In this document: in pieces, positions 1-64,000 of the stretch
Layout: the number at the start of each line of letters is the position of its first letter
Position numbering within the stretch: position 1 is the stretch's first letter
Virus record (IMG/VR): IMGVR_UViG_3300025577_000005
Span: 25,432 to 89,431 of that record
Strand: one strand, 5' to 3'
Length of the DNA: 64,000 bases
Origin: a virus
Translations under genes and position numbers: made by a program
The notes under the pieces: generated by a model
What the model saw: the letters and a program-made list of their open reading frames with translations, nothing else
The model's database searches: none
Told to the model about the DNA's origin: nothing

Positions 1-1274
1 TGAGTCCCCAAACATCCAAATTGTGCATAAAGAGCGATTGTTTTTCTTACCTTTGCTACTCCAGTTACATTATTAACTCTCAGTATATTTCCCATTTCAA
101 ATGGGACTGTAGTATTCTTAATGTCTGCAGTATCTCTAGGTTTATCTACATCTACAATAGAAGTAGATACTTTTTCAATATCGTAACCTTGAACATATGC
201 CTTTCCAGGTGATATTTTTAGTACTGCTAAACTTTCTGATGGAATATTTCCTTGATCTGTTGTTTCATTATTGAAAAAAGTTCCATCACTGCCTAATCTA
301 TCATTTAAAGATTCTTCTACATGTAAATCGAATTGATTTATGGTATAGTTGCCAGATTCGTCAAAAGTTCTCTCCGCAAGATAATCACGAATTCTATTAT
401 ACTCAGTTTTGGTTGTAATTTTTTTAACTTTTCCATTTTTTACTCTAAGCAACTCTACAAAATCAGTATCATTTGAATCTGTTAGAGGTCTTTTTGTAAG
501 TGATAAAGATATTTTTAATCTATCAGATCCTGGTGATGCATAATTTGTAAATCCTTTTGCATTATCAAATAAAGATTCATCTTCTTTTGCATTAATAATA
601 GACTCATCAATTTTTAATCCAACTCTATACGATGGAGTATTTGTATAATAATCTAAAATAATTGTCTGCTTTGAAACTTTTACAAAATAACCCCTTATAA
701 AAAATATTCCTTCTCCAATTGACGACGAAGATCCAATGTCGGTTGAATCTGAACTAATTGAAGACGCAAAAGGTGATCCTGCACTTATAGTCGTATTTCC
801 ATAAACAACATTTTCATTTGCTGATAATAATTCTCCATCAATAAACTGCGAAAATTCAAAATTTTCATCCGATTTTAAATATTTTACATATAGAGTTATA
901 TTATCTACTTCATTACTTTCTGACGGAAAAACTACCTTTTGAATTTTGGCAGTAATTCCAGAAACTTGCCCAGATATAGTTTTTCCAACAAAATTCTTAA
1001 TGTATACTGATAAATCAACTCCAAATTGAGTCGTATTCACTTTAACGGAGTAGAATTGTCCGTCGTATCCAATATTTCCAGGAACAACAATCGATCCTTC
1101 TTTAAAAATATGATCCGCAAAATCTTCTACCTGATTTTGAAGTATAGATTGTAAAGTTGTTAGTTCTCTACTCTGAACAGGATATCCCGGTTTAAATAAT
1201 ACTTTTAAAAAATTTTTCGATGCATCAAAATCATCATAATATGGATTAATGTTTAAATTTGTTTTTTGCGACAT
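1..1274 (-). CDS. DUF4815-type virion structural protein (3' end outside window)
   Basis: The reading frame is open from an ATG at 1274 to the window edge, giving about 424 residues of a longer protein. It begins MSQKTNLNINPYYDDFD and continues KVLFKPGYPVQSRELT, which I recognise as the N-terminus of the DUF4815 family. That family is found in tail or fiber-like structural proteins of T4-like cyanophages. The rest is rich in beta-strand-type sequence. It lies 6 bases after the gp8 stop, in the place where T4 has its baseplate-fiber connector genes (gp9-gp12), so attachment to the baseplate rim is a reasonable inference. The C-terminal, possibly receptor-proximal, part cannot be seen. Confidence 0.8.
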   Translation of the reverse strand, partial: MSQKTNLNINPYYDDFDASKNFLKVLFKPGYPVQSRELTTLQSILQNQVEDFADHIFKEGSIVVPGNIGYDGQFYSVKVNTTQFGVDLSVYIKNFVGKTISGQVSGITAKIQKVVFPSESNEVDNITLYVKYLKSDENFEFSQFIDGELLSANENVVYGNTTISAGSPFASSISSDSTDIGSSSSIGEGIFFIRGYFVKVSKQTIILDYYTNTPSYRVGLKIDESIINAKEDESLFDNAKGFTNYASPGSDRLKISLSLTKRPLTDSNDTDFVELLRVKNGKVKKITTKTEYNRIRDYLAERTFDESGNYTINQFDLHVEESLNDRLGSDGTFFNNETTDQGNIPSESLAVLKISPGKAYVQGYDIEKVSTSIVDVDKPRDTADIKNTTVPFEMGNILRVNNVTGVAKVRKTIALYAQFGCLGT

Positions 1275-1280
1275 TTTTCT

Positions 1281-2858
1281 TTAGAATTCCAGAATAATTT
1301 TGATGTCTTCTTTTTGCCTAGAGTCTCTTACAACAAGAGAACGATTGTCAATGTAAATAACATCTCCCGTGTTTTTATTTATCTCAGGATCAGCAACCCC
1401 TCCTGTGAAAGTTACTCCCAAATTAATTACTTTAGATCCAATTGTAGTTGTAATTCCAGTAAAATTTGTATCAACTGCTGCTGTAAAAGTTCCATCAGAA
1501 ATTGTATTTGTTGTTGAGGCAAAACTTACAACATTTGCTTTATTAGTAACATCATTTCTGTCAGTTTGATCTAAAGTATTGCCAAAGTTTAAAGATCTAT
1601 CTTGATAATATTTCAATACATTAGTCTCAGTATCATATGATGCTATATATCCTCTTGCAGTGCCAATTGAAGTAGACTGCTCAATTTTACCTCCAATAGT
1701 TGGACTATCACTAAAATCTGATGTTAATTTAATTGCTCCTAATGATGAATAATCACTCGCATTATAAAGAGACGTAGAATTATATTTTTCTGGATTTTTT
1801 ATAATTCCTACCTGAGCAAATTTAGTATCTGTCGGAAAATCTCTTGTAGAATCATCAAATCTAGAATATGCAAGAACTTTATCCGAACCCAATTCCTCAT
1901 ATATGTTATATCCATGACCTCTTGATGGGGGTATTATTGGAATTAATTTTGCTGGATTTGAAATAGTGTCTGTTGCTCCATGTCCAAAATCAACAATTCC
2001 AAATGTATATCCACTACCACCAGAAACAACTGTTGTTTTAATAATAGTTCCAGATGTATTAACTTCTATGTTTACTTTTGCTCCTGATCCATCACCTTTA
2101 ATATCGTAAGTACCTGCCGTATAAATACCACTTCCACCGTTCTCAATATACACATATTTTATTTGATTATTATTGATATTAGAATCTCCAGAATCTCTTA
2201 CAGACTGAATTTGAAAATTATCTGACGTTAACCAACCACTCGGAAGAACAATATATTCTGTGGAATCAAATTTGATAATATCGGATGGTGATATAGTAAA
2301 CAAATACTTCCAAAGATATCCATCTCCACTTGTTCCTGCAGAAGATACTTCTAAATCTGTAAATGTTGGTTCGTCCTGAGATGTATTTCCATTTAACTTT
2401 GATGCTCCTCCAATATCACCATGAGATCCATTATAGATGCATATATAAACTTTAAAGTCACTATTGACAATATAATAATTACTATCATAAAGTCTTGCAC
2501 TTTGTGAAATGGGTGCTAAATTTGAAACACTATAATCATGACGATACATTTCATATCTATTATTTGAAACCCAATTAACTTTTTTTACAACTCTTCTAAT
2601 ATTTGAACTATTTAATTTTTTTCCAAATAATGCGGTATTTCTATAATGACTCAAATACTGTTGATTATCAATTGGACTTGGAGGGTTTGATGGGATATTT
2701 CCCCATGACGAAGTTCTGCCAAATCCTACAGGAGTGGATGTTGTTCCGGGATTTGAAAGTCCTAAAAATACATAATAATTATTGTCGGCACTTAAGACAG
2801 ACTCTACAAAATTATTAGCATTAGCAATTCTAAATTGATCTGTTACTATAGCAGACAT
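1281..2858 (-). CDS. gp8: Baseplate wedge protein gp8
   Basis: A 525-residue protein with features of T4 gp8, a wedge subunit on the baseplate rim. It starts MSAIVTDQFRIANANNFVES. It has an internal GDGYLWKYLFTISPSD followed by TEYIVLPSGW, and ends VIYIDNRSLVVRD then KEDIKIILEF. T4 gp8, from memory, has GDGYVWEYLF, EYIVVP and MIYMENR...INILF in the same order. It is longer than T4 gp8 (334 residues) because of a middle insertion containing a GGSGYT motif. I chose the ATG at 2858; an upstream in-frame TTG at 2867 would add three residues. A TATAAATA late-promoter motif lies 20 bases upstream. It follows the giant gene in the order 25-6-giant-8. Confidence 0.88.
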   Translation of the reverse strand: MSAIVTDQFRIANANNFVESVLSADNNYYVFLGLSNPGTTSTPVGFGRTSSWGNIPSNPPSPIDNQQYLSHYRNTALFGKKLNSSNIRRVVKKVNWVSNNRYEMYRHDYSVSNLAPISQSARLYDSNYYIVNSDFKVYICIYNGSHGDIGGASKLNGNTSQDEPTFTDLEVSSAGTSGDGYLWKYLFTISPSDIIKFDSTEYIVLPSGWLTSDNFQIQSVRDSGDSNINNNQIKYVYIENGGSGIYTAGTYDIKGDGSGAKVNIEVNTSGTIIKTTVVSGGSGYTFGIVDFGHGATDTISNPAKLIPIIPPSRGHGYNIYEELGSDKVLAYSRFDDSTRDFPTDTKFAQVGIIKNPEKYNSTSLYNASDYSSLGAIKLTSDFSDSPTIGGKIEQSTSIGTARGYIASYDTETNVLKYYQDRSLNFGNTLDQTDRNDVTNKANVVSFASTTNTISDGTFTAAVDTNFTGITTTIGSKVINLGVTFTGGVADPEINKNTGDVIYIDNRSLVVRDSRQKEDIKIILEF

Positions 2859-2877
2859 ATTACACAATTTTTTTAAA

Positions 2878-2885
2878 TATTTATA
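2878..2885 (-). promoter_or_regulatory. T4-type late promoter (TATAAATA) before gp8
   Basis: The minus strand reads TATAAATA exactly, the T4 late-promoter -10 element recognised by the gp55-type sigma factor. It lies 20 bases before the gp8 start codon, in the short gap after the giant gene. It would let gp8 and the DUF4815 gene be transcribed independently of the giant gene. Confidence 0.75.
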
Positions 2886-2889
2886 TGGG

Positions 2890-5800
2890 TTAATTATCTT
2901 TTGTGTCGGGAAGTGCTCCTGTCAATCTAATACCTTCACCTCTTCTCTGAATTGTTGGGAAAGTTGACAATCCAACATCAACAGTTTTTCCGGAAACCCC
3001 AATAGAAATTGGAGCAGAAGATCTGGTAATTGTAGTAAATAATCCCCAAGAAAATTCACCAACATAATCTCCATCAGTGGAAAGTCCTGTTATATCAGTT
3101 CCAGAGTCTATATTGCAAGTAACGATACCAACAAAATCACCAGAACGGCTCAATTGGTTGATATAGTAAATATTATCTAAGAATGTAGTTCCAATACCAA
3201 CTACAGCAGTATTTGAACTATCCACCGATGTAACACCAAATCCAATCATAGTGTCCTTAACAAATATTGGATACCCAACTTCTAGATCATTTCCAAAATT
3301 TGTTGTTCCCATATCGAGGAAAAACTTAAGTGCTAGTGGATGTCCACCAGATCCGGAAGTAGTTCCTATTCCCGTTATAATTCCAGAAAATCCTTTAATA
3401 AATTTAATTTGATTGAGATTTTCAATATTTGAATCTGGTAAAGGTGTGATTGTTATGGGATTTGTAGTATATCCAAATCCAGGATTTGTTATTGTAGTTC
3501 CAGTAATTACTCCATCAGTGACTGTTCCTGTAGCTTGAGCAGTAGTTCCAATACCAACACCAATTTGGAGTGGTGATTGGAACTTGATATTCACTGTCGA
3601 TCCTACATATCCACTTCCACCATCTACAATTGTGAGTGAGGAAATTTTCCCACCACCAACGGATGCAGTGATATTAGCAGGGGAAGGATCTACTTTACCA
3701 TCAACAATAATGCCTGCTACATTGTTATATGGGCCAGGAGCAGTTAAATCATAACCAAAATTACTTATATTATCAACAAAAATTCTGGAATCAGAAGTTG
3801 TAATATCTTTAATAATTTTTGCGGTTGGATAAATTTGAGCAATCGTAGATTGTCTTGTCTTGTAAACAAACTCTCCATTAATTACTCTATCAGTTTTTTG
3901 TTTTGTCCATGACATTGGTTTATGATTAACTTGATCAATACCTTGATCTACATACAAACTTGTCTCAAATTTGTCTGAAAAAGATATATCAAAAATTGTT
4001 CTTTGATCTTGAGTAATGGTTTCTATAATAGAATCATTTTTGAATACTTTAACATCATCACCCTTTTCTAATGTTGGAAGGACATTATTTACCTGTATGT
4101 CATCTATACCTCTAGTTCCTCTATAGTAGAAAATATCAATTTGATCTTCTGGTTTTGGTGGAACAGTAAATGCGAATGAAGTGCCCCCATCAAATACATA
4201 AGCAACACCAGGATCTTGAATGACACCATTCATAATAACGATCAATACATTTTGGAGTTCTATTACAGAATTTTCAGGTTTTTCGAAACTCAATATTGAT
4301 CCATTATATTTAAGTGGAAATCTTATTCTAACTCCATCTTGAAAATTCTTAACAGAATCAATATAATCAAGTTCTCCAAATTGCCATGAACCAAAATTAT
4401 CACTAAAAGTTTCTAATACTGTAAACTCATATTCCGAAATAGGAGATGTTAAATTTTTATCAACAACAAGTCCGACTGGTTTGAATACATCACCTTTTTT
4501 AAATGAATATCCAGATCTTGTTATAGAGAAATTTTTAACTTCAAAATAAGTTGATCCAATACCTGTTACAGAACTTTCATTAACATCAATATTCAATAAC
4601 AATCCAATTCCAGTATCAGTCGTTGCTCCAACACCGACTCTAGAAACACCCACCACTTCAAGATTTTCATATGTTGGTTCGGAAACAAATATTTCTGGAT
4701 TATTATATCCAGTTCCTCCAGCACTAACATTAAATGATAATGTTCCACCAGCACCAACAGATGCTGTTATTACAGCAACATCTCCAATATGATTATCTTC
4801 ATGAACACTTATCCCAATCGATACTATTCCATTATATCCAGAACCATTATTATCAGAAATTCCAAGTCCAACAGATACAATTGAACCACCAGCACCAACG
4901 ACAGCAGTTACTGCTGCACCAGCAAGAGGTGCGTATCCAAGTCCTCCAGTTGATCCTAAAGAAACAATAAGTCCTCCTCTAGGAATTTGATTTTGATTTA
5001 TATCAGATTCAGAAACCAAAATACTATTAGGATTAATTACATCTGTTCTAATACCACTGAATATAATAGATGATATTCCTGTAGGTGATGTTTGTTCAAT
5101 AATACGGAAATTATTTTCTGGATTATTTTCAGTTGTTGGGGTTTGAAATATTCCATTAATAAATACGAGTCCATTTCCACCAATTGTTCCGACACCACTA
5201 GTATTTGCCCCACCAACAGTGAGTGTAAATGTTCTACCAATTCCATTGAATCCATCAGAAATGTCATCATAAACTTCATTTGTAGTATAATCCTTCCTAA
5301 GAAATACTCTACCAGTAAAGTCTGATGTTTCAAATATTAAATTGTTATTAGTTCTCGTAATATTAGAATTTCCTCTAGGTGCTTTTGTAAAGAAAATACT
5401 ATCATCAACAATATTATAAGATCCTTTGTAAATTCTAGATGATGTACCGTCTGTATGAGATGTTGCAGATGATCCAACAAATCCTCTCTCAACTTCTACT
5501 AGTTTTTGGGATCCTATATTTGTTATTGGTCCAATGTTTGAAGTTCCGAAACCAACATTGATAACTTTCATATATTCATTATCAATTCTCAATATATCGA
5601 GAGGAGATATGGTAGAAATGCCACTTAAAGCAAAAATAGTTGCTCCTATTGAAATGCTTCCACCATTTCCAGATAAATCTTGTGAAATTTTAGTGAAAGC
5701 AATTGGATACTGAACAATATTATCTATAGTGACGATAGCTTTTTCATTTTTCTTTGCCATCGCAAATACGTGAGCATTTCCTTCACCTACAGATGTAAAT

Positions 5801-8800
5801 GTAACTGCCGATCCTGCTTTAGTTGTTGATATCGAAAAACTATCATCAGTATTAACAATCGCAAAAACTTGTGAAGGAAGTTCTTCATTTATAGAACCAT
5901 TTTTATACATCATTGGAGTTGATCCAATACCGATAAAAGTTGATTTTGGAGTGTATATCAATTCTTCATTGTTACTAAAGAAATGACTATCGATTGAAAA
6001 TTTGCCCGTTGATAGATCGAGAGTATCACTATCTGATGGATTAAACGATTTTGCAAAAATTGGAGTAGTATTTGATTTCAATACAAAATCATTCTTATTG
6101 ATTCTACTTCCATTAATTGCTAGATATGAGGAAGTATTTACAGTTTCAATAGAGTTTCCATATAAAAGATTTGGTGCCTGATTAATAAGATCAACCGTAG
6201 TATATAAACATTCACTAAAAGAATTAATTTTTATATCTCCAGTAAAGTTAGAATCTGGATAAAACTTAACTAAAACATCATCTCCGGAATATTCTCCTCC
6301 AAAAGTTCCTACTCCTAGTGGAGTGGACTCTCCACTTGTACTTCCTATTGATAGTAATGAATATTGTTGAATGTAAATATCAGTAGTATCTTGAACCATC
6401 ATAATTTGATGGATTGATTTTGTAGATCCAATACTAACTTCAACTAAAGATCTTGCAGAATCAAAAATGTTTTTATCTAAAATTAGGAACGAGGTAGAAA
6501 CACCAGAAGTTGTTGCAGAAAAACCTGATTCATAAATTGCAGATCTTTCATTACCTGCAGGTTGATTTGGTAAAACGTATCTAAAGGTTCCAACACCAAC
6601 AGAAGTTGTTCCAAATCCAACTATACGTGTATTAATAATTACATCTTCATCAGTATCATTAGAATACTTTAAATTAAATAATCCTGATCCAGAATCTATA
6701 TCTGCTTCGAAAGATCCTATAAGATTACTTGATCTTGAAAAATCTTCCGTATCAAAATAGAATTCTGAAATATTTGTATCAGTTCCGTCATGAGTTACAT
6801 ATAATTCAACAAAGTTCATTTCATTAGTAACTTCTTTATAAACCTGTGCATTAACATGGAAAGAGGTAAACTTGTCAGTTGAGACTCCAATAATATTAGT
6901 TGTATTACCCGTAAGGGACACTTGACTGCGAGAAGTTAAATCAACAAACCCTATTGATATTGTGCCTACTCCAGTAATTTGGTTATTAAATTTTTTGTCA
7001 ATATACTTAATATCATATTCAGTATTGTAAGGATCTTTGGGAGTGAATCTCAAATACTTATCATCAAATTCATCAATTTCTATCGAAAAATCACCATATT
7101 GTTCTCCAACTATTGTAGTAAATCCCGATCCTACATTAACTAAAGATTGTTTTTCTAAAATAGCAATATTATTATTAACTGAATTATTTAAAAATATTAA
7201 ACTTGTTAACTGTATTTCATTTTTACCACTTATATCGGAAACTTTAAATAGGTAATTATTATAAGAATTTCCATCATTAATCTTTAATATGTTTTTATAT
7301 GTAAAAGGTTCATCTTCAAAATTGGAGAATTGATTTGAAATATCATCTATCTTCAAAACAATATTGGATATAGATTCTTGATAATTTGTGAGTCTTTTAT
7401 TTTTTAATTTTAAGAATTTTGATTTATTTTGTAAAATATCTACATCTGTCACAAAAGCAAAATTATTAACTGTATCAACTCTTTTTTCATCAATATAATT
7501 TCTTATAATAGTTGTTGAATCGGAAAAACTAGTAATTCCAACTTTTTCATCTCCATCAGAAATAATCTCCGTATCTGAGAAATTTTTAATGCCAACAGAA
7601 TGAACTAAACTATTAATAGGTGTTCTAATATCATTCCATTGTTGTTTACTCTTAATAGAGTATGAAAGATTTTGATAGTAATCATTATCTTCAAGAACTT
7701 GGACACTTTCACTCAATTTTCCAGTTTCATTTTCCCAACCTTCAGATATTCTATTAGAAAATTTAATATCAAAAATTCCATCATAATTTACTAAGGATTC
7801 TATAGTAGCAACATTTCCTGTAGATTTGCCTACAATTACTTCATTAGAGGAAAGATTGTAAGAACCAAATACTTTGAGTGATCCGGAACTGTCGTAACCA
7901 ATAACCTCAAGATCTCTTTCGATACCATTGGATAATAATTTTTCACCAACTTCAAATTCCGATGGAGATAATGAAATTAAAAAAGTTGGATAATTTGTTT
8001 TGGATATAATAGTTCCAAATGAATCTTGAATTGTTTTTGCAATTCCTGTATTTGTTCCTAATCCAGAAATATTAACTGTAACCTGATCATCATTTATTCC
8101 AGGTGTAAATTTATTTTCATATTTCGTTACTTCAAAAAACTTATATCCATAATCACTGGAATTAAATCCATCTCCGGTAACACTAAACTTTTCAATTCCC
8201 TCTATAAAAACTTTTTCGCCTGAAGTAAAAACATCTGTAGAGAACCCTGCAAGTGGTGTTGTTATAATACATGTAAAAATGCCAGTATTTGATGATTGAA
8301 CTTCTTTAATACTAACTCCATTAGTATTATCAACAGTAAAAAGTTCTGCCGATTGATCGGATATTCCTTTGGGTAAAATATCAACAATTAAACTGGTGAT
8401 TGAACTGCCAGTAATTTCTGGTATTATTAATCCACTATTCAATTCTGTTCTTGTATCATTATCTACAACAACAATTTGTGGTGGTGAAGTATATCCAGCA
8501 CCCCCAGAAGTTATTGTCACAATACCAATTGTATTCGAATCTTTTAATTTAATTTTTGGAGATATAGAAACGTGTGGTCTTAAAGTTATATCCGAAGAAT
8601 ATTCAAAGTTTTCATTAATTATTCTTGTTTCTTCAATTTTTCCAATAGTATCAGAATTTAAAGAAACAGATAAATTTGTTCCACTTATTGTGTTTACATT
8701 TGAAAGTGATGGTAATTTTTTATATTCAGATCCACTAGATATAATATTAATTTTATTTACTGGACCAGAAGATGATGTTGAAGTTGTTGTATATTCTAAA

Positions 8801-11800
8801 TTATCGCATTCTGAAGAAATATAATTTAATTTTTCTGGAGATTCTTGTAAAGAAATTTGAAAGCTAGTTGATCCTATACCAAAAACATCATAAGTTTGAT
8901 TATAAACACTATCGATAAATAAAATTTCGGAGAAATTATTTACATTTCTATCAGAGGAACTTATATATCCAGATTTTTCTAAAGAATAATAAAGTCTTTC
9001 TGGCAATCCGGAACTATAATTAATGGTGAATGAAGCATTGGTTGATATTCCTATTGTTCCAACACCAACTGTACTAAAAGTTTCTGTAGAACCTGTTGAT
9101 ATAAACTCACTATTAAAATCTTGATCGTAATAAAGTTTAAACTCATATCCAGATAAAGAAGAATCCGATAAATCAAATACTAAATTATTATTTGCAATTG
9201 TTTGTATTTGTGGATTAATTGGTGATATTGATTGTGAAGGTCCTCCTGTAGAAGCAAAACTTACGACTATTGGAGGATTTTTTTGTGAATTAATATAAGT
9301 TTCACAGAATTTTATAGTATTTTCGTCAGTTTTATAAATGTAGTATTCTCTCTCAGTATTACCATCTTCGTAAAAAACTTTATCTCCTGTTATTAATCCA
9401 TGTTCCGAAATAGTAATTTGATTAGTTATAGTATTGATTCCTGTAGAGTTAAACCCAATAGGATTAATCACAATACTATCAATTTTGGATTTGTAAATAA
9501 CATTAACTGCTATTGAAGTTCCAATACCCACTGAAAGGTTTGGTTTCACATTCATAGTGATTGAATCACCCTTAACTAATCCATGCGAATAAGAAGTTGA
9601 TATTGAAACAGTTGAGGTAATTTTCTCAATTTTTCCAAGTTTTTGTATGTTATTAGTATCGAAATAATAATTATCAACATTATCACCTCCTGTTATGAAG
9701 AAAACTTCATCGGAAGTGAGAGAAGTTTTTATCCCAATAGTGCTTGGAGACTTATTGACAGCATATACTGGTTCTGTTGTTGGAAGATTAAATGGGGTTC
9801 CTGTAGGAGATGTTGAAATTGAAATTGCATTATTGCCATTTTGACTAAATGTAAGTTTTTGATTAGTTTGAAGAAAATGATCTTTAATACTAATTCTTTG
9901 TGTAGGAATAGATCCTGATATTACCTCCTGACCAAAAGAATATGATACATTATGGCCAGTTCCTGCTGTTGTACCAAAACCAACCGATTCTTGTGGATTG
10001 AAGTACATTCTATTATTAACTTTAGACTCAAAATAATCTACGTTTTGATCAATTGTAAATGTTTTTGATTTAAATGATACTGCTGTTCCAACGGTATGTG
10101 CAATCCCAGAATTACCTCTTTTTACTCTAAAAATACTTTTATCTGAATATATGTTTAAAACTTCCAAAGTTTCAGTTCCAATTCCAATACTACTACCAGC
10201 AGAAACTCCTGCAGGAATCTGTGATACATATATTTCTGTTGTAGCTGCTCCGGAAGATGCAACTTCTGCCGTTAATCCTGCATTTGAAATAAATGGAATA
10301 TTAACTTTAAAGGAATCATTCAATACAGAAAGATTTGAAGTACTAAATCCAGATATTAAAACATTATCATTGTTTGACAACGTATGAAAAGGAGAAATTG
10401 TTATATTTACTTTATTATCTCCACTCCAAGTAAATACGGCATCATTATAAACTTCATGTAAAGTATCAATTTTATCAACTTTTCTTCCTTTTAAAGATGA
10501 AACATTGGCATAAATTCCTCCACCGTCAGTATTATCATTATTGAATTTTAATAAATCGTTTACTTTATAATTATCTCCATTATTAATAACAGAAATATTG
10601 GAAACTGATCCTTTACTAATAGATTCAACTATTACTCTTTGTTTTTTAATTGCATCATTTTCAATAATAAAATCATTACTAGCGTTCTTTTCTAAAATTT
10701 TATACCCTAAAGTATTTCTAGAAAGAGATGAATTATTAAAATCAAATTTTTGATCTAAACTTTGATTTTCATCAATAGTATTTGATCTAAAAGAATCTCC
10801 AATAAAATATGGGAATTGTGGTTCTCCTGTAATTCCATCTACAATTGCATGGTATGCATAAACACCATTTGGAAAATCTTCTGTCTTTGCAAATCTTCCA
10901 TTATTTTTGTCTAAATCTCCATTTTGATTATTATAAACATAATCTTCGACAAAAAATCCTAAAGGAAAATCAGATATAGATGGTCTGTCATAAACATTGG
11001 ATATATTTGTAGTATAACCAGATGTCATGGTTTTAATACCAGAACTTACATTCTCCGGATCTACAGATGAATATGGTCCGTAAATAGGATTCCCATCATA
11101 TGCCCATCCAATAATGTTAGACAAAGTTGTACCAGTGTCATTAAATGAGGATTGTAAATCTCCAAAATATGCAGTTACTGAGTATGATAATTCATCATTT
11201 ATATCTTTTAATATTTCAGTTTGTTGTGTAGGTAATTTTTGAACTTGATTAACTGTAAGTTCTCTTATAGATGCGTCTAAAATTTCATTATTACCAGAAG
11301 AGATGACTTTAATTACAGTAGAAGTAGAATATCCTATTCCTGCATTAATAATCTTAATATCAGTAATTTTTTTATCAGAAATTACTGCTCTTAATTTGGC
11401 ACCACTTCCCGATTCAGTTGGATCAGAAACAATCAAATCTGGAATTGAAGAATATTCAAGTCCTCCAAATTGTATATTTGTTTCATTGATAGATCCATTA
11501 ACTATGATAGGAGTTATTTGAGCATCTCTACCAGTTTTAACCGTTAGAGAAGGTTTTTTCTCAAAATTGAGAATATTTGATCCATATCCAGTTCCTGGTT
11601 CATAAACGTAAATTTGTTCTATAGATCCTTTAACAACTGGTGTTGCTTCTATGGATTGAATTTGTGTCGATGTCCCGATACCAACTGCAGTAAACTCAAT
11701 ATTTGCTCTTATGTTTGGATATTTAAACTCTTGGAAACCATTTCCAGTACTATCCAGTTCTTCATAATTTTGTGTTTCATAATTCGTAATATTTGTTCCT

Positions 11801-14800
11801 CCAATACCAGCATCACATAATCTAAAAGAATTTTCATCAAGTTTTAAGACATAGTATTGATTTGCAGTTGTAAGTCCTGTTATTCCACTTGTTTCATAAT
11901 TATATTCTATAATTTCACCACTGTTGAATCCATGATTATTAAAGTTTATTGTATTTTTTGTGGTAGAAATTCCTGCAGGTTTTACTAAGAGATTTCTATT
12001 CGTAAATGATCCTCCTTCTATTACTTTTATTTCCGAAATAGTATTATTTACAGATTCGGTTAAAAATTTATGAGTTCCACTTAATGAAGTTGTTGCAAAA
12101 GAAATTTGATTAGTTTCATTTGAATAATCATCAAAATTATTAAATAATCTTATTGTTGTGTTATTATCTACTTTTGCAAAATAATTTGCATTATTAGATA
12201 ATTGAGATACTCCTATTCCAATACTAACACTTTCATTACCATTATTTCTATAAGTAATTTTTTGTCCATTCGAAAAATTGTGATTATTTAAAAATGTTAA
12301 CTGATTTGTAGATGCACTTATGCCTCCACCTTGTGCAATTTCTCTTGCATCAAATAATACTTCTCTTCTTCTTTTAACCAATATTGGTTCGAAAGATCCT
12401 CCAGATCCATTTCCACCAATAATATTAACTGACAATACTTGTTCAATGTCAAAATTTTGTTTATCTACATCAATATCCGTTATTGTCCCACTTAAAACCG
12501 GTCGAACTAAAGATGTTATTCCAATACCAGCAGATACTTGTATATCTGGAGGATTGATAACATCAAAATTAATTCCACCGTTTAAGATTTTAATATTTTC
12601 AATTGGACCAGAGTAAATTTTATCTAAAGTTTTATAATTAGAAATTTCAACACCATTAATTAACATTCCAATTGATCCTGGAATTGTTTTTTGCCCAATT
12701 CCATTTTCAATATTGGGATTGAGAGTGAATTTTTTTAGAATTTTTTGGGGATTTAATGTTTCTGATTTTTGAGAATATAAAATAAAATTGTGAGTTTCTA
12801 ATGTTGAGGTTGGTGATTTGAATTGAACACTATTTGCATCAGAATTAATAAAGGAAAGAGAATTATAAAGTTTTATTTTTTTAGTATCAGATAAAACCTT
12901 AACATAATATGAACCTTCTTCTAACCCATCTAGAGGTCTTCCAGATGGTCTATATTGAATTCTTTCTCCACTTATGAACGGAACAGGATTATCAAAGAAA
13001 ATAGTAGTGTATAATCCAGTATTAGAATCAAGATCAATAATACTTCCAGAAGAAGACGAAATTGATATTGAATTAATTTCTTTTGTTATCTGATAAGCAT
13101 ATGAATTTGAAAATCCCCTTCCCCAGGATGGAAGTGAGTTTGAAGCTATGTATGCAAAGTTATCATCATCAACATACATATTCTGAACATCAGAAATAAT
13201 ACTATTATTTTGATATTTAAAATTAACATTAGCACTATTTGCTTTATTAATTTTTCTTCTTAACTTTATATTTTGTTCTAAATTTGGAGAAAAATTACTT
13301 AAATTTGATATAGAAACTGAATTTGATGTAATATTTGCATTTACGTATGGCAAGTCTGTAGTATTTGTAGGATATATTACATTATTTGTTTTTTCATCTA
13401 TAAATTCTACAAAATCACCCTTTTTTAATTGTGATCTATCAACAGAAGTTTTTAATATGACACCAGTTGGATTTTGACCACCAATAAAACTATCAATTTT
13501 TATTGAAGAACTGGTATTATAGATCCAAGAATTTGCAAAAATTTCCCTATACGTTTTATTTTGTTCTGGATTTTCAATTAAAGTTCCAATACTCTTAACT
13601 GTTAAAATTTGATCTTCATCAACAGAAATTAAATCTGATTTTTGAATAAAATCTGAAAGAACACCATTCAATTTAAGAACAACTTTTTTCGATGTATCCC
13701 CATTTTCATAAGAAAAATATGTATTATCCGAAAAAATGTCTTCCGTAATAGTAATATTATCAACAATTCCAGAACATCCTAAAAACTGATTAACACTTTT
13801 ATCAGAATATGTAATAGTATTATTTCCAGAATATATTGTTCCTGTCTGTTCAAATCCAATTGTAGAATCTACAGATATTACAGAAGCACCAATACTAACA
13901 TTCTCTAAAACTTTTGAATTGGGAGTAATTGTAAAATTGCCCTGAACATTACTATTATCGCCATATCCAACAAATAATCCTATTTTAAAATATTGCTTTT
14001 GTCCTCTTGTAAATATTTCAACTGAAGATATTGAAGCATTTGTTGCAGAATCTGTTGATTTAGTTAATGTCTGTCCTACTATTTTTGTAATATCTCCACT
14101 AATAGATTCGGCGACACATATTTCCTTTCTAATGAAGTTTGCATCTGATGGTTTTATTAAATATTCTTCAAGATTAATTACTTTTGGAGTTTCTCCGTAT
14201 AATACATTAAATAATATTCTAAAGGAATCATCAGTGCCTTTTGATTCGTAAAAAGATCTTGATTCTTTTATAAAGTTTCCGGCATTTATTTTAGGGTCAA
14301 AGACTCTATTTTCAAATCCAGGAGTATATGTATACTTTAATTTTTTATAAAATTCCTTTAAAAATAAAGAACTTAAATTATATACTGTAGAATTTGAACT
14401 ATGAGAATTAGTAGTTGTATCTGAAAATATTAACTCTTCTTCATTTAAATCTTGATGATAACTAGTAATTCCACTAAAACCACGAATACATCCAGTAAAA
14501 GTATTTGTAGTGAGTCCAGTATATGTGATTATCTCATCGTCAATCTTCAACAATCCATATTCTTGAGGAAATCCTTTTGTATTAGGAACACTAATTATGG
14601 TACTATCAGTATTGATATCAAAAGATAGAGTTGTTGATCCTACAACTACTTCTGGAATTAAGTTATCTAATTTTAAATATTGATCCAGATTTTCTGCAAT
14701 GTCAACAGGACCTCCCTGATATTCCTGAGAAATATAATATTGCTTTAAAAAATCTACTGCCTTTGGACTTTCACCTAGGACATATTCCGGTAATTGATTG

Positions 14801-14850
14801 GAAATTATGTCCTGAATCTTGATTCTAGATTCAATTCCAGTTTGTATCAT
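2890..14850 (-). CDS. Giant baseplate/tail structural protein in the gp7 position (3986 aa, YHYH domain)
   Basis: One uninterrupted frame encodes 3986 residues, about four times T4 gp7 (1032 aa), whose map position between gp6 and gp8 it occupies. The N-terminus (PEYVLGESPKAVDFLKQYY, then GGPVDIAENLDQYLKLDNL) looks like a folded attachment domain. The rest is a long series of beta-rich units with recurring motifs of the type GG-x-GY-xx-PP-x-I/V and VGIGT. Around residues 1240-1355 lies a YHYH-like domain: GWAYDGNPIYGPYSS, then LDKNNGRF, PNGVYAYHAI and FPYFIG. Very long ORFs here are known in T4-like cyanophages. The gene starts 1 base after gp6 ends. A structural wedge or rim role is inferred from position; homology to gp7 itself is not visible. 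Confidence 0.85.
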   Translation of the reverse strand: MIQTGIESRIKIQDIISNQLPEYVLGESPKAVDFLKQYYISQEYQGGPVDIAENLDQYLKLDNLIPEVVVGSTTLSFDINTDSTIISVPNTKGFPQEYGLLKIDDEIITYTGLTTNTFTGCIRGFSGITSYHQDLNEEELIFSDTTTNSHSSNSTVYNLSSLFLKEFYKKLKYTYTPGFENRVFDPKINAGNFIKESRSFYESKGTDDSFRILFNVLYGETPKVINLEEYLIKPSDANFIRKEICVAESISGDITKIVGQTLTKSTDSATNASISSVEIFTRGQKQYFKIGLFVGYGDNSNVQGNFTITPNSKVLENVSIGASVISVDSTIGFEQTGTIYSGNNTITYSDKSVNQFLGCSGIVDNITITEDIFSDNTYFSYENGDTSKKVVLKLNGVLSDFIQKSDLISVDEDQILTVKSIGTLIENPEQNKTYREIFANSWIYNTSSSIKIDSFIGGQNPTGVILKTSVDRSQLKKGDFVEFIDEKTNNVIYPTNTTDLPYVNANITSNSVSISNLSNFSPNLEQNIKLRRKINKANSANVNFKYQNNSIISDVQNMYVDDDNFAYIASNSLPSWGRGFSNSYAYQITKEINSISISSSSGSIIDLDSNTGLYTTIFFDNPVPFISGERIQYRPSGRPLDGLEEGSYYVKVLSDTKKIKLYNSLSFINSDANSVQFKSPTSTLETHNFILYSQKSETLNPQKILKKFTLNPNIENGIGQKTIPGSIGMLINGVEISNYKTLDKIYSGPIENIKILNGGINFDVINPPDIQVSAGIGITSLVRPVLSGTITDIDVDKQNFDIEQVLSVNIIGGNGSGGSFEPILVKRRREVLFDAREIAQGGGISASTNQLTFLNNHNFSNGQKITYRNNGNESVSIGIGVSQLSNNANYFAKVDNNTTIRLFNNFDDYSNETNQISFATTSLSGTHKFLTESVNNTISEIKVIEGGSFTNRNLLVKPAGISTTKNTINFNNHGFNSGEIIEYNYETSGITGLTTANQYYVLKLDENSFRLCDAGIGGTNITNYETQNYEELDSTGNGFQEFKYPNIRANIEFTAVGIGTSTQIQSIEATPVVKGSIEQIYVYEPGTGYGSNILNFEKKPSLTVKTGRDAQITPIIVNGSINETNIQFGGLEYSSIPDLIVSDPTESGSGAKLRAVISDKKITDIKIINAGIGYSTSTVIKVISSGNNEILDASIRELTVNQVQKLPTQQTEILKDINDELSYSVTAYFGDLQSSFNDTGTTLSNIIGWAYDGNPIYGPYSSVDPENVSSGIKTMTSGYTTNISNVYDRPSISDFPLGFFVEDYVYNNQNGDLDKNNGRFAKTEDFPNGVYAYHAIVDGITGEPQFPYFIGDSFRSNTIDENQSLDQKFDFNNSSLSRNTLGYKILEKNASNDFIIENDAIKKQRVIVESISKGSVSNISVINNGDNYKVNDLLKFNNDNTDGGGIYANVSSLKGRKVDKIDTLHEVYNDAVFTWSGDNKVNITISPFHTLSNNDNVLISGFSTSNLSVLNDSFKVNIPFISNAGLTAEVASSGAATTEIYVSQIPAGVSAGSSIGIGTETLEVLNIYSDKSIFRVKRGNSGIAHTVGTAVSFKSKTFTIDQNVDYFESKVNNRMYFNPQESVGFGTTAGTGHNVSYSFGQEVISGSIPTQRISIKDHFLQTNQKLTFSQNGNNAISISTSPTGTPFNLPTTEPVYAVNKSPSTIGIKTSLTSDEVFFITGGDNVDNYYFDTNNIQKLGKIEKITSTVSISTSYSHGLVKGDSITMNVKPNLSVGIGTSIAVNVIYKSKIDSIVINPIGFNSTGINTITNQITISEHGLITGDKVFYEDGNTEREYYIYKTDENTIKFCETYINSQKNPPIVVSFASTGGPSQSISPINPQIQTIANNNLVFDLSDSSLSGYEFKLYYDQDFNSEFISTGSTETFSTVGVGTIGISTNASFTINYSSGLPERLYYSLEKSGYISSSDRNVNNFSEILFIDSVYNQTYDVFGIGSTSFQISLQESPEKLNYISSECDNLEYTTTSTSSSGPVNKINIISSGSEYKKLPSLSNVNTISGTNLSVSLNSDTIGKIEETRIINENFEYSSDITLRPHVSISPKIKLKDSNTIGIVTITSGGAGYTSPPQIVVVDNDTRTELNSGLIIPEITGSSITSLIVDILPKGISDQSAELFTVDNTNGVSIKEVQSSNTGIFTCIITTPLAGFSTDVFTSGEKVFIEGIEKFSVTGDGFNSSDYGYKFFEVTKYENKFTPGINDDQVTVNISGLGTNTGIAKTIQDSFGTIISKTNYPTFLISLSPSEFEVGEKLLSNGIERDLEVIGYDSSGSLKVFGSYNLSSNEVIVGKSTGNVATIESLVNYDGIFDIKFSNRISEGWENETGKLSESVQVLEDNDYYQNLSYSIKSKQQWNDIRTPINSLVHSVGIKNFSDTEIISDGDEKVGITSFSDSTTIIRNYIDEKRVDTVNNFAFVTDVDILQNKSKFLKLKNKRLTNYQESISNIVLKIDDISNQFSNFEDEPFTYKNILKINDGNSYNNYLFKVSDISGKNEIQLTSLIFLNNSVNNNIAILEKQSLVNVGSGFTTIVGEQYGDFSIEIDEFDDKYLRFTPKDPYNTEYDIKYIDKKFNNQITGVGTISIGFVDLTSRSQVSLTGNTTNIIGVSTDKFTSFHVNAQVYKEVTNEMNFVELYVTHDGTDTNISEFYFDTEDFSRSSNLIGSFEADIDSGSGLFNLKYSNDTDEDVIINTRIVGFGTTSVGVGTFRYVLPNQPAGNERSAIYESGFSATTSGVSTSFLILDKNIFDSARSLVEVSIGSTKSIHQIMMVQDTTDIYIQQYSLLSIGSTSGESTPLGVGTFGGEYSGDDVLVKFYPDSNFTGDIKINSFSECLYTTVDLINQAPNLLYGNSIETVNTSSYLAINGSRINKNDFVLKSNTTPIFAKSFNPSDSDTLDLSTGKFSIDSHFFSNNEELIYTPKSTFIGIGSTPMMYKNGSINEELPSQVFAIVNTDDSFSISTTKAGSAVTFTSVGEGNAHVFAMAKKNEKAIVTIDNIVQYPIAFTKISQDLSGNGGSISIGATIFALSGISTISPLDILRIDNEYMKVINVGFGTSNIGPITNIGSQKLVEVERGFVGSSATSHTDGTSSRIYKGSYNIVDDSIFFTKAPRGNSNITRTNNNLIFETSDFTGRVFLRKDYTTNEVYDDISDGFNGIGRTFTLTVGGANTSGVGTIGGNGLVFINGIFQTPTTENNPENNFRIIEQTSPTGISSIIFSGIRTDVINPNSILVSESDINQNQIPRGGLIVSLGSTGGLGYAPLAGAAVTAVVGAGGSIVSVGLGISDNNGSGYNGIVSIGISVHEDNHIGDVAVITASVGAGGTLSFNVSAGGTGYNNPEIFVSEPTYENLEVVGVSRVGVGATTDTGIGLLLNIDVNESSVTGIGSTYFEVKNFSITRSGYSFKKGDVFKPVGLVVDKNLTSPISEYEFTVLETFSDNFGSWQFGELDYIDSVKNFQDGVRIRFPLKYNGSILSFEKPENSVIELQNVLIVIMNGVIQDPGVAYVFDGGTSFAFTVPPKPEDQIDIFYYRGTRGIDDIQVNNVLPTLEKGDDVKVFKNDSIIETITQDQRTIFDISFSDKFETSLYVDQGIDQVNHKPMSWTKQKTDRVINGEFVYKTRQSTIAQIYPTAKIIKDITTSDSRIFVDNISNFGYDLTAPGPYNNVAGIIVDGKVDPSPANITASVGGGKISSLTIVDGGSGYVGSTVNIKFQSPLQIGVGIGTTAQATGTVTDGVITGTTITNPGFGYTTNPITITPLPDSNIENLNQIKFIKGFSGIITGIGTTSGSGGHPLALKFFLDMGTTNFGNDLEVGYPIFVKDTMIGFGVTSVDSSNTAVVGIGTTFLDNIYYINQLSRSGDFVGIVTCNIDSGTDITGLSTDGDYVGEFSWGLFTTITRSSAPISIGVSGKTVDVGLSTFPTIQRRGEGIRLTGALPDTKDN

Positions 14851-14851
14851 A

Positions 14852-16744
14852 TTACTTTCTAATTAAACTTCCGTTTGAATAACTTGATGTGTAAAAATCT
14901 CTATTAAAGACTGTACCTGATATTTCATCGCCGGATGAAATAACATCCTTAATCATATTTATTTTACTTGTTGCGATGTCAAAATTAAGATAGAGATCTC
15001 TTAATCCGACAACATCATTTGATTCTGGAAATGCTTGTATTTCTATAACGTTATTTGGTTTAACAGTTGATACAATATTTATTGTTCCTAAATTAATTTC
15101 ACCTTTTATATAATCAACTGTTCCTGCAGATTTTGAAATAACTCTTATAGTTCCGTCCGATAAATCTTTGACAATAGAGAGAAGTCCAGTTTTTTTATCC
15201 TCATTTGGTACATCAGTCAAATAGACAATATCACTTTCTCCAGATATTCTAAATCCAGTAGATTTAATATTTTTTCCATCTTCAGACACATGGAACTGAT
15301 TGCCAAAACATAATTCATACTGAGCAAACTGATTGAATAAGGCAAATAAATTTCTTCTTACTGTGACTCTAGTAATATTTGATGTAATAGAAGTGTCAGT
15401 ATTATCAATGGTTCTTAAAACTTGACTATACCTCATTCTTCCTCCAAATTTATTCATATCAGTTGATTTAGAATAACTTGTAAGTGTATTAATTACTTTA
15501 GATTTTAAATTTTCTGGTGTTGATATCATTGAATCATTATAATAAATAAAGGATTCAATCTCAACATATAAAATTTTAAGATCTACGATTTTTTGATTTA
15601 TTCCAGATATTGAATATTGTTTAAGTTTTGATAAAATTCTAGATTTATTAAACTCAGATACTAAAAATCCATTTTTAGGTTTAATTGAAATTTGAACGGT
15701 TCCAAACTCTGGAGGATCTAGTTCTTCACCACCAACAATAGATACAGATTCAGTATCTGGATATATTGTTTTGACAATTGATTCATAATCTCTCCCAGTA
15801 ACTGCTCTATTTTGTGCAGAATATATTCTCGGAGCAAAATATTTAACAGAATCTACAGATTCAATATCTCCTCCATTTTGAGATGATTGATTTGTAATAA
15901 CAGAAAATGGTTCCGGAGAAACTGAATTGTTATCACTATCGACTATATTTCCAGAAAATGAGAACCTATTAGCATTATTACCATCTTTTCCGTCAGTAAC
16001 AAGATAATTTACGGTAACTACTTCTCCAGTCTCCAATTTTCTTCCAATTAAACCATCACCAAATAAAAGTTCATACTTTTCATCTTGAATTTCTTGAATT
16101 AGATACACATATGAGGACGCAGTAATATTATTGATATTATTGATTAATTCATATTCTGTCCCTAACCCGGAATCTCCTTCTTTTTTTACATATACTTTTA
16201 TTGTTGATGTATCAATAAATGAATTATTAAGAATAAATTTTTGATCTAAAGATGAATCGACTAAGAATTGTTTAGTAAGAAATGTTCCTTCAAAAATCTC
16301 AATATTTTCAAATGTTGCGGTTCCTTGATTTGCTTGTCTTTGTATATCCTCTAATATTGAAAATGTATACGAAGTATCATTTGCATCTCCGACACAAACT
16401 AATCCTTTCTTTAATGTCAACGTTGGTGACAAAGATCCATTTACAGTCGTTGTAAAGGTCACAGATGCCTTTGCAGCACTTCTTGACTTGGGAACATACC
16501 CAATATTCCTAGCAAGAGAAACAACGTTCTCACGGAGTGTTGCAGAGTCCAAGAAAGACTCATTCACAACCATGTTTGAGTTGAATGCTGTTATGTAAGT
16601 ATTATATGCTAAAGTATCAATCAATACTGAAAAATTAGAACCCTCAAAGTCAAATCCTGTGAAATCTGAATTTGCACGTAGATAATCTTTAATAGATTCT
16701 TTTATTTGATCGAAATCTAAATTGGTAAATTTTGTAAAAGGCAT
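14852..16744 (-). CDS. gp6: Baseplate wedge protein gp6
   Basis: A 630-residue protein similar in length to T4 gp6 (660 aa), the wedge subunit that forms the inner baseplate ring around the hub. Its N-terminus has the characteristic order KFTNLDFDQIKESIKDYLRA, FDFEGSNFSVLIDTLAYNT, then NMVVNESFLDSATLRENVV and LARNIGYVPKSR. That is the gp6/gpJ-type baseplate signature. It begins directly after gp25 (stop at 16746) and ends 1 base before the giant gene, so gp25, gp6 and the giant form one tightly packed operon behind the late promoter at 17170-17177. Confidence 0.95.
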   Translation of the reverse strand: MPFTKFTNLDFDQIKESIKDYLRANSDFTGFDFEGSNFSVLIDTLAYNTYITAFNSNMVVNESFLDSATLRENVVSLARNIGYVPKSRSAAKASVTFTTTVNGSLSPTLTLKKGLVCVGDANDTSYTFSILEDIQRQANQGTATFENIEIFEGTFLTKQFLVDSSLDQKFILNNSFIDTSTIKVYVKKEGDSGLGTEYELINNINNITASSYVYLIQEIQDEKYELLFGDGLIGRKLETGEVVTVNYLVTDGKDGNNANRFSFSGNIVDSDNNSVSPEPFSVITNQSSQNGGDIESVDSVKYFAPRIYSAQNRAVTGRDYESIVKTIYPDTESVSIVGGEELDPPEFGTVQISIKPKNGFLVSEFNKSRILSKLKQYSISGINQKIVDLKILYVEIESFIYYNDSMISTPENLKSKVINTLTSYSKSTDMNKFGGRMRYSQVLRTIDNTDTSITSNITRVTVRRNLFALFNQFAQYELCFGNQFHVSEDGKNIKSTGFRISGESDIVYLTDVPNEDKKTGLLSIVKDLSDGTIRVISKSAGTVDYIKGEINLGTINIVSTVKPNNVIEIQAFPESNDVVGLRDLYLNFDIATSKINMIKDVISSGDEISGTVFNRDFYTSSYSNGSLIRK

Positions 16745-16745
16745 A

Positions 16746-17147
16746 TTATCTTGTTGCCTCTAAAAGGAAAGAATATTCTTGTGTTGGAAACTCTTGACCA
16801 ATAATATCAAATATTACGGTAACATCAAATGCATTACGGTCTGGTCTTGGTAGAACTTCGACTTGCAAATTATCGACTCTTGGTTCAAAATTATTGATGG
16901 ATATTTGGATCTGATCACTAATTACGGAAGCTGTACCAAAATCAACAAACTCAAATAAACTTCCTCTTACGTCAGATCCAAATATTGAATTGAAGAACTT
17001 TTCGGTAGGTATTGTTTGAACAATATTTCTCACAGATCTACGAATTGCTGATTCATTTTTTAGAATCGGAAGGTCTTTTGTCACAGGATGGGGCTCAAAA
17101 GACAAACTAATGTCCTTAAATGCCCGTGATATCCTCTGAATTGCCAT
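16746..17147 (-). CDS. gp25: Baseplate wedge protein gp25
   Basis: A 133-residue protein of the gp25/lysozyme-like baseplate family, the small subunit that binds gp6 and the sheath at the hub periphery. Family features are the early DISLSFEPHPVTKDLPILK segment, SAIRRSVRNIVQTIPTEKFF, then FGSDVRGSLFEFVD, and the C-terminal beta segment RNAFDVTVIFDIIGQE. Length matches T4 gp25 (132 aa). It is the first gene of the wedge operon, 22 bases downstream of a perfect TATAAATA. Confidence 0.96.
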   Translation of the reverse strand: MAIQRISRAFKDISLSFEPHPVTKDLPILKNESAIRRSVRNIVQTIPTEKFFNSIFGSDVRGSLFEFVDFGTASVISDQIQISINNFEPRVDNLQVEVLPRPDRNAFDVTVIFDIIGQEFPTQEYSFLLEATR

Positions 17148-17169
17148 TGTTAAAGAGTTTTCTTAATTT

Positions 17170-17177
17170 TATTTATA
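17170..17177 (-). promoter_or_regulatory. T4-type late promoter (TATAAATA) of the wedge operon
   Basis: An exact TATAAATA on the minus strand, 22 bases upstream of the gp25 start codon, just after the small gene that ends at 17180. This spacing is typical of T4 late promoters and it precedes the longest structural operon in the window. Confidence 0.8.
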
Positions 17178-17179
17178 CT

Positions 17180-17356
17180 CTATTCCTGAAGATTTTTCTG
17201 TCCTTCCTTTAAATCATCATGCATAATCTCCTGAAGTACTCTTTCTTCAGGATCATTCGTTTTTTTGGGTAATGACCAGTAATCTGTGGTCAAACTTGTC
17301 GTTCCCCACACTTCTTGCATATAATTTTTATTTCTGTCTACTGGTGAATTGCCCAT
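17180..17356 (-). CDS. Small conserved-type phage protein (58 aa), unknown function
   Basis: The frame MGNSPVDRNKNYMQEVWG...EGQKNLQE has a strong ribosome-binding site: AGGAG lies 6 bases before the ATG. It fits exactly between the 224-residue gene upstream and the gp25 promoter. It has no membrane segment or Cys/His motif and is mostly polar, with a helical, charged C-terminal half (EERVLQEIMHDDLKEGQ). I do not recognise a function. Being short it is easily missed, but the site and fit support a real gene. Confidence 0.7.
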   Translation of the reverse strand: MGNSPVDRNKNYMQEVWGTTSLTTDYWSLPKKTNDPEERVLQEIMHDDLKEGQKNLQE

Positions 17357-17412
17357 TTTACTCCTATTTTGTTAGAATAGAACTTTTTGAGGGGTTCCTA
17401 TCCCTATTTTAT

Positions 17413-18087
17413 TTATTTTTCACCCTCTTCGGATGAATTTTCACGTTCTTGTGCAGTCTTCCAAAAATATTCGTCCTCTCTACCCATTCCAAGTCGTTCA
17501 AATCCATTTTCAACTTGATAATATTGAGTCGAAACCTTAAAATCAGGCATTTTTGGTTCGACAGGTGTCAGACTATTGTCAAAAATACGTAATCTATTGT
17601 TTGGATATAGTGCATACTGTCCATTCTCAAGTTCAATCAGGTTATGAGACTTGTGTTCGGCAGGATTTTCACTGGTCGCCCAATCAACATAGTCCGGATC
17701 ATGATGATAGTTATCAATAGTACAGACATACGTACCTTTTACATTACCAAAGTCCCTTGTATAACATTCAAAGTCCATTGAACCAATAAGTTTCTTATCC
17801 ACCGAGACAACCCCGTAGTCCATACAATTCCAAAACTGTAGGTTTGGTAGGTTCATGTCCGGACTTGGTGTCTCAGGGTCCGCCACAAAGGCACTGATAG
17901 GCAATTTGTCATACATTGCCGCATATTCTGGTAGATAGGTCTCAAAATAAAAAGCACGTCCAGGAATCGATTTAACCGATACCCAAACGCCCTTTACAAA
18001 TTCACCATGTCCACTTTGATGATCCGTTAGATATTCCTTACGAACCCATACTTCCTGTGATGGAAGATTTGCAATCAAACATGCCAT
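17413..18087 (-). CDS. Conserved T4-like cyanophage protein, unknown function (224 aa)
   Basis: The protein begins MACLIANLPSQEVWVRKEYL and contains many aromatic and proline-rich stretches, for example GRAFYFETYLPEYAAMYDK and NLQFWNCMDYGVVSVDKKL. The C-terminus is acidic (RENSSEEGEK). There is no signal peptide or membrane span. Proteins of this appearance sit near the wedge genes in cyanophages, but no function is known to me. It lies upstream of gp25 and downstream of the glycosyltransferase-like gene in the same orientation. No catalytic motif was seen. Confidence 0.75.
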   Translation of the reverse strand: MACLIANLPSQEVWVRKEYLTDHQSGHGEFVKGVWVSVKSIPGRAFYFETYLPEYAAMYDKLPISAFVADPETPSPDMNLPNLQFWNCMDYGVVSVDKKLIGSMDFECYTRDFGNVKGTYVCTIDNYHHDPDYVDWATSENPAEHKSHNLIELENGQYALYPNNRLRIFDNSLTPVEPKMPDFKVSTQYYQVENGFERLGMGREDEYFWKTAQERENSSEEGEK

Positions 18088-18115
18088 ATAGTGACAATAA
18101 AACTACACTTATATA

Positions 18116-18268
18116 TTAACCTCTTCCTTGTCCACGATACATCTTCTTTTTTCCGTTACGAGAAGTCGCGGCATATTTCGTGTGCTTACCACTCCCTTGA
18201 CGAGTTTTCTTCGGTTTTCCTTCTATAAAACCATCACCACTTAATCCAACTCTTGAACGCATTGCCAT
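18116..18268 (-). CDS. Small basic protein (50 aa), unknown function
   Basis: The frame MAMRSRVGLSGDGFIEGKPKK...MYRGQGRG is strongly basic and glycine-rich (RQGSGKHTKYAATSRNGKKK), with no acidic patch. That suggests nucleic-acid contact or a ribosomal-protein-like tail. A second in-frame ATG (MRSRVG) lies two codons in and could be the true start. It sits between two other minus-strand genes with short gaps. Small basic proteins of this kind are common next to these genes in cyanophages; function unknown. Confidence 0.7.
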   Translation of the reverse strand: MAMRSRVGLSGDGFIEGKPKKTRQGSGKHTKYAATSRNGKKKMYRGQGRG

Positions 18269-18277
18269 AATAACTTC

Positions 18278-18439
18278 CTAATACTTTGTGATTTTTGTTT
18301 CTAAATCTTGTGGTCTTGGAAAACCTTTCTGATAATACTCTACCGAAAGGTTTTCCATCATATCAAAATACTCTTCCTCCGTCAAGTTCTTGCGTAATAC
18401 TTTCCCTTTATGGAGAATTGTATACCTTGTCAGACTCAT
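18278..18439 (-). CDS. Small protein (53 aa), translationally coupled to the glycosyltransferase-like gene
   Basis: The start ATG at 18439 overlaps the TGA stop of the upstream glycosyltransferase-like gene by one base (TGATG), which fixes the start as MSLTRYTILHKGKVLRKN. The frame could be extended further upstream, but only inside the neighbouring gene. The protein is mixed charged (EEEYFDMMENLSVEYYQKG) and ends KITKY. No known domain was recognised. Confidence 0.75.
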   Translation of the reverse strand: MSLTRYTILHKGKVLRKNLTEEEYFDMMENLSVEYYQKGFPRPQDLETKITKY

Positions 18440-19197
18440 CAGATCACTCTTGTCTTCTCGTGTCCAACTCTGATACGTGGATCGCACCATATCTCAAATC
18501 CTGCTTCGATAGCATCGAGACAGAATGATACATCCTCTCCACACATATCCTGCACCTCTCCACTCTCAAAGACTTGCATCTTTGGAGCAAACCATGGATA
18601 CTTCATACCAGAATGCTCAAAGACTCCGTGCTTAAGAAGTAACCATCCAAATCCTGCATAATCTACAGTAAATGGTTTGCGACGCTTCGAAATACTCTCC
18701 CCAGTCTCATGATTCATGACTCCACCATTATTACGGAAATCATCCTCTTCCATCCAATGTGCAACTGAAGTGGTCTTACCATCCTCTGTCATATACCATC
18801 CACTCGCAATGTCTTGGTCCATCAAAACTAATTGCCAAAACTTCTCAGATGAAAATACAATGTCACTATCAATCCATAATTGCCAATCATACTGCAACTT
18901 TCCGTCCCATGGAATTTGATCCGGTCCTCGCAATACATTCGCACCTAAACACTTACATCTGGCAAAATTTACCATCGAACTGTAATCTTGCGAAATCTGA
19001 ATACTTGCTCCTGCCTGTACTAAATCAAAACAAAGTTGTACAAAGTTTTTGAGATACGTATAAGAAACTCCTCTACCTGGTAAACAAAAGACAATGGACT
19101 TGCCTTTTACCATTTCCTTTGCCTTCGCATAGTCCCATTCTGGACCACTCTCAGATGGTTTGGGTGTCTTTGCTTTTACTGTAAATCCTTTAGCCAT
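18439..19197 (-). CDS. Glycosyltransferase-like protein (GT-A type)
   Basis: A 252-residue protein with hallmarks of a GT-A fold sugar transferase. It has an N-terminal beta-strand plus GRGVSYTYLKNFVQLC, a metal-binding DxD in LWIDSDIVFSSEKFW, and a later acidic motif GEDVSFCLDAIEAGFEIWCD followed by RVGHEK. GT-A enzymes use a nucleotide sugar and a divalent metal held by the DxD. Possible roles are modification of DNA bases, virion proteins or host surface glycans; the sequence does not show which. Similar proteins are widespread in T4-like cyanophages. No membrane segment is seen, so it is probably cytoplasmic. Confidence 0.7.
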   Translation of the reverse strand: MAKGFTVKAKTPKPSESGPEWDYAKAKEMVKGKSIVFCLPGRGVSYTYLKNFVQLCFDLVQAGASIQISQDYSSMVNFARCKCLGANVLRGPDQIPWDGKLQYDWQLWIDSDIVFSSEKFWQLVLMDQDIASGWYMTEDGKTTSVAHWMEEDDFRNNGGVMNHETGESISKRRKPFTVDYAGFGWLLLKHGVFEHSGMKYPWFAPKMQVFESGEVQDMCGEDVSFCLDAIEAGFEIWCDPRIRVGHEKTRVI

Positions 19198-19255
19198 AAC
19201 TGTAAATGAACTTCTTCACTATCATAACACTCTATCTATACACCGTCAAGACCCC

Positions 19256-19432
19256 TCAAATCTCTTCGAGATCCTTAATAATAATACAATCATTCTCTAC
19301 CTCGATATTTACTTCTGTTCCCTCGTACCACCCCTTCTCATCACATATCCATTCCGGTATCGTAATAACATGTTCCCCACTTACTGGGTCGATCTCTACA
19401 GTCGTAAAATTTTCTGCGGAATTTTTTTGCAT
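19256..19432 (-). CDS. Small AbrB/MazE-like protein (58 aa)
   Basis: The frame starts MQKNSAENFTTVEIDPVSGE and contains HVITIPEWICDEKGWYEGTE, then VNIEVENDCIIIKDLEEI. The pattern (a strand ending in a proline, a helix with W-x-EGTEV, then a beta hairpin) resembles the swapped-hairpin AbrB/MazE DNA-binding fold. In that family a homodimer binds operator DNA. It stands alone with no obvious toxin partner immediately beside it. It could be a phage transcription regulator, but the assignment rests on pattern alone. Confidence 0.55.
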   Translation of the reverse strand: MQKNSAENFTTVEIDPVSGEHVITIPEWICDEKGWYEGTEVNIEVENDCIIIKDLEEI

Positions 19433-19570
19433 ATCTTTGAATCCTGTATCCGTTTTTTATATATGAAAACTTTTTTTTATTAGAGTATTATTGAGAACGG
19501 ACTTTGGGTCGTTTATAGCTTAAAGTAGTAGGGGGGTTTTATATACGGGGCACGGCAACGCATAACATAA

Positions 19571-19588
19571 GGGGGGCATATACCCCCC
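19571..19588. terminator. GGGGGG-CATATA-CCCCCC stem-loop after the HicA-like gene
   Basis: A perfect 6-bp all-G:C stem with a 6-base loop lies 9 bases past the stop of the HicA-like gene. There is no T-run on either side (CTTATG follows on the minus strand), so it is not a textbook rho-independent terminator. It may be a pause or processing structure, or protect a transcript 3' end. Confidence 0.45.
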
Positions 19589-19596
19589 ACTGCTGT

Positions 19597-19794
19597 TTAC
19601 GAACGAATGCCCATATCTATCAACTGCCTGCGAACTCCCCTTCTTACTTGATTCATAGCATGAGGGCATGATGGTGATGATGGGGCAGTATATGTAAATC
19701 CTACATAATGCCTAAAGACTAAATGTGTCCTTTGACGTTCTAAGTCATAACCCATAGAATCCATGAAGATGCGAACTTCTTTTTTGTATTTCAT
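19597..19794 (-). CDS. HicA-like small protein (65 aa)
   Basis: The order KEVRIFMDSMGYDLERQR, then THLVFRHYVG, and a C-terminal basic helix (NQVRRGVRRQLIDMGI) resembles HicA/YcfA mRNA-interferase folds. Those typically read K-E-V-x-x-L-x-x-x-G-F followed by a strand with a catalytic His. A candidate His is in the THLVFRH segment. No HicB antitoxin is beside it, so if related it may be a repurposed RNA-binding protein rather than a toxin. The start ATG is near an A-rich leader. The assignment is tentative. Confidence 0.5.
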   Translation of the reverse strand: MKYKKEVRIFMDSMGYDLERQRTHLVFRHYVGFTYTAPSSPSCPHAMNQVRRGVRRQLIDMGIRS

Positions 19795-19830
19795 TGGAGA
19801 AAGTAAAGAGAAAAAAAACGAGAGAGTTGA

Positions 19831-20022
19831 TCAACTCTCCAGAACCCAGGTTCCCAGTTCACCAGCATCTAGACGTTCGTTCATCAGTTCCCAGTAAGGG
19901 GAGGCAATGAACGCATCCAGCAATCCCAGGTGATGAACGAACCGCAAACCCTGTAACCAGGAAACGGTGCCATCCCATTCAGCAGAGGTGAGAAACTCAT
20001 CCCAGATAAGGTCAGAACGCAT
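19831..20022 (-). CDS. Small protein (63 aa), unknown function, behind a family-A-like leader
   Basis: The frame MRSDLIWDEFLTSAEWDGTV...LGTWVLES is rich in Trp and Leu. The ATG at 20022 is preceded by TGCTGTAGAATA, then TGGAGGAACCAAGC and AAAGCACCTC. This resembles the repeated promoter/leader seen before several early genes (TGCTATAAT, AGGTAATCAAGG, ACACC), so I place the start here rather than at the upstream in-frame GTG at 20064. No function recognised. Confidence 0.6.
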   Translation of the reverse strand: MRSDLIWDEFLTSAEWDGTVSWLQGLRFVHHLGLLDAFIASPYWELMNERLDAGELGTWVLES

Positions 20023-20114
20023 GAGGTGCTTTGCTTGGTTCCTCCATATTCTACAGCATCGCACCCCCCTGCCAACCCCCTGAACGATAAGGGTTGCTGA
20101 TGAGGGTGATAAGA

Positions 20115-21026
20115 TTATTTGTCTACACTTTGGAACTTATTGTTGCTGAAATTGGCATAACTGAATTGCTCACGATTGACTAACTTAAATGTACCGAACT
20201 CATTGGAGTAGACATAACCCTCACCACCGATTGGAGTTTGTCCGATGTATGCCTTCGGTCCATTATTCCGACAGAGATAGATAGCGTCCTCTTTAATCGA
20301 CTTAACTAACAACCAGAAACTGATGAGATTCTCATTCATAAAGGTAGAAGCAATCACGGGACGATTCTCACGGATACAGGAATTGAGTTCCTGTTTAATA
20401 AGTACGGCATCCTTATCTGATACAAACTCAACGTTCTGTGCCATTACCTTAGCAAAGGCAATTACGTCATCTAAGTCATGGAATCTCTTCAGACCATCAT
20501 CATACAAACCAGACGCAATCGTTGCCCTAGGTTTCACGAACTTGCAATAGAATGTGTCTGTAATAGTGAAGTTCATCGGGTGTGCGATTGCATCCCTTAA
20601 ATCACTCTCTGCTGTGTAATACGTATGAGGGGCAATGATAATCTCCTCCTCTATAATATTATCGAACTGATAGGTGATTGTGTTCGGTGTATATTCATCA
20701 GACCCACCGAATCCGATAAAGTCACCCTGAAAGATGCCGTCAGTTAGTGGAAGATAGTCATAGCACTTATGAAGAATATTAGCAACATTGCCTGTGTGGT
20801 TCCTATCAATATCCTGATGCGATTCGTTGATTTTGATCTTTACTTTGTTAAAAACTGACTTAGTACCAACGAAGAAATTACCCGTCGCAGGATTCTTTCC
20901 CCATACGATTGCAGGTGCTCCGTCCATTTTCACTGACAGATTGCCTTCGTTACGTAGACAATCAAGAGCACTTAAATCACCAGTGAGAATGGAATCTTCG
21001 GGATGTTCGATGTGCTTATTTTGCAT
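20115..21026 (-). CDS. KxDG nucleotidyltransferase-like (RNA/DNA ligase-fold) protein
   Basis: A 303-residue protein with the ordered motifs of a covalent nucleotidyltransferase. K33-MDG lies in LSVKMDGAPAIVWGK (motif I, the lysine that would be adenylated), FFVGTKSVFNK at 51-61 (motif III-like), GIFQGDFIGF at 97-106 (motif IV-like) and a KFVKPR strand near 162-167 (possible motif V). Ligases and capping enzymes use this set to form a lysine-NMP intermediate. A family of phage proteins with KWDGAPA/QGDLMF motifs (DUF6267-type) looks the most similar. There is no OB-fold C-terminal domain visible; the C-terminal part is unassigned. Substrate and reaction are unknown. Confidence 0.65.
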   Translation of the reverse strand: MQNKHIEHPEDSILTGDLSALDCLRNEGNLSVKMDGAPAIVWGKNPATGNFFVGTKSVFNKVKIKINESHQDIDRNHTGNVANILHKCYDYLPLTDGIFQGDFIGFGGSDEYTPNTITYQFDNIIEEEIIIAPHTYYTAESDLRDAIAHPMNFTITDTFYCKFVKPRATIASGLYDDGLKRFHDLDDVIAFAKVMAQNVEFVSDKDAVLIKQELNSCIRENRPVIASTFMNENLISFWLLVKSIKEDAIYLCRNNGPKAYIGQTPIGGEGYVYSNEFGTFKLVNREQFSYANFSNNKFQSVDK

Positions 21027-21059
21027 TTAGAGAATGATGAGAATGAGAATAATTGAGTA

Positions 21060-21092
21060 GAATTGGGCATAGATTGATGCCCATTCTTTTTT
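21060..21092 (+). terminator. Rho-independent terminator reading on the plus strand
   Basis: On the plus strand GGGCAT, a 6-base loop and ATGCCC form a stem that extends outward to GAAT/ATTC with one mismatch. A run of six Ts follows directly. On the minus strand the same hairpin is preceded by the A-run and has no T-run after it. As all genes here are on the minus strand, it would stop antisense transcription, or act as a weak 3' end for the gene ending at 21101. Confidence 0.6.
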
Positions 21093-21100
21093 GGTTTTAA

Positions 21101-21418
21101 TCATGCAAGACGCATCCCGTCAAAGAAAGGAATTGGAGAACCTTGATAGTTAACGAACCACTGAAAGTTCTTTTGAAAAACATATTCACCGTCCATTCCG
21201 AAGGCAGAAAGTAAAGCATTCAAACGTGACTTTGTGGTCTTTGATTGATAACCACCGTCAAAGATCTGAATCCAGGTATCACCAACGGTTGCGATTTTGT
21301 TTCCGTGGAGGTATACATCAGAGGTGCCCTCCCAACCGGGGATAACAGTCGTATTGGCAGATGACCAACGTTCGTCGTTCTGAACTGCTGTGATCATCTG
21401 GGTTTCGATTTTACGCAT
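21101..21418 (-). CDS. Conserved phage protein, unknown function (105 aa)
   Basis: Begins MRKIETQMITAVQNDERW and contains VYLHGNKIATVGDTWIQ, TTKSRLNALLSAFG and QKNFQWFVNY. I recall very similar short proteins in many cyanophages and other environmental phages, always of unknown role. It is preceded by a long leader of about 60 bases and a family-B promoter at 21477-21486. No membrane span or metal motif. Confidence 0.8.
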   Translation of the reverse strand: MRKIETQMITAVQNDERWSSANTTVIPGWEGTSDVYLHGNKIATVGDTWIQIFDGGYQSKTTKSRLNALLSAFGMDGEYVFQKNFQWFVNYQGSPIPFFDGMRLA

Positions 21419-21476
21419 GAGAGGCAGGTAGAAAGGTCTGAGAGGTGTGGTGAGGTGCTGTCCCCTCCACTTCTAT

Positions 21477-21517
21477 ACAATACACGATTTTGAGGTCTGT
21501 GCCGGAACCTTGTGCCA
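21477..21517 (-). promoter_or_regulatory. Family-B early promoter (CGTGTATTGTA) with upstream TGGCACA box
   Basis: The minus strand reads CAAAATCGTGTATTGTATAG, nearly identical to three other copies at 22000, 22640 and 22902. The likely -10 is TATTGT. A TGGCACA box lies about 25 bases upstream (plus-strand TGTGCCA at 21511-21517). It precedes the gene starting at 21418. Confidence 0.6.
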
Positions 21518-21518
21518 C

Positions 21519-21749
21519 CTATCCGATTGTCCCACCCATCATGGTGCTGTATTGTGAGATGGGAAGGACTTTCATCAGCACGTACTCAAAATCATCTTTG
21601 ATTTCTTCCTTGTAGGCATCTGCCGTTGATTGACAGTCAAAGAGACGAAGAGAATCGAAGAACTCTCCTTCATAATGCCCATCAAGATAATGACCACCGA
21701 TAACGGCAATGCATTTTGGTTCGGTCATGGTCTCGGTTTCGTTGTTCAT
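21519..21749 (-). CDS. Small acidic protein (76 aa), unknown function
   Basis: Reads MNNETETMTEPKCIAVIGGH then YLDGHYEGEFFDSLRLFDC and a variable acidic C-terminus. I place the start at 21749, 10 bases after the stop of the preceding gene at 21760; a start at 21779 overlapping that gene, or at 21728, is also possible. The AVIGGHYLDGHYEG segment resembles a single beta-hairpin unit. No recognised family. Confidence 0.55.
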   Translation of the reverse strand: MNNETETMTEPKCIAVIGGHYLDGHYEGEFFDSLRLFDCQSTADAYKEEIKDDFEYVLMKVLPISQYSTMMGGTIG

Positions 21750-21759
21750 ACTGTTAGTA

Positions 21760-21975
21760 TCAGTTACCGAAGAATTCATCGTGACAATCAGCAACGAAAT
21801 CTATCAGTTCATCGGTGCAATTAAGACCGAAACGATCACATACCCAATCGACACACATTTCAAGATCAGGCATCATCTCCAGCATGTAGTTTGCGAGGTC
21901 TGAAGCAATCTCTTCCTTGAGACGGTTCATATCATTTTGCATGGCATAAGTGCAGGGGTCGGTGTAAGTTTGCAT
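21760..21975 (-). CDS. Small acidic protein (71 aa), unknown function
   Basis: Starts MQTYTDPCTYAMQNDMNRLK and is predicted helical and acidic (LANYMLEMMPDLEMCVDWVC, then ELIDFVADCHDEFFGN). The ATG at 21975 follows AATTCACCAA, the same pre-start sequence as the gene at 22614. The open frame extends upstream into the promoter but without support. It sits behind the family-B promoter at 22000. Confidence 0.65.
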   Translation of the reverse strand: MQTYTDPCTYAMQNDMNRLKEEIASDLANYMLEMMPDLEMCVDWVCDRFGLNCTDELIDFVADCHDEFFGN

Positions 21976-21999
21976 TTGGTGAATTCCTTTGACCCTTCT

Positions 22000-22020
22000 A
22001 CAATACACGATTTTGGGGTC
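22000..22020 (-). promoter_or_regulatory. Family-B early promoter copy 2
   Basis: Minus strand CAAAATCGTGTATTGTAGAA followed by GGGTCAAAGGAATTCACCAA and an ATG. The block from CAAAATCG to GTA is identical to the copy at 22640, and the AATTCACC leader recurs there as well. Confidence 0.6.
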
Positions 22021-22078
22021 TGTGCCGTGACCTTATGCCACTTTGTCCAACTGTCCACTCGCGGCCGACCGGTTTGTG

Positions 22079-22186
22079 TTACTTAGTGTGAGGTGAGTTA
22101 ATAACTGTAACCCAGTTGCTTGGAGGTGATAGTTTGTTCGATACTTTCACCCATTGACCTTTGAAACGAACGAGAGTAAATTTCAT
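22079..22186 (-). CDS. Very small protein (35 aa)
   Basis: The frame MKFTLVRFKGQWVKVSNK then LSPPSNWVTVINSPHTK has its ATG overlapping the TGA of the preceding small gene by one base (TGATG). That is the coupling pattern used throughout this genome and the main support for a real gene. It reads like a short beta-rich peptide. Function unknown. Confidence 0.5.
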   Translation of the reverse strand: MKFTLVRFKGQWVKVSNKLSPPSNWVTVINSPHTK

Positions 22187-22335
22187 CAGTAATCAGTGTT
22201 TCCGTTAATGTAACCTTCTACGTCAAACTTCTTATCATCTTCATACTCTTCCTTATATTCAATCACATCATAAATCTCACCCGGCATGTCATTAATCTCA
22301 GAGAAGATGTCAGTGTCGAAAGTGTCGTAATCCAT
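22186..22335 (-). CDS. Small acidic protein (49 aa)
   Basis: Reads MDYDTFDTDIFSEINDMP, then GEIYDVIEYKEEYEDDKK and ends NGNTDY. It is highly acidic with many Tyr and Asp residues. Its stop overlaps the start of the 35-residue gene by one base. Many early phage proteins of this size and charge mimic nucleic acid or bind host enzymes, but nothing here identifies a target. Confidence 0.6.
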   Translation of the reverse strand: MDYDTFDTDIFSEINDMPGEIYDVIEYKEEYEDDKKFDVEGYINGNTDY

Positions 22336-22377
22336 TTGAAAAAAAGTGTTAGTTAGTGAGAGTTGAGTAAGGGTTAC

Positions 22378-22614
22378 TTAGTCTATAAGTTCTTTCATCA
22401 TTTCGTTTACTTCTATTCCGTTGATATTAACATCGTCCCACTTACATCCGTCTGGTGTTTCTTTACTACACTCTAAAATCATACTAACCATATGACCATA
22501 AGTTCCACCATCCCTGGCAACATCACATGCAAGTTCATACAAACCAGGATCATTTCCGATCCAGAGAGCAACATTCCAGGTTTCCCAATTTGTCCAACCG
22601 TTGTAACCTTGCAT
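22378..22614 (-). CDS. Conserved NGWTNWETWNVALW-type small protein (78 aa)
   Basis: Starts MQGYNGWTNWETWNVALWIG, a very distinctive Trp-rich signature that I have seen in short phage and plasmid proteins (DUF7249-like). The remainder is mixed helical (PGLYELACDVARDGGTYGH). The function of that family is unknown. The ATG is preceded by AATTCACCAA and a family-B promoter at 22640-22649. Confidence 0.8.
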   Translation of the reverse strand: MQGYNGWTNWETWNVALWIGNDPGLYELACDVARDGGTYGHMVSMILECSKETPDGCKWDDVNINGIEVNEMMKELID

Positions 22615-22639
22615 TTGGTGAATTCCTGATGACTTAACT

Positions 22640-22660
22640 ACAATACACGATTTTGGTGCC
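22640..22660 (-). promoter_or_regulatory. Family-B early promoter copy 3
   Basis: Minus strand CCAAAATCGTGTATTGTAGT, then TAAGTCATCAGGAATTCACC and ATG. The core CGTGTATTGTAG is identical to the copies at 22000 and 22902. A TGGCACA box is at 22691-22697, farther upstream. Confidence 0.6.
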
Positions 22661-22705
22661 AGTGGGGAGATTAGTGGACACCTCTACGACTGGCACATAT
22701 TCTTG

Positions 22706-22873
22706 TTACTTAGTGGGGAAATTACGACAGACAGCATCACATAGACGCGTCACCAATTCATTACTCAATCGATCACTTATAATGCCACTAAGTTCACCAT
22801 CAACAATTGCGTCGATATCATGCATCAATTGTTCCCGTGCTGATAACATCTCAAGTGTGTCGTTGTTAATCAT
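22706..22873 (-). CDS. Small protein (55 aa), unknown function
   Basis: MINNDTLEMLSAREQLMHDI starts at 22873 after the leader AAATTCACCTCAAAA; the open frame runs farther upstream through the promoter and should not be counted. The protein is helical (IVDGELSGIISDRLSNELVT) and ends FPTK. No family recognised. Confidence 0.6.
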   Translation of the reverse strand: MINNDTLEMLSAREQLMHDIDAIVDGELSGIISDRLSNELVTRLCDAVCRNFPTK

Positions 22874-22901
22874 TTTTGAGGTGAATTTCTTTGACCCTTC
22901 T

Positions 22902-22959
22902 ACAATACACGAATTCGATGCCCTGTGCTCATTTAGTGGACGGTTCCACGATTGGCACA
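22902..22959 (-). promoter_or_regulatory. Family-B early promoter copy 4 with two upstream TGGCACA boxes
   Basis: Minus strand GAATTCGTGTATTGTAGAAG followed by GGTCAAAGAAATTCACC. TGGCACA occurs on the plus strand at 22953-22959 and again at 22993-22999, in the same orientation and 40 bases apart. Confidence 0.6.
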
Positions 22960-22999
22960 AGACACTAGTTTAAACTGTGCCGATCCACGAACTGGCACA

Positions 23000-23152
23000 C
23001 TAATATAGATCTGCAGTCTCTCTGATGCTAATATCAATATTCTCATCACCTTCTAGTCCTAAGATATCAACCCAATTGATATTCTGCAGGTCTAGATCTT
23101 CATAACACTCAATGTCTAATGTAACACTTACAATGCGTTTCTGTGCGTACAT
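23000..23152 (-). CDS. Small acidic protein (50 aa)
   Basis: MYAQKRIVSVTLDIECYEDL starts at 23152, followed by DLQNINWVDILGLEGDENID and ends ETADLY. The alternating hydrophobic N-terminus suggests one beta strand, then an acidic helix. Similar short proteins exist among cyanophage early genes; function unknown. It is the first gene after the repeat-rich region. Confidence 0.6.
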   Translation of the reverse strand: MYAQKRIVSVTLDIECYEDLDLQNINWVDILGLEGDENIDISIRETADLY

Positions 23153-23182
23153 GTGTATCTCGTGTGATGTTTACGTATTATA

Positions 23183-23374
23183 TCATGCGTAATGTTTGTA
23201 TGCAAGCTCGACGTAATCATGTGTATCTCGTGCATACTCATCATCATCGTATGCATCTAGTTGCATATCTAGTGATGTATTATGCATGTATGTCTCACAC
23301 ATCTCGTCGAGATCGTATACATTATGATCATTACTTAATGATGTATAGTCGAGATTGTGATCGTAGTAATACAT
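23183..23374 (-). CDS. Possible small Tyr/Asp-rich protein (63 aa)
   Basis: Starts MYYYDHNLDYTSLSNDHNVY and is very rich in Asp, Tyr and His (DAYDDDEYARDTHDYVEL). One of the ATCTCGTCGAGAT palindromes lies inside the frame. The composition could be an accident of the repeats, but no in-frame stop interrupts it and a TATAAATA-type motif sits upstream at 23465-23472. Function unknown. Confidence 0.45.
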   Translation of the reverse strand: MYYYDHNLDYTSLSNDHNVYDLDEMCETYMHNTSLDMQLDAYDDDEYARDTHDYVELAYKHYA

Positions 23375-23454
23375 GGGTCTCGTCGAGATTTGTATGTTAC
23401 TTGTATATTATACTGTTATCTCGTCTAGATGTCAAGTGCATATCTAGTCGAGAT
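23301..23454. repeat. Four 13-bp palindromes, consensus ATCT(C/A)GTC(G/T)AGAT
   Basis: Copies at 23301-23313 (ATCTCGTCGAGAT), 23377-23389 (first base G), 23418-23430 (ATCTCGTCTAGAT) and 23442-23454 (ATCTAGTCGAGAT). Half copies occur at 23346-23355 and 23475 onward. They are dyad-symmetric around a central T and placed between the origin-like region and the small genes, as expected of binding sites for a dimeric protein. Confidence 0.7.
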
Positions 23455-23580
23455 CCATAAGCATTATTTATAAGTCTCGACGATAAAAAATGTGTGGGTC
23501 TCAGAATTTTTATGCGGGGGTGGTTGACAAAATGCTCTGAGTGTGATAGCCTGCGGGTAAAGGTCACAAGTCTCAGAAGG

Positions 23581-23646
23581 TTTATAAGGCATAAGATCTG
23601 AGGTTTATAAGAACTTTATAAGGCATAAGATCTGAGGTTTATAAGA
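23581..23646. repeat. Tandem 32-bp direct repeat
   Basis: The unit TTTATAAGGCATAAGATCTG plus AGGTTTATAAGA occurs at 23581-23612 and again, identical, at 23615-23646, a period of 34 bases. Part of it (GGTTTATAAG) also occurs just before. It abuts the DnaA-box cluster and may be an iteron pair. Confidence 0.85.
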
Positions 23647-23648
23647 GG

Positions 23649-23700
23649 TTTTCCACACAAATAATAGGGTTTATCCACAGAAATACAATACTTTTCCACA
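23649..23700 (+). promoter_or_regulatory. Three DnaA-box-like 9-mers spaced 22 and 21 bp
   Basis: TTTTCCACA at 23649-23657, TTATCCACA at 23671-23679 and TTTTCCACA at 23692-23700, all in the same orientation and two helical turns apart. TTATCCACA fits the bacterial consensus TTATNCACA, and TTTTCCACA is the form described for cyanobacterial DnaA boxes. Confidence 0.65.
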
Positions 23701-23793
23701 ACTATGTAAAAAACAGTTTTATATTTATAATCATATTTAAAACCTATTTTTTAATCAATAATGTATCCGTTGTTACCATTAGTTCATTAGTAT

Positions 23794-24072
23794 TCACCAT
23801 TTACCTATTGGACACTGACTCACACCGAACTTCACCTTAGTACCCAGATAACAACCACACTGTCTACATCTATTCTGTCTTACACTATAATAATCACACT
23901 TCTTACATATATCCATTCTTTCCTTCTGTTCTTCTTTAGATAGAAGTAACTTACTCTCATTACTAGGTGATAGATCAATTACATTCTTGACTACTTCAAA
24001 TGTAAACTTTGCTAAATTCTTTCCTTGTTCATTAACAGAAGGAAAGTCTTCATCTCTATTCTTCTCTTCCAT
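23794..24072 (-). CDS. Small zinc-ribbon protein (92 aa)
   Basis: The C-terminal half has CKKCDYYSVRQNRCRQCGCY, then LGTKVKFGVSQCPIGKW. This C-x2-C...C-x2-C-x-C spacing can bind zinc. The N-terminal half is charged and helical (KFTFEVVKNVIDLSPSNES). A similar ribbon lies in the gene at 24657-24989, and the two flank an oxygenase gene. Its start overlaps the oxygenase stop by 17 bases, so the pair is likely co-translated. Function unknown; a structural zinc knuckle or partner-binding module is likely. Confidence 0.75.
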   Translation of the reverse strand: MEEKNRDEDFPSVNEQGKNLAKFTFEVVKNVIDLSPSNESKLLLSKEEQKERMDICKKCDYYSVRQNRCRQCGCYLGTKVKFGVSQCPIGKW

Positions 24073-24673
24073 AATTCATTCCTCCCAGATAGAACCATCC
24101 TGTCGCAACATACTTATTCCCCTTTAATACTAATCCTCCTCTATGGCAATGTGTCATACCTGCAGGCCATATAAGTAACTTACCTCTCTCTGGTTGTATT
24201 CTTTTCTTATAATACAAGTACTCTGTTTCTCCTCCTTCATAATCATCATTCAAATAGATCATCCATACAAGAGATCTTCGTGCTTCTTGTACACTACTAT
24301 TCTCATCGTGCCAGACATGATAACCTCCTCCTGCTGGTGTCTTCTGTATCTTTTGTGCCAATGAATAAAATGGTACTATTTTTAAATGACCAAAGACTTG
24401 TGTATACTCTTCTAAACATTCAAACAATACTTCATTCATTTGTTGTGATACAGGACCATTCATACTCGGACTCATATCATGTAAATCTAATGCCCAATCA
24501 AACCTACCGGCATTACTATTCTCAAATTGATCATCCTCACAATAAACTGCATCAATATCCTGATAATAATCAAAACCCCTTATAATCTCATTACAATACT
24601 CCGTAGAATATACACATGAGTATTCTCCAATGAAATCAGAATACCTTCCCTTCAATTCAGTTGATTCTTTCAT
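24056..24673 (-). CDS. 2-oxoglutarate/Fe(II)-dependent oxygenase (prolyl-4-hydroxylase-like)
   Basis: A 205-residue enzyme with a double-stranded beta-helix signature. The iron ligands would be H122 and D124 in YHVWHDENSS and H175 or H177 in AGMTHCHRGG, with K187 in GNKYVATGWF as the likely 2-oxoglutarate-binding basic residue. The LVWMIYLNDDYEGGETEYLY segment is typical of viral P4H-like hydroxylases, which hydroxylate proline, lysine or other side chains. The start is taken as the ATG at 24673; an upstream TTG lies within the preceding gene. It is one of three such enzymes in this 3.5-kb cluster. Confidence 0.85.
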   Translation of the reverse strand: MKESTELKGRYSDFIGEYSCVYSTEYCNEIIRGFDYYQDIDAVYCEDDQFENSNAGRFDWALDLHDMSPSMNGPVSQQMNEVLFECLEEYTQVFGHLKIVPFYSLAQKIQKTPAGGGYHVWHDENSSVQEARRSLVWMIYLNDDYEGGETEYLYYKKRIQPERGKLLIWPAGMTHCHRGGLVLKGNKYVATGWFYLGGMNYGREE

Positions 24674-24989
24674 GTCTTTCAATAAGTTCTTGATATTCTG
24701 GATACTTCTCTATTATAACATCTTTTAACTGATTATAATGTTTATTCTTCCATTCCTCATCATTTGATATCCATTTATCTAAAGGACAATCACCCCATGG
24801 ATCTTTTATCTTATGTGGCAAATAACATCCACATTCCTTACATCCTTCCTCCGGTTCATCAAAGTGTTCACATCCTTCACATATACTCCACCGTTCTTTC
24901 TGACAATTCTTTGATGCATGAAATGATTCGTGCATCTCTTGAAGAAAAAACTCATCCATAAATTTAAATATCAATTCATTTAACATCAT
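24657..24989 (-). CDS. Small zinc-ribbon protein, second copy (110 aa)
   Basis: Contains CQKERWSICEGCEHFDEPEE then GCKECGCYLPHKIKDPWGDC and PLDKW. This matches the ribbon in the 92-residue gene (C-x2-C, C-x2-C-GCYL, CP-x-x-KW), so the two are paralogs. It has an extra acidic helical tail (IIEKYPEYQELIERHERIN). The start at 24989 has two consecutive ATGs. It lies 12 bases after the adhesin stop and overlaps the oxygenase start. Confidence 0.75.
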   Translation of the reverse strand: MMLNELIFKFMDEFFLQEMHESFHASKNCQKERWSICEGCEHFDEPEEGCKECGCYLPHKIKDPWGDCPLDKWISNDEEWKNKHYNQLKDVIIEKYPEYQELIERHERIN

Positions 24990-25001
24990 ATTGTTTTTTT
25001 A

Positions 25002-26177
25002 TTATATATTAGTGATTGATCCCTTTACAGTATTGTTAGTATAATATTCGACTCTGGCATTTCTTTTCTGAATTGATTTTCCTCCACTTCCTCCTCCAAC
25101 CACACTCTGTCCCCATTTACCACCAGAATTTCCGGGATTACCACTATTACCTGTCGAACTTCCTCCACTACAACTATTCGTGGATCCACTTCCTCCAGGA
25201 TTACCACTTCCTGGACTATTGAAATTACTAAATCCCTGTCCAACTCCTCCACCACCGGCAGCTCCAGCTGCACCTCCACCAATACTAAAATTGATTGGTT
25301 TGTAACAATTAATCGACCAATTTGCCGAACACTGATAATTACCTGCCGGATATACACCCATTCCTCTTCTTGATCCACTTCCACGACAACGATTTCTGAT
25401 AGCAGTTTGATTCGCATTCATCCACCTTGCTCCAGATCCCAGTGCAATGCGACACGACCGACCAGGCATTGCAGATGCTAAATTAGTTCCACTCGTATAA
25501 GGATTAGATACACCATACCTATACTGAGTAGCACTACAATTATTAATAGATCCTCCAGGATTTCCGGGATTGCCCGATGTACCTGCTCCACCACCAGCCC
25601 AGATCCTACCATAAGATCGAATCTCAACATCTGATTTCGTATAAGTATTGTTCACATATAATGCATCTCCTCCACTTCCTCCAAGAGCACCACCTTCTCC
25701 ATAAATTGCACCCGCTTGATCAACCTCTATCTCTAAATTATATAAATTTCCATCAAATGTAAGTGCATCTTTATCAGTTTGATTTGCAAAAATCGTTCCT
25801 GTTACATCAAACTTCTTTAAAACATTACGACTTAAATTTCCATTCCATGTTGATGTATTAGTATCACCATATTCCAATTCTTCATTATTTCCACTCTGAG
25901 TGACATTATATCCTGTAATTGTATCTCTTAATGAATCTACCGTCCAGTCATTATTTGTTGAAGTAACACTACTATTTTCTGTTGCATCCGGTATCCTTGG
26001 ACTAATTGATGATGCATTAGGTCCATCCCAATCAACATCATCACCAGTATTTCTTAAATATGCACTCGCCTTGATATCAGAAGTATTTCCACCAAATTGC
26101 GCCTTAATCTGCGAAAATGAAATCGGATTACCCGCACCAGATGTAAAGTGTGATGTTTTTGTGACGTTCGTTGCCAT
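25002..26177 (-). CDS. Glycine-rich tail adhesin/fiber tip protein (391 aa)
   Basis: Starts MATNVTKTSHFTSGAGNPIS then FSQIKAQFGG, a common N-terminus of phage fiber proteins. From about residue 160 the sequence is dominated by glycine, with collagen-like or polyglycine-helix stretches (TSGNPGNPGGS, GGGAAGAAGGGGVGQGF, NSPGSGNPGGSGSTN, TGNSGNPGNSGG). Variable segments between them carry several cysteines. This layout recalls T-even gp38-type adhesins, where glycine-rich helices pack beneath variable receptor loops. I chose the ATG at 26177, since the longer frame passes through the promoter. It is flanked by oxygenases that could act on it. Confidence 0.75.
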   Translation of the reverse strand: MATNVTKTSHFTSGAGNPISFSQIKAQFGGNTSDIKASAYLRNTGDDVDWDGPNASSISPRIPDATENSSVTSTNNDWTVDSLRDTITGYNVTQSGNNEELEYGDTNTSTWNGNLSRNVLKKFDVTGTIFANQTDKDALTFDGNLYNLEIEVDQAGAIYGEGGALGGSGGDALYVNNTYTKSDVEIRSYGRIWAGGGAGTSGNPGNPGGSINNCSATQYRYGVSNPYTSGTNLASAMPGRSCRIALGSGARWMNANQTAIRNRCRGSGSRRGMGVYPAGNYQCSANWSINCYKPINFSIGGGAAGAAGGGGVGQGFSNFNSPGSGNPGGSGSTNSCSGGSSTGNSGNPGNSGGKWGQSVVGGGSGGKSIQKRNARVEYYTNNTVKGSITNI

Positions 26178-26196
26178 GAATATAATGACTTTTTTA

Positions 26197-26204
26197 TATT
26201 TATT
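26197..26204 (-). promoter_or_regulatory. Late-promoter-like AATAAATA before the adhesin gene
   Basis: Minus strand CAATAAATATAAAAAAGTC, 19 bases upstream of the adhesin ATG. It differs from TATAAATA only at the first base, as do the copies before the 50950 and 57076 genes, so it fits a late promoter for a virion gene. Confidence 0.6.
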
Positions 26205-26682
26205 GTGGAGAATACTTAATTGCAACCGTAAATCGATGACCATTCCGAAATGATGTTGCACGATGTAAAATCCTACCATCAAACATGACTAATCGATTTG
26301 GTATTGGAATCACACCATAAATGTTCTCATCCACATAAAATTGTGTCTCCCCTCCTTCTTGTAAATCAAATCTATCATTCGCATAATGTAAAAATGTAAC
26401 TCCCTCCCCATCAGTATGAAAATATGGATTCTCATTTGGAGCAAAACAATTAATATACATCCGATATAATTTCATATTAGAAAGAAATGAACATTTATCC
26501 ATTAACTTCTTACGAAATAACTTATATACAAATTCTGTCTCTGGTATGTTATGCACCATTCCCGTCACAATATCATCACCATTATCACTCTCACCATAAT
26601 GATATGATGCATTTAAACAATAATCCCGAACAATCTTAAATTCTTTATTTTCTAAAAAATTATCATCAAAATTAATTTCCAT
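26200..26682 (-). CDS. 2-oxoglutarate/Fe(II)-dependent oxygenase, second copy (160 aa)
   Basis: A compact oxygenase with H89-T-D91 in NPYFHTDGEG, distal H140 in GRILHRATSF and R150 in NGHRFTVAIKY. This is the full facial triad plus the arginine for 2-oxoglutarate. QEGGETQFYVDEN is a typical core-strand segment. The start MEINFDDNFLENK at 26682 has GGAG 9 bases upstream; an ATG five codons earlier is possible. It overlaps the preceding oxygenase gene by 11 bases and ends inside the adhesin promoter region. Substrate unknown. Confidence 0.85.
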   Translation of the reverse strand: MEINFDDNFLENKEFKIVRDYCLNASYHYGESDNGDDIVTGMVHNIPETEFVYKLFRKKLMDKCSFLSNMKLYRMYINCFAPNENPYFHTDGEGVTFLHYANDRFDLQEGGETQFYVDENIYGVIPIPNRLVMFDGRILHRATSFRNGHRFTVAIKYSPQ

Positions 26683-27319
26683 GTTTTCGATCTCCATATT
26701 GTTTGATCCAAATATTAAATGAAATTGATATTCTTGGATTGTTTGGTGTCGGATCCGACTTACTCACATAATGACTCAAATATGGTGGAAACATTAATAA
26801 ATCACCCTCACGAACATAAGGTGACCATCTACCATTACCATAATAATTTGAATCCATCTCTATTGTATTATATCTTTTTTCCTCAATCGGATCAACAAAT
26901 ATTACTGGTTCATGAACTTCTGAGTCAAATTTTAAATAATGAATACAAGAGAAATGTGATCTTCTTGAGAAAACATCAAAACTTGAATGTGTGTGCTGTT
27001 CCTGAAATTCACCTTTTGAATAAACATTTAACCAAATATCATCAAACTCAAATTCAACTGGTTTATCAAAAAACTTTTTTACATAATCATGATAGTACTT
27101 GAAAAATATACTATCCTCATGAAAAATAAATGAATTAATTTCATTTATATCAAATGTAGTAAACAGACTGTCAGTCAACCAACCATCAGGAACTTTTAAA
27201 TTTTTTTTCTTATAAAGATATTCGATTTTATCTAATACATCATCTAAGATTAATCCGTTTTCACGAATATTTGTCTGAAACAAATGTATAGGAAATAATA
27301 CTTTCTTATAACGATTCAT
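26672..27319 (-). CDS. Putative 2-oxoglutarate/Fe(II) oxygenase, third copy (215 aa)
   Basis: Carries H109-T-H111 in FQEQHTHSSFDVF, distal H183 in MFPPYLSHYVSK and R196 in NPRISISFNIW. The GDLLMFPPYLSHYV segment is the usual C-terminal strand of phage oxygenases of the QEPHxH type. The first ligand pair is H-x-H rather than H-x-D, as in a recognised subgroup of these phage proteins. It lies directly upstream of and overlaps the second oxygenase gene, so the two are probably made together. Confidence 0.75.
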   Translation of the reverse strand: MNRYKKVLFPIHLFQTNIRENGLILDDVLDKIEYLYKKKNLKVPDGWLTDSLFTTFDINEINSFIFHEDSIFFKYYHDYVKKFFDKPVEFEFDDIWLNVYSKGEFQEQHTHSSFDVFSRRSHFSCIHYLKFDSEVHEPVIFVDPIEEKRYNTIEMDSNYYGNGRWSPYVREGDLLMFPPYLSHYVSKSDPTPNNPRISISFNIWIKQYGDRKHGN

Positions 27320-27554
27320 AAATGCTCTTCCGGCTCTTCACATAAGTTAGATCTTTCCATTGATGAGGATAACAACAAAGCAGAGTATGAATATACTTAT
27401 GTTTCTCTTCTCTGGTATACTCACAGTTTGGTTTAGGTCTTACTCCTGTCTCAATCGTAATATAGGCACTATCAACAAAGTATACCCATCCCTCATGTAT
27501 AATACCATGATGATTCCATATTACATAATCATTAACCTTTGGAACATAACTCAT
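27306..27554 (-). CDS. Small conserved-type protein (82 aa), unknown function
   Basis: Begins MSYVPKVNDYVIWNHHGIIH, then EGWVYFVDSAYITIETGVRP, which looks like a small SH3-like beta barrel, and ends with a basic stretch (YVKSRKSIYESL). It overlaps its neighbours by 4 bases on the upstream side and 14 on the downstream side. It contains CCYPHQW but no clear metal site. Confidence 0.7.
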   Translation of the reverse strand: MSYVPKVNDYVIWNHHGIIHEGWVYFVDSAYITIETGVRPKPNCEYTREEKHKYIHTLLCCYPHQWKDLTYVKSRKSIYESL

Positions 27555-27829
27555 GAATACAATATTGCTTCTAATGGATTTAGGTTCTTTTTCATTGCAC
27601 TATAAGGAGTTGTATCCTGAATCAATACTTCCTTACCTACCTTCTTTGAATTAATCGGTGCATAATACTTTCCCTTCTTTGATGAATAGAATCCCCATAT
27701 TGATTTGGGTGGTGTATCTCTATAAGAGAAGTCTGCATGATTGACTATCCATACTGCATCATACCTTGCGCTAAATGATTCAAATGAATAAGAAAAACCT
27801 TCGGGTGGTAGGTGTGGGAAATCAATCAT
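27551..27829 (-). CDS. Small protein (92 aa), unknown function
   Basis: Starts MIDFPHLPPEGFSYSFESFS and includes YDAVWIVNHADFSYRDTPPK, then IWGFYSSKKGKYYAPINSKK. It is aromatic-rich with no membrane segment. The ATG overlaps the stop of the gene at 27826 (ATGA), and its own stop overlaps the next start. No function recognised. Confidence 0.7.
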   Translation of the reverse strand: MIDFPHLPPEGFSYSFESFSARYDAVWIVNHADFSYRDTPPKSIWGFYSSKKGKYYAPINSKKVGKEVLIQDTTPYSAMKKNLNPLEAILYS

Positions 27830-27978
27830 TGGACTCTTACAATCTTTAATCGTTTTGGATTTGTACCATCATTTAAATTTTCTTCATATTGTCTCTTACA
27901 TTCCTCCTTTGTTAATGCTCCCGTAACATCAGTCCATCCCATCGTCCCTTCTTCCTGTAGTTTATATAATTCTTCCAT
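27826..27978 (-). CDS. Small protein (50 aa)
   Basis: MEELYKLQEEGTMGWTDVTG, then ALTKEECKRQYEENLNDGTN and ending KIVRVQ. The region LTKEECKRQYEENLNDG reads as a helix ending in a loop. The ATGA overlap with the next gene is the main support. Unknown function. Confidence 0.65.
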   Translation of the reverse strand: MEELYKLQEEGTMGWTDVTGALTKEECKRQYEENLNDGTNPKRLKIVRVQ

Positions 27979-27983
27979 AGAGA

Positions 27984-28214
27984 TTAAGTGCAGAATGCTT
28001 CTATTATACCAGATTCATATTCATCTAGCAAGCTGAGTTTATTTGCGGTAATAATCTTTTCCATAATCAAATGTCCATAGTCCTCATTAAATGATTCCTC
28101 ATCAGATAACAATTCAAGGGCTTCTGCATCATTCTCTGCAATCAATGTAATTAACCCTCCATACTCTGACTGTGGAAATGGCACCCAGTAATCAACAACA
28201 TACATGTATTTCAC
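27984..28214 (-). CDS. Small protein (76 aa), unknown function
   Basis: MKYMYVVDYWVPFPQSEYGG, then LITLIAENDAEALELLSDEE, a strand followed by an acidic helix, as in small ferredoxin-like folds. It starts within a 4-base ATGA overlap with the gene ending at 28211. No specific family recognised. Confidence 0.7.
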   Translation of the reverse strand: MKYMYVVDYWVPFPQSEYGGLITLIAENDAEALELLSDEESFNEDYGHLIMEKIITANKLSLLDEYESGIIEAFCT

Positions 28215-28396
28215 AAGAACTCCGCAGTAAAGTAATCAACAGTCAGTTCCATCTTTGCAGCAGTGTTTTCAATAAACTGATCTAATACCTCAGGTGCATC
28301 TTCTTTGACCACATTATACCATGAATACCATAACTCTGGATTTGTTTGTGGGGTCACTGGTGTTCTTTTAGAAAGAGGGTTCAACATAAGATTCAT
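28211..28396 (-). CDS. Small protein (61 aa), unknown function
   Basis: MNLMLNPLSKRTPVTPQTNP, then ELWYSWYNVVKEDAPEVLDQ, followed by a helical end (ENTAAKMELTVDYFTAEFL). A second ATG three codons in (28387) is an alternative start. It overlaps the upstream gene by 29 bases. Unknown. Confidence 0.65.
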   Translation of the reverse strand: MNLMLNPLSKRTPVTPQTNPELWYSWYNVVKEDAPEVLDQFIENTAAKMELTVDYFTAEFL

Positions 28397-28583
28397 AATT
28401 GAGTTCGACGTTTGTTGTGTCTAATGTGGCATAATAATCATACAACCGATCATACAAGGTGTCAATACTACCTGATGATCGATTGATCTGTATCTCATCT
28501 CCGTTCTCTACTAATTCAAGTGCCTTGAGTATAATATCTAACTCATGCACATTCAGTTCAATATTAATCTCAGTCTTTTTCAT
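28368..28583 (-). CDS. Small protein (71 aa), unknown function
   Basis: MKKTEINIELNVHELDIILK, then ALELVENGDEIQINRSSGSI and DTLYDRLYDYYATLD. The strand-helix-helix pattern resembles a small helical bundle. It starts in a 4-base overlap with the gene ending at 28580. No known domain. Confidence 0.7.
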   Translation of the reverse strand: MKKTEINIELNVHELDIILKALELVENGDEIQINRSSGSIDTLYDRLYDYYATLDTTNVELNYESYVEPSF

Positions 28584-28849
28584 TCATTAACTCCTGATAA
28601 TTCAATTGGTTGTGATTTGAAATACAGTCCGGCAATTTGCATCATATCAATTAACTTTGATTGTATCTCCTCCAATTCTTCCACATCCAAATCACATTCC
28701 CAAAAATCTACCATATTAAATTCATCAAAATCTATCTTTCCATCATTATGAATAGGTGCATAAAACAATTCACCTTCAGTGCAAACAGTATAAATGCATC
28801 CATAATCTTCACAAGTAACAAATACACCAGAAAAAGTTAGATCAGTCAT
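28580..28849 (-). CDS. Small acidic protein (89 aa), unknown function
   Basis: MTDLTFSGVFVTCEDYGCIY, then TVCTEGELFYAPIHNDGKID and a helical end (VEELEEIQSKLIDMMQIAG). The N-terminal part looks like a short beta sheet with three cysteines that are not spaced like a zinc ribbon. The ATG overlaps the TAA of the previous gene by one base. Confidence 0.7.
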   Translation of the reverse strand: MTDLTFSGVFVTCEDYGCIYTVCTEGELFYAPIHNDGKIDFDEFNMVDFWECDLDVEELEEIQSKLIDMMQIAGLYFKSQPIELSGVNE

Positions 28850-28992
28850 TAGAAGTCAAGAATGAGTTTTTCAAATTGGAGATGGTCATCACAAGAATCA
28901 TCATCGTGCAAATCAATCATGTCCGTGTCTGTGTGCTTAAAGAGTTTGTCAAACAAGTCATTCACGAACTCTTGATTCGATTGTTGAGTCAT
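28849..28992 (-). CDS. Small acidic protein (47 aa)
   Basis: MTQQSNQEFVNDLFDKLFKH, then TDTDMIDLHDDDSCDDHLQF and ending KLILDF. It is strongly acidic with a DDDSCDDH patch. The TAATG overlap with the next gene supports it. It shares 35 bases with the end of the membrane-protein gene upstream. Confidence 0.6.
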   Translation of the reverse strand: MTQQSNQEFVNDLFDKLFKHTDTDMIDLHDDDSCDDHLQFEKLILDF

Positions 28993-29104
28993 AATAGTTC
29001 ATCATTTTGGTGTCACGTTCTGCAAGGAACATCAAATAAGATGACATTGCGAACATCGTGATGATAAATGCCAGCATGTATTGAATAAAATTAACCTTAC
29101 TCAT
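28958..29104 (-). CDS. Small membrane protein (48 aa)
   Basis: MSKVNFIQYMLAFIITMFAM then SSYLMFLAERDTKMMNY: one transmembrane helix at about residues 6-27 and a short polar tail. It is predicted to sit in the host inner membrane. Its ATG overlaps the stop of the preceding gene (TGATG). Targets and function cannot be told from the sequence. Confidence 0.6.
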   Translation of the reverse strand: MSKVNFIQYMLAFIITMFAMSSYLMFLAERDTKMMNYYDSTIESRVRE

Positions 29105-29373
29105 CAACCTACTGCCATAGGAGTATACTCTGAACGTGGCATTTTGTCAAGATTGAAATCAGTTACCACCGCACCATTCGCAATACGTGTGTCCCACTCA
29201 TTACGTGCATTCAGTGCCGTCACAGTTGAATAAGACTTCAGACCATTAGCATTGAAAGTAACACGTTTCTGAAAACGTTTGACCACAGTGATCATTCCTT
29301 TCTCTTCATCTGCCTCGGCAATGAATGCCTCAGGAAAGAAATCAACCGTGGTGACATTGTTGGTGATTTGCAT
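29104..29373 (-). CDS. Small protein (89 aa), unknown function, with its own early promoter
   Basis: MQITNNVTTVDFFPEAFIAE, then ADEEKGMITVVKRFQKRVTF and a Thr/Asn-rich middle. The longer frame starting at 29415 is an artefact: its first codons are the promoter and leader (ATGCCTTATAATACAGAGG). The real ATG at 29373 follows the conserved leader AGGTAATCAAGGGAACACC. The fold looks beta-rich; no family recognised. Confidence 0.7.
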   Translation of the reverse strand: MQITNNVTTVDFFPEAFIAEADEEKGMITVVKRFQKRVTFNANGLKSYSTVTALNARNEWDTRIANGAVVTDFNLDKMPRSEYTPMAVG

Positions 29374-29403
29374 GGTGAGTGGTGTTCCCTTGATTACCTC
29401 TGT

Positions 29404-29445
29404 ATTATAAGGCATCCTGGTGGGGTTTCAGGACACCCTGTGCCA
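29404..29445 (-). promoter_or_regulatory. Family-A early promoter (TGCC-TTATAAT, AGGTAATC leader)
   Basis: Minus-strand TATAAT at 29409-29404 preceded by TGCCT, followed by ACAGAGGTAATCAAGGGAAC and ACC before the start codon. An inverted repeat (TCCTG/CAGGA) lies between the -35 area and the -10. A TGTGCCA box on the plus strand is at 29439-29445. Confidence 0.7.
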
Positions 29446-29450
29446 CTTGT

Positions 29451-29921
29451 TTAGGTGTCCATTGCTTCGGCACTATAGACCGTTGTCTGTGCTAGAAATA
29501 GAAACTTCATCATATCATGTTCACTATCACTTTGACCGTCTAATCTCTTTGCAGGATCTAATGTATTACCCATTAATATTTTTCCTCCTCCCAATCTTTT
29601 CTTACATAGGTCAACATTATCTCTCATAATATCCACACCATAGATATCTTTAAGTGCATCTTCCTCACTCATATTATGAAACAACACTTTCACCCACTTG
29701 ACTGCTGTTAGAAACTGACCATCTCCACATGCAGGGTCAAGAACTGTTTTGCCTGATACAAACTCATCCGTACCACATTCACGAATCATTCTTATCACCA
29801 AATCAGTCGGAGTAAAAACCTCGGCTGTTACTTTGACTCTGTATTCGTCACGATTAATCTCACCCATATAAGAGTGATCATTCATCCTATTCTTTACTTC
29901 ATCCCACAATTTGTCTGACAT
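29451..29921 (-). CDS. N6-adenine DNA methyltransferase half: motifs X and I-III (156 aa)
   Basis: Contains VTAEVFTPTDLVIRM (motif X, FTPTDLV at 36-42), then KTVLDPACGDGQFLTA (motif I, DPACGDGQF at 62-70, AdoMet binding) and GVDIMRDNVDLCKKRL (motif II). It ends soon after, so the catalytic motif IV is missing. That motif is the first thing in the upstream gene. The two ORFs are in different frames and overlap by 23 bases, so they may be two subunits, or joined by frameshifting. Start chosen at MSDKLWDEVK (29921), inside the upstream gene, with an AAGAGAGAG-type site. Confidence 0.8.
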   Translation of the reverse strand: MSDKLWDEVKNRMNDHSYMGEINRDEYRVKVTAEVFTPTDLVIRMIRECGTDEFVSGKTVLDPACGDGQFLTAVKWVKVLFHNMSEEDALKDIYGVDIMRDNVDLCKKRLGGGKILMGNTLDPAKRLDGQSDSEHDMMKFLFLAQTTVYSAEAMDT

Positions 29922-30822
29922 ACACTCTCTCTTGTTCTGTGATGTTGAAGAAATCAAACACATCATCATCACTCATTTTACAATCAATTGGTAAATTTGG
30001 CAACCTACAAAATACTTTCTCATTACCAAACCCAGACCATTTTGCAGTCTTGAGAATATACTTCATTAGCGTACTATTCAGGTTATGTGTTAGATTCTCT
30101 CCCGATTCTTTATCATTCACCAACACATAATATACCATATCAGTACCACCTAAAATACCATCATCATAAACTGGTTTTGTATATCCACTCCGTGACCACA
30201 TTACTTTCTTCTTTGATGCCCAATCCTGTCGAATTCGTGAATACCAAGTTTGTTTGTTTGTGTGTAGAATTGGATGACTATCAATAAACTCTTGTTTAGT
30301 TTTAATGTCACAACAGTTATCCCACTTATTGATGATACCAGTCTCCCGTAGCAAATTCACGTTATGACACGTCACATAATCATATCTTACATCAAGGTGC
30401 TCTCTTATCTCAAACATTACCTTATTATGAACAGATAAGGCATTTTCTGATAAATCTATAGGCAAATAGAACACTGAATCATCTATTTTACAGTCAAATG
30501 TACCGTCTTGAGTAACAACTTTAGTTTTTTCGATGCCGGGACGGTTGGAGACCATATAGTCGGCGAACGTGCTTCCCACTTCAGGAAAATAAGTTTTTGT
30601 ATCTAAGTTCAGAAACTTCACTGCCTTAGACTTAAACAGTTGCAGAATCTTACTGGATGGTGATAAGAAACTACTAGGAGAAACCTGAAGGAGAATACCT
30701 CCAGGTTTTAACCACTCACTGAATGTTTTCTGTGTAAAGTCAATCCATAGCTTATGTTGTGTCTTCTTCTTATTGGTAGAATCCTGAAATGGTGGATTCG
30801 TTACTATTATATCAAACTGCAT
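29899..30822 (-). CDS. N6-adenine DNA methyltransferase half: catalytic motif IV-VIII and recognition domain (307 aa)
   Basis: Opens MQFDIIVTNPPFQDS, placing the catalytic NPPF (motif IV) at residues 9-12, followed by KPGGILLQVSPSSFLSPSSK (motif V-VI region) and a C-terminal part (about 180-290) with aromatic loops (WSRSGYTKPV, KWSGFGNEKVF) suited to target recognition. It lacks the AdoMet-binding DPACGDG, which is in the following ORF. The order IV-TRD then X-I is that of permuted (beta-type) methyltransferases, although the NPPF form is more typical of gamma types. It probably methylates adenine N6 only with its partner. Confidence 0.8.
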   Translation of the reverse strand: MQFDIIVTNPPFQDSTNKKKTQHKLWIDFTQKTFSEWLKPGGILLQVSPSSFLSPSSKILQLFKSKAVKFLNLDTKTYFPEVGSTFADYMVSNRPGIEKTKVVTQDGTFDCKIDDSVFYLPIDLSENALSVHNKVMFEIREHLDVRYDYVTCHNVNLLRETGIINKWDNCCDIKTKQEFIDSHPILHTNKQTWYSRIRQDWASKKKVMWSRSGYTKPVYDDGILGGTDMVYYVLVNDKESGENLTHNLNSTLMKYILKTAKWSGFGNEKVFCRLPNLPIDCKMSDDDVFDFFNITEQERVYVRQIVG

Positions 30823-30905
30823 ATTCTCTTAGAGGTGATTTATTTAATTAAACAAACCAATCTCCAATGAGAATAATGTCGTTATACTTTATCTGTTAGA
30901 TTAGA

Positions 30906-31982
30906 TCAAACATACTCACGAAACATATCAATCTTCACATAATTTTCCTCATCCTCAAGATGATTATACCCATAAAGTTCAAAATTTGCAAACATTATAT
31001 GAAGTCGCTCATTAATAAATTCTTCCCTTGTTTCGGGAGAAATATATTTATTTTGCAGAGAAAACTGAATAGCAATCTTTGCATAATTAATCAAAGTTTT
31101 TCTCCAGGTCTCTCTCATTGTTTTCACTTCTTCTGCCGTTTGTGCTTTTTTAGTGAAAATAATGTGACGAATCTTATTATTTGGATTCATAAACAAATTC
31201 CACAATTTAGCAGGAGCATTTGCGCCAGCGTCATCCATACAAATCAAACTGACTTTATATCCATCATTACCATTTCCAAGTTCATGATCTTTGACTTCTT
31301 GCTTAATTACTCTCTCATCTTTATCATTGATTTTCACAGCAGTGGAAAATCCTTTGTTTACTAAATTTCTGATAGTTCCCCTTGGAACTTTATGCCAAAA
31401 TACCTGATTGATTCCAAACTCTGTATCATAAGCATGATCAAATTCATCATCCCCATAGATAATTTCTCCGGTCACAGGATTAACGGGTTGCCCATGATAC
31501 CAGGAAATACCTTTATCTTTTTGTGCCCACATTTGTTGTGCAATTTGCTTCATACTCAATTCTCTATGTGGTTTATGTTGCAGATCAGCAGACATCGCCT
31601 CAGAAAATGATGATATTCTTTCATCATATCCCTCAACAGGTGTCATTAACCTAGTTGGATAATACTTATATCCATTGTTTTTAAGAATATTATGACGAGT
31701 TCTAGCACTCTTTCCTGAAACATTATTTGTCCCAGGGATAGGAACTGCATGTCCTGGTTCAAAAGAATGATCAAATCCCGTTGCTTGTAAATTACTCTCT
31801 ACTTTTTCATAATTTGTGTGATCATTTATTTTAGTATTTGCATCACACTCATAATCAGACTCCCAATTTTCAATTGGGATCATCTTAACATCTCCACCAT
31901 CAATCCATTCATACCCCTCTTTACAATCGGGTGCTTTTGGAAATTTTTGTGCGTTAATTACGCCGAAGGAATGCTTACTCAT
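30906..31982 (-). CDS. Unknown protein in the methyltransferase/nuclease island (358 aa)
   Basis: I chose MSKHSFGVINAQKFPKAPD at 31982; a TTG 17 codons upstream would place the start inside a hairpin. Recognisable pieces are HAVPIPGTNNVSGKSARTRH, VEGYDERISSFSEAMSADL, FDHAYDTEFGINQVFWHKV and SLICMDDAGANAPAKLWNLF. I do not recognise a family. Its location between a nuclease-like gene and a split methyltransferase suggests a specificity or partner subunit, but that is inference from neighbourhood only. No membrane segment. Confidence 0.7.
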   Translation of the reverse strand: MSKHSFGVINAQKFPKAPDCKEGYEWIDGGDVKMIPIENWESDYECDANTKINDHTNYEKVESNLQATGFDHSFEPGHAVPIPGTNNVSGKSARTRHNILKNNGYKYYPTRLMTPVEGYDERISSFSEAMSADLQHKPHRELSMKQIAQQMWAQKDKGISWYHGQPVNPVTGEIIYGDDEFDHAYDTEFGINQVFWHKVPRGTIRNLVNKGFSTAVKINDKDERVIKQEVKDHELGNGNDGYKVSLICMDDAGANAPAKLWNLFMNPNNKIRHIIFTKKAQTAEEVKTMRETWRKTLINYAKIAIQFSLQNKYISPETREEFINERLHIMFANFELYGYNHLEDEENYVKIDMFREYV

Positions 31983-32020
31983 TGTTTTTTTAAAGGTTGT
32001 TTCAAGAATACCATGTATAT

Positions 32021-32052
32021 ATGAATCTTTCAAGTGAGTTTGAAAGATTCAT
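32021..32052. promoter_or_regulatory. 11-bp perfect inverted repeat (ATGAATCTTTC / GAAAGATTCAT)
   Basis: Arms at 32021-32031 and 32042-32052 with a 10-base loop, in the gap between the nuclease-like gene and the unknown gene. It could be an RNA hairpin in the leader, or an operator. Its ATGAATC/GATTCAT ends match the arms of the inverted repeat at the island promoter (33260-33287). No T-run follows, so it is not a simple terminator. Confidence 0.65.
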
Positions 32053-32072
32053 TAATAAATCAAAACATTAGA

Positions 32073-33215
32073 CTACATATAGTCTTTTAATTTAAGATAC
32101 ATGTTTGTAGATGTTGCAAGTTCTTTACTCTTACGTGGTCTTCTTTGACCCCACTTAAGCATAAACTTTTTACCTTTATCATTCTTTTCACGAACACCCT
32201 CAAACTTTGGTTCATTGGTTGCAAACCATGCTCCATTCTTTTGCAGTGTGCATGGTTGATTAATACTAATGATTACACCATCAGCATCACAGATATGATA
32301 GAAAACTGATTGTCCTCTACTCTCCAACTCAACATGAGTTGCTGCCTTTACACGATTGCAAAGTTTATGATAATCCTCATTAGTAACAGAGAATAGATAT
32401 TCACCTTTACCAAGACAGAGTAGATGCTCATCAGATACTAAACCAGTTGCTTTCTGCATTCTACCAAGAACCGATTCATTAGGTAGAAATGAAAGTGCCT
32501 CAACAACAAGAGGTGCAACTTCAGTACCAACAGAAGAACAATCCTTCTTCCACTGATCTGCTACATTTTCATAATGCTCTGCCTCTGGACTATTAATATA
32601 GTAGTCACGAATACTATCATTAATATTATCCAACTTACCAAAGAAAGGAAGTAATTCAGGATATTGTCTCATTACAAGTCCATCACGATACTCTCTATTG
32701 CTTCCCTTAAACTTTACACCATAAGGTGAAATATACATTCCAGGAGAACAATCAGTATTATCAAATAAGATGTTATTTAATGTAGAATTAAATGTTCCTG
32801 AACATACCTGAATAGAAGAATATCCATTCTGATAATTCTTAACACTAACAGAGATTTTCTCACCATCATCAAAATGAATAAGAATATCACCTTTCTTTCC
32901 TAAATTGCGATACTCTGTATCTACACACTGAAAATAAAACTTACGATCAGGATATTTCTTAATAAGATCCTGAACTATAGACTGATATGTTGCTTCTATA
33001 TTTTTAGAATACTTACTCTTAGAGAACTTAGTCTCAATATTACCGTCTACACATGCCTTCTCAAATTCCTTATTGATTTCTGAAGAAATGCTCTTAGAGG
33101 CAACTCCTAATCTCTCTGCCTCTTCTTGTAAACGTGCGGTCAATCGAATCTCTGCTGCATCTTGAATATAATGCTCGATTGATGTTCCTGCACCTTGCTT
33201 TTTTGTTTTGGACAC
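32073..33215 (-). CDS. Putative PD-(D/E)XK-type nuclease, first gene of the island (380 aa)
   Basis: A GTG start (33215) is preceded by AAGGAG 9 bases upstream. The central segment GKKGDILIHFDDGEK then ISVSVKNYQNGYSSIQV has D110 and K126 arranged like the core of restriction endonucleases (G-D, beta strand, x-V-K). S124 occupies the usual acidic position, so the assignment is not secure. The C-terminal half has no recognised domain and ends with basic patches (KKFMLKWGQRRPRKSKEL). It is followed by an unknown gene and the split methyltransferase, as expected of a restriction-modification-like unit. Confidence 0.5.
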   Translation of the reverse strand: MSKTKKQGAGTSIEHYIQDAAEIRLTARLQEEAERLGVASKSISSEINKEFEKACVDGNIETKFSKSKYSKNIEATYQSIVQDLIKKYPDRKFYFQCVDTEYRNLGKKGDILIHFDDGEKISVSVKNYQNGYSSIQVCSGTFNSTLNNILFDNTDCSPGMYISPYGVKFKGSNREYRDGLVMRQYPELLPFFGKLDNINDSIRDYYINSPEAEHYENVADQWKKDCSSVGTEVAPLVVEALSFLPNESVLGRMQKATGLVSDEHLLCLGKGEYLFSVTNEDYHKLCNRVKAATHVELESRGQSVFYHICDADGVIISINQPCTLQKNGAWFATNEPKFEGVREKNDKGKKFMLKWGQRRPRKSKELATSTNMYLKLKDYM

Positions 33216-33259
33216 AATTACAATCTCCTTAAAGACTAATGTTGATCGGGGATTTCTCC

Positions 33260-33297
33260 CATGAATCTAATATATCACCGATTCATGGTAATGTCAA
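33260..33297 (-). promoter_or_regulatory. Sigma70 promoter with inverted-repeat operator at the -10
   Basis: On the minus strand TTGACA (33297-33292), 17 bases, then TATATT (33274-33269). The arms CATGAATC (33260-33267) and GATTCATG (33280-33287) form a perfect 8-bp inverted repeat flanking the -10 with a 12-base gap. This is the expected site for a dimeric repressor or activator of the nuclease/methyltransferase genes. Confidence 0.75.
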
Positions 33298-33328
33298 GCA
33301 TCTGAACCGGTTTGCCGACTGGCACACT

Positions 33329-33745
33329 CTATTCCTCATTTAACCACTGATCATATAGCCTTACTTCTTCCTTCCGTGCCTCAATTTCATGTGGTTGATC
33401 CCAATAATCATAATTCTCCACCGGTTCCTGACAATACCTCATTTTTCCATGATGAAACCGCAGAGAACCACCTACCCACTGTGCCAGATGAGTCAGTTCA
33501 TGAAAAAGAGTTTTTATATACATCTCCTCAGACATACGTGCCTGAAGTTCAATCAAGAAGTGTCGTGGCCGATAATCATTACCAATCACATCACAATACC
33601 CAACAACACCATCACGTTTGAGACCTTTATGTTCAATCTCTACCACAATTTTGTGTCGTGGGAAAAATTCACTCAAAAACCAATGGGCAATATCCTCACA
33701 CCGTTTTTGAGAATAACCGTATCCACTATGAAAGATGTAAGACAT
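33329..33745 (-). CDS. SprT-like/gluzincin-type metalloprotease (138 aa)
   Basis: Contains LFHELTHLAQWVGG, the HExxH zinc-protease motif (HELTH), with a later HEIEARKEE that supplies a possible third ligand. SprT-like proteins in phages and bacteria act as small zinc peptidases, some on DNA-protein crosslinks. The N-terminal part (MSYIFHSGYGYSQKRCED) and the C-terminal acidic end (LYDQWLNEE) fit a compact single domain. I chose the ATG at 33745, as the longer frame opens with TTG. Confidence 0.7.
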   Translation of the reverse strand: MSYIFHSGYGYSQKRCEDIAHWFLSEFFPRHKIVVEIEHKGLKRDGVVGYCDVIGNDYRPRHFLIELQARMSEEMYIKTLFHELTHLAQWVGGSLRFHHGKMRYCQEPVENYDYWDQPHEIEARKEEVRLYDQWLNEE

Positions 33746-33803
33746 GTTCCCCAATGTAAAACCCAGATAAAAGATGATAAGAATAAAAGTTTTTCTTTAG
33801 CAG

Positions 33804-33962
33804 TCATGCTGGTGTTACACTCCATTCATCTGTCGGAACCATTGTATTGATAATGTGCTCAACATTTTTGATTCCATAGACTACAACTTGCTGAGTTGAA
33901 GTGTAACCATTTTTCTTCTCACGTTTCCATGAGACAATCCATCGATCAGATGATGCTTTCAT
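33804..33962 (-). CDS. Small protein (52 aa)
   Basis: MKASSDRWIVSWKREKKNGY, then TSTQQVVVYGIKNVEHIINT, ending WSVTPA. It looks like a single beta-alpha unit with basic N-terminal strands. The ATG overlaps the previous stop in the ATGA pattern. Function unknown. Confidence 0.65.
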   Translation of the reverse strand: MKASSDRWIVSWKREKKNGYTSTQQVVVYGIKNVEHIINTMVPTDEWSVTPA

Positions 33963-34120
33963 TGTTCAGTCTCAGAATTTTTTTCTTTGCAAGTACAGAC
34001 TTCAATCAGTGATCCTAATTTGTTCAGTAAATTCTGATTTAATTCAGGATAATCAGCATCTCCTTTACCCAGAAGATATACAAGATGCTTTATCTCATTC
34101 TTTGTTAGATTTACAATCAT
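33959..34120 (-). CDS. Small helical protein (53 aa)
   Basis: MIVNLTKNEIKHLVYLLGKG, then DADYPELNQNLLNKLGSLIE, then VCTCKEKNSETEQ. The body reads as two helices with leucine spacing suited to dimerisation. Its start overlaps the stop of the acidic 127-residue gene. Unknown. Confidence 0.65.
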   Translation of the reverse strand: MIVNLTKNEIKHLVYLLGKGDADYPELNQNLLNKLGSLIEVCTCKEKNSETEQ

Positions 34121-34500
34121 CCGTCACACCATCCCATAATTTCACAACCTTCATCACTTAACATTTCTTCCTTAATACCATTTGCCTTACATACTTCCCA
34201 GTCTTCATAGGTGCAATCACGGAGATACTTTCCATCCTTATCATGCACTGAGGCATATTGTTGAATAGGAAGATCCCACTTTAATCCCATCTCTTTGTAT
34301 TCAGCGTAATACTCATCATCCCAAATATCCCAGTCAATGGGTTCTACATCCATACCCTTCTCTAATCCATACTTCTCCACACATGCATCAGTCAACCACA
34401 AATAACCAGAGTGATTCTGATCCCAATTGTAATACTCACCATCAACCTCATCTAACATATCAAGATCAGATTGTTCCGTGAGATCGTATTCGTGTGCCAT
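34117..34500 (-). CDS. Acidic protein (127 aa), unknown function
   Basis: MAHEYDLTEQSDLDMLDEVD with many Asp, Glu, Trp and Tyr residues (YNWDQNHSGYLWLTDACVEK, then VEPIDWDIWDDEYYAEYKEM). The net negative charge is very high, which suits binding of a host protein or DNA mimicry. It ends CEIMGWCDG. No enzyme motif seen. Confidence 0.7.
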   Translation of the reverse strand: MAHEYDLTEQSDLDMLDEVDGEYYNWDQNHSGYLWLTDACVEKYGLEKGMDVEPIDWDIWDDEYYAEYKEMGLKWDLPIQQYASVHDKDGKYLRDCTYEDWEVCKANGIKEEMLSDEGCEIMGWCDG

Positions 34501-34536
34501 AATAATTCAGTGTTTAATGAAAAGATTTGGGAATAA

Positions 34537-34905
34537 TCAACGAATGTAAAGATAACCACCTGCCCAATCACAGTTCTCCAACACAAACTCACGTTCTTCG
34601 ATGATTAGCAGATTGAAACGAACACCTTTTGCTGGTGCCTTGTATGATGCTGCCTTGTATACTTCACCAGTTTTCTTATCAATGAAGGCATGAACTGATT
34701 CCGTCTGACCATCGACACACTGCATCACTTTATGATACTTACGACCGGAGATCAGTGCATAAGAATAGTTACGACCATTTGGATGTTGACGCTGATGAGA
34801 CTGTTGCAGTGCATCACAAAGCATGAGAGCATACTTGGTGACATTCAACTGAATGGTGTTACGTGCATCCTGTTGAGCAACGTAGTCAGTGAAAGTGGCA
34901 GTCAT
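34537..34905 (-). CDS. Conserved-type cyanophage protein (122 aa), unknown function
   Basis: MTATFTDYVAQQDARNTIQL, then NGRNYSYALISGRKYHKVMQ and YKAPAKGVRFNLLIIEEREF. It is mixed alpha/beta with a basic centre (SGRKYHK) that could touch nucleic acid. It stands behind its own family-A promoter at 34929-34934. Confidence 0.7.
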   Translation of the reverse strand: MTATFTDYVAQQDARNTIQLNVTKYALMLCDALQQSHQRQHPNGRNYSYALISGRKYHKVMQCVDGQTESVHAFIDKKTGEVYKAASYKAPAKGVRFNLLIIEEREFVLENCDWAGGYLYIR

Positions 34906-34928
34906 GGTGGTTTCCCTTGTATGAACAT

Positions 34929-34961
34929 ATTATAGGGCATCCTGAGAGGGTTTCAGGATGC
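34929..34961 (-). promoter_or_regulatory. Family-A promoter with a 9-bp inverted repeat upstream of the -10
   Basis: TATAAT on the minus strand at 34934-34929, followed by ATGTTCATACAAGGGAAACC and ACC before the ATG. Just upstream GCATCCTGA and TCAGGATGC (34937-34945 and 34953-34961) form a perfect 9-bp inverted repeat with a 7-base loop, covering the spacer and -35 area. Confidence 0.65.
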
Positions 34962-34971
34962 ATTGGGACAC

Positions 34972-35385
34972 TTAGGCAACTGGACCAGCAGGGATTTCCA
35001 CAGGTTCTGGTGCTACCATATCTTCAAACTGATGCATGTCATAAGCAAACCAGTTACCATTACGGAAGATGTAGGAGTATTCTTCACCATCAGAGAAAAA
35101 CTCTTCCATATCTTTGTCAAGACGTGGTGCATTATCTTCAAGAGATTCACCACGCATAGTATAATACAGAGCACCAGACTCAGGCAGAGTTTCATTACCC
35201 CAACCAGAATTAGTCCAGGTGCAGGACATATCACCACCATCAATCAGTTCTTTTACTTTCTCAACGGTATCATAGTTGTCACGCAGAACTTTACCATTGA
35301 ACGCAGGATATCCATCATAATGACAATAAACAGAAACGATGCTCTCATCTTGAAGTTGGATGCCGATGCGGGAACGGGTACCCAT
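34972..35385 (-). CDS. Conserved T4-like cyanophage protein (137 aa), unknown function
   Basis: MGTRSRIGIQLQDESIVSVY, then CHYDGYPAFNGKVLRDNYDT and a tail rich in proline (PEPVEIPAGPVA). Proteins with the start MGTRSRIGIQL are common and conserved in many environmental phages and in some bacteria, but their role is not known to me. The gene stands behind a terminator and a family-A promoter. Confidence 0.85.
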   Translation of the reverse strand: MGTRSRIGIQLQDESIVSVYCHYDGYPAFNGKVLRDNYDTVEKVKELIDGGDMSCTWTNSGWGNETLPESGALYYTMRGESLEDNAPRLDKDMEEFFSDGEEYSYIFRNGNWFAYDMHQFEDMVAPEPVEIPAGPVA

Positions 35386-35410
35386 GGTGCCTTTGCTTGA
35401 TTACCTCTAT

Positions 35411-35416
35411 ATTATA
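35411..35416 (-). promoter_or_regulatory. Family-A promoter directly after a terminator
   Basis: TATAAT on the minus strand at 35416-35411, with TGCCT before it and ATAGAGGTAATCAAGCAAAG, then GCACC, before the start codon at 35385. It starts 7 bases beyond the T-run of the terminator at 35423-35443, forming a stop-and-restart unit. Confidence 0.7.
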
Positions 35417-35422
35417 AGGCAT

Positions 35423-35443
35423 AAAAAAGACCCTGTAAGGGTC
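35423..35443 (-). terminator. Rho-independent terminator after cp12
   Basis: On the minus strand GACCCT, loop TAC, AGGGTC, followed by six Ts: a 6-bp stem with T-run. It ends the transcript of the CP12 gene (stop at 35471) and is immediately followed by the next promoter. Confidence 0.85.
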
Positions 35444-35470
35444 AGTGTGACACTTCTCAAACTGTCTCAA

Positions 35471-35698
35471 TCAGTCTTCATAAACCAAACATTCGGGTTC
35501 TGATGGGTTCTGATCACAGAACAACTCAAGGTATGACGGATCGTGATGATCACCTGCTTCAATTTCTTTCTTATGATGTTCAGCATATTCTTCCAATTCA
35601 TGTAGTTCACCTTCAATGTGACGACGTTGATTGGGAGAGATCATAGGATTGTCAAGGATTTCTTTGTCCTTGGCGATGTGAGTTTCGATGTTTTCCAT
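35471..35698 (-). CDS. cp12: CP12-like Calvin-cycle regulator (75 aa)
   Basis: The C-terminus PSYLELFCDQNPSEPECLVYED matches CP12: C61 and C70 with eight residues between them, then VYED. In cyanobacteria this cysteine pair, when oxidised, helps CP12 lock GAPDH and phosphoribulokinase into an inactive complex. Phage copies are thought to redirect carbon flow from the Calvin cycle to the pentose-phosphate pathway during infection. The N-terminal half is helical (KDKEILDNPMISPNQRRHIE) with no cysteine pair, as in other phage versions. It strongly supports a cyanobacterial host. Confidence 0.85.
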   Translation of the reverse strand: MENIETHIAKDKEILDNPMISPNQRRHIEGELHELEEYAEHHKKEIEAGDHHDPSYLELFCDQNPSEPECLVYED

Positions 35699-35719
35699 TG
35701 TGCTACTGTTCTTATACTT

Positions 35720-35875
35720 TTATTTATTTTGACTTTTTGCCTTTTCTACCAAATAATGAGCAAGAGCTTCCATTCTTTCAGGATGAATTGCACGTATATC
35801 TGCCTCTTTTAGGGCAATTTTCATGCTTTTTTCCTCCATTTCGGTCAATTTCTTGCCGTTTTTTGGTAAAGTCAT
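35720..35875 (-). CDS. Small helical protein (51 aa)
   Basis: MTLPKNGKKLTEMEEKSMKI, then ALKEADIRAIHPERMEALAH, ending EKAKSQNK. It reads as two amphipathic basic/acidic helices. The start at 35875 leaves an inverted repeat (35898-35913) and a short leader upstream; the longer frame goes through that repeat and is not used. Function unknown. Confidence 0.65.
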   Translation of the reverse strand: MTLPKNGKKLTEMEEKSMKIALKEADIRAIHPERMEALAHYLVEKAKSQNK

Positions 35876-35897
35876 AGATTTCTTTCGGTGTGTTGAT

Positions 35898-35913
35898 ATT
35901 CTAACATTAGAAT
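35898..35913. promoter_or_regulatory. 7-bp inverted repeat ATTCTAA-CA-TTAGAAT
   Basis: A perfect two-base-spaced palindrome 23 bases upstream of the gene starting at 35875. The sequence around it (minus TTAGAATATC) resembles a weak -10, so it may be an operator over a promoter. Confidence 0.5.
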
Positions 35914-35949
35914 CCAATATTATCTAGGAATTTAAGTTTTTATTCACAT

Positions 35950-36180
35950 TTATTCATCAGTATTAAACCAAGAGTCAAAGATGCCACTATCTCCAGGATT
36001 ACGATTTTCAAGTTTATCAAGAATTTCATCAGTAGAGATAACTGATTCTATTTTACTTATCATCTCTGCAATATTGTTGCAAACCATTGGTCTTTCTTGC
36101 CTTGCCGCAAATGCAAGTGCATTGCGAAGTGATTGTTCTGCTTCTTTGAGTGATGCTTCGACTGATTCTGAGAGTGCCAT
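35950..36180 (-). CDS. Small acidic helical protein (76 aa)
   Basis: MALSESVEASLKEAEQSLRN, then ALAFAARQERPMVCNNIAEM and ISKIESVISTDEILDKLENR. Two to three amphipathic helices; the heptad-like hydrophobic spacing suggests a coiled coil or dimer. Start taken at the ATG at 36180 rather than the TTG upstream. Unknown function. Confidence 0.7.
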   Translation of the reverse strand: MALSESVEASLKEAEQSLRNALAFAARQERPMVCNNIAEMISKIESVISTDEILDKLENRNPGDSGIFDSWFNTDE

Positions 36181-36190
36181 TTTTTTATTA

Positions 36191-36346
36191 TTAAGAGTCA
36201 AGTTGATCTTTGATTGCTCGATTTACAATTTCCTGAATTTCCTTACTTGTCATACCATTTAAGAACTTCCAATTAGGATCATCTTTATCCCATTCAAGAC
36301 TAAAGGTTCCGTCTTTATTCTGGTCTACTTTCAGACTGTCTTTCAT
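36191..36346 (-). CDS. Small protein (51 aa)
   Basis: MKDSLKVDQNKDGTFSLEWD, then KDDPNWKFLNGMTSKEIQEI, ending RAIKDQLDS. A short beta hairpin and a helix. It overlaps the previous small gene by 32 bases in another frame. Unknown. Confidence 0.65.
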   Translation of the reverse strand: MKDSLKVDQNKDGTFSLEWDKDDPNWKFLNGMTSKEIQEIVNRAIKDQLDS

Positions 36347-36467
36347 TTTTCTTTAATTGCTTTCTAATCATTTTAGCATATAAAACTTCTTCTTGAGAAT
36401 ACCATTCAGGATGTTTTTTAGATCTTTTGATAATTTTTTTTGTTGCTTTTTTGTCGGATAAATCCAC
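36315..36467 (-). CDS. Small basic protein (50 aa), GTG start
   Basis: The frame (start GTG at 36467) reads VDLSDKKATKKIIKRSKKHP, then EWYSQEEVLYAKMIRKQLKK. It is lysine-rich and helical. No stronger ATG start lies downstream except within the helix. Because its composition is consistent with other small early proteins I report it, but the GTG choice is uncertain. Confidence 0.5.
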   Translation of the reverse strand: MDLSDKKATKKIIKRSKKHPEWYSQEEVLYAKMIRKQLKKNERQSESRPE

Positions 36468-36518
36468 TTTAAGATTTGTTTGGATGTTTTAAGTATTTAA
36501 CACTTTAACCTTCATATA

Positions 36519-36773
36519 CTAAAGTTTACCACTAACTATGCCACTATTCACTACTCTAGTGCTACCTTCAGGCCAACCTTCTTGTTCACACTTAAGGTGC
36601 CATCGTGTCATAATAGTCACATTTTCTTTAATGGCACCAGTGAGCATTTGACGACCATCTTTGGTCATAGAAGAAAACAAACCATAACGAGTTGCCCAAA
36701 CATAGAAACACTCGTCAATAAGTTCGGCACCTTCTGGTATAATGACTTCTGGTTTTGTATCAGTCTGAATCAT
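36519..36773 (-). CDS. Small protein (84 aa)
   Basis: MIQTDTKPEVIIPEGAELID, then ECFYVWATRYGLFSSMTKDG and TIMTRWHLKCEQEGW. Mixed alpha/beta. The start at 36773 is favoured because it overlaps the end of the previous gene. No recognised family. Confidence 0.65.
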   Translation of the reverse strand: MIQTDTKPEVIIPEGAELIDECFYVWATRYGLFSSMTKDGRQMLTGAIKENVTIMTRWHLKCEQEGWPEGSTRVVNSGIVSGKL

Positions 36774-36987
36774 TGTTCTCTTCGGGTGGTTTTTTATTAA
36801 ATCCAAAAGGTCCTACTTTAGTTTCAGATCTTTTCTTCATAACAACACCAGCAAGAGACTCCATAATTTTAAGGATGTCTTCTGCCTTAGCACCTTCACC
36901 AAGTTCTTTGGCAACATAAAAATACTTATCAAAGAACTCTTGACTGTGCTCTTTATAGTCTTCGACTGTGATTGGTTGATCTTTCAT
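36760..36987 (-). CDS. Small protein (75 aa)
   Basis: MKDQPITVEDYKEHSQEFFD, then KYFYVAKELGEGAKAEDILK and VVMKKRSETKVGPFGF. It has an acidic helical first half and a basic proline-containing tail. Coupled by overlap to both neighbours. Unknown. Confidence 0.7.
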   Translation of the reverse strand: MKDQPITVEDYKEHSQEFFDKYFYVAKELGEGAKAEDILKIMESLAGVVMKKRSETKVGPFGFNKKPPEENNDSD

Positions 36988-37262
36988 TTAAATTTACCGA
37001 GTGCTTCTTCTTCAAGTTTAACAAGAATTCTTCTTGATTGTTCCTTTTTGATTTTATTGTAAATGGATTCATGACGACGGATCTCTCCACCCATCGAACA
37101 ATTTTTCTCCATTTCACTTACATAAAACTCCAATTGAAGAAGTTCCATATCTTCAAAATCAAGTTTTGCTTCCTTGATGTTGTTCATTCTTTTCTTGTAC
37201 CTTTCCAGTCCATCTTTCATTAATTGATCATATTCGTCGTCATTCATAAATTGATCGCTCAT
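36984..37262 (-). CDS. Small helical protein (92 aa)
   Basis: MSDQFMNDDEYDQLMKDGLE, then RYKKRMNNIKEAKLDFEDME and YNKIKKEQSRRILVKLEEEA. Predicted all-helical and strongly charged, possibly a coiled coil. It begins in an ATGA overlap with the gene ending at 37259. Unknown. Confidence 0.7.
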   Translation of the reverse strand: MSDQFMNDDEYDQLMKDGLERYKKRMNNIKEAKLDFEDMELLQLEFYVSEMEKNCSMGGEIRRHESIYNKIKKEQSRRILVKLEEEALGKFK

Positions 37263-37417
37263 TTTCCTCCTGTATCATAGTTTAGTTGATCATCTTGCTC
37301 TTTGAGTTTAGCACGTCTCACTCTATCATGAAGTTGCTTGAGTGCTTCAGTAACCTCAGGAGTTTCTTCCCACTCCCAAGTTTCACCACCCTTTCCAGTA
37401 AATTCTTTTTTAGTCAT
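37259..37417 (-). CDS. Small charged protein (52 aa)
   Basis: MTKKEFTGKGGETWEWEETP, then EVTEALKQLHDRVRRAKLKE, ending NYDTGGK. A helix with alternating acidic and basic residues. The overlap ATGA with the 92-residue gene's start supports it. Unknown. Confidence 0.65.
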   Translation of the reverse strand: MTKKEFTGKGGETWEWEETPEVTEALKQLHDRVRRAKLKEQDDQLNYDTGGK

Positions 37418-37542
37418 GGATTTAAAGTTTTGTAGACAGCAGAGATACTCATGTGCCCGTGAATGTATCCTGCAAGGATTATAGCAAAGACGGACAGAAA
37501 TATCAAGCCCGTTGCGATTAGGTTAGGCAACGGTGAGATCAT
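37414..37542 (-). CDS. Small membrane protein (42 aa)
   Basis: MISPLPNLIATGLIFLSVFA, then IILAGYIHGHMSISAVYKTL: one hydrophobic helix at about residues 7-25 and a short polar tail. The ATG at 37542 is preferred over upstream starts that lie in the preceding gene. Probably in the host inner membrane; role unknown. Confidence 0.55.
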   Translation of the reverse strand: MISPLPNLIATGLIFLSVFAIILAGYIHGHMSISAVYKTLNP

Positions 37543-37771
37543 TAATTGTGTATTTGTTTTTTCTGAGTTTGTATCGTTTAATGTGTGCTTGTCTGTGTTC
37601 ATTACAATCAAAATGGCAGATTCGATCTTCATTTCCGTCCCTGTATTCTAATCGATAAGGGAATGCTTTAAATGGATGCATTTCTTCAGGTGTTAGATTC
37701 TTTTTCTTGGGAGTTTTTGTTGAACTCTTTGCCTTCGCTTTGCGAGTTGTAGTAGTCTTCTTTGCTGGCAT
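37523..37771 (-). CDS. Lys/Thr-rich protein with a conserved beta core (82 aa)
   Basis: The N-terminal 30 residues are a low-complexity basic tail (AKKTTTTRKAKAKSSTKTPK). The rest (MHPFKAFPYRLEYRDGNEDR, then ICHFDCNEHRQAHIKRYKL) has a compact Cys/His-containing core, C-H-F-D-C and two His residues, that could bind metal. Start at the ATG at 37771. I do not recognise a family. Confidence 0.6.
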   Translation of the reverse strand: MPAKKTTTTRKAKAKSSTKTPKKKNLTPEEMHPFKAFPYRLEYRDGNEDRICHFDCNEHRQAHIKRYKLRKNKYTINDLTVA

Positions 37772-37832
37772 TTTTCTCAATCATTTTTTCGTGTTGTTGA
37801 GCACCTAAGTTGTCTAAAAAATCATTCATCAT
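37686..37832 (-). CDS. Possible overlapping small gene (48 aa)
   Basis: MMNDFLDNLGAQQHEKMIEK, then NASKEDYYNSQSEGKEFNKN, ending ESNT. It overlaps the basic tail of the 82-residue gene by 86 bases in another frame. Its start overlaps the preceding stop in the ATGA pattern, and it is acidic and without odd composition. One of the two frames could be spurious. Confidence 0.3.
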   Translation of the reverse strand: MMNDFLDNLGAQQHEKMIEKNASKEDYYNSQSEGKEFNKNSQEKESNT

Positions 37833-38041
37833 TTGAAACCTTTTACTTCTTTTTTATCTAGCACATCAATATGAGAGAGAAAAGATGTTGGAGTATTCCA
37901 CCAGATTGATTGTGCTTCTTCCCATGATTCTACTGTAAGAGACTTACCATCAGTTTTTGTAACTTTATAGTGATGTCGATCATAAGGTTCACTGGATGAT
38001 TCTGTAAAGAACAATGGGTCGGAGGGATCAATTAAACTCAT
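37829..38041 (-). CDS. Small protein (70 aa)
   Basis: MSLIDPSDPLFFTESSSEPY, then DRHHYKVTKTDGKSLTVESW and EEAQSIWWNTPTSFLS. A beta-rich segment with a conserved-looking Trp pair. Starts in a 4-base overlap with the next upstream gene. Unknown. Confidence 0.65.
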   Translation of the reverse strand: MSLIDPSDPLFFTESSSEPYDRHHYKVTKTDGKSLTVESWEEAQSIWWNTPTSFLSHIDVLDKKEVKGFK

Positions 38042-38451
38042 GGCATTTTCATAATTTGGGTTGTAACTTCTTGATGTCTTAGATACAATTTAATAAAGCA
38101 TCTTGCCATTACTTTCATTGTATCAAGATCTTCACAGTTCTCAATTTCTCTGGATAGTTTTTCATATTCAAAGAGTTTAGATGTGGTCTCTAACTGTATG
38201 CTATCTGGATCCATGTCTTTTAGATATTCTAAACTACTATTTACCCCAGAATCTTTCAGTTCAAAGCATACTGAGTTAAACCATCCCTCCTTATTGTAAA
38301 GTTTTATTTTCGTATGTTGAGAACGAACATCCACTTTTTCAATAATATATTCTTTACCAATTATAAGATGTGAAGTGGGATCATCATTGTTTCCCCATCT
38401 TATTTGCTCTTCAGAGCATCCCGTGTATTCTATAACATCATTCTTTTTCAT
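38038..38451 (-). CDS. Conserved cyanophage protein (137 aa), unknown function
   Basis: MKKNDVIEYTGCSEEQIRWG, then NNDDPTSHLIIGKEYIIEKV, then QHTKIKLYNKEGWFNSVCFE, followed by a helical C-terminal part (KLSREIENCEDLDTMKVMAR then CFIKLYLRHQEVT). The N-terminal half looks like a small beta barrel (SH3-like). I recall proteins of this sequence type in many T4-like cyanophages; no role is known to me. Confidence 0.75.
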   Translation of the reverse strand: MKKNDVIEYTGCSEEQIRWGNNDDPTSHLIIGKEYIIEKVDVRSQHTKIKLYNKEGWFNSVCFELKDSGVNSSLEYLKDMDPDSIQLETTSKLFEYEKLSREIENCEDLDTMKVMARCFIKLYLRHQEVTTQIMKMP

Positions 38452-38605
38452 TTGTAATCATGCGATCTATTGCGATTAAAGTATCATAAGGAATCCATGC
38501 AGGATTTTCATCATCAAACTGAACCTGAACTTCCTTCACACTCTTTTCTAAGAACTTGGAATAAGAAGTTCTGGTGTTCTTTACATAGGAGATTGGATTG
38601 ATCAT
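38438..38605 (-). CDS. Small protein (55 aa)
   Basis: MINPISYVKNTRTSYSKFLE, then KSVKEVQVQFDDENPAWIPY, ending MITNEKE. The open frame extends farther upstream into the next gene without support. Possibly a beta hairpin plus helix. Unknown. Confidence 0.6.
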   Translation of the reverse strand: MINPISYVKNTRTSYSKFLEKSVKEVQVQFDDENPAWIPYDTLIAIDRMITNEKE

Positions 38606-38606
38606 T

Positions 38607-38813
38607 TTATTTAAACAAAGGAAAGAGTGGGGGAGCAATATCATAGTATCCCATATTATACCAATAACAATCAATCAATCTCAACTTCTCAGTGATTGTA
38701 TTCTCTTCATTATAGGGATCAAGTGCCGTAAAATTCTCACAAATTCTCACAATCTCTTGTGGAACCTGTATTTTGGTCCATGTGTTAGGATCATCAACAA
38801 AAACTGGTATCAT
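38607..38813 (-). CDS. Small acidic protein (68 aa)
   Basis: MIPVFVDDPNTWTKIQVPQE, then IVRICENFTALDPYNEENTI and TEKLRLIDCYWYNMGYYD. The start at 38813 overlaps the upstream stop in the ATGA pattern used across this train. Unknown function. Confidence 0.65.
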   Translation of the reverse strand: MIPVFVDDPNTWTKIQVPQEIVRICENFTALDPYNEENTITEKLRLIDCYWYNMGYYDIAPPLFPLFK

Positions 38814-39028
38814 ACTACAACCTGTTCCCATGCTTTCTTAAAGTTTTTATCCCAGTTTTCAGTATAAACTGGAAGGAAAGAGTTTAGTGCATAACAAATA
38901 TCAACAATTTTCATTTGATTTTGTTCATCTACAGCCTCTTGCAATTCATCCAACATAAATTCTACTGTAGAAATTCGGGAAAATGATTGCTCAAGATTGT
39001 TCATGACTGTCCAAGTTTCATCGGGCAT
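38810..39028 (-). CDS. Small helical protein (72 aa)
   Basis: MPDETWTVMNNLEQSFSRIS, then TVEFMLDELQEAVDEQNQMK, then IVDICYALNSFLPVYTENWD. Predicted helical throughout. The start is uncertain: 39052, 39028 and 39004 all work; I favour 39028 because AAGAG lies before it. Unknown. Confidence 0.6.
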   Translation of the reverse strand: MPDETWTVMNNLEQSFSRISTVEFMLDELQEAVDEQNQMKIVDICYALNSFLPVYTENWDKNFKKAWEQVVV

Positions 39029-39185
39029 CAGGTTTCTCTTGTTTATACCCATATTCTATCACAATTTCCTTGTGTGTGCTCACTGTGTCTGATAAGGATC
39101 TCTTATGTATTTTGTAGTCATGACCTTCTTGACCCAGTTCTTTTGCAAACTGATGCAGTAAGTTCCAATTTAAGTTCTGATCCAT
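39018..39185 (-). CDS. Small protein (55 aa)
   Basis: MDQNLNWNLLHQFAKELGQE, then GHDYKIHKRSLSDTVSTHKE, ending QEKPDAR. It ends within the next gene's start region. Mostly helical with a basic patch. Unknown. Confidence 0.6.
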   Translation of the reverse strand: MDQNLNWNLLHQFAKELGQEGHDYKIHKRSLSDTVSTHKEIVIEYGYKQEKPDAR

Positions 39186-39216
39186 TGCTTCAGTGCAACT
39201 TGTGTTATATTTAACA

Positions 39217-39366
39217 CTATGGATTTCTTGGGTCAATACCTAAACTTTCAAGATAATCAATCCACCAATCAGCATCTTTCATATACTTCCAATTGGGGAC
39301 AGGTTTACCTTGTTCTACAGCATAATATTCATATAAAGCATCATCGATAATCTGTGCGGTTTCCAT
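39217..39366 (-). CDS. Small acidic protein (49 aa)
   Basis: METAQIIDDALYEYYAVEQG, then KPVPNWKYMKDADWWIDYLE, ending GIDPRNP. The ATG at 39366 has GAGGAAGAAGAAT upstream as a ribosome-binding site, and starts within the end of the membrane-protein gene. Unknown function. Confidence 0.65.
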   Translation of the reverse strand: METAQIIDDALYEYYAVEQGKPVPNWKYMKDADWWIDYLESLGIDPRNP

Positions 39367-39550
39367 ATTCTTCTTCCTCCTCATCAACATCCGCATATGC
39401 ATCTGCCACATATGGTCCGTGTGGTTTTTTGGATTCTGTTCGGACATAATTCTGTTCTTGGTTAACAGCTGCAATCCACAGTGAAAGTTTCATAACGATC
39501 CAAATCAATACCAGAGGTAAAAAACAAGCAATAAGGATTAGGGGTTTCAT
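39341..39550 (-). CDS. Small membrane protein with acidic tail (69 aa)
   Basis: MKPLILIACFLPLVLIWIVM, then KLSLWIAAVNQEQ: a strong hydrophobic helix at about residues 3-27, followed by a polar, acidic cytoplasmic or periplasmic tail (ADVDEEEEEYGNRTDYR). It starts in an ATGA overlap with the glutaredoxin-like gene. Unknown. Confidence 0.7.
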   Translation of the reverse strand: MKPLILIACFLPLVLIWIVMKLSLWIAAVNQEQNYVRTESKKPHGPYVADAYADVDEEEEEYGNRTDYR

Positions 39551-39783
39551 ACAAACATTCCATTCTCACTCATATATTGAAGTGTTTCTTTCATGCTACC
39601 AATGTGATGATAACCGATTGATACTTGAGGATATGTTGCCTCTGAACCAAATTCTGACTCAAATGCCTTATCATCAAAGTCAACACCTAACACATATTCA
39701 TGAAAGTTATCCCCAAGAAATTTTATGAGAGATGCCATTCTCTCACACTCCTGACTTCCGTTGCTGTAAATTACTGCCTGCAT
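39547..39783 (-). CDS. Glutaredoxin-like protein (78 aa)
   Basis: MQAVIYSNGSQECERMASLI has the strand-CxxC-helix start of a glutaredoxin, but the active site reads S-Q-E-C, so the first cysteine of CPYC is replaced and only one remains (monothiol-like). YPQVSIGYHHIGSMKETLQY matches the cis-proline strand (TYPQV) and the GG/IGS-type motif. T4-like phages use such proteins (NrdC) to reduce ribonucleotide reductase. Start at MQAV (39783), as the longer frame passes the upstream gene's stop. Confidence 0.75.
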   Translation of the reverse strand: MQAVIYSNGSQECERMASLIKFLGDNFHEYVLGVDFDDKAFESEFGSEATYPQVSIGYHHIGSMKETLQYMSENGMFV

Positions 39784-39784
39784 T

Positions 39785-40099
39785 TTAATCTCTTTGCCTC
39801 CAATCGTCTCTTTTTTCATGATTAAACCAATCTACAATTTCATCAGCAGATCCAAATCCCGTTTTATATTCGGATGGGTCGGGATCACCTAACCCCATCC
39901 GATTAAGAAAATCATCCATACTACCTTCCTCAATGTTTTGTGAAGATTGTCTTCTTGCTTTTTTCAACATTTCATAGGCAGTTGTGTTTGCTTTCGCAAG
40001 TTTTTGTGCCCATACCATATCATCAAGTTTTACCTCTTCGTTATTTGCAATACATTTACAAATAAATTCTAACCGAAGACGGTAGTTTGTAGACAGCAT
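39785..40099 (-). CDS. Conserved-type protein (104 aa), unknown function
   Basis: MLSTNYRLRLEFICKCIANN, then EEVKLDDMVWAQKLAKANTT and MDDFLNRMGLGDPDPSEYKT. The N-terminal half is helical with a conserved-looking WAQKLAKAN segment; the C-terminal half is acidic and loop-like (GFGSADEIVDWFNHEKRDD). No specific function recognised. Confidence 0.7.
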   Translation of the reverse strand: MLSTNYRLRLEFICKCIANNEEVKLDDMVWAQKLAKANTTAYEMLKKARRQSSQNIEEGSMDDFLNRMGLGDPDPSEYKTGFGSADEIVDWFNHEKRDDWRQRD

Positions 40100-40100
40100 A

Positions 40101-40349
40101 TTATTCTTTTGCCTCTAGGTGTTTATTTATTTTTGCTCGCAATTCCTTTGCAAGATTGAGATTTTTACGGTATATCATATATTTTACCACAGGATTGGCA
40201 GGATTATTTTTTAACCACCACAATTCCTTTCTAATGTTTGTATTCACTAACTGAAGAACATAATCAAATGCTTTTGCGACATTTGGATCAATGACTATCA
40301 CATATAAAATAACTCCAAATACCAAAAAAAGCACATATTGTGCTGTCAT
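40101..40349 (-). CDS. Small membrane-anchored protein (82 aa)
   Basis: MTAQYVLFLVFGVILYVIVI: a hydrophobic helix at residues 5-21, then DPNVAKAFDYVLQLVNTNIR, then a basic helical tail (YRKNLNLAKELRAKINKHL). Predicted inner-membrane anchor with a cytoplasmic helical part. Unknown function. Confidence 0.7.
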   Translation of the reverse strand: MTAQYVLFLVFGVILYVIVIDPNVAKAFDYVLQLVNTNIRKELWWLKNNPANPVVKYMIYRKNLNLAKELRAKINKHLEAKE

Positions 40350-40528
40350 TGGTTAAACTCCTGATTTCTACAACGGTCAAGATATTCTAATATATCTGCT
40401 CTCCATTCCATCAACTCAAAGAAACATTCTTGATTGTGAGCACATTTTCTGAGTTCATGATCTGGTTTCAATACACTCTCATAAAAAAGTCCAAGTGCAT
40501 CTTTGCGCTTTTGTTGTTTATCAGTCAT
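40346..40528 (-). CDS. Small protein (60 aa)
   Basis: MTDKQQKRKDALGLFYESVL, then KPDHELRKCAHNQECFFELM, ending NQEFNQ. Two cysteines lie six residues apart within a helical context. The start overlaps the previous stop (ATGA). Unknown. Confidence 0.65.
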   Translation of the reverse strand: MTDKQQKRKDALGLFYESVLKPDHELRKCAHNQECFFELMEWRADILEYLDRCRNQEFNQ

Positions 40529-40779
40529 AGAAATTGTTCAAGAGAAGAGGTTGCTTTCTTTTTGATTTTAGAATACTTTTTGATATAATCAAGTGCTTGC
40601 TTATACGTTTTTACATTATGCACTTGACTACCATTATGTATAATACAGAACCCTTTCTTCTTTCCCGCTAGTGGAACAGCAGCCCACATTCCGTCTTTAG
40701 ATACAAAACCGTCAGGATCTCCTGATTTTGGGTTCAGGAGACTCTGATTATGAACATGGGGTTTGAGAAACTTGGACAT
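40525..40779 (-). CDS. Small basic protein (84 aa)
   Basis: MSKFLKPHVHNQSLLNPKSG, then FVSKDGMWAAVPLAGKKKGF, then SKIKKKATSSLEQFL. A compact beta part with a basic C-terminal tail. Start at the ATG overlapping the stop of the 46-residue gene. Unknown. Confidence 0.65.
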   Translation of the reverse strand: MSKFLKPHVHNQSLLNPKSGDPDGFVSKDGMWAAVPLAGKKKGFCIIHNGSQVHNVKTYKQALDYIKKYSKIKKKATSSLEQFL

Positions 40780-40919
40780 TAGAAAACGGCAGTGACACTC
40801 ACAATTGTTGCTGTAGGATTACGTGCAAGGGCAGTTTTTTTTGCATCTTCATAGTCCCGTGCAACAACAACTTCATCAAATACGGTGCCAGCAACATAGA
40901 GTTGAACTTTGCATTTCAT
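40779..40919 (-). CDS. Conserved-type small protein (46 aa)
   Basis: MKCKVQLYVAGTVFDEVVVA, then RDYEDAKKTALARNPTATIV, ending SVTAVF: a beta-alpha-beta unit that I recognise as a frequent small protein in cyanophage genomes, of unknown role. It is the first gene behind the family-A promoter at 40946-40951. Confidence 0.75.
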   Translation of the reverse strand: MKCKVQLYVAGTVFDEVVVARDYEDAKKTALARNPTATIVSVTAVF

Positions 40920-40945
40920 GGTGGTGTTCCCTTGATTACCTTTGT

Positions 40946-40986
40946 ATTATAGCAGAGTGAGGCAAAGTCGGAAGCAGAGTGTGCCA
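40946..40986 (-). promoter_or_regulatory. Family-A promoter with upstream TGTGCCA box
   Basis: TATAAT on the minus strand at 40951-40946, then ACAAAGGTAATCAAGGGAAC and ACCACC before the start of the 46-residue gene. A TGTGCCA box (plus strand) sits at 40980-40986. The sequence between -35 and -10 is CTTTGCCTCACTCTGC. Confidence 0.7.
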
Positions 40987-40991
40987 GTTTA

Positions 40992-41375
40992 TTAATTGGC
41001 AGAAAGAGTCCACAAAGGTTCCCGAAGATGATTAGGAATATCAGTTTGTGTAGGATTAACCATGTGTCTGGGAACGTTTTCTACTTTTGCAAAAAAAGAA
41101 ACACAATTAATCACAGAATTGGGATGATCTTGCCAATTTTTCCAAATTTTAGTAGCATCAACTTCGATTTGTTCTCCTGTTGCAACACCAAATCCAAGAT
41201 CATAATTACCATCATTGCGTTTATCTGCAACAATGACACGTTGATTTTTATTAAATTTTCGACCAGTAGTTCCCTGACAAACTGCACCATGTTTAATGGA
41301 TTTGTTAAGATGTTCTCCATCCGAATTGTAAATGGTAGTTCGCATGGAGGATGTAATGTATTTTGAAGGATTCAT
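40992..41375 (-). CDS. Conserved-type protein (127 aa), unknown function
   Basis: MNPSKYITSSMRTTIYNSDG, then HGAVCQGTTGRKFNKNQRVI and EVDATKIWKNWQDHPNSVIN. Beta-rich with a basic centre; the end (LREPLWTLSAN) is hydrophobic. It lies alone behind the family-A promoter at 41404-41409, whose leader is longer than usual. Function unknown. Confidence 0.7.
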   Translation of the reverse strand: MNPSKYITSSMRTTIYNSDGEHLNKSIKHGAVCQGTTGRKFNKNQRVIVADKRNDGNYDLGFGVATGEQIEVDATKIWKNWQDHPNSVINCVSFFAKVENVPRHMVNPTQTDIPNHLREPLWTLSAN

Positions 41376-41403
41376 TTGAATAATAATCTTAGATTACCTG
41401 GAT

Positions 41404-41409
41404 ATTATA
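41404..41409 (-). promoter_or_regulatory. Family-A promoter copy
   Basis: TATAAT on the minus strand at 41409-41404, followed by ATCCAGGTAATCTAAGATTA. The AGGTAATC element matches the other copies; the leader continues to the ATG at 41375. Confidence 0.6.
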
Positions 41410-41417
41410 GCACAATA

Positions 41418-41756
41418 TCAACGACGTACAACTTCGAAAAAATCTTCCAATGACATTGTAACCAAAGGTTTTCCATCTGGCATCTCACACACAAGAACAG
41501 GGATTGTTTCTTTAACACAGTTTAAAACTGATTGTTTATAATAAGTTGATAGTGCAGATAAACCTTTTACATTTTTACATTCAATGGAGAATGGAAAAAC
41601 TCTTTTAGCATGAGATGATAATTGAATGTCAACACCACCAGCACCCATACTACAAGACTTTACATCTTCTTGTGGAAGACCAAAAGATTCAATGATGAGA
41701 TCTCTGATTTTTTGTTGAAACATTCTTCCTTTTTGTTTTAGATATCTAGTGTTCAT
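41418..41756 (-). CDS. PD-(D/E)XK-like nuclease (112 aa) next to the helicase
   Basis: MNTRYLKQKGRMFQQKIRDL, then CSMGAGGVDIQLSSHAKRVF and FSIECKNVKGLSALSTYYKQ. G-V-D, a strand, then E-C-K is the core arrangement of PD-(D/E)XK endonucleases. Small phage proteins of this type act as Holliday-junction or branched-DNA nucleases. It is 7 bases downstream of the helicase gene, so both are likely made together and may process recombination or replication intermediates. The open frame reaches farther upstream, but the helicase stop sets the limit. Confidence 0.6.
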   Translation of the reverse strand: MNTRYLKQKGRMFQQKIRDLIIESFGLPQEDVKSCSMGAGGVDIQLSSHAKRVFPFSIECKNVKGLSALSTYYKQSVLNCVKETIPVLVCEMPDGKPLVTMSLEDFFEVVRR

Positions 41757-41763
41757 AATGACC

Positions 41764-42957
41764 TCAACGACGGATAACAGAGATGGCAGGTTGACCCTGC
41801 TTAAACACGGTGTCAACGACTGCCTGAACGGATTTAGCAGTGCTGATGCCCACTTTATCATAAACTGGAACACAGACCAGTCCAAAGGTCTTCTGGGTGC
41901 CTCCTAGACGGATCACACGTCCAATACTTTGCGAAATACCGATATAGTCCATGTTTCTCATGAACAACACCGCCTCAAGTCCACTGACGTTGATACCTTC
42001 AGACAAAATAGAGTGATGAAGAACAACAAACTTTTTGTTAGGATCTTTACCCCATGCATTCAGAGTATCAAAGAATACCTCACGATTGACTTTCTGACCA
42101 TCAATGATTGCACCAGTCTTGGATGTAATATACAGACAGGAATAACCACGTTTTGCTAGTTCATTACGGAAATCAGATTGACTCAGAAGTTTGATAATCT
42201 GTTTGGTAGAACGTGCGGCAATCAGAATCTTATCCAGTGAGTTCTCATCAATTGTCTCAATCAGATTCTGACAATCACGGTCGGCAATCATTTGCTTGTC
42301 CTGAACCATATCCAGTTGCTTTACAACAACCTTAGGTGGCAGAATGTATCCTTGCTCTACTAATGTAGGAGCAGGAATGTTACAGATGACTTTACCGTAG
42401 ACCTCATAATCATTCATCCCTGGCTTGTAAATAGAGAGAGAATGCTTAGGAGTAGCAGTGAAGAAGTAACACCGATCAGCATCAGCAGAAAAGTGCTCCG
42501 TAGCAGGGAAAAAGTTACGTTGGACTGAGTTATGCGCTTCATCAAAGTAAATCGTGTTGACTTCGATATCTGCTTCTACAAGACGATGTAGAGAGTGATA
42601 TGTGGTAAAGATTACTACATTCTCACCAGCAGTTCTAGCAGTATTTACAAAAAGATTGATCTTTTCTGCTTTTGTTGTGGAGAAGTGTGAAGTCTCACCA
42701 CTATGAACATGCATCACATGTGTGTGAGTTGTATCAATTACCTCAAGAAACTCACTACAAAGTTGCTCTGCAAGCAGAATACGTGGTGCTACAACAACAA
42801 TAGTAGAACCATTATCAATATACTTTTGATTCTCAACAATATCATGTATCATACACAAGGTCTTACCACCACCCGTAGGGATGATCAACTGACCTTTGTC
42901 ATATGCCAGCATCTCATTCAGTGCTTTGCGTTGATGGGGTCTGAGAGTGATGGTCAA
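41764..42957 (-). CDS. SF2 DNA/RNA helicase (UvsW/DEAD-type)
   Basis: A 397-residue helicase with the full motif set: RPHQRKALNEM (Q-motif region), IIPTGGGKTLCM (Walker A), VVVAPRILLAEQL (Ia), YFDEAHNSV (Walker B/II), YFFTATPKHSL (III), HHSILSEGINV (V) and SQSIGRVIRLG (VI). SF2 helicases of T4-like phages unwind or anneal branched DNA during recombination and can displace R-loops. It is the first gene after its promoter (42981-42986) and precedes the nuclease-like gene. Confidence 0.9.
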   Translation of the reverse strand: MTITLRPHQRKALNEMLAYDKGQLIIPTGGGKTLCMIHDIVENQKYIDNGSTIVVVAPRILLAEQLCSEFLEVIDTTHTHVMHVHSGETSHFSTTKAEKINLFVNTARTAGENVVIFTTYHSLHRLVEADIEVNTIYFDEAHNSVQRNFFPATEHFSADADRCYFFTATPKHSLSIYKPGMNDYEVYGKVICNIPAPTLVEQGYILPPKVVVKQLDMVQDKQMIADRDCQNLIETIDENSLDKILIAARSTKQIIKLLSQSDFRNELAKRGYSCLYITSKTGAIIDGQKVNREVFFDTLNAWGKDPNKKFVVLHHSILSEGINVSGLEAVLFMRNMDYIGISQSIGRVIRLGGTQKTFGLVCVPVYDKVGISTAKSVQAVVDTVFKQGQPAISVIRR

Positions 42958-42980
42958 AGGTGTCCCTCGATTACCTTCTT

Positions 42981-43023
42981 ATTATAGCAGAAAACCGTCC
43001 CCAGTGCGACCTGGTAGACGGTT
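42981..43023 (-). promoter_or_regulatory. Family-A promoter with overlapping 7-bp inverted repeat (attenuator/terminator-like)
   Basis: TATAAT on the minus strand at 42986-42981 (TGCTATAATA), followed by AGAAGGTAATCGAGGGACAC and the helicase start. Upstream, AACCGTC (42993-42999) and GACGGTT (43017-43023) form a perfect 7-bp inverted repeat over the -35 region, continuing into TTTTC. It may also end the upstream fiber transcript. Confidence 0.6.
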
Positions 43024-43098
43024 CTTAAAGTGTCTTATAGCTTCCTCTTCAACCCTAACAAAGGTAGTCTACATGGTTTTTAGAGTCTTGTCAAGTCC

Positions 43099-45339
43099 TT
43101 ATACTTGAAGTATCATTACAGAGTAACTTTTGGTGCTAGCACTAGAACTAAAAGTAATTTTAAATCCAGCAGTTGTTTTATTCACTTCAGGAACAGTAAA
43201 TGTTGATGTTCCGGTATTAGAAACAATTACCGTATAGTTTGCTGATTGTAATGCAGTGCTAAAACTAAAGTTTGCATCATTAGTGCTGTTTGCTGGAGCA
43301 TCCAAATTATATCCGTCAGCAGGAGTTGGTACTGCACCACTAACAATAGTTCCAAATGCAACAACAGGACTTAAGTTTCTAAATGATGATGCAGTATTTC
43401 TAATCTGGATGTTATCTCTTGAGGAGTTATATACTAATCCTCCAGGAACAAGTCCATTTGGAGTAACTTTTCTTGAAAGTACTGTCCCAAATCCAGATGG
43501 ATTCTGCCATAAATTACTAACAACACTTATCTGAGTTTCTGTTAATGATGGAGGAATGAAATAACTATTCATCGATGTAGAAGCAGTTCCTACATCAAAT
43601 ACAGACCTTGCAAAGTAAGTATTGACACCAACTGATGATAAGTATTCTGATTCACTTCCACCTGGTATATGATTTTTTGAAATTATTCCAAGATTAGTTG
43701 ATCCAAATCCTACGGTAGCAACTCCAACTGTAGGAACTATTAGAAAATTAGATGAAATAAATCCTGCTGCACCACTATCAACTTGGAAATCCCCATAAGA
43801 CAAGAATGGAATTGTTGAACCTAAATCACTTGGAATTGTTCTAGGATCTGATTGAAAAGATCCGTCAATATTTGTTGTAATTCCAAGTGTCTGCTTGGAT
43901 ATGAATCCTTCTGTAGAATATGCTACTCCAAATATTTGAAGTTTTGGATTAATACCTCCAGTAGCAAAACCAACGTTTGTTGTTGTTCCTATACCAACGT
44001 CATTTCCAACATAAACATCAGAAGATACTGTTATTCCTCCTCCAACTTGAATATCTTGCACACTCAACTTATTAAATGTGCTAATTCCACTTAAAGTATT
44101 AAAATTTTGACTATCTGAAACTGGTATAGGACTACCATCACCAAGAGTTACTTGTTCTGAACCTGTTCCGACTGTAAGTATACCTACAATTTGAGAATTT
44201 CCAGTAATAAGAGCATCACCACCAACTTCTAAATTATTTTCTAATGCAGCACCACCACGATTTACACCAACTTTTCCATCATAAGTGACTTCAAACTGTG
44301 TTGAATTGTCATAGTTGACATTGAAACTTTCTGTTGTGCCTGTACCAGTCCCTTCATGAAGATTGATACTGACTCCACCAACATCGTAGTTATTAATATC
44401 CAAACGTCCTGTGCCTGGTGTATAGAGTAACTGGGCACTACTATTACCTGCACCTACAGATTCACCAATACTTACAGATGAGTTTGTTGTACTCGTAACA
44501 ACAAGACTTGCTGCAGCAGATTTATTGATTCTTAAATCATCAAAGGTTCCAATACCAACATCAGCATTAGTGATGTTTGCATTCGTGATTGTTCCTGTGG
44601 TAATTGTTCCGGTAGTAATCGTTGATGTTGTTGATTCTGTAGGACCAACAAACTTACTCGCAGTTACAATACCACTTGTATTTGCACTGAAACTAGATGA
44701 CAGTTCAGATGGTAAACTAACATTACCTGTTCCATCGAAAGATATAGTGCTTGATTCTAAATCACCAGTGATATTAAAATCTCTCGCAGTTTCAAGTTTA
44801 GTTGCAGATGCAGCTACACCAGTTACATTACCAGTTACATTACCTGTTAAATTTCCAACAAAACTAGTTGCAGTAACTATACCACTTGCAAGAATATTTC
44901 CACCATCAAAACCCGCACCAGTTGCTGTGGCAGGGTCTCCTCCTATTTGTAAATTATATACTGGATTTGTGGTTCCAATACCAATCGATCTAAATGTATG
45001 TAATCCTACTCCTTGTGAAATCCAACCAGTTGTTGAAATTGCGAAAATATTTTGAAGACCGGAGGCATCTCCAACAAATTTTGTTGCTGTGATTACTCCA
45101 CTACTAGGATCTATATTGACTGGTCCCACTTTTAGATCATTATAAAAGTTTGCAGTCTGTGCAACTCCTAAGGTTATTGTTGTTGTAAATCCAGTAATTT
45201 TTGCATTTCCAATCAAATCGAGAGATTCAGTAGGGATAGATGTTCCAATCCCCACCAGACCATTCGAATTTACAATGAAATTATCATTATCAACCTGAAC
45301 ACCATTCCTAAAATTAAATGACTTCCTAATATTTGCCAT
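43099..45339 (-). CDS. Tail fiber protein (746 aa)
   Basis: Starts MANIRKSFNFRNGVQVDNDN, then FIVNSNGLVGIGTSIPTESL. Repeated beta-strand units of the type VGIGT...LxxxGNAxITG (for example DALITGNSQIVGILTVG, IGIGTTNPVYNLQIGG) run through the protein and suggest a long trimeric beta-helix fiber. It is smaller than the upstream fiber and lacks the S74 chaperone. The late promoter GATAAATA lies 19 bases upstream. Likely part of the long tail fibers that contact the host. Confidence 0.8.
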   Translation of the reverse strand: MANIRKSFNFRNGVQVDNDNFIVNSNGLVGIGTSIPTESLDLIGNAKITGFTTTITLGVAQTANFYNDLKVGPVNIDPSSGVITATKFVGDASGLQNIFAISTTGWISQGVGLHTFRSIGIGTTNPVYNLQIGGDPATATGAGFDGGNILASGIVTATSFVGNLTGNVTGNVTGVAASATKLETARDFNITGDLESSTISFDGTGNVSLPSELSSSFSANTSGIVTASKFVGPTESTTSTITTGTITTGTITNANITNADVGIGTFDDLRINKSAAASLVVTSTTNSSVSIGESVGAGNSSAQLLYTPGTGRLDINNYDVGGVSINLHEGTGTGTTESFNVNYDNSTQFEVTYDGKVGVNRGGAALENNLEVGGDALITGNSQIVGILTVGTGSEQVTLGDGSPIPVSDSQNFNTLSGISTFNKLSVQDIQVGGGITVSSDVYVGNDVGIGTTTNVGFATGGINPKLQIFGVAYSTEGFISKQTLGITTNIDGSFQSDPRTIPSDLGSTIPFLSYGDFQVDSGAAGFISSNFLIVPTVGVATVGFGSTNLGIISKNHIPGGSESEYLSSVGVNTYFARSVFDVGTASTSMNSYFIPPSLTETQISVVSNLWQNPSGFGTVLSRKVTPNGLVPGGLVYNSSRDNIQIRNTASSFRNLSPVVAFGTIVSGAVPTPADGYNLDAPANSTNDANFSFSTALQSANYTVIVSNTGTSTFTVPEVNKTTAGFKITFSSSASTKSYSVMILQV

Positions 45340-45356
45340 TATTATAAGCTTTAGAG

Positions 45357-48300
45357 TTATTTATCCTGTAATTTTTGTTCAAGTGCATCGACCTTACCAG
45401 AGAGTTCTTTAATTGCCTCTACAAGCAGAGGAACAACCTTATGGTAATCAACTGCAAGGTATCCATTGTCTCTTGTTGTAACTGCTTCTGGGAGAACTTT
45501 TTCAATCTCTTGTGCAATCAATCCAACATCATTTCCCGACTTATTAGACTTATCATTCCAATCAAATGTATTACCACTGATTGAAATGACTTTTGATAGA
45601 GGATCATGGATTGGAGTAATATTATCCTTTAATCTTTCATCGGAGGACCAGAATGCTGTAATATCGTCAGTTACACTCAAAATACCAGTAATTGTGGTAT
45701 TTGTTTGAATTGCAACAAGTGATCCTACAATAGAACTTATTTTAAAATCACCAGATGAAGTATCAATAGTATTATCATCAGTCTGGGCAATTTGAATATT
45801 GCCAAATGTTGCACCTGCTGCTACTATAGTTGAAAAAGTAGTGTTTCCAGTTACATCAAAATCTCCTGTAATGTTTGTATTGCCACCAACAAAAAGATTT
45901 TTAGCAATACTAACACCACCATCAATCACAACAGAACCATTTCCAATACCGGTACTATTTGTAGTATTAAGTATTCTTAATTTACCAATAAGTGCTAGTG
46001 TATTTTTAATTCTTACTTCACCACCAAAGGTAACAGGTCCATCAAACTGTGAAAGAATTTGACGTGAATCTCCACCTTCAACAACAATTCTTTCCTTAAC
46101 AGTAATTTCGTCAAAGATTGCACTCAATCTTGCGGGATCTTCTCCAGTAACTGTCGGAATTGGAGTATCAAATGAAGTTTCCTCACCAGTCGAAGAAGAT
46201 TTCTTGGTATTACCAATATAGAAGTCACCTCTGTTGTTCATACCAGTATAAACAACAATACCAGCAGATCTTTCTTGAGATTGTGTTAAGAACTCTTCTT
46301 TTTCTGTCAGAGTTCTTGTTTGAACTTGTGGAAGACCAGTTGAATAGTTACCTGGACCATATCCAAGATACTCAAACGTATGTCCCGATGCACGAATAAT
46401 TGATGGTCTGCGGAACTCAACAGGAATTACATTAATTTTTTTGACTAATGAAGTATCGGAATGTATTCCAACATTTGATGAGAAAACACCACGAAGAACG
46501 GTCAGTTTATCTGAACCCGTAATCGATGTTGATGCGACTCTCATAATCTCATCATCAATTTGAATATAAGATCCTATTGGCAATCTTTCAGTAAGTCCAA
46601 CACCAGCAGATACTCCAGATTTTGGATGGGAAAGAGGAATTAAAGTAGTATTGATTCCTATAGTATTTCCACCATTATTGATAACGAAAGTATCTCCACT
46701 ATAGAAGGTATTTTGCCTACCTGCAAGATTTTCTGAACTTGAATCTGATACACCTGAATTAGATGAAAAATTATGTTTTAATAGAAATGCTGGACTTGTT
46801 AGTGCTGTAGTAGTTTCTGCAGTAAATGTATTCAAATTTACTTTAGATTTTACGAGATAATCCCCAAGATTATTACTACTTGCATCAATTACTCTAAACT
46901 TATTACCAGAAATCAATCCATGTGCAGATGAACACGTAAAGGTTGTAATACCACTTAGGAATGTAGAAGAACTTACTGAAATTGAAGGTCCACTGGAAAG
47001 AAGAATGCTTCCTTGGAAAGTAGAGGGATCACCAGAAGTTTTAGCAATTGCAATTTTATTTGCACCTGGAACATTAGTAATTCTGTAATATGCATCAGAA
47101 ATTGTTGCAATACCAGTAATCTGAACTACATCCCCAACATTTGTTGAGATACCAGAATTTGATACCGTAACAGAACCATCCTGATTTCCACCTATTGAAG
47201 CATTGTCAAAGAAAAGTGTATCTGAATTAGAATATCCGGATCCAGGTGCTTGAATATGGAAACTATTAATAGTATTACCAGATACGACAACTTGTGCAGT
47301 GGCACCATTCCAAGTTGAATATGTATTTTCATTGTAAAGTTTTACATTATAATATGTCCCATTAGTTCTTGTTCCTGATCCTGCACTAGTAAGTGTCGCA
47401 GTAGAAATACCGGCAAATTTATGATTTCTAGTAAATGTTATAGTTGAAATACCACCACTATCTGGTGAAACAGAATCTACAATAAGACCGCCACCAAGTT
47501 TTGTCATGAAAGAATCTGCAGATTCTCTGGTGATACTTCCTTTTAAATCACTTGTATTAACATCACCAATTGGAAAAGAAAGTGCTCTTGACTTAGTTGA
47601 TCCTGGATTATCATTTACATTGTCTCTATCAGTTTGAGGATATAAATTAGTAACATTTTGACCATACTCCAATTCTGTAAATTCTGCAGAAATTTTATTG
47701 TCTGCTTTGAGTGCATATATGTGATAAACACCATCTTGTTGATTTTCAACATATTCATTAATTACTTCATTACGATAAACATAGAAGTTACTCTGCAAAT
47801 CATTTCTTTGAAATCTTGGAAGACTTAGATTTCTGGTGCTTGTGTTGTTATTGAATAATCCAGGATTTCCAGTTGTATTTGAATATGTAAATGACATATT
47901 GTCTGCGCTTACTGTTGCAACAGTAAATGTTCCATTATATCCACTAGTCGCAGAACCAACAGTGTTATTAGTATCTGTTACATTAGTGATAATAATTTGA
48001 TCCCCAACATCAAGATTATGTTGAAGTTCTGTAATTACAGTTGAAGTATTTGTGCTATGAGAACATGCCGAAATAAATCTTGGATTTCTATTATATTCAA
48101 AATCATTTAAACCAATTGTTGATAAAGTAAAGTCTGTATTTTCCCTGACACCGGTTGTGCTGGATTCTTGAATAATAAATCCAGATTCTGGTGTTTTTGC
48201 ATTTATAAGTTCTTTTGGAATAACAACTCTGAACTTATAAATCTTTTCATCCAAACTTCTATTGTCTGGTGCTCTCTTAATAAATGTAGGATTAGTTTCT

Positions 48301-50606
48301 GCACCAATACCTGCAACACCTAAAGTGTTTAAAGTGGAATAAATTCCATTCGTAGTGTTTACCGTAATATACCAACGATTTTGTGTAGAATCAAATTGAA
48401 CCGGACTACCAGCATCACCGGCAGATTTATCAGTAATTCTGCTTACAACTCTAAGGTCAGTGCCCCCATAAAAAATAATGAAATTTTTATTATCAGCATC
48501 TGTTTTTGTTGATGCTAATTGAATTTTAGGTCTATCAGCAACATCTGTCGCATCAGAAAGGGAAATTACATAGTATGGTTTATGTGCATCAATATTTTCT
48601 GGATAATCGGCAGAAGAACTCAGAAGAATGATTTTTTCTCCAGTTTGTAATCCATTATTTAAACCAATAGTCAACTTGCTATCTGCACTGGCAGTAACAT
48701 TAAATTCTTTAGTGGATGATGTTAATCCATCCTGCATATAAATGTTTGCTTCACTGGTTCCTGAACCAACATTTACAAATAACTTATCATTTACTTTTGC
48801 ACCAATACGGTATCCTTGAGTCAAAACTGGTGGAATACTATCTTCCGACTCAAATCCACGAAGATATAGGTGAGTTGAAACTCCAACTGCAGTGGTAACT
48901 CCAACATCAATACTTAACCAATCAATACTTTCTTCTGCTTCATTTGTTGATCTTGGAGGGATAATATTTGTAATAAATGCCTTATTATCTTTAGCAAATG
49001 CTTCTTTTTTAAATCCATCTGCAATCAAAGACAATTGTCCAAAGTTAGAGTTTGAGTTAGTAATAGATGCATCTCCACCACTTTCAATAGAGAAGTGTTT
49101 GTTATATCCAATCGCAAAAACAGAAACAATTTGTAGAATTGCATCATTTGTGATACGAATGTGAGTTTGCTCCCATCCTTGACGATAAACAGCATTAGAA
49201 TCTAAATGATATACTTGATCTGGATTTGTAGATGATGATCCATTCGATAAATCTGCACCAGATTGTTTGGTTATATTAATTCCAGCATATCCTCTAGAAG
49301 TTTTATCATACTTTACAAACGCACGATCATCCTTTTGAAGACTGACTCCAGTGAATTGAGCCACAACCATTGAACGGAATCCAGATGCTTTGCTTCCATC
49401 TGCCAACATTCCATTCATTCCAAAAACAGAACGTAATGAGATGTTAAAGATATAAGGGGATGCACCAGATACAGTATCAGTTTCAATTGTTACTGATGCT
49501 CCAGATGCAGTTCCTGGTGTTGGAAGATTCTTTCTAAATGTTGGAAGAAGATAAGTAAAAATTCTTGCATTAGATGAATCAACACTTTGAACTTTTGTTG
49601 AAATATTATAATCTGTTGGCGAGACACCATTAATCTTAATTGGTGTTCCTACAGTAAGACCATGATCTACTGTTGTTGTTACTGTAACCTGATTATTCGG
49701 TGTTCCACCAGATCCTGCTTCGATTGCAGAAATTGAAATTGGATCTGATGCAAATGCTCCAACAATCTCCCATTCAGGTCTTTGTTTTGCAAATCCATCA
49801 GGATCCTGAGGATACTTACTATCAATATTTCTATCTGGACTTCCTGATGATGTGTTATATGCGTTTGAAAGTTTCGCATAATACATATCAAGATCAGTTA
49901 AATCATAACCAGTTACTTGATTAACACCATCAGCATACTCAAAACAAGTTAGTTTATGGTGAGAAAAAATTGGTTTTGATTTATTATTTACAGAAAAGTT
50001 TGTTGAGTCAGTATAAACAGTTCCGGATTCATTTCCATCAAAGAAAGAGAACTGCCAGAAATAACAAGTACCAGTAATTCTGAAAATAGCAGAATTTGGT
50101 ACATTAACATCAGTTGGATTGGGAACATAAAGTGGGCGCACTTTGGTCTTTCTTAAATCAAGACCAACAATTGAAGTTCCACGAGGAACAATTACTCCAC
50201 CATTAACACTATTAAACTTATGAAGAATATTATCTTCTTGAGTTAAATCAAAATTACTAGCAAGATCTAAATCTAATGTTGTTTGTGCTGCACTTGATGC
50301 TCCTCCAGGAGAAACAACTTGAGATGCTCCACTCACATTCTTAATATAAAATCCCGGTCTATTATCAACTACGTGCTCACCAGGCATTAAGAGGATGGTG
50401 GTTTTTTCAATTAAATCATTGTTACTTCCTTTGACATATGAAAATCTTGCCGATTCTATAATTGCTCTTTGAATTGTTTTAAATGGACGAGCAAGTGAAT
50501 TACCTTGATTATCAATACTATCAGTCGAGTCTAAATCTGATGGACTTACATATAGTATACGACCTTCAGTATTCTTAATGAAATTGTCAAGCTTATTGAG
50601 TGGCAT
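45357..50606 (-). CDS. Long tail fiber protein with C-terminal S74 chaperone (1749 aa)
   Basis: N-terminus MPLNKLDNFIKNTEGRILYV is a common cyanophage fiber start. The long body has many strand repeats and motifs such as GSGYSNSDTLFFDN. The C-terminus holds a peptidase_S74 intramolecular chaperone: SSDERLKDNITPIHDPLSKV, then TFDWNDKSNKSGNDVGLIAQ, EIEKVLPEAVTTRDNGYLAV and YHKVVPLLVEAIKEL. S74 domains help the trimer fold and may then cleave themselves off. A GATAAATA late promoter lies upstream at 50639-50646. Confidence 0.88.
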   Translation of the reverse strand: MPLNKLDNFIKNTEGRILYVSPSDLDSTDSIDNQGNSLARPFKTIQRAIIESARFSYVKGSNNDLIEKTTILLMPGEHVVDNRPGFYIKNVSGASQVVSPGGASSAAQTTLDLDLASNFDLTQEDNILHKFNSVNGGVIVPRGTSIVGLDLRKTKVRPLYVPNPTDVNVPNSAIFRITGTCYFWQFSFFDGNESGTVYTDSTNFSVNNKSKPIFSHHKLTCFEYADGVNQVTGYDLTDLDMYYAKLSNAYNTSSGSPDRNIDSKYPQDPDGFAKQRPEWEIVGAFASDPISISAIEAGSGGTPNNQVTVTTTVDHGLTVGTPIKINGVSPTDYNISTKVQSVDSSNARIFTYLLPTFRKNLPTPGTASGASVTIETDTVSGASPYIFNISLRSVFGMNGMLADGSKASGFRSMVVAQFTGVSLQKDDRAFVKYDKTSRGYAGINITKQSGADLSNGSSSTNPDQVYHLDSNAVYRQGWEQTHIRITNDAILQIVSVFAIGYNKHFSIESGGDASITNSNSNFGQLSLIADGFKKEAFAKDNKAFITNIIPPRSTNEAEESIDWLSIDVGVTTAVGVSTHLYLRGFESEDSIPPVLTQGYRIGAKVNDKLFVNVGSGTSEANIYMQDGLTSSTKEFNVTASADSKLTIGLNNGLQTGEKIILLSSSADYPENIDAHKPYYVISLSDATDVADRPKIQLASTKTDADNKNFIIFYGGTDLRVVSRITDKSAGDAGSPVQFDSTQNRWYITVNTTNGIYSTLNTLGVAGIGAETNPTFIKRAPDNRSLDEKIYKFRVVIPKELINAKTPESGFIIQESSTTGVRENTDFTLSTIGLNDFEYNRNPRFISACSHSTNTSTVITELQHNLDVGDQIIITNVTDTNNTVGSATSGYNGTFTVATVSADNMSFTYSNTTGNPGLFNNNTSTRNLSLPRFQRNDLQSNFYVYRNEVINEYVENQQDGVYHIYALKADNKISAEFTELEYGQNVTNLYPQTDRDNVNDNPGSTKSRALSFPIGDVNTSDLKGSITRESADSFMTKLGGGLIVDSVSPDSGGISTITFTRNHKFAGISTATLTSAGSGTRTNGTYYNVKLYNENTYSTWNGATAQVVVSGNTINSFHIQAPGSGYSNSDTLFFDNASIGGNQDGSVTVSNSGISTNVGDVVQITGIATISDAYYRITNVPGANKIAIAKTSGDPSTFQGSILLSSGPSISVSSSTFLSGITTFTCSSAHGLISGNKFRVIDASSNNLGDYLVKSKVNLNTFTAETTTALTSPAFLLKHNFSSNSGVSDSSSENLAGRQNTFYSGDTFVINNGGNTIGINTTLIPLSHPKSGVSAGVGLTERLPIGSYIQIDDEIMRVASTSITGSDKLTVLRGVFSSNVGIHSDTSLVKKINVIPVEFRRPSIIRASGHTFEYLGYGPGNYSTGLPQVQTRTLTEKEEFLTQSQERSAGIVVYTGMNNRGDFYIGNTKKSSSTGEETSFDTPIPTVTGEDPARLSAIFDEITVKERIVVEGGDSRQILSQFDGPVTFGGEVRIKNTLALIGKLRILNTTNSTGIGNGSVVIDGGVSIAKNLFVGGNTNITGDFDVTGNTTFSTIVAAGATFGNIQIAQTDDNTIDTSSGDFKISSIVGSLVAIQTNTTITGILSVTDDITAFWSSDERLKDNITPIHDPLSKVISISGNTFDWNDKSNKSGNDVGLIAQEIEKVLPEAVTTRDNGYLAVDYHKVVPLLVEAIKELSGKVDALEQKLQDK
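45358..45365 (-). promoter_or_regulatory. Late promoter GATAAATA before the shorter fiber gene
   Basis: Minus strand GATAAATA, 19 bases upstream of the fiber start at 45339 and overlapping the stop of the longer fiber gene. The same first-base variant occurs before the longer fiber gene (50639-50646). Confidence 0.65.
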
Positions 50607-50638
50607 CTTATTACGATTTCTAGGACATTTCTATATTT

Positions 50639-50646
50639 TATTTATC
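50639..50646 (-). promoter_or_regulatory. Late promoter GATAAATA before the long fiber gene
   Basis: Minus strand GATAAATAAAATATAG, 33 bases upstream of the start codon at 50606, overlapping the stop of the small gene at 50642. Confidence 0.65.
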
Positions 50647-50950
50647 TCAGTAAATCCTCTTCTCCATTATAGAAACTTTGTATTTCTTCTGGTAAGTTCT
50701 CTGGATTTAATATCTCAATATCATCAAAGCAAGGATGACACTGTTCCATAATCAAATAATTAGATCCTTTGTAAATATCTTCTACAGAATATTCTTTATT
50801 GTTATCTGCTTCTTCTATTATTTCTCGATCATAAAAATAACCCACAGGCAAATCATCAAATGTAAATGGAACATCATTTAAGAAGAACATCTTGACTATC
50901 ATCCTATAGTCATTATACCAACAATTCTTTGTGGTTACTGTATAAGACAT
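50642..50950 (-). CDS. Small acidic protein (102 aa) with late promoter
   Basis: MSYTVTTKNCWYNDYRMIVK, then MFFLNDVPFTFDDLPVGYFY and ends YNGEEDLLR. The start at 50950 is set by the AATAAATA late promoter at 50971-50978; the longer frame runs into the terminator. It is acidic with a C-terminal helix; no family recognised. As it has a late promoter and adjoins fiber genes, it may be a structural or assembly protein. Confidence 0.65.
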   Translation of the reverse strand: MSYTVTTKNCWYNDYRMIVKMFFLNDVPFTFDDLPVGYFYDREIIEEADNNKEYSVEDIYKGSNYLIMEQCHPCFDDIEILNPENLPEEIQSFYNGEEDLLR

Positions 50951-50970
50951 AATAATATTATTCTTTCTTT

Positions 50971-50978
50971 TATTTATT
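50971..50978 (-). promoter_or_regulatory. Late-promoter-like AATAAATA
   Basis: Minus strand AATAAATAAAAG, 20 bases before the start codon at 50950 and 5 bases past the T-run of the terminator at 50984-51012. This arrangement separates the early tRNA transcript from late genes. Confidence 0.6.
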
Positions 50979-50983
50979 TTCAT

Positions 50984-51012
50984 AAAAAAAGGTTCCCGCA
51001 CCACCAGGAACC
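50984..51012 (-). terminator. Rho-independent terminator after the tRNA cluster
   Basis: On the minus strand GGTTCC (51012-51007), a 10-base loop, GGAACC (50996-50991) and seven Ts. It lies about 100 bases past the tRNA-Leu gene and should end the tRNA transcript. Confidence 0.85.
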
Positions 51013-51108
51013 TCATGTTAGTCACTCACCAAAAGAAAACCCTATCATATAATCTTCATTTCTCGCAGAGTGACTTTACATATAGTGGGGCTAACTCCTT
51101 CCCCTGAG

Positions 51109-51193
51109 TGCGAGTAGGGAGACTTGAACTCCCACGAGCACAATGCTCAACAGATTTTAAGTCTGGTGCGTCTACCGATTCCGCCATACTCGC
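51109..51193 (-). tRNA. trnL-UAA: tRNA-Leu (anticodon UAA)
   Basis: An 85-nt tRNA with acceptor GCGAGTA/TACTCGC, discriminator A, the expected GGCGGAATCGGTAGACGC D-arm of leucine tRNAs, anticodon loop CTTAAAA (anticodon TAA), a long variable arm (TGAGCATTGTGCTC) and a T-arm with GTTCAAGTC. The CCA end is not encoded. It would read UUA, a favoured codon in AT-rich phages. Confidence 0.95.
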
Positions 51194-51194
51194 A

Positions 51195-51368
51195 AGGCAT
51201 TACACTTATCCGTATGCTATGTGGGCATTACACCCAGTATACTGACAGTTTATAATGGAGTAAGACACAATTTCCGTTGTGAATATCCAAGGGGGTTTAT
51301 CCTCACTTACAGGGTTTCGGTATATCCGAACCGATGAGCACCTTGGTTGGAACGTCTCAAGTTCCTAA
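51195..51368. other. Spacer between tRNA-Leu and tRNA-Met with short repeats and hairpins
   Basis: No tRNA or ORF is supported. It has GGCATTACAC twice (51197-51206, 51228-51237), the second within a TGGGCATTACACCCA stem, a near-palindrome TATACTGACAGTTTATA, and a GGTTCGG/CCGAAACC-type hairpin. These may be processing signals or decayed tRNA sequence. Confidence 0.4.
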
Positions 51369-51441
51369 TGCTTCCTGAGAGGATCGAACTCTCCTTAGGC
51401 AAATTATGAGTTTGCTGCATTCACCAGATTGCTAAGGAAGC
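51369..51441 (-). tRNA. trnM-CAU: tRNA-Met (anticodon CAU)
   Basis: A 73-nt tRNA: acceptor GCTTCCT/AGGAAGC, discriminator A, anticodon stem GCAAA/TTTGC with loop CTCATAA (anticodon CAT), T-arm GAGAG/CTCTC with TTCGATC. As a CAT tRNA it could also be an isoleucine tRNA with modified C34 (reading AUA), which the sequence cannot decide. The CCA end is not encoded. Confidence 0.93.
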
Positions 51442-51444
51442 AGA

Positions 51445-51517
51445 TAGTGTAGATGACAGGGTTTGATACCTGCAATACTCTCCGAAGAGGCGTGTTTTCT
51501 TACATCACAACTACACT
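51445..51517 (-). pseudogene. Degenerate tRNA-like element
   Basis: A 73-nt cloverleaf-like sequence between the Met and Ile tRNAs. It has a perfect 7-bp acceptor stem AGTGTAG/CTACACT with a 3' A, and a short D-arm GTG/CAC whose loop lacks GG. The middle arm has only a 4-base loop (CTCT-TCGG-AGAG), so no readable anticodon. The T-arm loop has 8 instead of 7 bases (TATCAAAC, as if TTCAAAC had gained one base). It may be a decayed tRNA or a processed spacer. Confidence 0.6.
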
Positions 51518-51519
51518 AA

Positions 51520-51591
51520 TAGGAATGCCGAGAATTGAACTCGGATGACCCCGTTATAAGCAGGGCGCATTAACCATTATGCGACACTCCC
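51520..51591 (-). tRNA. trnI-UAU: tRNA-Ile (anticodon UAU)
   Basis: A 72-nt tRNA: acceptor GGGAGTG/CATTCCT with two G:U pairs, discriminator A, anticodon stem CCCTG/CGGGG with loop CTTATAA (anticodon TAT), T-arm with GTTCAATTC. It would read AUA, a rare codon in many hosts but common in AT-rich phages. The CCA end is not encoded. Confidence 0.9.
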
Positions 51592-51601
51592 TGATGATGA
51601 A

Positions 51602-51775
51602 CTACTGAGCTTCGTTATTGTTCTCAGTGTGTATTCGTATTAGTTCATCATCTGCAGGCATCATGACTGCTGCCTTACCATCTTCTCTTACAATACCTAT
51701 GGTTTCACCGTTTTCGACTCTTTCTAAGAGTTCATCAAAATTGTCTTCCCATTCTTTCAGGGTAAAAATCTCCAT
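51602..51775 (-). CDS. Phd/YefM-type antitoxin-like protein (57 aa)
   Basis: MEIFTLKEWEDNFDELLERV, then ENGETIGIVREDGKAAVMMP and ADDELIRIHTENNNEAQ. The N-terminal MxxFTLKEWxxNFDELLxRVEnGE and IVREDGKAAVMMP match Phd/YefM antitoxins, which dimerise and bind operator DNA. No toxin is recognisable beside it. It may act as a repressor or neutralise a host toxin. Its ATG abuts the stop of the previous gene (TAAATG) and it precedes the tRNA cluster in the same transcript. Confidence 0.8.
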   Translation of the reverse strand: MEIFTLKEWEDNFDELLERVENGETIGIVREDGKAAVMMPADDELIRIHTENNNEAQ

Positions 51776-51964
51776 TTACACCTCCAGTGGTTCTGCATAA
51801 ACCAAGGCATCTTCTGGACAAGTATTACGGATGACCTCAAGAACATTCATGAACTGATCTACAGTATCACAAACAATTTCTTTGGTGTCTCCTTCACTGG
51901 AATAGATGTAGATTGTGCGTTTGGTGGGGTCTACAACACAACGTGTGAGAAACTCGTCTTGCAT
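51776..51964 (-). CDS. Small protein (62 aa), unknown function
   Basis: MQDEFLTRCVVDPTKRTIYI, then YSSEGDTKEIVCDTVDQFMN and EVIRNTCPEDALVYAEPLEV. Short beta strands followed by a helix. It is the first gene behind a sigma70 promoter at 51989-52017. The open frame upstream passes through that promoter, so the start at 51964 is taken. Unknown. Confidence 0.75.
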   Translation of the reverse strand: MQDEFLTRCVVDPTKRTIYIYSSEGDTKEIVCDTVDQFMNVLEVIRNTCPEDALVYAEPLEV

Positions 51965-51988
51965 GGTGCCTTGGTTGCTTACCTTGTT

Positions 51989-52025
51989 ATTATAAGGCAT
52001 CTGAGTGCCGGTGTCAAGTGTGCCA
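51989..52025 (-). promoter_or_regulatory. Near-consensus sigma70 promoter (TTGACA-17-TATAAT) of the tRNA/antitoxin operon
   Basis: TTGACA at 52017-52012, 17 bases, TATAAT at 51994-51989 on the minus strand, with a TGGCACA box touching the -35 (52025-52019) and a leader beginning AACAAGGTAAGCAACC. The best match to the host consensus in the window, fitting an early transcript for the small gene, the antitoxin and the tRNAs. Confidence 0.85.
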
Positions 52026-52038
52026 GTCGGGGAAGTGG

Positions 52039-53118
52039 TCAAATCATTGCGTCTACGGCAGAAATTACGTCTGCATTTGAGGTTTTTCTTTGAGTTTGTT
52101 TTGATTTAACGTTATTCGATCCCCAGTTTTGCAACTCTTTTTCCATCTTCTTTTCTTTTACCTTATTGAGATTTGATCTATTAACAGCAGCATCTCTTTG
52201 AGTTCGGAGAGATGTGATTTCTGACGATAATGTTGAAATAGAATTTGCAATAGCAACACATTTATTTGCACCAGCAGTTCCCGTCAGTGATGTATTAGTC
52301 GCATATGGTGCAACACCAACACCAGCATAGGCACTAAATGGACCTACGTTTCTTGGACCAATATGATTTGAAGATGTTGATGATACATTTTGACCTGATC
52401 CTACTGTAGGGGAGGTTTCAAAATTTGTAAGATATTCTTTACTGCCATCTCCTCCCCCTCCAACATTATAATCATCTGCACTCACTTCTGTAGTATTATC
52501 ACTAGATACAGTTTTTCCATTATCTCGAATATTTTCATGTCCAAATCCAGAGTAAGAAGAGGTTAAAGTTACAATACTGGTTGGATCAAATGGATTTTCT
52601 GCACCATAATCTAAATTTGGACCTGCCATTTTTTTATAGATCTCAAGTGCATCTCGATCTTCAATAAGAGTATAATTTCCAACATTTTCTGTAGTGGCAC
52701 CGACACCTGTACTTGCTATTACTCCTCCCGTAGTAGTTGCAGTATAAACAATACCTGACCAACAATTACGTTCGAGTGCTTCTGCAGATAAGGTTACTAT
52801 TTCTTGTTTTTTTGCATTAATTTCGGCATTATAAGAAATAATTTGATCATCAAATTCTTTACAGAATTCTTGAAGTGTTTCGGCATCTTCTTTTATTTGA
52901 TTCTCAGCCTTTCCTACAACACTATCATCAAAATAAAGATCTTCTGCTTTTTCTTCTTTTACAGTCTTTGTATATGTTCCGTCAGCATTTTCTGTAATAG
53001 TTATTGAGGAGACAATTCCAACTGCTTTCACATCAGATGATGGTTCAAATGCATCATCTAGTTGCTTTTGATCTTTCTCAAAGACTTCTCTTGCTCTATT
53101 CCTTAATGATTCATCCAT
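52039..53118 (-). CDS. Virion structural protein (359 aa), probably fiber- or neck-associated
   Basis: MDESLRNRAREVFEKDQKQL starts at 53118, with GGAG 8 bases before. The longer TTG start lies inside the preceding gene. The middle has Ser/Asn/Gly-rich repeats (SVGSGQNVSSTSSNHIGPRN) typical of extended virion proteins, and the C-terminus is basic and helical (VNRSNLNKVKEKKMEKELQN). The gene is the last of the late tail cluster. Function inferred only from location and composition. Confidence 0.7.
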   Translation of the reverse strand: MDESLRNRAREVFEKDQKQLDDAFEPSSDVKAVGIVSSITITENADGTYTKTVKEEKAEDLYFDDSVVGKAENQIKEDAETLQEFCKEFDDQIISYNAEINAKKQEIVTLSAEALERNCWSGIVYTATTTGGVIASTGVGATTENVGNYTLIEDRDALEIYKKMAGPNLDYGAENPFDPTSIVTLTSSYSGFGHENIRDNGKTVSSDNTTEVSADDYNVGGGGDGSKEYLTNFETSPTVGSGQNVSSTSSNHIGPRNVGPFSAYAGVGVAPYATNTSLTGTAGANKCVAIANSISTLSSEITSLRTQRDAAVNRSNLNKVKEKKMEKELQNWGSNNVKSKQTQRKTSNADVISAVDAMI

Positions 53119-53120
53119 CT

Positions 53121-53936
53121 TCAATTCTCCAATTCAGATACTCGTTGTTTCAATTCTTCAATTTGTTTTTGTTGTTCTTTCATCCCATCAATCAAATGAG
53201 CAACTAAATTTTCATAAAGAACTCTTTTATAAATTCGTCCCTTTTCTTTTCCATCTTTGACACTATTTACCATCGTTTTATAAACGACTTCTGGCACAAC
53301 TTCCTCAACTTCTTGTGCAATCAATCCAACCATATGTGGATATTTTCCGGCAAGATCTGGAACAATTGTTTCATCCCAGTCAAAGGTCACTGGATTCAAC
53401 TTCATAATCTTATCCAGACCATTTGTCAATGGTTCTATATTCTTCTTGAGTCTTATATCGGATGTATGTGGTCCAGTTGAAACAAATGAACCATTATACA
53501 TCCAAAATCCATTTAGATTTCCAAATGGACTATTTTGAAAAATGCTTGCTCCATTACTCTTAATAATAGGTGCTGTAGCTCCCCAATCTGGAGTAACCGA
53601 AGATTTGAGACCATTTAATTCGGAAAAAATGGCACTATAATCAACAGTCAATGGTCCAATTGAAACATCAGTTCCAAGTCTCACATCTGTTCCTAATGTA
53701 TTCCATACACCAGTATGAACATCAAGACCAATAGAATTGAAACTTAATGGTGATGTTAATGATGGTCCTGCTACAAGTGCAGCACTAAAAGGAACTGTTA
53801 ATGCACCTTGTCCAAAGTGTCCCTTATGTGCCGCAATTGATCCCGGTTCCCAAAAACCTTTTGGTATATTTAATGCACTTCCTAATATAGGATGGATTAC
53901 ATCTACAGTTCCACTATCTAAACTTTGAAAAGCCAT
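53121..53936 (-). CDS. Short fiber with S74 chaperone domain (271 aa)
   Basis: The last 120 residues are a peptidase_S74/intramolecular chaperone domain: SDIRLKKNIEPLTNGLDKIM, then VTFDWDETIVPDLAGKYPHM, VGLIAQEVEEVVPEVV and YENLVAHLIDGMKEQQKQI with a C-terminal coiled coil. The N-terminal 150 residues are beta-rich (LGSALNIPKGFWEPGSIAAH). Such proteins form trimeric spikes or fibers. It starts where the beta-helix gene ends (ATG overlap at 53936). Confidence 0.85.
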   Translation of the reverse strand: MAFQSLDSGTVDVIHPILGSALNIPKGFWEPGSIAAHKGHFGQGALTVPFSAALVAGPSLTSPLSFNSIGLDVHTGVWNTLGTDVRLGTDVSIGPLTVDYSAIFSELNGLKSSVTPDWGATAPIIKSNGASIFQNSPFGNLNGFWMYNGSFVSTGPHTSDIRLKKNIEPLTNGLDKIMKLNPVTFDWDETIVPDLAGKYPHMVGLIAQEVEEVVPEVVYKTMVNSVKDGKEKGRIYKRVLYENLVAHLIDGMKEQQKQIEELKQRVSELEN

Positions 53937-54538
53937 TATTTACAAGTCTCCGCAATATCTGTAATTAAGTCGGCAACGGGACCAGGAATAAATGTGCCTA
54001 GTATTCCTGAAAGTGGCGAACCCTGAATAACATCGGCATATAATAACCTCAAATAACCCTTTGCATTTAGAGTTATACTATCGGCAGATGTTACACAAAC
54101 CTTACCACCGGCAAGATTGAGTTGTTCATCTGCTTTCATTGTAATGTGATCATTTGCCTTGATTAGGATTGATCCGTCACTCTTATCACCAACAGTTTCA
54201 ATGTATATATTTTTTGCAATTAGTTTGATATTTCCGTTTGCGGCATCTAATACAATATCACCATTTTCACATACAATTGACTTGGCAACATTCTCTTTTT
54301 CGTCTTCATTTCTTCCCTGAGCAAGATTAGTTCCTAAAATTTCATGAGAACAACCAGGAACAATTTGCGTATTACTTCCATTGAGACTATGTATCTGACA
54401 ATATCCACTTTTCAGCATCTCAATTTTATTGGTGTCAATGTCTTCACCAACTTTATCTTGCTCACCAACCGGACCCATAATAATGGTGCCAAATGGGTTA
54501 TCTGAAACAATAACTTCTGGGTTTGTTGGTTTTACCAT
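53936..54538 (-). CDS. gp5-like beta-helix/needle protein (200 aa)
   Basis: The middle contains alternating-strand repeats of the VgrG/gp5 needle type: GNIKLIAKNIYIETVGDKSD, then GSILIKANDHITMKADEQLN and LAGGKVCVTSADSITLNAKG. In T4 the C-terminal third of gp5 is a trimeric beta-helix needle that pierces the outer membrane. Here the needle is a separate gene directly after the hydrolase-containing protein. It ends with a short hydrophobic tail (GPVADLITDIAETCK). The homology is recognised by repeat pattern. Confidence 0.65.
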   Translation of the reverse strand: MVKPTNPEVIVSDNPFGTIIMGPVGEQDKVGEDIDTNKIEMLKSGYCQIHSLNGSNTQIVPGCSHEILGTNLAQGRNEDEKENVAKSIVCENGDIVLDAANGNIKLIAKNIYIETVGDKSDGSILIKANDHITMKADEQLNLAGGKVCVTSADSITLNAKGYLRLLYADVIQGSPLSGILGTFIPGPVADLITDIAETCK

Positions 54539-57076
54539 TTAACTCACACAATCAACAACACGGACAAGATCTTTTCTTGTAAATCCTCTTTCTACTAACA
54601 CACTTCTTCCTCTTAATGTATCAATTGGTCCATCTAGTGATAGTTGGACATCATCTGCAGACTCATCAAAGTCTGAAACACGAGTGAATGATAGTATTGG
54701 TTCAATAATAGCTCCTTCACCTGTTGGACTATTTATTTCAATATCTGGATACCCTGGAAGACCACATGCATTTGTTCCGATTTGGATACTGACAATTTGT
54801 CCAAACTCGGTCATTTGAACAGTTGCCTCAAGTCCTGGAATATCTGGAGTAATTATAATATTATCATTTGTAGTATATCCTATACCAGTATCCAAAATTC
54901 TAAACCCTTCTAAACAAACAACAAAATCATTTCCACTCGGTTGACCAGTATCTGATGGAGGATCAAATTCAGTTCTACCGTCTGTTGGTGGTGCAACTGG
55001 TGTTGTTGTAAGTATTATATCAATAACTTCTCCACCAGTTCCAGTTCCAGTTCCGGTTCCACCAGTTCCAGTTCCGGTTCCACCAGTTCCAGTTCCAGTT
55101 CCGGTTCCACCAGTTCCAGTTCCGGTTCCACCAGATTCACTAATTACTGAATATCCACTAGTAAATGTATCTTCGCAACCATCAACAAAAGACACAAATG
55201 GAGGTCTTGTATATCCAGAACCACCATTTATAAGATTTACACCGATTGTTCTTCCAATATTATCTACAACAGCTTCGGCAACTGCACCTACTCCTCCACC
55301 ACCAAAGATTTCAATGCTTGGTGGTCCACATTTATAAGCACTTGGGTCACATTTAGTGATGTCTGACGGAATAGTTCCTGCCGAATCTCCAAGAGGTTTT
55401 CCAAAGATTTCAATTCCATCAATAAACTTTGTCGCATCTTCAATCAGATCTCCTGCTGATGGTGGACTTAAGAATCCTGCAAAGTCATCAATCTGAGATT
55501 GAGATGGTCCACCCCAAGGACTTGCCTTAAACTTTTTGATCTCGGGACAATTTGGTTTTGCACATAAGAATGCTTCAAATCCTAAAATGTAGTCAAGTGC
55601 CTGGAATACGTTACCAATAATTTTTGTAACTCCACCAAGAACATCATTAATCTGATCTAAGATTGGGCCAACTGCTTGATCAACGATTGCTGCAACATTA
55701 TTTACAAGTGCATTAGTAAATTGTTGTGCGGCACAGAAAGGAACATTAACAATTTTTCCAATCATTTCAAATAAGAAGTCCCCAACAAGATTTGCAAGAT
55801 TAGAAATAACATCTTTAAATGCACAGAAAATATTGTCTATTACAGTTTGAATAATAGTATTTTTAATTGATTTTAATACTGTAGGAAGAATCATATGAAT
55901 AAGATCTTCAATACCTGCTCTAATTTTATCAATTAAGAAATCTCGTAGTCGATTAACAAGAATTTTGAGAACTGCACCAATAATTTGAGATGTGCTTCTA
56001 ATAAGTGCCGTAAGATTTTGTATCTTATTAATAGTTCCGTTTACATATAAATCGGCATATTTTTTGATTCCTTTTAGGACTGTGAAAAACTTTTGTAGTT
56101 GTGTATTGATTTTAGACATCTCTGATGTCCCACAAGGATCTGGCAGATCTCTTTCTGTCTGCATTCTTGTGATTGCATCTCTAAATGCAACACTATTAAA
56201 AAGTTTTTCACATGCAGGAGTATTTTTAAAAGTCATTCCTAACGGAGTTTCTCTTGCCACGCACCCGTCAGCATCTGCCTGTTCTTGCAAATCATTACCA
56301 AATTTTGCTGCAAATAATGCATCTGTTTCGGCAGATAACATTTTATATTTTTCTTTCTCTTCATCCGTCCAAAGATCGGAAGATTTTTCATTTAATTCAG
56401 CAATCTGTTTTCTATTTGCTTCTATTTCTGCATCAAGTCGTTCATTATCAAGTTGAAAATATGGATTATTAAATTCCAAATCCTTGTCCGGGACCGGCAC
56501 AGGGTTATCACTTGTGGTGGTTGCTTTTGTTGCAGGATCTTTTGCTGTCTCAACAGGTGCAGAAGATTGAGTTGATCCTGGACTTTCTGTTGTTTTTACA
56601 GTTGCATTAGGTATCTGTAAATTACTATTTCCAGCAGTATTAAAATAATGATTTCCAAATTTAGTTACGTTTATATTTTGAGATGGGTCATTAAATGCTG
56701 AACCAGTTCTAAAACCAGTCGATGCCATCGCACTGTTGATCTCATTCGGAGGTGTATTTCTTGCTTCTAGTCTACCTCTTAAGTCTGACCGATTTTCAGC
56801 AATAGCAATTGCTTTTTCTGCATTATCAAGTTCTACCTGCGAAAAATTATTATTAATTGATCCATCACTAACAACTTGAAATTGATTTTTTCCATAAATG
56901 ACTCCGGTTATACTGGCATCATTTGCTAGAAAGGTCCCCTTTCCGACAGCACCACTTTGTATAAGTCCAGCACGATTTAATATAATTCTAGCAACAAGAG
57001 CCTGTCCTATTAAATCTTCACCTCTAGATTCTGCGGCAACTGTTCTTATAAAAAGTTCTCTTTCAGTATATGCCAT
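54539..57076 (-). CDS. Hub protein with N-terminal SleB-type cell-wall hydrolase (845 aa)
   Basis: Residues 1-150 match the CwlJ/SleB hydrolase family: LFIRTVAAESRGEDLIGQAL, VARIILNRAGL, TGVIYGKNQFQVVSDG and FGNHYFN. The fold cleaves peptidoglycan; E15 would be the catalytic glutamate. Then a helical middle with hydrophobic segments (residues 350-520), a glycine/threonine tandem repeat (about 650-682) and C-terminal strand modules with GGSGYTRPP and GIGYTTND motifs. In the tail cluster this takes the place of the lysozyme domain of T4 gp5. A late promoter AATAAATA lies 26 bases upstream with AAGGAGG. Confidence 0.8.
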   Translation of the reverse strand: MAYTERELFIRTVAAESRGEDLIGQALVARIILNRAGLIQSGAVGKGTFLANDASITGVIYGKNQFQVVSDGSINNNFSQVELDNAEKAIAIAENRSDLRGRLEARNTPPNEINSAMASTGFRTGSAFNDPSQNINVTKFGNHYFNTAGNSNLQIPNATVKTTESPGSTQSSAPVETAKDPATKATTTSDNPVPVPDKDLEFNNPYFQLDNERLDAEIEANRKQIAELNEKSSDLWTDEEKEKYKMLSAETDALFAAKFGNDLQEQADADGCVARETPLGMTFKNTPACEKLFNSVAFRDAITRMQTERDLPDPCGTSEMSKINTQLQKFFTVLKGIKKYADLYVNGTINKIQNLTALIRSTSQIIGAVLKILVNRLRDFLIDKIRAGIEDLIHMILPTVLKSIKNTIIQTVIDNIFCAFKDVISNLANLVGDFLFEMIGKIVNVPFCAAQQFTNALVNNVAAIVDQAVGPILDQINDVLGGVTKIIGNVFQALDYILGFEAFLCAKPNCPEIKKFKASPWGGPSQSQIDDFAGFLSPPSAGDLIEDATKFIDGIEIFGKPLGDSAGTIPSDITKCDPSAYKCGPPSIEIFGGGGVGAVAEAVVDNIGRTIGVNLINGGSGYTRPPFVSFVDGCEDTFTSGYSVISESGGTGTGTGGTGTGTGTGGTGTGTGGTGTGTGTGGEVIDIILTTTPVAPPTDGRTEFDPPSDTGQPSGNDFVVCLEGFRILDTGIGYTTNDNIIITPDIPGLEATVQMTEFGQIVSIQIGTNACGLPGYPDIEINSPTGEGAIIEPILSFTRVSDFDESADDVQLSLDGPIDTLRGRSVLVERGFTRKDLVRVVDCVS
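55032..55127. repeat. Tandem repeat (48 bp twice) coding for a Gly-Thr tract
   Basis: Two identical 48-bp units, each a 27-bp (CCACCAGTTCCAGTTCCAGT then TCCGGTT) and a 21-bp (CCACCAGTTCCAGTTCCGGTT) element, inside the SleB-type gene. It codes for a TGTGTGG-like tract of Gly and Thr, a flexible linker between the helical middle and the C-terminal modules. Confidence 0.85.
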
Positions 57077-57101
57077 CTATAATTTTGCCTCCTTATCCTG
57101 A

Positions 57102-57109
57102 TATTTATT
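57102..57109 (-). promoter_or_regulatory. Late-promoter-like AATAAATA before the SleB-type gene
   Basis: Minus strand GAATAAATATCAGGATAAGG then AGGCAAAATTATAG and the ATG at 57076. The AATAAATA is 25 bases before the start and the AAGGAGG Shine-Dalgarno follows. Overlaps the last bases of the OB-fold gene. Confidence 0.6.
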
Positions 57110-57615
57110 CACTTTTTGGCACCATCAAAAAAGTTTTTATCCAAATCAAACTTTGTCATCATCGATCTCGGAACACTTGGAGATAAGATATGAGCATTGA
57201 ATGGAGGATTTCCAAGAGTATACCTGCTTACAGATTGTCCTAATGTTGTTCCATTCGTCGATTTTTTAATTTTACCAGGGTCATGATTAGATAAAACTTG
57301 TGTAATCACCGGAATCTGACAATCTTCATCCATAAAAAATCCAATTACCCATTCTCCACCCCAAATTCCCGAACTTTGATAGTTACGATTTCCATGTGTT
57401 GTTGGTTTTGCAACAATTGCCCAAGGAAGATCCTTATCAAGAAGTTCATATGCATCATCATTACTTCTCATCGGATGCATTCCGGGTATTCTAACTTTTA
57501 CCCTATCTCCATGCTGATCATGCCATTCAACTCCATAGTGTTGATTACTTTCAGGAGGAACTTGTCCTAAAAACCATTTATTATTACCAAAATCATATCC
57601 AGTATTATTTGCCAT
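57109..57615 (-). CDS. gp5 N-terminal OB-fold-type protein (168 aa)
   Basis: Resembles the OB-fold domain of T4 gp5: NKWFLGQVPPESNQHYGVEW, then GDRVKVRIPGMHPMRSNDDA, DLPWAIVAKPTT and GEWVIGFFMDEDCQIPVITQ. In T4 gp5 the comparable strand set (F-V-G-x-V-E, G-R-V-R-V-R-V-x-G-H-P, L-P-W, V-x-G-x-F) precedes the lysozyme and needle domains. Here only the OB part is present; the other pieces are separate genes downstream. It lies between the gp27-like hub gene and the SleB gene. Confidence 0.75.
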   Translation of the reverse strand: MANNTGYDFGNNKWFLGQVPPESNQHYGVEWHDQHGDRVKVRIPGMHPMRSNDDAYELLDKDLPWAIVAKPTTHGNRNYQSSGIWGGEWVIGFFMDEDCQIPVITQVLSNHDPGKIKKSTNGTTLGQSVSRYTLGNPPFNAHILSPSVPRSMMTKFDLDKNFFDGAKK

Positions 57616-57617
57616 TT

Positions 57618-58910
57618 CTAGTTTTTACCTGTATATAGACCGTATGTATCACGAACAAGAGTCATTGCACTAAATGATCTTTGGGGATCATAATGATGAC
57701 ATAAATCTAAAATCATATAATTACCACTCTCTACAGGATCAACTGAACCTTGCTCCTTTTCTCCCGGAGTAATAATTTCTAAATTACACTTAACAATATC
57801 ACCTGCCTTAAGATTTGGATTGCAAGGAACTTGCATTTTTACCATCTGTGTAAACAATAAATTATATCTCATTTGAACAGAACCTTGATAACTATTCACA
57901 TCACCTTCATCACTTTCTTCTACCTTTGAGGAAAGACAACCAACATCTTTTATACTGAATAGTGTTCTAGTATGCTTTTTATCTTGTGGTGTCGGTGCTT
58001 CATTTTTACCTAGTGATTTTTTTAAAGGTCCTATATTAAATTGTTTTTCTTCTAATAGGAAAGTTTTGGGATTAAATACACACCTACGATTTGAATACAC
58101 ACCAGATTTTAGTGCATTGATTAGATTTTGATTTTTAATAATACTAAAAGATAAAATTTTAAAATCATTTGAATTATCACTCACACTACTTCTATTGAAA
58201 TCATTGCGGAAATAAATTGCGACCGGTTTTTGCTCAATCAAAGTATCAATTGATTTAAAATAGTGTCCGTCACGAGTCTCATAAAAGAAAAATCCAGGAT
58301 TTCCATTTTCTGGGGCAGATTTTGATGCTAACATACAAATCACATCAAATGGTGATTTATTATTGCCTATAAACGGATACTTATTCGAAGTTTTCTCCGC
58401 ATAAAATTTGTCAATATCCAATAAATCACGTACAATCAATTCAACCGATTGTGTATTATTGGTTGACTTCGAATAATTTTTCTTCACAAAGGTTTCTTGA
58501 TTTTTAATCGCAGATTTAGAAACAAGACTTAGAATGACAGACTCACGATTTGAATCTTGATCTGGATTGATGGAACCATTTACATATAATGGAGTTGTTG
58601 AAAAATCTAATGTTCCAAGTGCCGATGATATTTTAAATCTAATTTCTTCAGATCCATCACCAACAATTGGAAGTGTATTATATAATGTTCCGGGTCTTTC
58701 TTGTTTATCATACTCCTTATCATAGGTCGCAACATTTTGATCTACCTCAACTAATCCAGTATCCACATATGATACCGTGGCGGTAATATTAGGAGATAAT
58801 AAACTTTCATAATAATCAAAACTCGTAACTTTAGATTGAAGTGGAAAGGATCTTCCTTTCTTACTAATTTCAAATTTTTGATATTTTGATGCGACTGCTG
58901 GGTTTGCCAT
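57618..58910 (-). CDS. gp27-like baseplate hub protein (430 aa)
   Basis: Begins MANPAVASKYQKFEISKKGR, then SFPLQSKVTSFDYYESLLSP and NITATVSYVDTGLVEVD, the start of the hub barrel seen in T4 gp27 and related gp44/gpD-type hub proteins. It then has PPEG-type loops and a C-terminal HYDPQRSFSAMTLVRDTYGL strand. The hub carries the gp5 equivalent and forms the tube base. Length is close to T4 gp27 (391 aa). It precedes the OB-fold gene, as gp27 and gp5 cooperate in T4. Confidence 0.75.
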   Translation of the reverse strand: MANPAVASKYQKFEISKKGRSFPLQSKVTSFDYYESLLSPNITATVSYVDTGLVEVDQNVATYDKEYDKQERPGTLYNTLPIVGDGSEEIRFKISSALGTLDFSTTPLYVNGSINPDQDSNRESVILSLVSKSAIKNQETFVKKNYSKSTNNTQSVELIVRDLLDIDKFYAEKTSNKYPFIGNNKSPFDVICMLASKSAPENGNPGFFFYETRDGHYFKSIDTLIEQKPVAIYFRNDFNRSSVSDNSNDFKILSFSIIKNQNLINALKSGVYSNRRCVFNPKTFLLEEKQFNIGPLKKSLGKNEAPTPQDKKHTRTLFSIKDVGCLSSKVEESDEGDVNSYQGSVQMRYNLLFTQMVKMQVPCNPNLKAGDIVKCNLEIITPGEKEQGSVDPVESGNYMILDLCHHYDPQRSFSAMTLVRDTYGLYTGKN

Positions 58911-58939
58911 TTATTTTATATTCATACTCCTTAGAAAGA

Positions 58940-60460
58940 TTATACCGGTATTGGTTGATAATTATATACTGTTCTTTTATTATTTATTGGTTGTATATAA
59001 ACATTTATAATTTCTTCTTCATCTTCGTACATTGGTTGATTAATTGCTGCCATTTTTCTTTCGTCTGGTCTTGCTTGTGTAAACATATTAATAGATCCTC
59101 CTTCACCTGTTGCTACTGTAGATTTCATTTTATCATAATATTTTTTAGCAAGACCTCTAATTTCTGGTCCACCTGACCACTCTGGCGCACCTGATTTTAA
59201 ATTCCATAAATCCCATTTTGTCTGTGGGTCACGAGAGTTCGGACCATATGGAGGATTCTCTTCCCTAGCAATTTCTGCGTGAGTATAAACTCTCCCCAAT
59301 TTTATATCACTTTTTTTCCAGTCCCATGCAATTGCCAATCTTGCAATTTCTTCTGCCATAGATTGTATTTGCACTGATTTTATTGGATATTTTCCATGAT
59401 CATCTTTACTCGGCCATCTACCTTGTGATGTTTTGTCACCAAGAGCAGCTATACTCAGTGCAACACCTTCATCATTTCTACCCCAAGTATGCCCGTTTCT
59501 AAATGTGTCATAAGATGCTTTTCTATGAGCTTTACCATCACCAGTAAAGATAGTATGGTATGTGCCATAAGTACTCGTATAGGTTCCAGCAGTCCAATGT
59601 AGGAAGATTTTTCCATTTTTATATCTAGTTCCTGCTTCAAATGGTTTACCTGATCCACCAGGACTAGCTGCCTGAGATCTTGGGTGGTGATCATCAATCC
59701 TGACACTTGGATCATCACTGTTTATTGGGGTTTCTCCGGAAGATTCTGGTAATGTTTCAATTTCTCCATCAGATACTTTAGTTATTTTTGATGATTCATA
59801 TGATTTTCTTTCAGAAGTTGTCCATTGTCTTTTTGTAAATTTTCCAGTTTTTGTATCTTTAAATCCTTCCATACCTCCTTGTTTTGCAAGAACAACACCT
59901 TTTGATCCCATATTCAAAGCTTTTGTAAACTTTCTGATATATGGTTCTAATAATCCAGTTTTACTAATCAATTTATCAACTTTACCTCCCGGTTTATTCA
60001 ACTTTTCAATTACACCATCAACTCTTTTTTTATCTGCATCATATTTTGGGTCATCAATTTCTCCAGTCATAAACCCAACTATCAAATTAAATGTGCTTTG
60101 GATTGGAGTAAATACTTCCACAACAATATCAAAAACTTCCTTAACTTTTTCAATTATTATAGGAGCAGCATTAACTATAATTCCCAATAAAGTCAATCCT
60201 AAAAATTCCAAAAGTTTATCGAAAATACTACCACCAGTTGGAGAACCTACAGATTCCTTAACTTTATTTAATGAAGATTTTATTGGAGATTCTAATTTTT
60301 TTTCTTTCTCTTTAAATTTTTCTTTACTTTTTTGTTTAGCAGATAATCTTTCTTTTCTCAAATTTATTTCTTTCTGATCCTTATTGCCTTTTATAAGAAC
60401 ACTACGAATATTGGAAACATTTAGTTTTATTTTTTTAGCCTGGTCTAAACTTTTATCCAT
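58940..60460 (-). CDS. Tail protein with C-terminal amidase domain (506 aa)
   Basis: The N-terminal 120 residues are basic and coiled, followed by hydrophobic segments LEFLGLTLLGIIVNAAPIII and FTPIQSTFNLIVGFMTGEID shared with the 567-residue neighbour. The C-terminal part (about 275-445) matches an N-acetylmuramoyl-L-alanine amidase of the Amidase_2 type: KIFLHWTAGTYTSTYGTYHT, ALSIAALGDKTSQG and RVYTHAEIAREENPPYGP, with candidate zinc ligands at the two histidines and the aspartate in DPQTKWDLW. A tail-associated amidase would cut the host wall. Confidence 0.8.
   Translation of the reverse strand: MDKSLDQAKKIKLNVSNIRSVLIKGNKDQKEINLRKERLSAKQKSKEKFKEKEKKLESPIKSSLNKVKESVGSPTGGSIFDKLLEFLGLTLLGIIVNAAPIIIEKVKEVFDIVVEVFTPIQSTFNLIVGFMTGEIDDPKYDADKKRVDGVIEKLNKPGGKVDKLISKTGLLEPYIRKFTKALNMGSKGVVLAKQGGMEGFKDTKTGKFTKRQWTTSERKSYESSKITKVSDGEIETLPESSGETPINSDDPSVRIDDHHPRSQAASPGGSGKPFEAGTRYKNGKIFLHWTAGTYTSTYGTYHTIFTGDGKAHRKASYDTFRNGHTWGRNDEGVALSIAALGDKTSQGRWPSKDDHGKYPIKSVQIQSMAEEIARLAIAWDWKKSDIKLGRVYTHAEIAREENPPYGPNSRDPQTKWDLWNLKSGAPEWSGGPEIRGLAKKYYDKMKSTVATGEGGSINMFTQARPDERKMAAINQPMYEDEEEIINVYIQPINNKRTVYNYQPIPV
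58981..58988 (-). promoter_or_regulatory. Late-promoter-like AATAAATA within the amidase gene
   Basis: Minus strand AATAAATA 71 bases upstream of the hub gene start at 58910. Weaker than others because it lies inside coding sequence. Confidence 0.4.
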
Positions 60461-62164
60461 TTACTTCGTCCATATTGGGTTTAATTCGGATTGTTTAGTG
60501 ATACTTGAATTTTTTTTCACTGAAACCGGAAATGGAACTACTTGATTTTGAATAGTATCATATGGTTGAATATAATAATATGTAGAAACATTTTGATCAG
60601 ATATTGCAGAATGTGATATTCTTCCAACAACTTCATCAGATGGCATATTTCCTCTAATTTGTGGAATTATAGTACCACCTTCACCATTAGATGAAGATGA
60701 AGAAGATCCGAGAATTACATGTTTTGCCATATCATACAATAGATCTTTATTTTTAGATCCACCATATGTTGTTCCATTTTTTTGAGTATCAATTTCATAA
60801 TGTAAATGAGATCCTGTTGAACTACCTCTTCCAGGATCTCCGGCACCACCACCAGTTTTGCCTAAAATTTCATTTGCTTTAAAATTATCTCCGGTTTTTT
60901 TAAATAACTTTACTAAATGAGCAAATCTAAATTGAACATTGAGATGGGGAACCCATGCATCAATCATATTTCCATATCCACCATTCAATCCCGCATACAT
61001 GATTTTTCCTGCATGAGCAAGAGCTAATGGTGTTCCGGTAGGTGTTCCAACATCAATACCTCCATGCAATCTACCCCATCTCTGACCAAAATGACTAGTG
61101 ATTGGAAATCCTGAAACTTGATTTGCAGTTGTTCCTCCACGAGAAGTGACAGTATCTCCAGAATGACTTGAAATATCAGTAGGATTCAAATTACCTGCAC
61201 CTGCAGAAGATGAACCTTTCACACCCATTCTTTCCCTTTCTGCCGATGTCCACTCTTTTGCTATAAATTCTTTAGTTTCCGTATTTAATACTCCCTCCTT
61301 ACCTCCTACTATAGCAAGAGTTATATTTTTTCCTTTTACTTCTTTTCTAACTATACCGATAAATGGTTTCAATTGCTTAACAAGAGCTCCAAGAGGTCCC
61401 ATTTTTTCTGCAAATTGATCGACTAATCCACCATCTGCTTCAAATGATGCAAGTGCATCATCAATTCTTTTTCTATCTACATCATACTCTTTTTGATCTA
61501 ACTCTCCAGTAAAAAATCCCTTAATAAAATTAAATCCACTTTGAATTGGTGTTAGAAAATTTACAACACTGTCAATAATTTCTTTTACTTTGGATATAAT
61601 TGCAGGAAGTGCATTGACTACAATTCCTCCTATTATAAGTCCAATAAATTCCAATAAATTATCAAGAATACTTCCTTGATTTTTATTTGAGGTGGATTCT
61701 TTTATATTTTTTATTGATTTATTAATAGGAGATTCTATTCTTTTTTCTTTTGATTTTTTCTTTTGCTTACTTATTTCTTCAAGAATTCTTCTTTGATTTT
61801 CTCTTTTTAATTTATTTTTTTGTTTATTTTGTTGAACTAAAAAATTATGAATATTAGTGACATTAAGTTTTAACTGCTCTATCGGAGAATCAGTTTTTGA
61901 TATTGATTTTATTTTTAGAGTTGGTGTCTTTAATTTTTGTGAACTATCCAACGTTGATTCTTCATTATATAATTTTGTTTCTATATCACCAATAGAATTT
62001 GTTGACAATACCGAAGAATCTTTAGATATTTTATTATTTTTTTTATTTTTTGCAGCAGATTTTACTTTATCTTTTGATATTTTTTTAACAGTTTTTCTAG
62101 CAACTTGTTTGGTTGCATTACCTCCAAGTGCTTTTCCTAATCCAGTAAGAAGTGGTAATACCAT
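60461..62164 (-). CDS. Tail protein with C-terminal M23 endopeptidase domain (567 aa)
   Basis: After a basic coiled N-terminus, LEFIGLIIGGIVVNALPAII and FLTPIQSGFNFIKGFFTGEL are the same hydrophobic pair as in the 506-residue protein (paralogs). Residues about 350-470 are an M23/LytM domain: FPITSHFGQRWGRLHGGIDV (H367 and D371), then GYGNMIDAWVPHL and SSTGSHLHYEID with the HxH ligand. M23 enzymes cut peptide crosslinks in peptidoglycan. The C-terminal tail is Ser- and Pro-rich. The start follows directly on the preceding gene's end. Confidence 0.85.
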   Translation of the reverse strand: MVLPLLTGLGKALGGNATKQVARKTVKKISKDKVKSAAKNKKNNKISKDSSVLSTNSIGDIETKLYNEESTLDSSQKLKTPTLKIKSISKTDSPIEQLKLNVTNIHNFLVQQNKQKNKLKRENQRRILEEISKQKKKSKEKRIESPINKSIKNIKESTSNKNQGSILDNLLEFIGLIIGGIVVNALPAIISKVKEIIDSVVNFLTPIQSGFNFIKGFFTGELDQKEYDVDRKRIDDALASFEADGGLVDQFAEKMGPLGALVKQLKPFIGIVRKEVKGKNITLAIVGGKEGVLNTETKEFIAKEWTSAERERMGVKGSSSAGAGNLNPTDISSHSGDTVTSRGGTTANQVSGFPITSHFGQRWGRLHGGIDVGTPTGTPLALAHAGKIMYAGLNGGYGNMIDAWVPHLNVQFRFAHLVKLFKKTGDNFKANEILGKTGGGAGDPGRGSSTGSHLHYEIDTQKNGTTYGGSKNKDLLYDMAKHVILGSSSSSSNGEGGTIIPQIRGNMPSDEVVGRISHSAISDQNVSTYYYIQPYDTIQNQVVPFPVSVKKNSSITKQSELNPIWTK

Positions 62165-62168
62165 ATTT

Positions 62169-63842
62169 CTACACTGTTATGCCATATAGCATTGGTGTCA
62201 ATTGACGATATGGATCTGCCATATTTACACTAGCAATATCAGGAACTTCAGTTGCAGGTCCACTTGGAACTTTAACTTCAGGTGGTGGCAGTTGATTTGT
62301 AATTGTTGAAAGAGTTTGTATATTTACTCCTCCACGACCTTTTCTTCCAGAAGAAATCATCTCATATATTTTTTCTGTTCTCATATTATTAATTATAGAA
62401 CCATCAACGTTTGGAGCAAAAAGTTCTCGACCTTTTTCTCCTACCTCATATATCTTCCCTGCAGTGGTCGGACCACCCAGTGCTCTTGCTTCTATCCCAC
62501 CAGGATTGATTATAGATTGAATTTTTGGAAGGTATGAATCTTCAACTTCTGCTTTAATTCTTTCCCTTTCATCAAACAGTAAAGAATTTGAGCTAGTAGG
62601 ACTACCACTAGGACCAGCTGTTCCAGTTCCTTGAAACTTACTTGGATCTACTGCTTCTCGTTTTGTTGTTATTTCGTCCTCCATAGTCTTTTTCAAGTCA
62701 TCTAATTTTTTTCTCTTGTTTATCGTATCATCAACAATTGCTTGTTGTTCTGGTGTTAAATCAAAAGATCCCATATAATTATTTTCTTTTGTGGGTAGGA
62801 CATATCCGCGTGCTTTTCCCATACCAAAAAATGTTTTCTCAATACCAAGTCCATCCCTCTTCAGTCTATCATCTAACGCATCGTGTGCGTCAACAAAACC
62901 CTCACCTCCAACCATATTTCTTCTAATACCTTTAACTACCCATTCTCCCGCCTTATAAATCAGAATACCAGCACCAATTGCCAATAAAATCTTCCAGAAT
63001 AATGGATTTAACATCAATCCTAATAATGGTGTGGCAAGTGATGCAATAACGCCGACTAAACTTCCAATTGTAGAAATTACTCCCGCAATTGCACCAACCA
63101 AGGGTAATGCAAATAATACACCAATACCTGCAGCAACCCATTTCCAATGATCTTTAATCCAATCAAACCATCCCTGCACTTTTTCTTGATTTTCTTTATT
63201 TTCTAACCATTTAAAAATTGCATTAGCTCCAATACCAAGTACAAGAGTTCCAACAAAGTCCATAATCTGACCAAAAATTCCTTTTACAGGGGAAAGAATT
63301 TTATCAGATGCCTTTGCTATCGATGATCCAAGTTTCTTTGATGATTTTTCTAATTGAGATTCTTCTTTTTTTAGTTTATTCTTTGATTGTGTTCTCTTAA
63401 CTTTATCTTGTTTATCTTTTTCATTTCCGGATTGTATAGAAATGTTTTTCATCAATTCTTGTTGTATCTGAACAAGAATTTTATTTGTTTCTATGAGACT
63501 TTTAGTTAAATCTTTTTGATTGCCCCCTATATTATCTTTTTTATTTCCTTTTTTATTTTCTAATATCTTTTGAATTTTTACAATTCTTTCAATTTTTTCA
63601 GTATTAGTTACTAATTTAGTTTCTACCTCAGAAAATTTTCCCTCTAATGCCTTAATACGAACTAAAGCCTTTCTTACATGACCAGATAATTTACTTAATG
63701 TCTTATGAATATTTCTAATCGATTCTCCGGAACCACCTCCAATATTACTTCCACCTTCCTCTTTTCCAAAGACTGCCGATGAAACAGTCTCTACATTTAA
63801 CTTAGGTGTATCAGTTTTCTTTATGTTTAAGTTAGATTCCAC
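62169..63842 (-). CDS. Tape-measure-like tail protein (557 aa, GTG start)
   Basis: Starts with GTG at 63842, overlapping the stop of the previous gene. N-terminal coiled-coil (about residues 45-180), then a segment similar to its two neighbours (IFGQIMDFVGTLVLGIGANA) and a long hydrophobic region (ALPLVGAIAGVISTIGSLVG, then LLGLMLNPLFWKILLAIGAG). These features are typical of tape-measure and hub-linked tail proteins. T4 gp29 (590 aa) is similar in size and location, but no direct homology can be shown. There is no hydrolase domain. Confidence 0.65.
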   Translation of the reverse strand: MESNLNIKKTDTPKLNVETVSSAVFGKEEGGSNIGGGSGESIRNIHKTLSKLSGHVRKALVRIKALEGKFSEVETKLVTNTEKIERIVKIQKILENKKGNKKDNIGGNQKDLTKSLIETNKILVQIQQELMKNISIQSGNEKDKQDKVKRTQSKNKLKKEESQLEKSSKKLGSSIAKASDKILSPVKGIFGQIMDFVGTLVLGIGANAIFKWLENKENQEKVQGWFDWIKDHWKWVAAGIGVLFALPLVGAIAGVISTIGSLVGVIASLATPLLGLMLNPLFWKILLAIGAGILIYKAGEWVVKGIRRNMVGGEGFVDAHDALDDRLKRDGLGIEKTFFGMGKARGYVLPTKENNYMGSFDLTPEQQAIVDDTINKRKKLDDLKKTMEDEITTKREAVDPSKFQGTGTAGPSGSPTSSNSLLFDERERIKAEVEDSYLPKIQSIINPGGIEARALGGPTTAGKIYEVGEKGRELFAPNVDGSIINNMRTEKIYEMISSGRKGRGGVNIQTLSTITNQLPPPEVKVPSGPATEVPDIASVNMADPYRQLTPMLYGITV

Positions 63843-64000
63843 TCTTTTGTTGTGCCTTTAGGTTTTCTTCTTCAATGTATTGTTGAAGTAGAGCAAGATA
63901 AACTTCTCTCTCCCACGGAATCATATTTTCTAGTTCTGTTAATGAATATTTATGATGCTGCATCAAGGCAAAATTTATCTTGTAGTATGACTCAAGACTT
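63832..64000 (-). CDS. C-terminal end of a small tail-assembly protein (start outside window)
   Basis: The last 55 residues are SLESYYKINFALMQHHKYSL, then TELENMIPWEREVYLALLQQ and YIEEENLKAQQKSGI. The MQHH...TELENMIPWERE-Y motif looks like the small baseplate/hub or tail-assembly chaperone proteins (gp26/gp51-like) seen just before tape-measure genes in T4-like phages. The gene continues beyond the right edge. Confidence 0.6.
   Translation of the reverse strand, partial: SLESYYKINFALMQHHKYSLTELENMIPWEREVYLALLQQYIEEENLKAQQKSGI

Follow-up and report, generated by a model that had tools for sequence, protein, structure and literature searches.

The 3986-residue protein encoded at the gp7 position of this virus is, with a probability of roughly 0.7, the cyanophage orthologue of T4 gp7 that joins two gp6 chains in the (gp6)2-gp7 baseplate wedge, built of an N-terminal anchor, a peripheral beta limb and a structural or ligand-binding half of a YHYH domain. 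In the ocean, T4-like cyanophages belong to the most abundant viruses. The giant family itself (PHROG 2885) was already known; new are the homology and the position of the wedge module, the failure of a hydrolase prediction for the YHYH domain in its own published example and the pairing of that example with an intact copy. The N-terminal wedge module tells which end of the giant is anchored, and its position is a starting point for the fitting of cryo-EM maps.

Gene neighbourhood and the giant gp7 family

The window, i.e. the whole analysed stretch of 64,000 nucleotides, has a GC content of 34.6 % and is part of an 89,431-base IMG/VR virus record, itself a fragment. The giant is encoded by one open reading frame with an ATG start and zero internal stops (Table 1). 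Pfam and PHROG matches to the neighbouring genes gave the order gp25, gp6, giant ORF, gp8 and then a VrlC-type gene. The earlier note had described a protein of giant size in the gp7 position with an embedded YHYH-type domain, and gene order, ORF length and a PF14240 match bear this out. An identical synteny gp25-gp6-X-gp8 was present in P-SSM2, P-HM1, ACG-2014f, S-SRM01, S-CAM7 and S-SKS1, and the succession of gp8 and VrlC also in P-HM1, S-SRM01 and S-RIM14. Beside gp25, at positions 17413-18087, the window encodes a protein of a PHROG 'ferredoxin' family; a ferredoxin-annotated gene occupies the equivalent place in S-SKS1.

Table 1. Features of the baseplate gene cluster and of the giant protein (positions in the window)
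Feature	Position	Strand	Basis
Giant gp7-position baseplate wedge protein, 3986 aa	2890..14850	-	Translation, PHROG 2885, orthologues at equivalent place
gp25 baseplate wedge/sheath initiator, 133 aa	16746..17147	-	PF04965
gp6 baseplate wedge subunit, 630 aa	14852..16744	-	PF21379
gp8 baseplate wedge subunit, 528 aa	1281..2867	-	PF09215
Start of VrlC-type protein (DUF4815), cut by window edge	3..1274	-	Pfam/PHROG, gene order
N-terminal wedge module, residues ~10-307, homologous to T4 gp7 ~644-821	13930..14823	-	hhalign, PDB profile search, Foldseek
Predicted N-terminal helices, residues 12-43, putative core-bundle helices	14722..14817	-	AlphaFold2 (pLDDT ~30-53), XM1 gp17 analogy
Inserted beta domain in wedge module, residues ~70-150 (DDEIITYTG...RGFSG)	14401..14643	-	AlphaFold2 secondary structure
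Signature FYESKGTDDSFRILFNVLYGE, residues 193-224, best-matched part in T4 gp7	14179..14274	-	Sequence comparison
G-x-GY beta unit 1, residues 1066-1118	11497..11655	-	Unit also in gp8 266-306 and hub protein 608-640
G-x-GY beta unit 2, residues 1151-1209, directly before YHYH half-domain	11224..11400	-	Repeat scan
C-terminal half of YHYH domain, residues 1238-1336, without GH/YHYH histidine cluster	10843..11139	-	PF14240
Conserved C-terminal region, residues 3001-3700, ~67-70 % identity among relatives	3751..5850	-	Alignment
Only clearly variable stretch, residues 3701-3800, 38 % identity, indels	3451..3750	-	Alignment

The PHROG 2885 profile ('baseplate wedge subunit') matched residues 2-3340 plus a second stretch with 3481 bits. 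With the first 1000 residues as tblastn query about 460 phage records were matched, all of them marine or cyanobacterial viruses; the best matches were S-SKS1 (52.8 % identity), S-SRM01 (49.3 %) and gp7 of P-SSM2 (43.6 %). An NCBIfam search of the giant protein and a phmmer search of the whole chain against the PDB gave no match. In cyanophages, the relatives are often annotated as gp7 or 'baseplate wedge initiator'. Like the window protein, gp7 of P-SSM2 and of other Kyanoviridae lies between gp6 and gp8 and is homologous over the length of the chain, with 29-55 % identity to P-SSM2 gp7 in blocks of 250 residues and the YHYH half-domain at an equal relative place in P-SSM2-type gp7. Annotated orthologues comprise 5195 aa in P-SSM2 (YP_214343.1), 4446 in P-HM1, 4225 in ACG-2014f, 4314 in S-CAM7, 3895 in S-SRM01, 3048 plus 175 in S-PM2, approximately 6480 in Syn19 and 6198 in S-RIM14; the 3986 aa of the window protein thus compare with 3048-6619 aa in other Kyanoviridae. 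As the orthologues at the equivalent place are giants as well, this size is ordinary for the group, and the window protein is a member of a known giant family, not an isolated oddity. The closest named relative, S-SKS1 (Llyrvirus), shares the gene order; unlike in the window, its gp7 gene is split by frame breaks and annotated only in part, the region NC_020851 125000-144000 holding four frames in the public record, some of them unannotated.

The great length could also indicate a polyprotein that is cut into several baseplate subunits, as might the 3048-aa ORF of S-PM2 that is followed by the separate 175-aa ORF and the split frames in S-SKS1 and three further records (L003, L031, L041). The frame runs uninterrupted from end to end, however, in 41 IMG/VR loci with approximately 3.7-4.5k aa, some of them near-identical, and the sites of the breaks differ from record to record, several falling in A-runs. 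Since their positions are unrelated between records, the breaks were rejected as natural splits into subunits. The frames of the relatives, continuous with few breaks at unrelated places, gave no sign of the processing into independent subunits that the earlier note had considered. In virions of a relative, 71 peptides were assigned to a single 724-kDa product of 6619 aa, S-SZBM1_208 (PMC9146016), an observation with which cleavage would still be compatible. Taken together, a polyprotein is highly improbable. For the protein at the gp7 place in S-CREM2, ORF122, 91 peptides were obtained from virions (PMC10665884).

Wedge module and homology to T4 gp7

In T4 and XM1, gp7 and two gp6 chains form the (gp6)2-gp7 bundle of the wedge, gp25 starts the sheath, and gp7 moves when the baseplate turns from dome to star (PMC3004832, PMC10457771). 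An alignment of residues 1-330 of 16 diverse family members was compared by hhalign with an alignment of seven Straboviridae gp7. Residues 193-307 matched T4 gp7 727-821 with Prob 95.2, P=2.8e-8 and a score of 70.9, while the best score among 30 column-shuffled controls was 22.1 and other-family controls (cyanophage gp6, gp8 and VrlC) reached at most 24.8 against the gp7 alignment. A weak second match, collinear with the first, joined residues 11-38 to T4 gp7 644-671. The search of the N-terminal profile against all PDB sequences had as best match the gp7 of 9f4a (E=0.0052). An AlphaFold2 model of residues 1-600 (pLDDT 70) led in Foldseek to 9f4a_A0 (1031 aa; the gp7 chain of 9f4a has 1032 aa) as top match with E=1.3e-4 and to the T4 baseplate, 5iv5, in third place with E=1.7e-3; the TM-scores were low (~0.1), the fold match is therefore supporting evidence only. 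The homology of residues ~193-307 to T4 gp7 727-821 gives the giant a gp7 ancestry in its wedge module. A unit related to the beta domain inserted in this module recurs at residues 317-372.

T4 gp7 (1032 aa, Straboviridae) shares with the giant the gene order 6-7-8 and the wedge module. Using the full-length cyanophage alignment, T4 gp7 was matched only at 191-307 versus 725-821 (P=2.4e-6); hhalign detected no T4 counterpart of the remaining ~3,680 residues, and residues 1-640 of T4 gp7 stayed unmatched. A gp7 profile match over the whole length, considered in the earlier note, was hence obtained essentially in full against cyanophage gp7s, but against T4 gp7 only for one module of ~115 residues and a weak collinear second stretch. 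In the alignments, the order of parts is the reverse of that in T4: the anchoring module is N-terminal in the cyanophages and in the C-terminal half in T4. An N-terminally anchored T4 gp7 orthologue has been described in XM1, gp17 with 242 aa, of which residues 1-48 lie in the core bundle (PMC10457771). As described, XM1 gp17 resembles the giant in a helix-first N-terminal wedge module with a segment inserted in domain I (PMC10457771); it lacks the giant C-terminal body. T4 gp7 has been stated to be absent and replaced by VrlC (PMC7029224). VrlC was rejected as gp7 replacement: since it is encoded by a separate gene after gp8 and has no similarity to gp7, the published replacement is unsupported, and the wedge module corrects the claim of a missing gp7.

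Searches revealed no structure of a Kyanoviridae baseplate. Most likely, the giant acts as wedge anchor with a long, beta-rich peripheral limb. By analogy to T4, XM1 and related structures, each baseplate would contain six giants, and the N-terminal module of each would insert into a helical bundle with two gp6 chains, beside gp25. The remainder would be a series of domains, most of them beta, that takes the place of the T4 gp7 body and may point outward as a long peripheral limb. This limb would probably brace gp8, VrlC and fibre-attachment proteins and could pass the contraction signal between the periphery and the core. The YHYH half-domain would be one of its beta domains, descended from secreted YHYH proteins.

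The YHYH half-domain

PF14240 (YHYH) was the sole Pfam domain found in the giant. With E=2.8e-21 and 76.8 bits, compared to a cut-off of 25, the match is not due to chance. It covers profile positions 88-181 of 193; the domain is thus incomplete in the window protein, the first half being gone. The profile span is 77-184 in P-SSM2 gp7 and 48-184 in S-RIM14 gp7, and extends from 2-3 to 186-193 in cellular proteins. The motifs pointed out earlier were recovered: GWAYDGNPIYGPYSS from ~1248, NNGR, PNGVYAYHAI, and FPYFIG at ~1346-1351. Kept in the half-domain are GWAYDGNPIYG, ED(Y), LDxxNGR, PxGxYAY and FPYFIG, including the aspartates. The C-terminal half is shared with bacterial PF14240 proteins (e.g. 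L112, L124, L163) and with the phage protein AOO14286.1, the common motifs being II/LGxAxDGxPIYG, EDY, LDxxNGR, PxGxYAY and (F/Y)PY; in contrast to the giant, these proteins have the full domain with GH...YHYH...HSP histidines. In a tree of the C-terminal half, gp7 copies stood apart from cellular ones, but its resolution is poor: over 117 columns, 11 of the 99 inner branches were starred.

The histidines were compared between 65 YHYH ORFs collected from cellular genome contigs and 65 distinct phage copies. In the cellular set, the aligned columns contained histidine in 95 % (GH), 95 % and 97 % (YHYH) and 94 % (HSP) of the ORFs. An HxH motif within 160 residues upstream of the YHYH half was found in none of the 65 phage copies, and the corresponding stretch of the window protein has no histidine at all. 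At the variable position of LDx?NG, phage copies have N (47), Y (11) or H (7), and at that of YAY? they have F (34), Y (23) or H (6). P-SSM2 kept the HSP histidine, which is lost in the clade of the window, where (L/V)SN replaces HSP. Large gp7-type ORFs that likewise lack the histidine cluster were present on contigs of metagenome-assembled genomes labelled Euryarchaeota, Flavobacteriales, Planctomycetaceae etc. (L094-L108, L115, L116); these contigs probably belong to cyanophages and were binned with bacteria or archaea.

A survey of jumbo phages regarded YHYH as a tail-associated, Zn-dependent hydrolase on the basis of a histidine triad plus an aspartate, with AOO14285.1 as an example (PMC7824862). 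AOO14285.1 is the gp7-position giant of cyanophage S-RIM14. Applied to the window protein, the embedded domain would be an active enzyme that helps to breach the cell envelope, and its place in a baseplate protein and the conserved aspartates of DG, ED and LD would fit. Yet the GH and YHYH histidines are missing in the window protein and in all relatives checked, together with the first half of the domain; HSP is (L/V)SN in the clade of the window, the last histidine (YAYH) is F or Y in most relatives, and the published example is also without the histidine cluster, which its neighbour AOO14286.1 has. Due to the loss of the histidine ligands, the hydrolase prediction does not hold in the gp7 branch, to which the published example itself belongs, and activity in this branch is extremely unlikely. 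With its N-terminal half and the histidine cluster gone, the half-domain most likely has a structural or ligand-binding role and is not a metal-dependent hydrolase. A search of the YHYH profile against the PDB gave insignificant matches only (best E=0.12). The AlphaFold2 model of residues 1060-1480 had a mean pLDDT of 57, and its Foldseek search gave nothing below E=0.001, thus a fold cannot be named for this half.

With the published example lacking the proposed ligands, the neighbouring intact copy is the protein to assay. AOO14286.1 (573 aa; KX349303 80408-82129), encoded next to gp7 in S-RIM14, contains a YHYH domain that is nearly complete (profile 7-184) and has all the histidines, followed by an alpha/beta-hydrolase-like stretch (LLHGAGGNG, GSSNGG); YHYH was the only Pfam match in this protein. 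From its motifs, it appears the better candidate enzyme than the gp7 copy. Its first half was matched in 183 phage records, with at least 80 % of it covered in 72. A third S-RIM14 gene, AOO14288.1, carries another partial YHYH copy, and in the record of the window, a fragment, the gp7 copy was the only one found. Tentatively, a YHYH domain of a secreted enzyme may have been captured into gp7 and lost its catalytic half, to persist in the baseplate as a conserved element with a structural or glycan-binding role, while some of these phages retain an intact YHYH enzyme in a separate gene next to gp7.

Beta-rich body, conservation and other tail genes

The suggestion that the remainder of the chain consists of beta units held for the modelled parts of the body (residues 241-600 and, within 1060-1480, the parts predicted with confidence), but AlphaFold2 also predicted helices at 12-58 and 159-230. 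Besides the two units before the YHYH half-domain, G-x-GY units were located at residues 2097-2156, 3283-3343 and 3776-3799, and such units are also found in gp8 and the hub protein (54539-57076). One repeat running throughout the chain was rejected, regular-expression and self-HMM scans having yielded few recognisable copies per beta unit.

Among 33 relatives, identity at residues 1-200 was about 0.75; the middle had 0.52-0.65, residues 3101-3500 had 0.70 and residues 3701-3800 had 0.38. In the common loci, identity to the window was 73 % for gp6 and 67 % for gp8, and for the giant 70 % at residues 1-400, about 56 % at 401-3000 and 67 % at 3001-3700. Because it evolves like gp6 and gp8, the giant resembles a scaffold more than a variable receptor tip. 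The reach towards the receptor proposed in the earlier note found no support in this pattern, with its single variable spot, although a binding site may lie within residues 3701-3800.

A long C-terminal part that reaches the receptor as a fibre-like arm would agree with the large size, the beta-rich content and the one variable stretch. Authors working on pelagimyophages considered YHYH-bearing structural proteins as putative receptor-binding proteins (PMC7029224), and tail fibres are bound by the gp7-like part of contractile injection systems (PMC8894135). Against such an arm stand the even identity along the chain, with the last 1,000 residues among the best conserved, similar to gp6 and gp8, and the separate tail-fibre-type proteins encoded at 43099-50606 of the window. 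It is unlikely, and the wedge anchor with a bracing peripheral limb is the preferred reading.

Further tail-related genes were observed in the window. The proteins encoded at 45357-50606 and 53121-53936 both end with a C-terminal Peptidase_S74 intramolecular chaperone domain; the small one, with 271 aa, looks like a separate short fibre or spike. The hub/tail-lysozyme-type protein at 54539-57076 carries a cell-wall hydrolase domain (PF07486) at its N-terminus and a GTGTGG stretch of low complexity. Three adjacent ORFs follow at 58940-60460, 60461-62164 and 62169-63842. By eye, the first two have a similar N-terminal module, SPI..S..KVKES...LLEF.GL...GI.VNA, and differ in their enzyme-like C-termini, which are amidase-like in the first and M23-peptidase-like with GSHLHYE in the second.

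What the first reader, a model, noticed from the sequence alone, without database searches (positions are those of the whole stretch)
29451..33297. Operator-controlled nuclease/split-methyltransferase island resembling a phage-borne restriction-modification system
Four consecutive minus-strand genes follow one strong promoter: a nuclease-like protein (D110/K126 in GDILIHF...ISVSVK), an unknown 358-residue protein, then the catalytic and AdoMet-binding halves of an N6-adenine methyltransferase. Seen directly: promoter TTGACA-17-TATATT, split motifs NPPF and DPACGDGQF, and repeat half-sites. Inferred: it could protect phage DNA and cut host or rival phage DNA, or be an orphan modification unit. 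Such an island is not part of the T4-like core set known to me.
Basis: partly seen in the sequence, partly recalled or inferred. Interest (0 to 1): 0.9.

Follow-up and report, generated by a model that had tools for sequence, protein, structure and literature searches.

The report
Phage restriction enzyme with split methylase
A marine cyanobacterial virus seems to carry its own DNA-cutting restriction enzyme plus a protective methylase made of two separate, order-swapped protein halves, while related viruses that carry the cutter without the methylase have erased its inferred target site (TTSAA) from their DNA instead.

Summary
The island is real and is best read as a phage-borne Type II restriction-modification cassette. 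The model of the 380-aa protein resembles HinP1I/MspI restriction enzymes. The last two genes are the two halves of one gamma-type N6-adenine methyltransferase, made as separate proteins in swapped gene order. That split module is widespread in phages; some Aeromonas phages fuse the halves in the swapped order, and several viruses carry one AdoMet half with 2-7 catalytic halves. Nuclease + C-half + N-half also occurs in three actinobacterial genomes. The target site was inferred by a natural experiment. Cyanophages with the nuclease but without the methylase have no TTSAA: 0 observed, 1,448 expected in five records, and 0 in the nuclease-bearing 100 kb of a sixth, two-part contig. Seventeen cyanophages without the nuclease, and the phages with nuclease plus methylase, keep their sites. 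The purge acts on DNA (Phe before an AA-codon is TTT 172, TTC 0, in S-SZBM1). A first candidate, CCGG, was refuted by the same controls. So carriers appear protected in one of two ways: methylation, or erasure of every site. Cleavage, methylation and assembly of the halves are untested; the 358-aa protein remains unexplained.

The parts
32073..33215 (-). Restriction-endonuclease-like protein, 380 aa (PD-(D/E)xK-like, D110...S-V-K126); inferred TTSAA specificity
   Evidence: AlphaFold model pLDDT 87.6; best structural matches HinP1I Z 7.3 and 5.8, MspI Z 5.1; invariant D110, S122, K126, Q136 in 14 rows; TTSAA purge in carriers lacking the methylase
30906..31982 (-). Unknown 358-aa protein of the cassette, between nuclease and C-half in the phage versions except L117; not detected in L138-L140
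   Evidence: No accepted family match in Pfam, PHROGs, PADLOC, NCBIfam; no match in GenBank phages; six IMG/VR loci; gene order conserved
29899..30822 (-). C-half of a gamma-type N6-adenine DNA methyltransferase: starts at motif IV (NPPF), then catalytic subdomain and target-recognition region
   Evidence: Pfam Eco57I 9.1e-8, weak TaqI_C 0.018; phrog_3689 2.9e-18; boundary recurs in relatives
29451..29921 (-). N-half: AdoMet-binding part (FTP region, DPACGDGQF motif I, YGVDIMRDN motif II) as a separate 156-aa protein
   Evidence: Pfam N6_Mtase 1.4e-6; phrog_21201 1.6e-15; 79 viral loci examined, CGDGQF-type motif conserved
33269..33297 (-). Sigma-70-like promoter TTGACA-17-TATATT upstream of the nuclease gene
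   Evidence: only exact match in the 89 kb record; consensus match only
33261..33286 (.). Inverted repeat ATGAATC-N12-GATTCAT overlapping the -10 region, possible operator
   Evidence: function untested
32013..32060 (.). Hairpin between nuclease and 358-aa gene, arms 21 nt, 86% complementary; contains two TTSAA sites
   Evidence: (I4) and sequence; function unknown

Best explanation
The island is a phage-carried Type II restriction-modification cassette. The 380-aa protein is a restriction endonuclease of the HinP1I/MspI fold type that most likely cuts 5'-TTSAA-3' (TTCAA/TTGAA). The 307-aa and 156-aa proteins are the catalytic/target half and the AdoMet half of one N6-adenine methyltransferase; they assemble in trans and methylate adenine in TTSAA, so the phage keeps its 463 sites in 89 kb while unmodified DNA (host chromosome, rival phages) is cut. 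Relatives that carry the nuclease without the methylase are protected by having no site left. Shown: the genes, the moderate fold match, the split in swapped order, its conservation, the site statistics. Inferred: enzymatic activities, exact cut, assembly of the halves, biological target.
For: Fold: rows 1-3 of the VIA-align list are HinP1I (Z 7.3, 217 residues, rmsd 4.5; Z 5.8) and MspI (Z 5.1); HhaI follows at rank 5, Z 3.6. Halves: both match neighbouring stretches of the same single-chain models in gamma order, e.g. PADLOC mad2 N 273-335 (E 2.2e-5) then C 357-436 (6.6e-5), PDLC03021 N 164-235 (0.0068) then C 272-359 (9.5e-6). In 67 of 79 viral N-half loci a C-half gene lies directly upstream, overlapping or within 30 nt; of 32 records chosen from earlier hits, 30 have N and the same 30 have C. 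Aeromonas phages have both in one chain in the swapped order. Cassette: nuclease, 358-aa protein, C, N in order down to 35% nuclease identity; nuclease with C and N in three actinobacterial genomes. Site: TTSAA observed/expected 0/504, 0/441, 0/214, 0/163, 0/126 in five nuclease-only records, 0 in 60-160 kb of the sixth, where its nuclease lies; 17 of 17 phages without nuclease 0.82-1.11; nuclease+methylase phages 463/509 and 247/286. C and N were not found in the six nuclease-only records. Same-host controls keep the site: S-CREM1 on CB0101 440/466, P-SSM4 and P-RSM3 on NATL2A 425/402 and 404/384. Codons: Phe before an AA-codon TTT 172, TTC 0, elsewhere TTT 943, TTC 1023 in S-SZBM1.
Against: No biochemistry. 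Foldseek's own scores for the fold are weak (HinP1I E 0.16, prob 0.38) and Z under 8 can arise from a common arrangement. The middle acidic residue of PD-(D/E)xK is Ser (S-V-K). The purge proves a pressure against TTSAA that goes with the nuclease; a linked gene could be the cutter. Other sites are also depleted in the nuclease-only group, e.g. CGATCG 3/57 against 111/114 in controls and ACTAGT 18/107 against 298/374. Four of the six nuclease-only records are contigs that may be incomplete, so an unseen methylase is possible. The two long nuclease+methylase contigs carry identical nucleases (near-identical strains), and the shorter, more distant ones retain sites below expectation (L015 19/43 the lowest). 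The one attempt to model a fused C-N protein failed (mean pLDDT 52), so assembly of the halves has no structural support here.
Confidence: 0.85

Rival explanations
1. The nuclease degrades host DNA and has nothing to do with the methylase; the split methylase is an orphan that guards against host restriction.
For: 17 of 26 IMG/VR nuclease loci show no C or N in the DNA held, though some have little or no downstream flank; S-SZBM1 and P-RSM6 lack both over the whole record. Many phages have C+N without this nuclease.
Against: Where the nuclease is alone TTSAA is erased, where it is beside C+N the sites are kept; the pairing recurs in three actinobacterial genomes.
Confidence: 0.08
2. TTSAA loss is caused by host restriction or another phage gene, and the 380-aa protein has a different specificity.
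For: Cyanophages do purge other sites for unknown reasons: CCGG is zero in 11 of 17 phages without the nuclease; CGATCG is depleted in the nuclease-only group.
Against: Phages of the same hosts (CB0101, NATL2A) keep TTSAA; the nuclease-only contigs lack it and 17 of 17 controls do not; in contig G026 the site is absent only from the part that carries the nuclease.
Confidence: 0.06
3. The AdoMet half is an independent small protein and the C-half works with its own degenerate AdoMet domain, so there is no split enzyme.
For: 16 of 61 adjacent C-half ORFs with the start of the catalytic domain present carry an N-half-like domain of their own (N'), some with DPAxGGGQF.
Against: In 22 of those 61, as in the window, the catalytic domain begins within 25 residues of the ORF start, leaving no room for an AdoMet domain; natural C-N fusions exist.
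Confidence: 0.07

Closest known systems
AgsI (restriction enzyme, TTSAA)
   Same: Recognition sequence TTSAA, listed as such in PMC5931654 (passages seen). That its source is Agrococcus, an actinobacterium, is recalled; actinobacteria carry the homologous cassette.
HinP1I / MspI / HhaI restriction endonucleases
   Same: Best structural matches of the 380-aa model.
   Different: 10-11% sequence identity to HinP1I, MspI and HhaI over the aligned residues; their known sites GCGC and CCGG (recalled) contain no A; CCGG was tested as the site and rejected.
Gamma-class N6-adenine methyltransferases (Eco57I/TaqI/BseCI type)
   Same: Both halves match neighbouring parts of such enzymes; the N-half profile matches the methylase BseCI at E 0.0014.
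   Different: Two genes, split between motifs III and IV, order swapped.
Split DNA methyltransferases
   Same: Enzyme made of separate polypeptides; PMC4335053 mentions a class with 2 or 3 subunits (passages seen); PMC3404938 reports complementation of fragments of M.SssI (start of abstract in the listing).
   Different: M.SssI is a cytosine-5 enzyme cut into fragments by design, and the Campylobacter gene is a frameshifted one; here a gamma-type adenine enzyme is split in swapped order in many phages, with several catalytic halves per AdoMet half in some.

Membership tests
Type II restriction-modification system | restriction endonuclease gene next to a cognate DNA methyltransferase gene | tested here: met
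   restriction-enzyme-like model and methyltransferase halves in one cluster, conserved in phages and three actinobacterial genomes; that they are cognate is inferred
Type II restriction-modification system | nuclease is harmful to unmodified sites and the methylase relieves this | tested here: inconclusive
   genomic proxy only: TTSAA erased without methylase, kept with it; no biochemistry
Type II restriction-modification system | cleavage and methylation of the same specific sequence | not testable with these tools
   needs purified proteins or long-read methylation data
PD-(D/E)xK nuclease | D...(D/E)xK catalytic motif | tested here: inconclusive
   D110 and K126 invariant in 14 of 14 rows, middle acid replaced by Ser; HinP1I and MspI also deviate there (recalled)
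Gamma-class N6-adenine methyltransferase | motif I AdoMet site and motif IV (D/N)PP(Y/F) | tested here: met
   DPACGDGQF in the N-half, NPPF in the C-half, family matches
Gamma-class N6-adenine methyltransferase | linear order AdoMet part, catalytic part, target part in one chain | tested here: not met
   two chains, catalytic half encoded first; it works like this class but is a permuted split variant
Orphan (solitary) methyltransferase | no partner nuclease encoded nearby | tested here: not met
   nuclease-like gene two genes upstream, order conserved

The most novel reading that the evidence does not exclude
Two new things at once. (1) Phages use a frequent-cutting Type II restriction enzyme as a weapon with no modification enzyme at all, made safe by erasing every one of hundreds of TTSAA sites from their own genomes; related phages solve the same problem with a methylase. 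(2) The methylase belongs to a phage-wide family in which one conserved AdoMet-binding subunit is shared by several interchangeable catalytic/target subunits, a modular way to methylate many sequences; with its N'C and fused C-N forms it would display the intermediates of circular permutation by duplication.
Probability: 0.6. Interest if true: 0.93.

Novelty: new variant of a known kind. Interest (0 to 1): 0.88.

Why it matters
It gives a directly testable recognition site, TTSAA, for a phage restriction enzyme without any wet-lab lead, and suggests two alternative self-protection routes for the same dangerous enzyme in one phage family. It explains a large codon bias in some marine phages (no TTC before AA-codons). 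The split methylase family links phages of cyanobacteria, Aeromonas, enterobacteria and Prevotella with bacterial loci and offers natural forms (N'C + N, C + N, C-N fusion, one N with many C) for the circular permutations of DNA methyltransferases. Separately encoded halves are also a convenient starting point for switchable methylation tools.

Tried and rejected
CCGG as the nuclease's site: zero in all six nuclease-only records and fitting the MspI match, but a panel without the nuclease showed zero CCGG in 11 of 17, so it was dropped; the same call brought up TTCAA as the most depleted of 507 five-base classes in the nuclease-only group.

Genome sample for the site counts: whole S-SZBM1, P-RSM6, G000, G019 and G027; 80,000 of 81,534 bases of G020; 60,000 of 60,216 of G022; G026 100,000 of 162,717, and 160,000; 200,000 of 204,930 of Bellamy; the first 100,000 bases of each of the other 16 control phages. 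All 17 controls were searched whole for the nuclease (none found); 12 of them were searched for the N-half (none) and not for the C-half; the other five carry N and C.

Fused C-N model of phiAS5 ORF0215: C part pLDDT about 30, unusable. Mixed alignments A8 and A10 misaligned C rows and were not used for folding. PDB sequence searches with the C-half and the nuclease gave only weak, unrelated rows. No accepted family match for the 358-aa protein (three relatives); I noted a ParB-like look by eye, which no call supports, and claim nothing from it. EcoRI appears at Z 2.4 among unrelated rows and was not used. Search for the nuclease in the order of the Cellulomonas genome: 1 of 297 genomes, the centre genome itself. 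Plasmids, with the L140 nuclease: no match.

Of the 7 'no C seen', L049, L051 and L067 do have an overlapping C beyond my 80-nt overlap limit; L042, L064 and L089 have the N-half within about 100 bases of the locus start; L076 has none. Of the 26 nuclease loci, L095, L096, L098 and L116 are 100% copies of the window's.

Literature on novelty: ten searches. Searches found nothing; several others listed only part of their hits (20 of 47, 15 of 54, 12 of 31). No title or passage that I saw describes this cassette. The library lacks most subscription journals, so absence is weak evidence.
Full report
What is there. The window is part of an 89,431-base virus record whose genes resemble those of T4-like cyanophages. 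Four minus-strand genes follow a TTGACA-17-TATATT promoter: 380 aa, 358 aa, 307 aa and 156 aa. The promoter match is unique in the record. An inverted repeat over the -10 region is uncommon (8 of 100 shuffles). Regulation was not tested further.

The last two genes are halves of one enzyme. The 307-aa protein begins a few residues before motif IV and matches Eco57I-type methylases; the 156-aa protein has the AdoMet motifs and matches N6_Mtase. Both match neighbouring stretches of the same single-chain models, in the opposite order to the genes. In GenBank phages the window's N-half finds 85 records and a second N-half 86. An IMG/VR scan with five N-halves gave 80 loci (best 80 of 245). In the 79 that I examined the N-half lies in a small ORF of its own, and in 67 of 79 a C-half gene lies directly upstream, overlapping it or within 30 nt (exceptions in Tried and rejected). 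The N-half is strongly conserved (CGDGQF, YGVDLMxDN), the C-halves are more diverse.

Forms of the module. Of 61 adjacent C-halves with the start of the catalytic domain present, 22 begin within 25 residues of it as in the window, 31 carry a longer N-terminal extension and 8 lie in ORFs of at least 700 aa; 16 of the 61 contain a second N-half-like domain, N'. Annotated phages show related forms: P-SSM2 036/037, Bellamy 86/88 with gene 87 between them, PKO111 gp114/gp115 with a GIY-YIG-like start (my reading), ACG-2014f with two C-halves about 100 kb apart for one N-half. In phiAS5 and Ah1 both halves form one chain, catalytic half first; two more IMG/VR copies at 69% and 68% identity have the record lengths of Aeh1 and PX29. 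Several viruses have more C than N: L056 4 to 1, L047 2 to 1, L062 3 to 1; in the L087 contig I count seven C-bearing ORFs to one N-half, three of them with N'. In bacteria most Bacteroidales and Clostridia rows among the 80 listed of 109 show N followed by an N'C gene.

Co-occurrence. In 32 records searched with both profiles, 30 have N and the same 30 have C; the two without are S-SZBM1 and P-RSM6, which carry the nuclease alone. The records were chosen from earlier hits, so this is not a random sample.

The nuclease. No profile library gives an accepted match. A model from 14 sequences has pLDDT 87.6. Foldseek ranks HinP1I first with a weak score (E 0.16); VIA-align gives HinP1I Z 7.3 and 5.8, MspI Z 5.1, next row 3.9. 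D110, S122, K126 and Q136 are invariant. It is found in 26 IMG/VR loci: nine with a C-half beside it (four of them copies of the window's), 17 without in the DNA held, in L015, and in two GenBank phages, each held twice. In L138, L139 and L140 (Cellulomonas, Geodermatophilus, Micrococcales) it sits next to C and N, 3 of 80 bacterial loci; in L140 in the same order, in L138 and L139 on the opposite strand.

Site inference. If the nuclease is a restriction enzyme, phages that carry it without a methylase should lack its site. I compared observed with Markov-expected counts. CCGG was zero in all six nuclease-only records but also in 11 of 17 cyanophages without the nuclease, so it was rejected. 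TTCAA (with TTGAA, i.e. TTSAA) was the most depleted of 507 five-base classes in the nuclease-only group. Per record it is 0/504, 0/441, 0/214, 0/163, 0/126; the sixth, G026, had 179, all in its first 60 kb and only 5 of them beyond 50 kb, and 0 from 60 to 160 kb, where the nuclease lies. That contig looks like a chimera or recombinant. All 17 nuclease-only loci and four further contig stretches have zero (these overlap each other and some of the six records). All 17 controls have 0.82-1.11 of expectation, including phages of the same hosts. Nuclease-plus-methylase phages keep sites: 463/509 and 247/286 (near-identical strains), and more distant, shorter loci 41/55 (L099), 16/24 (L014), 14/19 (L117), 24/37 (L118), 19/43 (L015), below expectation but far from zero. 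The purge acts on DNA: TTC is used for 0 of 172, 0 of 215, 0 of 51 and 0 of 55 Phe codons that precede an AA-codon in four nuclease-only records, against 31 of 106 in the window phage and 112 of 143, 76 of 123, 57 of 157 and 43 of 124 in four controls. It is not wholly silent: the dipeptide Phe-Lys/Asn is also rarer than expected in S-SZBM1 (172/243) and G019 (51/77), not in G020 (55/54). Among 1,939 six-base classes free of TTSAA the most depleted relative to controls were CGATCG, 3/57 against 111/114, and ACTAGT, 18/107 against 298/374, so other pressures act in this group too, but none is complete over so many expected sites.

Mechanism. Best reading: the nuclease cuts TTSAA; the C+N enzyme methylates adenine there and protects the phage; the likely prey is host DNA or rival phages. 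Adenine methylation is inferred from NPPF. TTSAA is the listed site of the restriction enzyme AgsI, whose sequence I could not compare. The role of the 358-aa protein is open: it is not seen in the nuclease-only loci nor in L117.

Novelty. Restriction-modification, phage-encoded restriction enzymes and split methylases are known kinds (PMC4335053 passages; otherwise recalled). New, as far as ten searches show, are the order-swapped split adenine methylase family shared by many phages, the sharing of one AdoMet subunit, and the erased-site alternative to methylation for a phage's own restriction enzyme. PMC7824862 (12 of 18 passages shown) surveys adenine methylases in jumbo phages and mentions circular permutation, but the passages seen do not mention split methylase halves. 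PMC6286503 on site avoidance has no mention of cyanophages, Synechococcus, Prochlorococcus or TTSAA in its main text.

Changes made on checking: confidence in the best explanation 0.86 to 0.85, because the other depleted sites and the possibly incomplete contigs are now stated.

Noticed in passing
Kyanoviridae panel: CCGG is completely absent from 11 of 17 cyanophages without the nuclease but at or near expectation in the window phage, ACG-2014f and S-SKS1: a second purged site with unknown cause.
   Followed up: partly
S-SSM4 (W19), Bellamy (W03), P-SSM2 (W04): TCGA 0/172 in 100 kb of S-SSM4; CANTG 189/760 in Bellamy and 176/416 in P-SSM2: further strong site losses.
   Followed up: no
G026 (contig of L112), between 50 and 60 kb: Switch from normal to zero TTSAA along the contig: assembly chimera or a fresh recombinant.
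   Followed up: partly
window 32013-32060: The hairpin between nuclease and 358-aa genes holds two TTSAA sites; methylation could affect it.
   Followed up: no
L006:2524-4459, L128:2485-4450: Klebsiella PKO111 and Shigella PSD9 phages: C-half behind a GIY-YIG-like N-terminus (my reading), overlapping an N-half gene, near the primase gene.
   Followed up: partly
L007:3638-5853, L005:3995-6311: Bellamy and ACG-2014f have a 187-200 aa protein between the methylase halves; the ACG one weakly matches Mrr_cat (E 0.12): perhaps another nuclease swapped into the same module.
   Followed up: no
L043, L044, L049, L051, L067, L073, L078, L082, L083, L090, L092: The C-half forms the end of 1,140-1,243 aa ORFs; the similar ME01 protein has helicase-like motifs (my reading).
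   Followed up: no
window 26200-27319 and 33329-33754: Two 2OG-Fe(II) oxygenase-like genes downstream of the island and a weakly SprT-like gene just upstream.
   Followed up: no
window 51108-51591: tRNA-Leu, tRNA-Met and tRNA-Ile genes.
   Followed up: no
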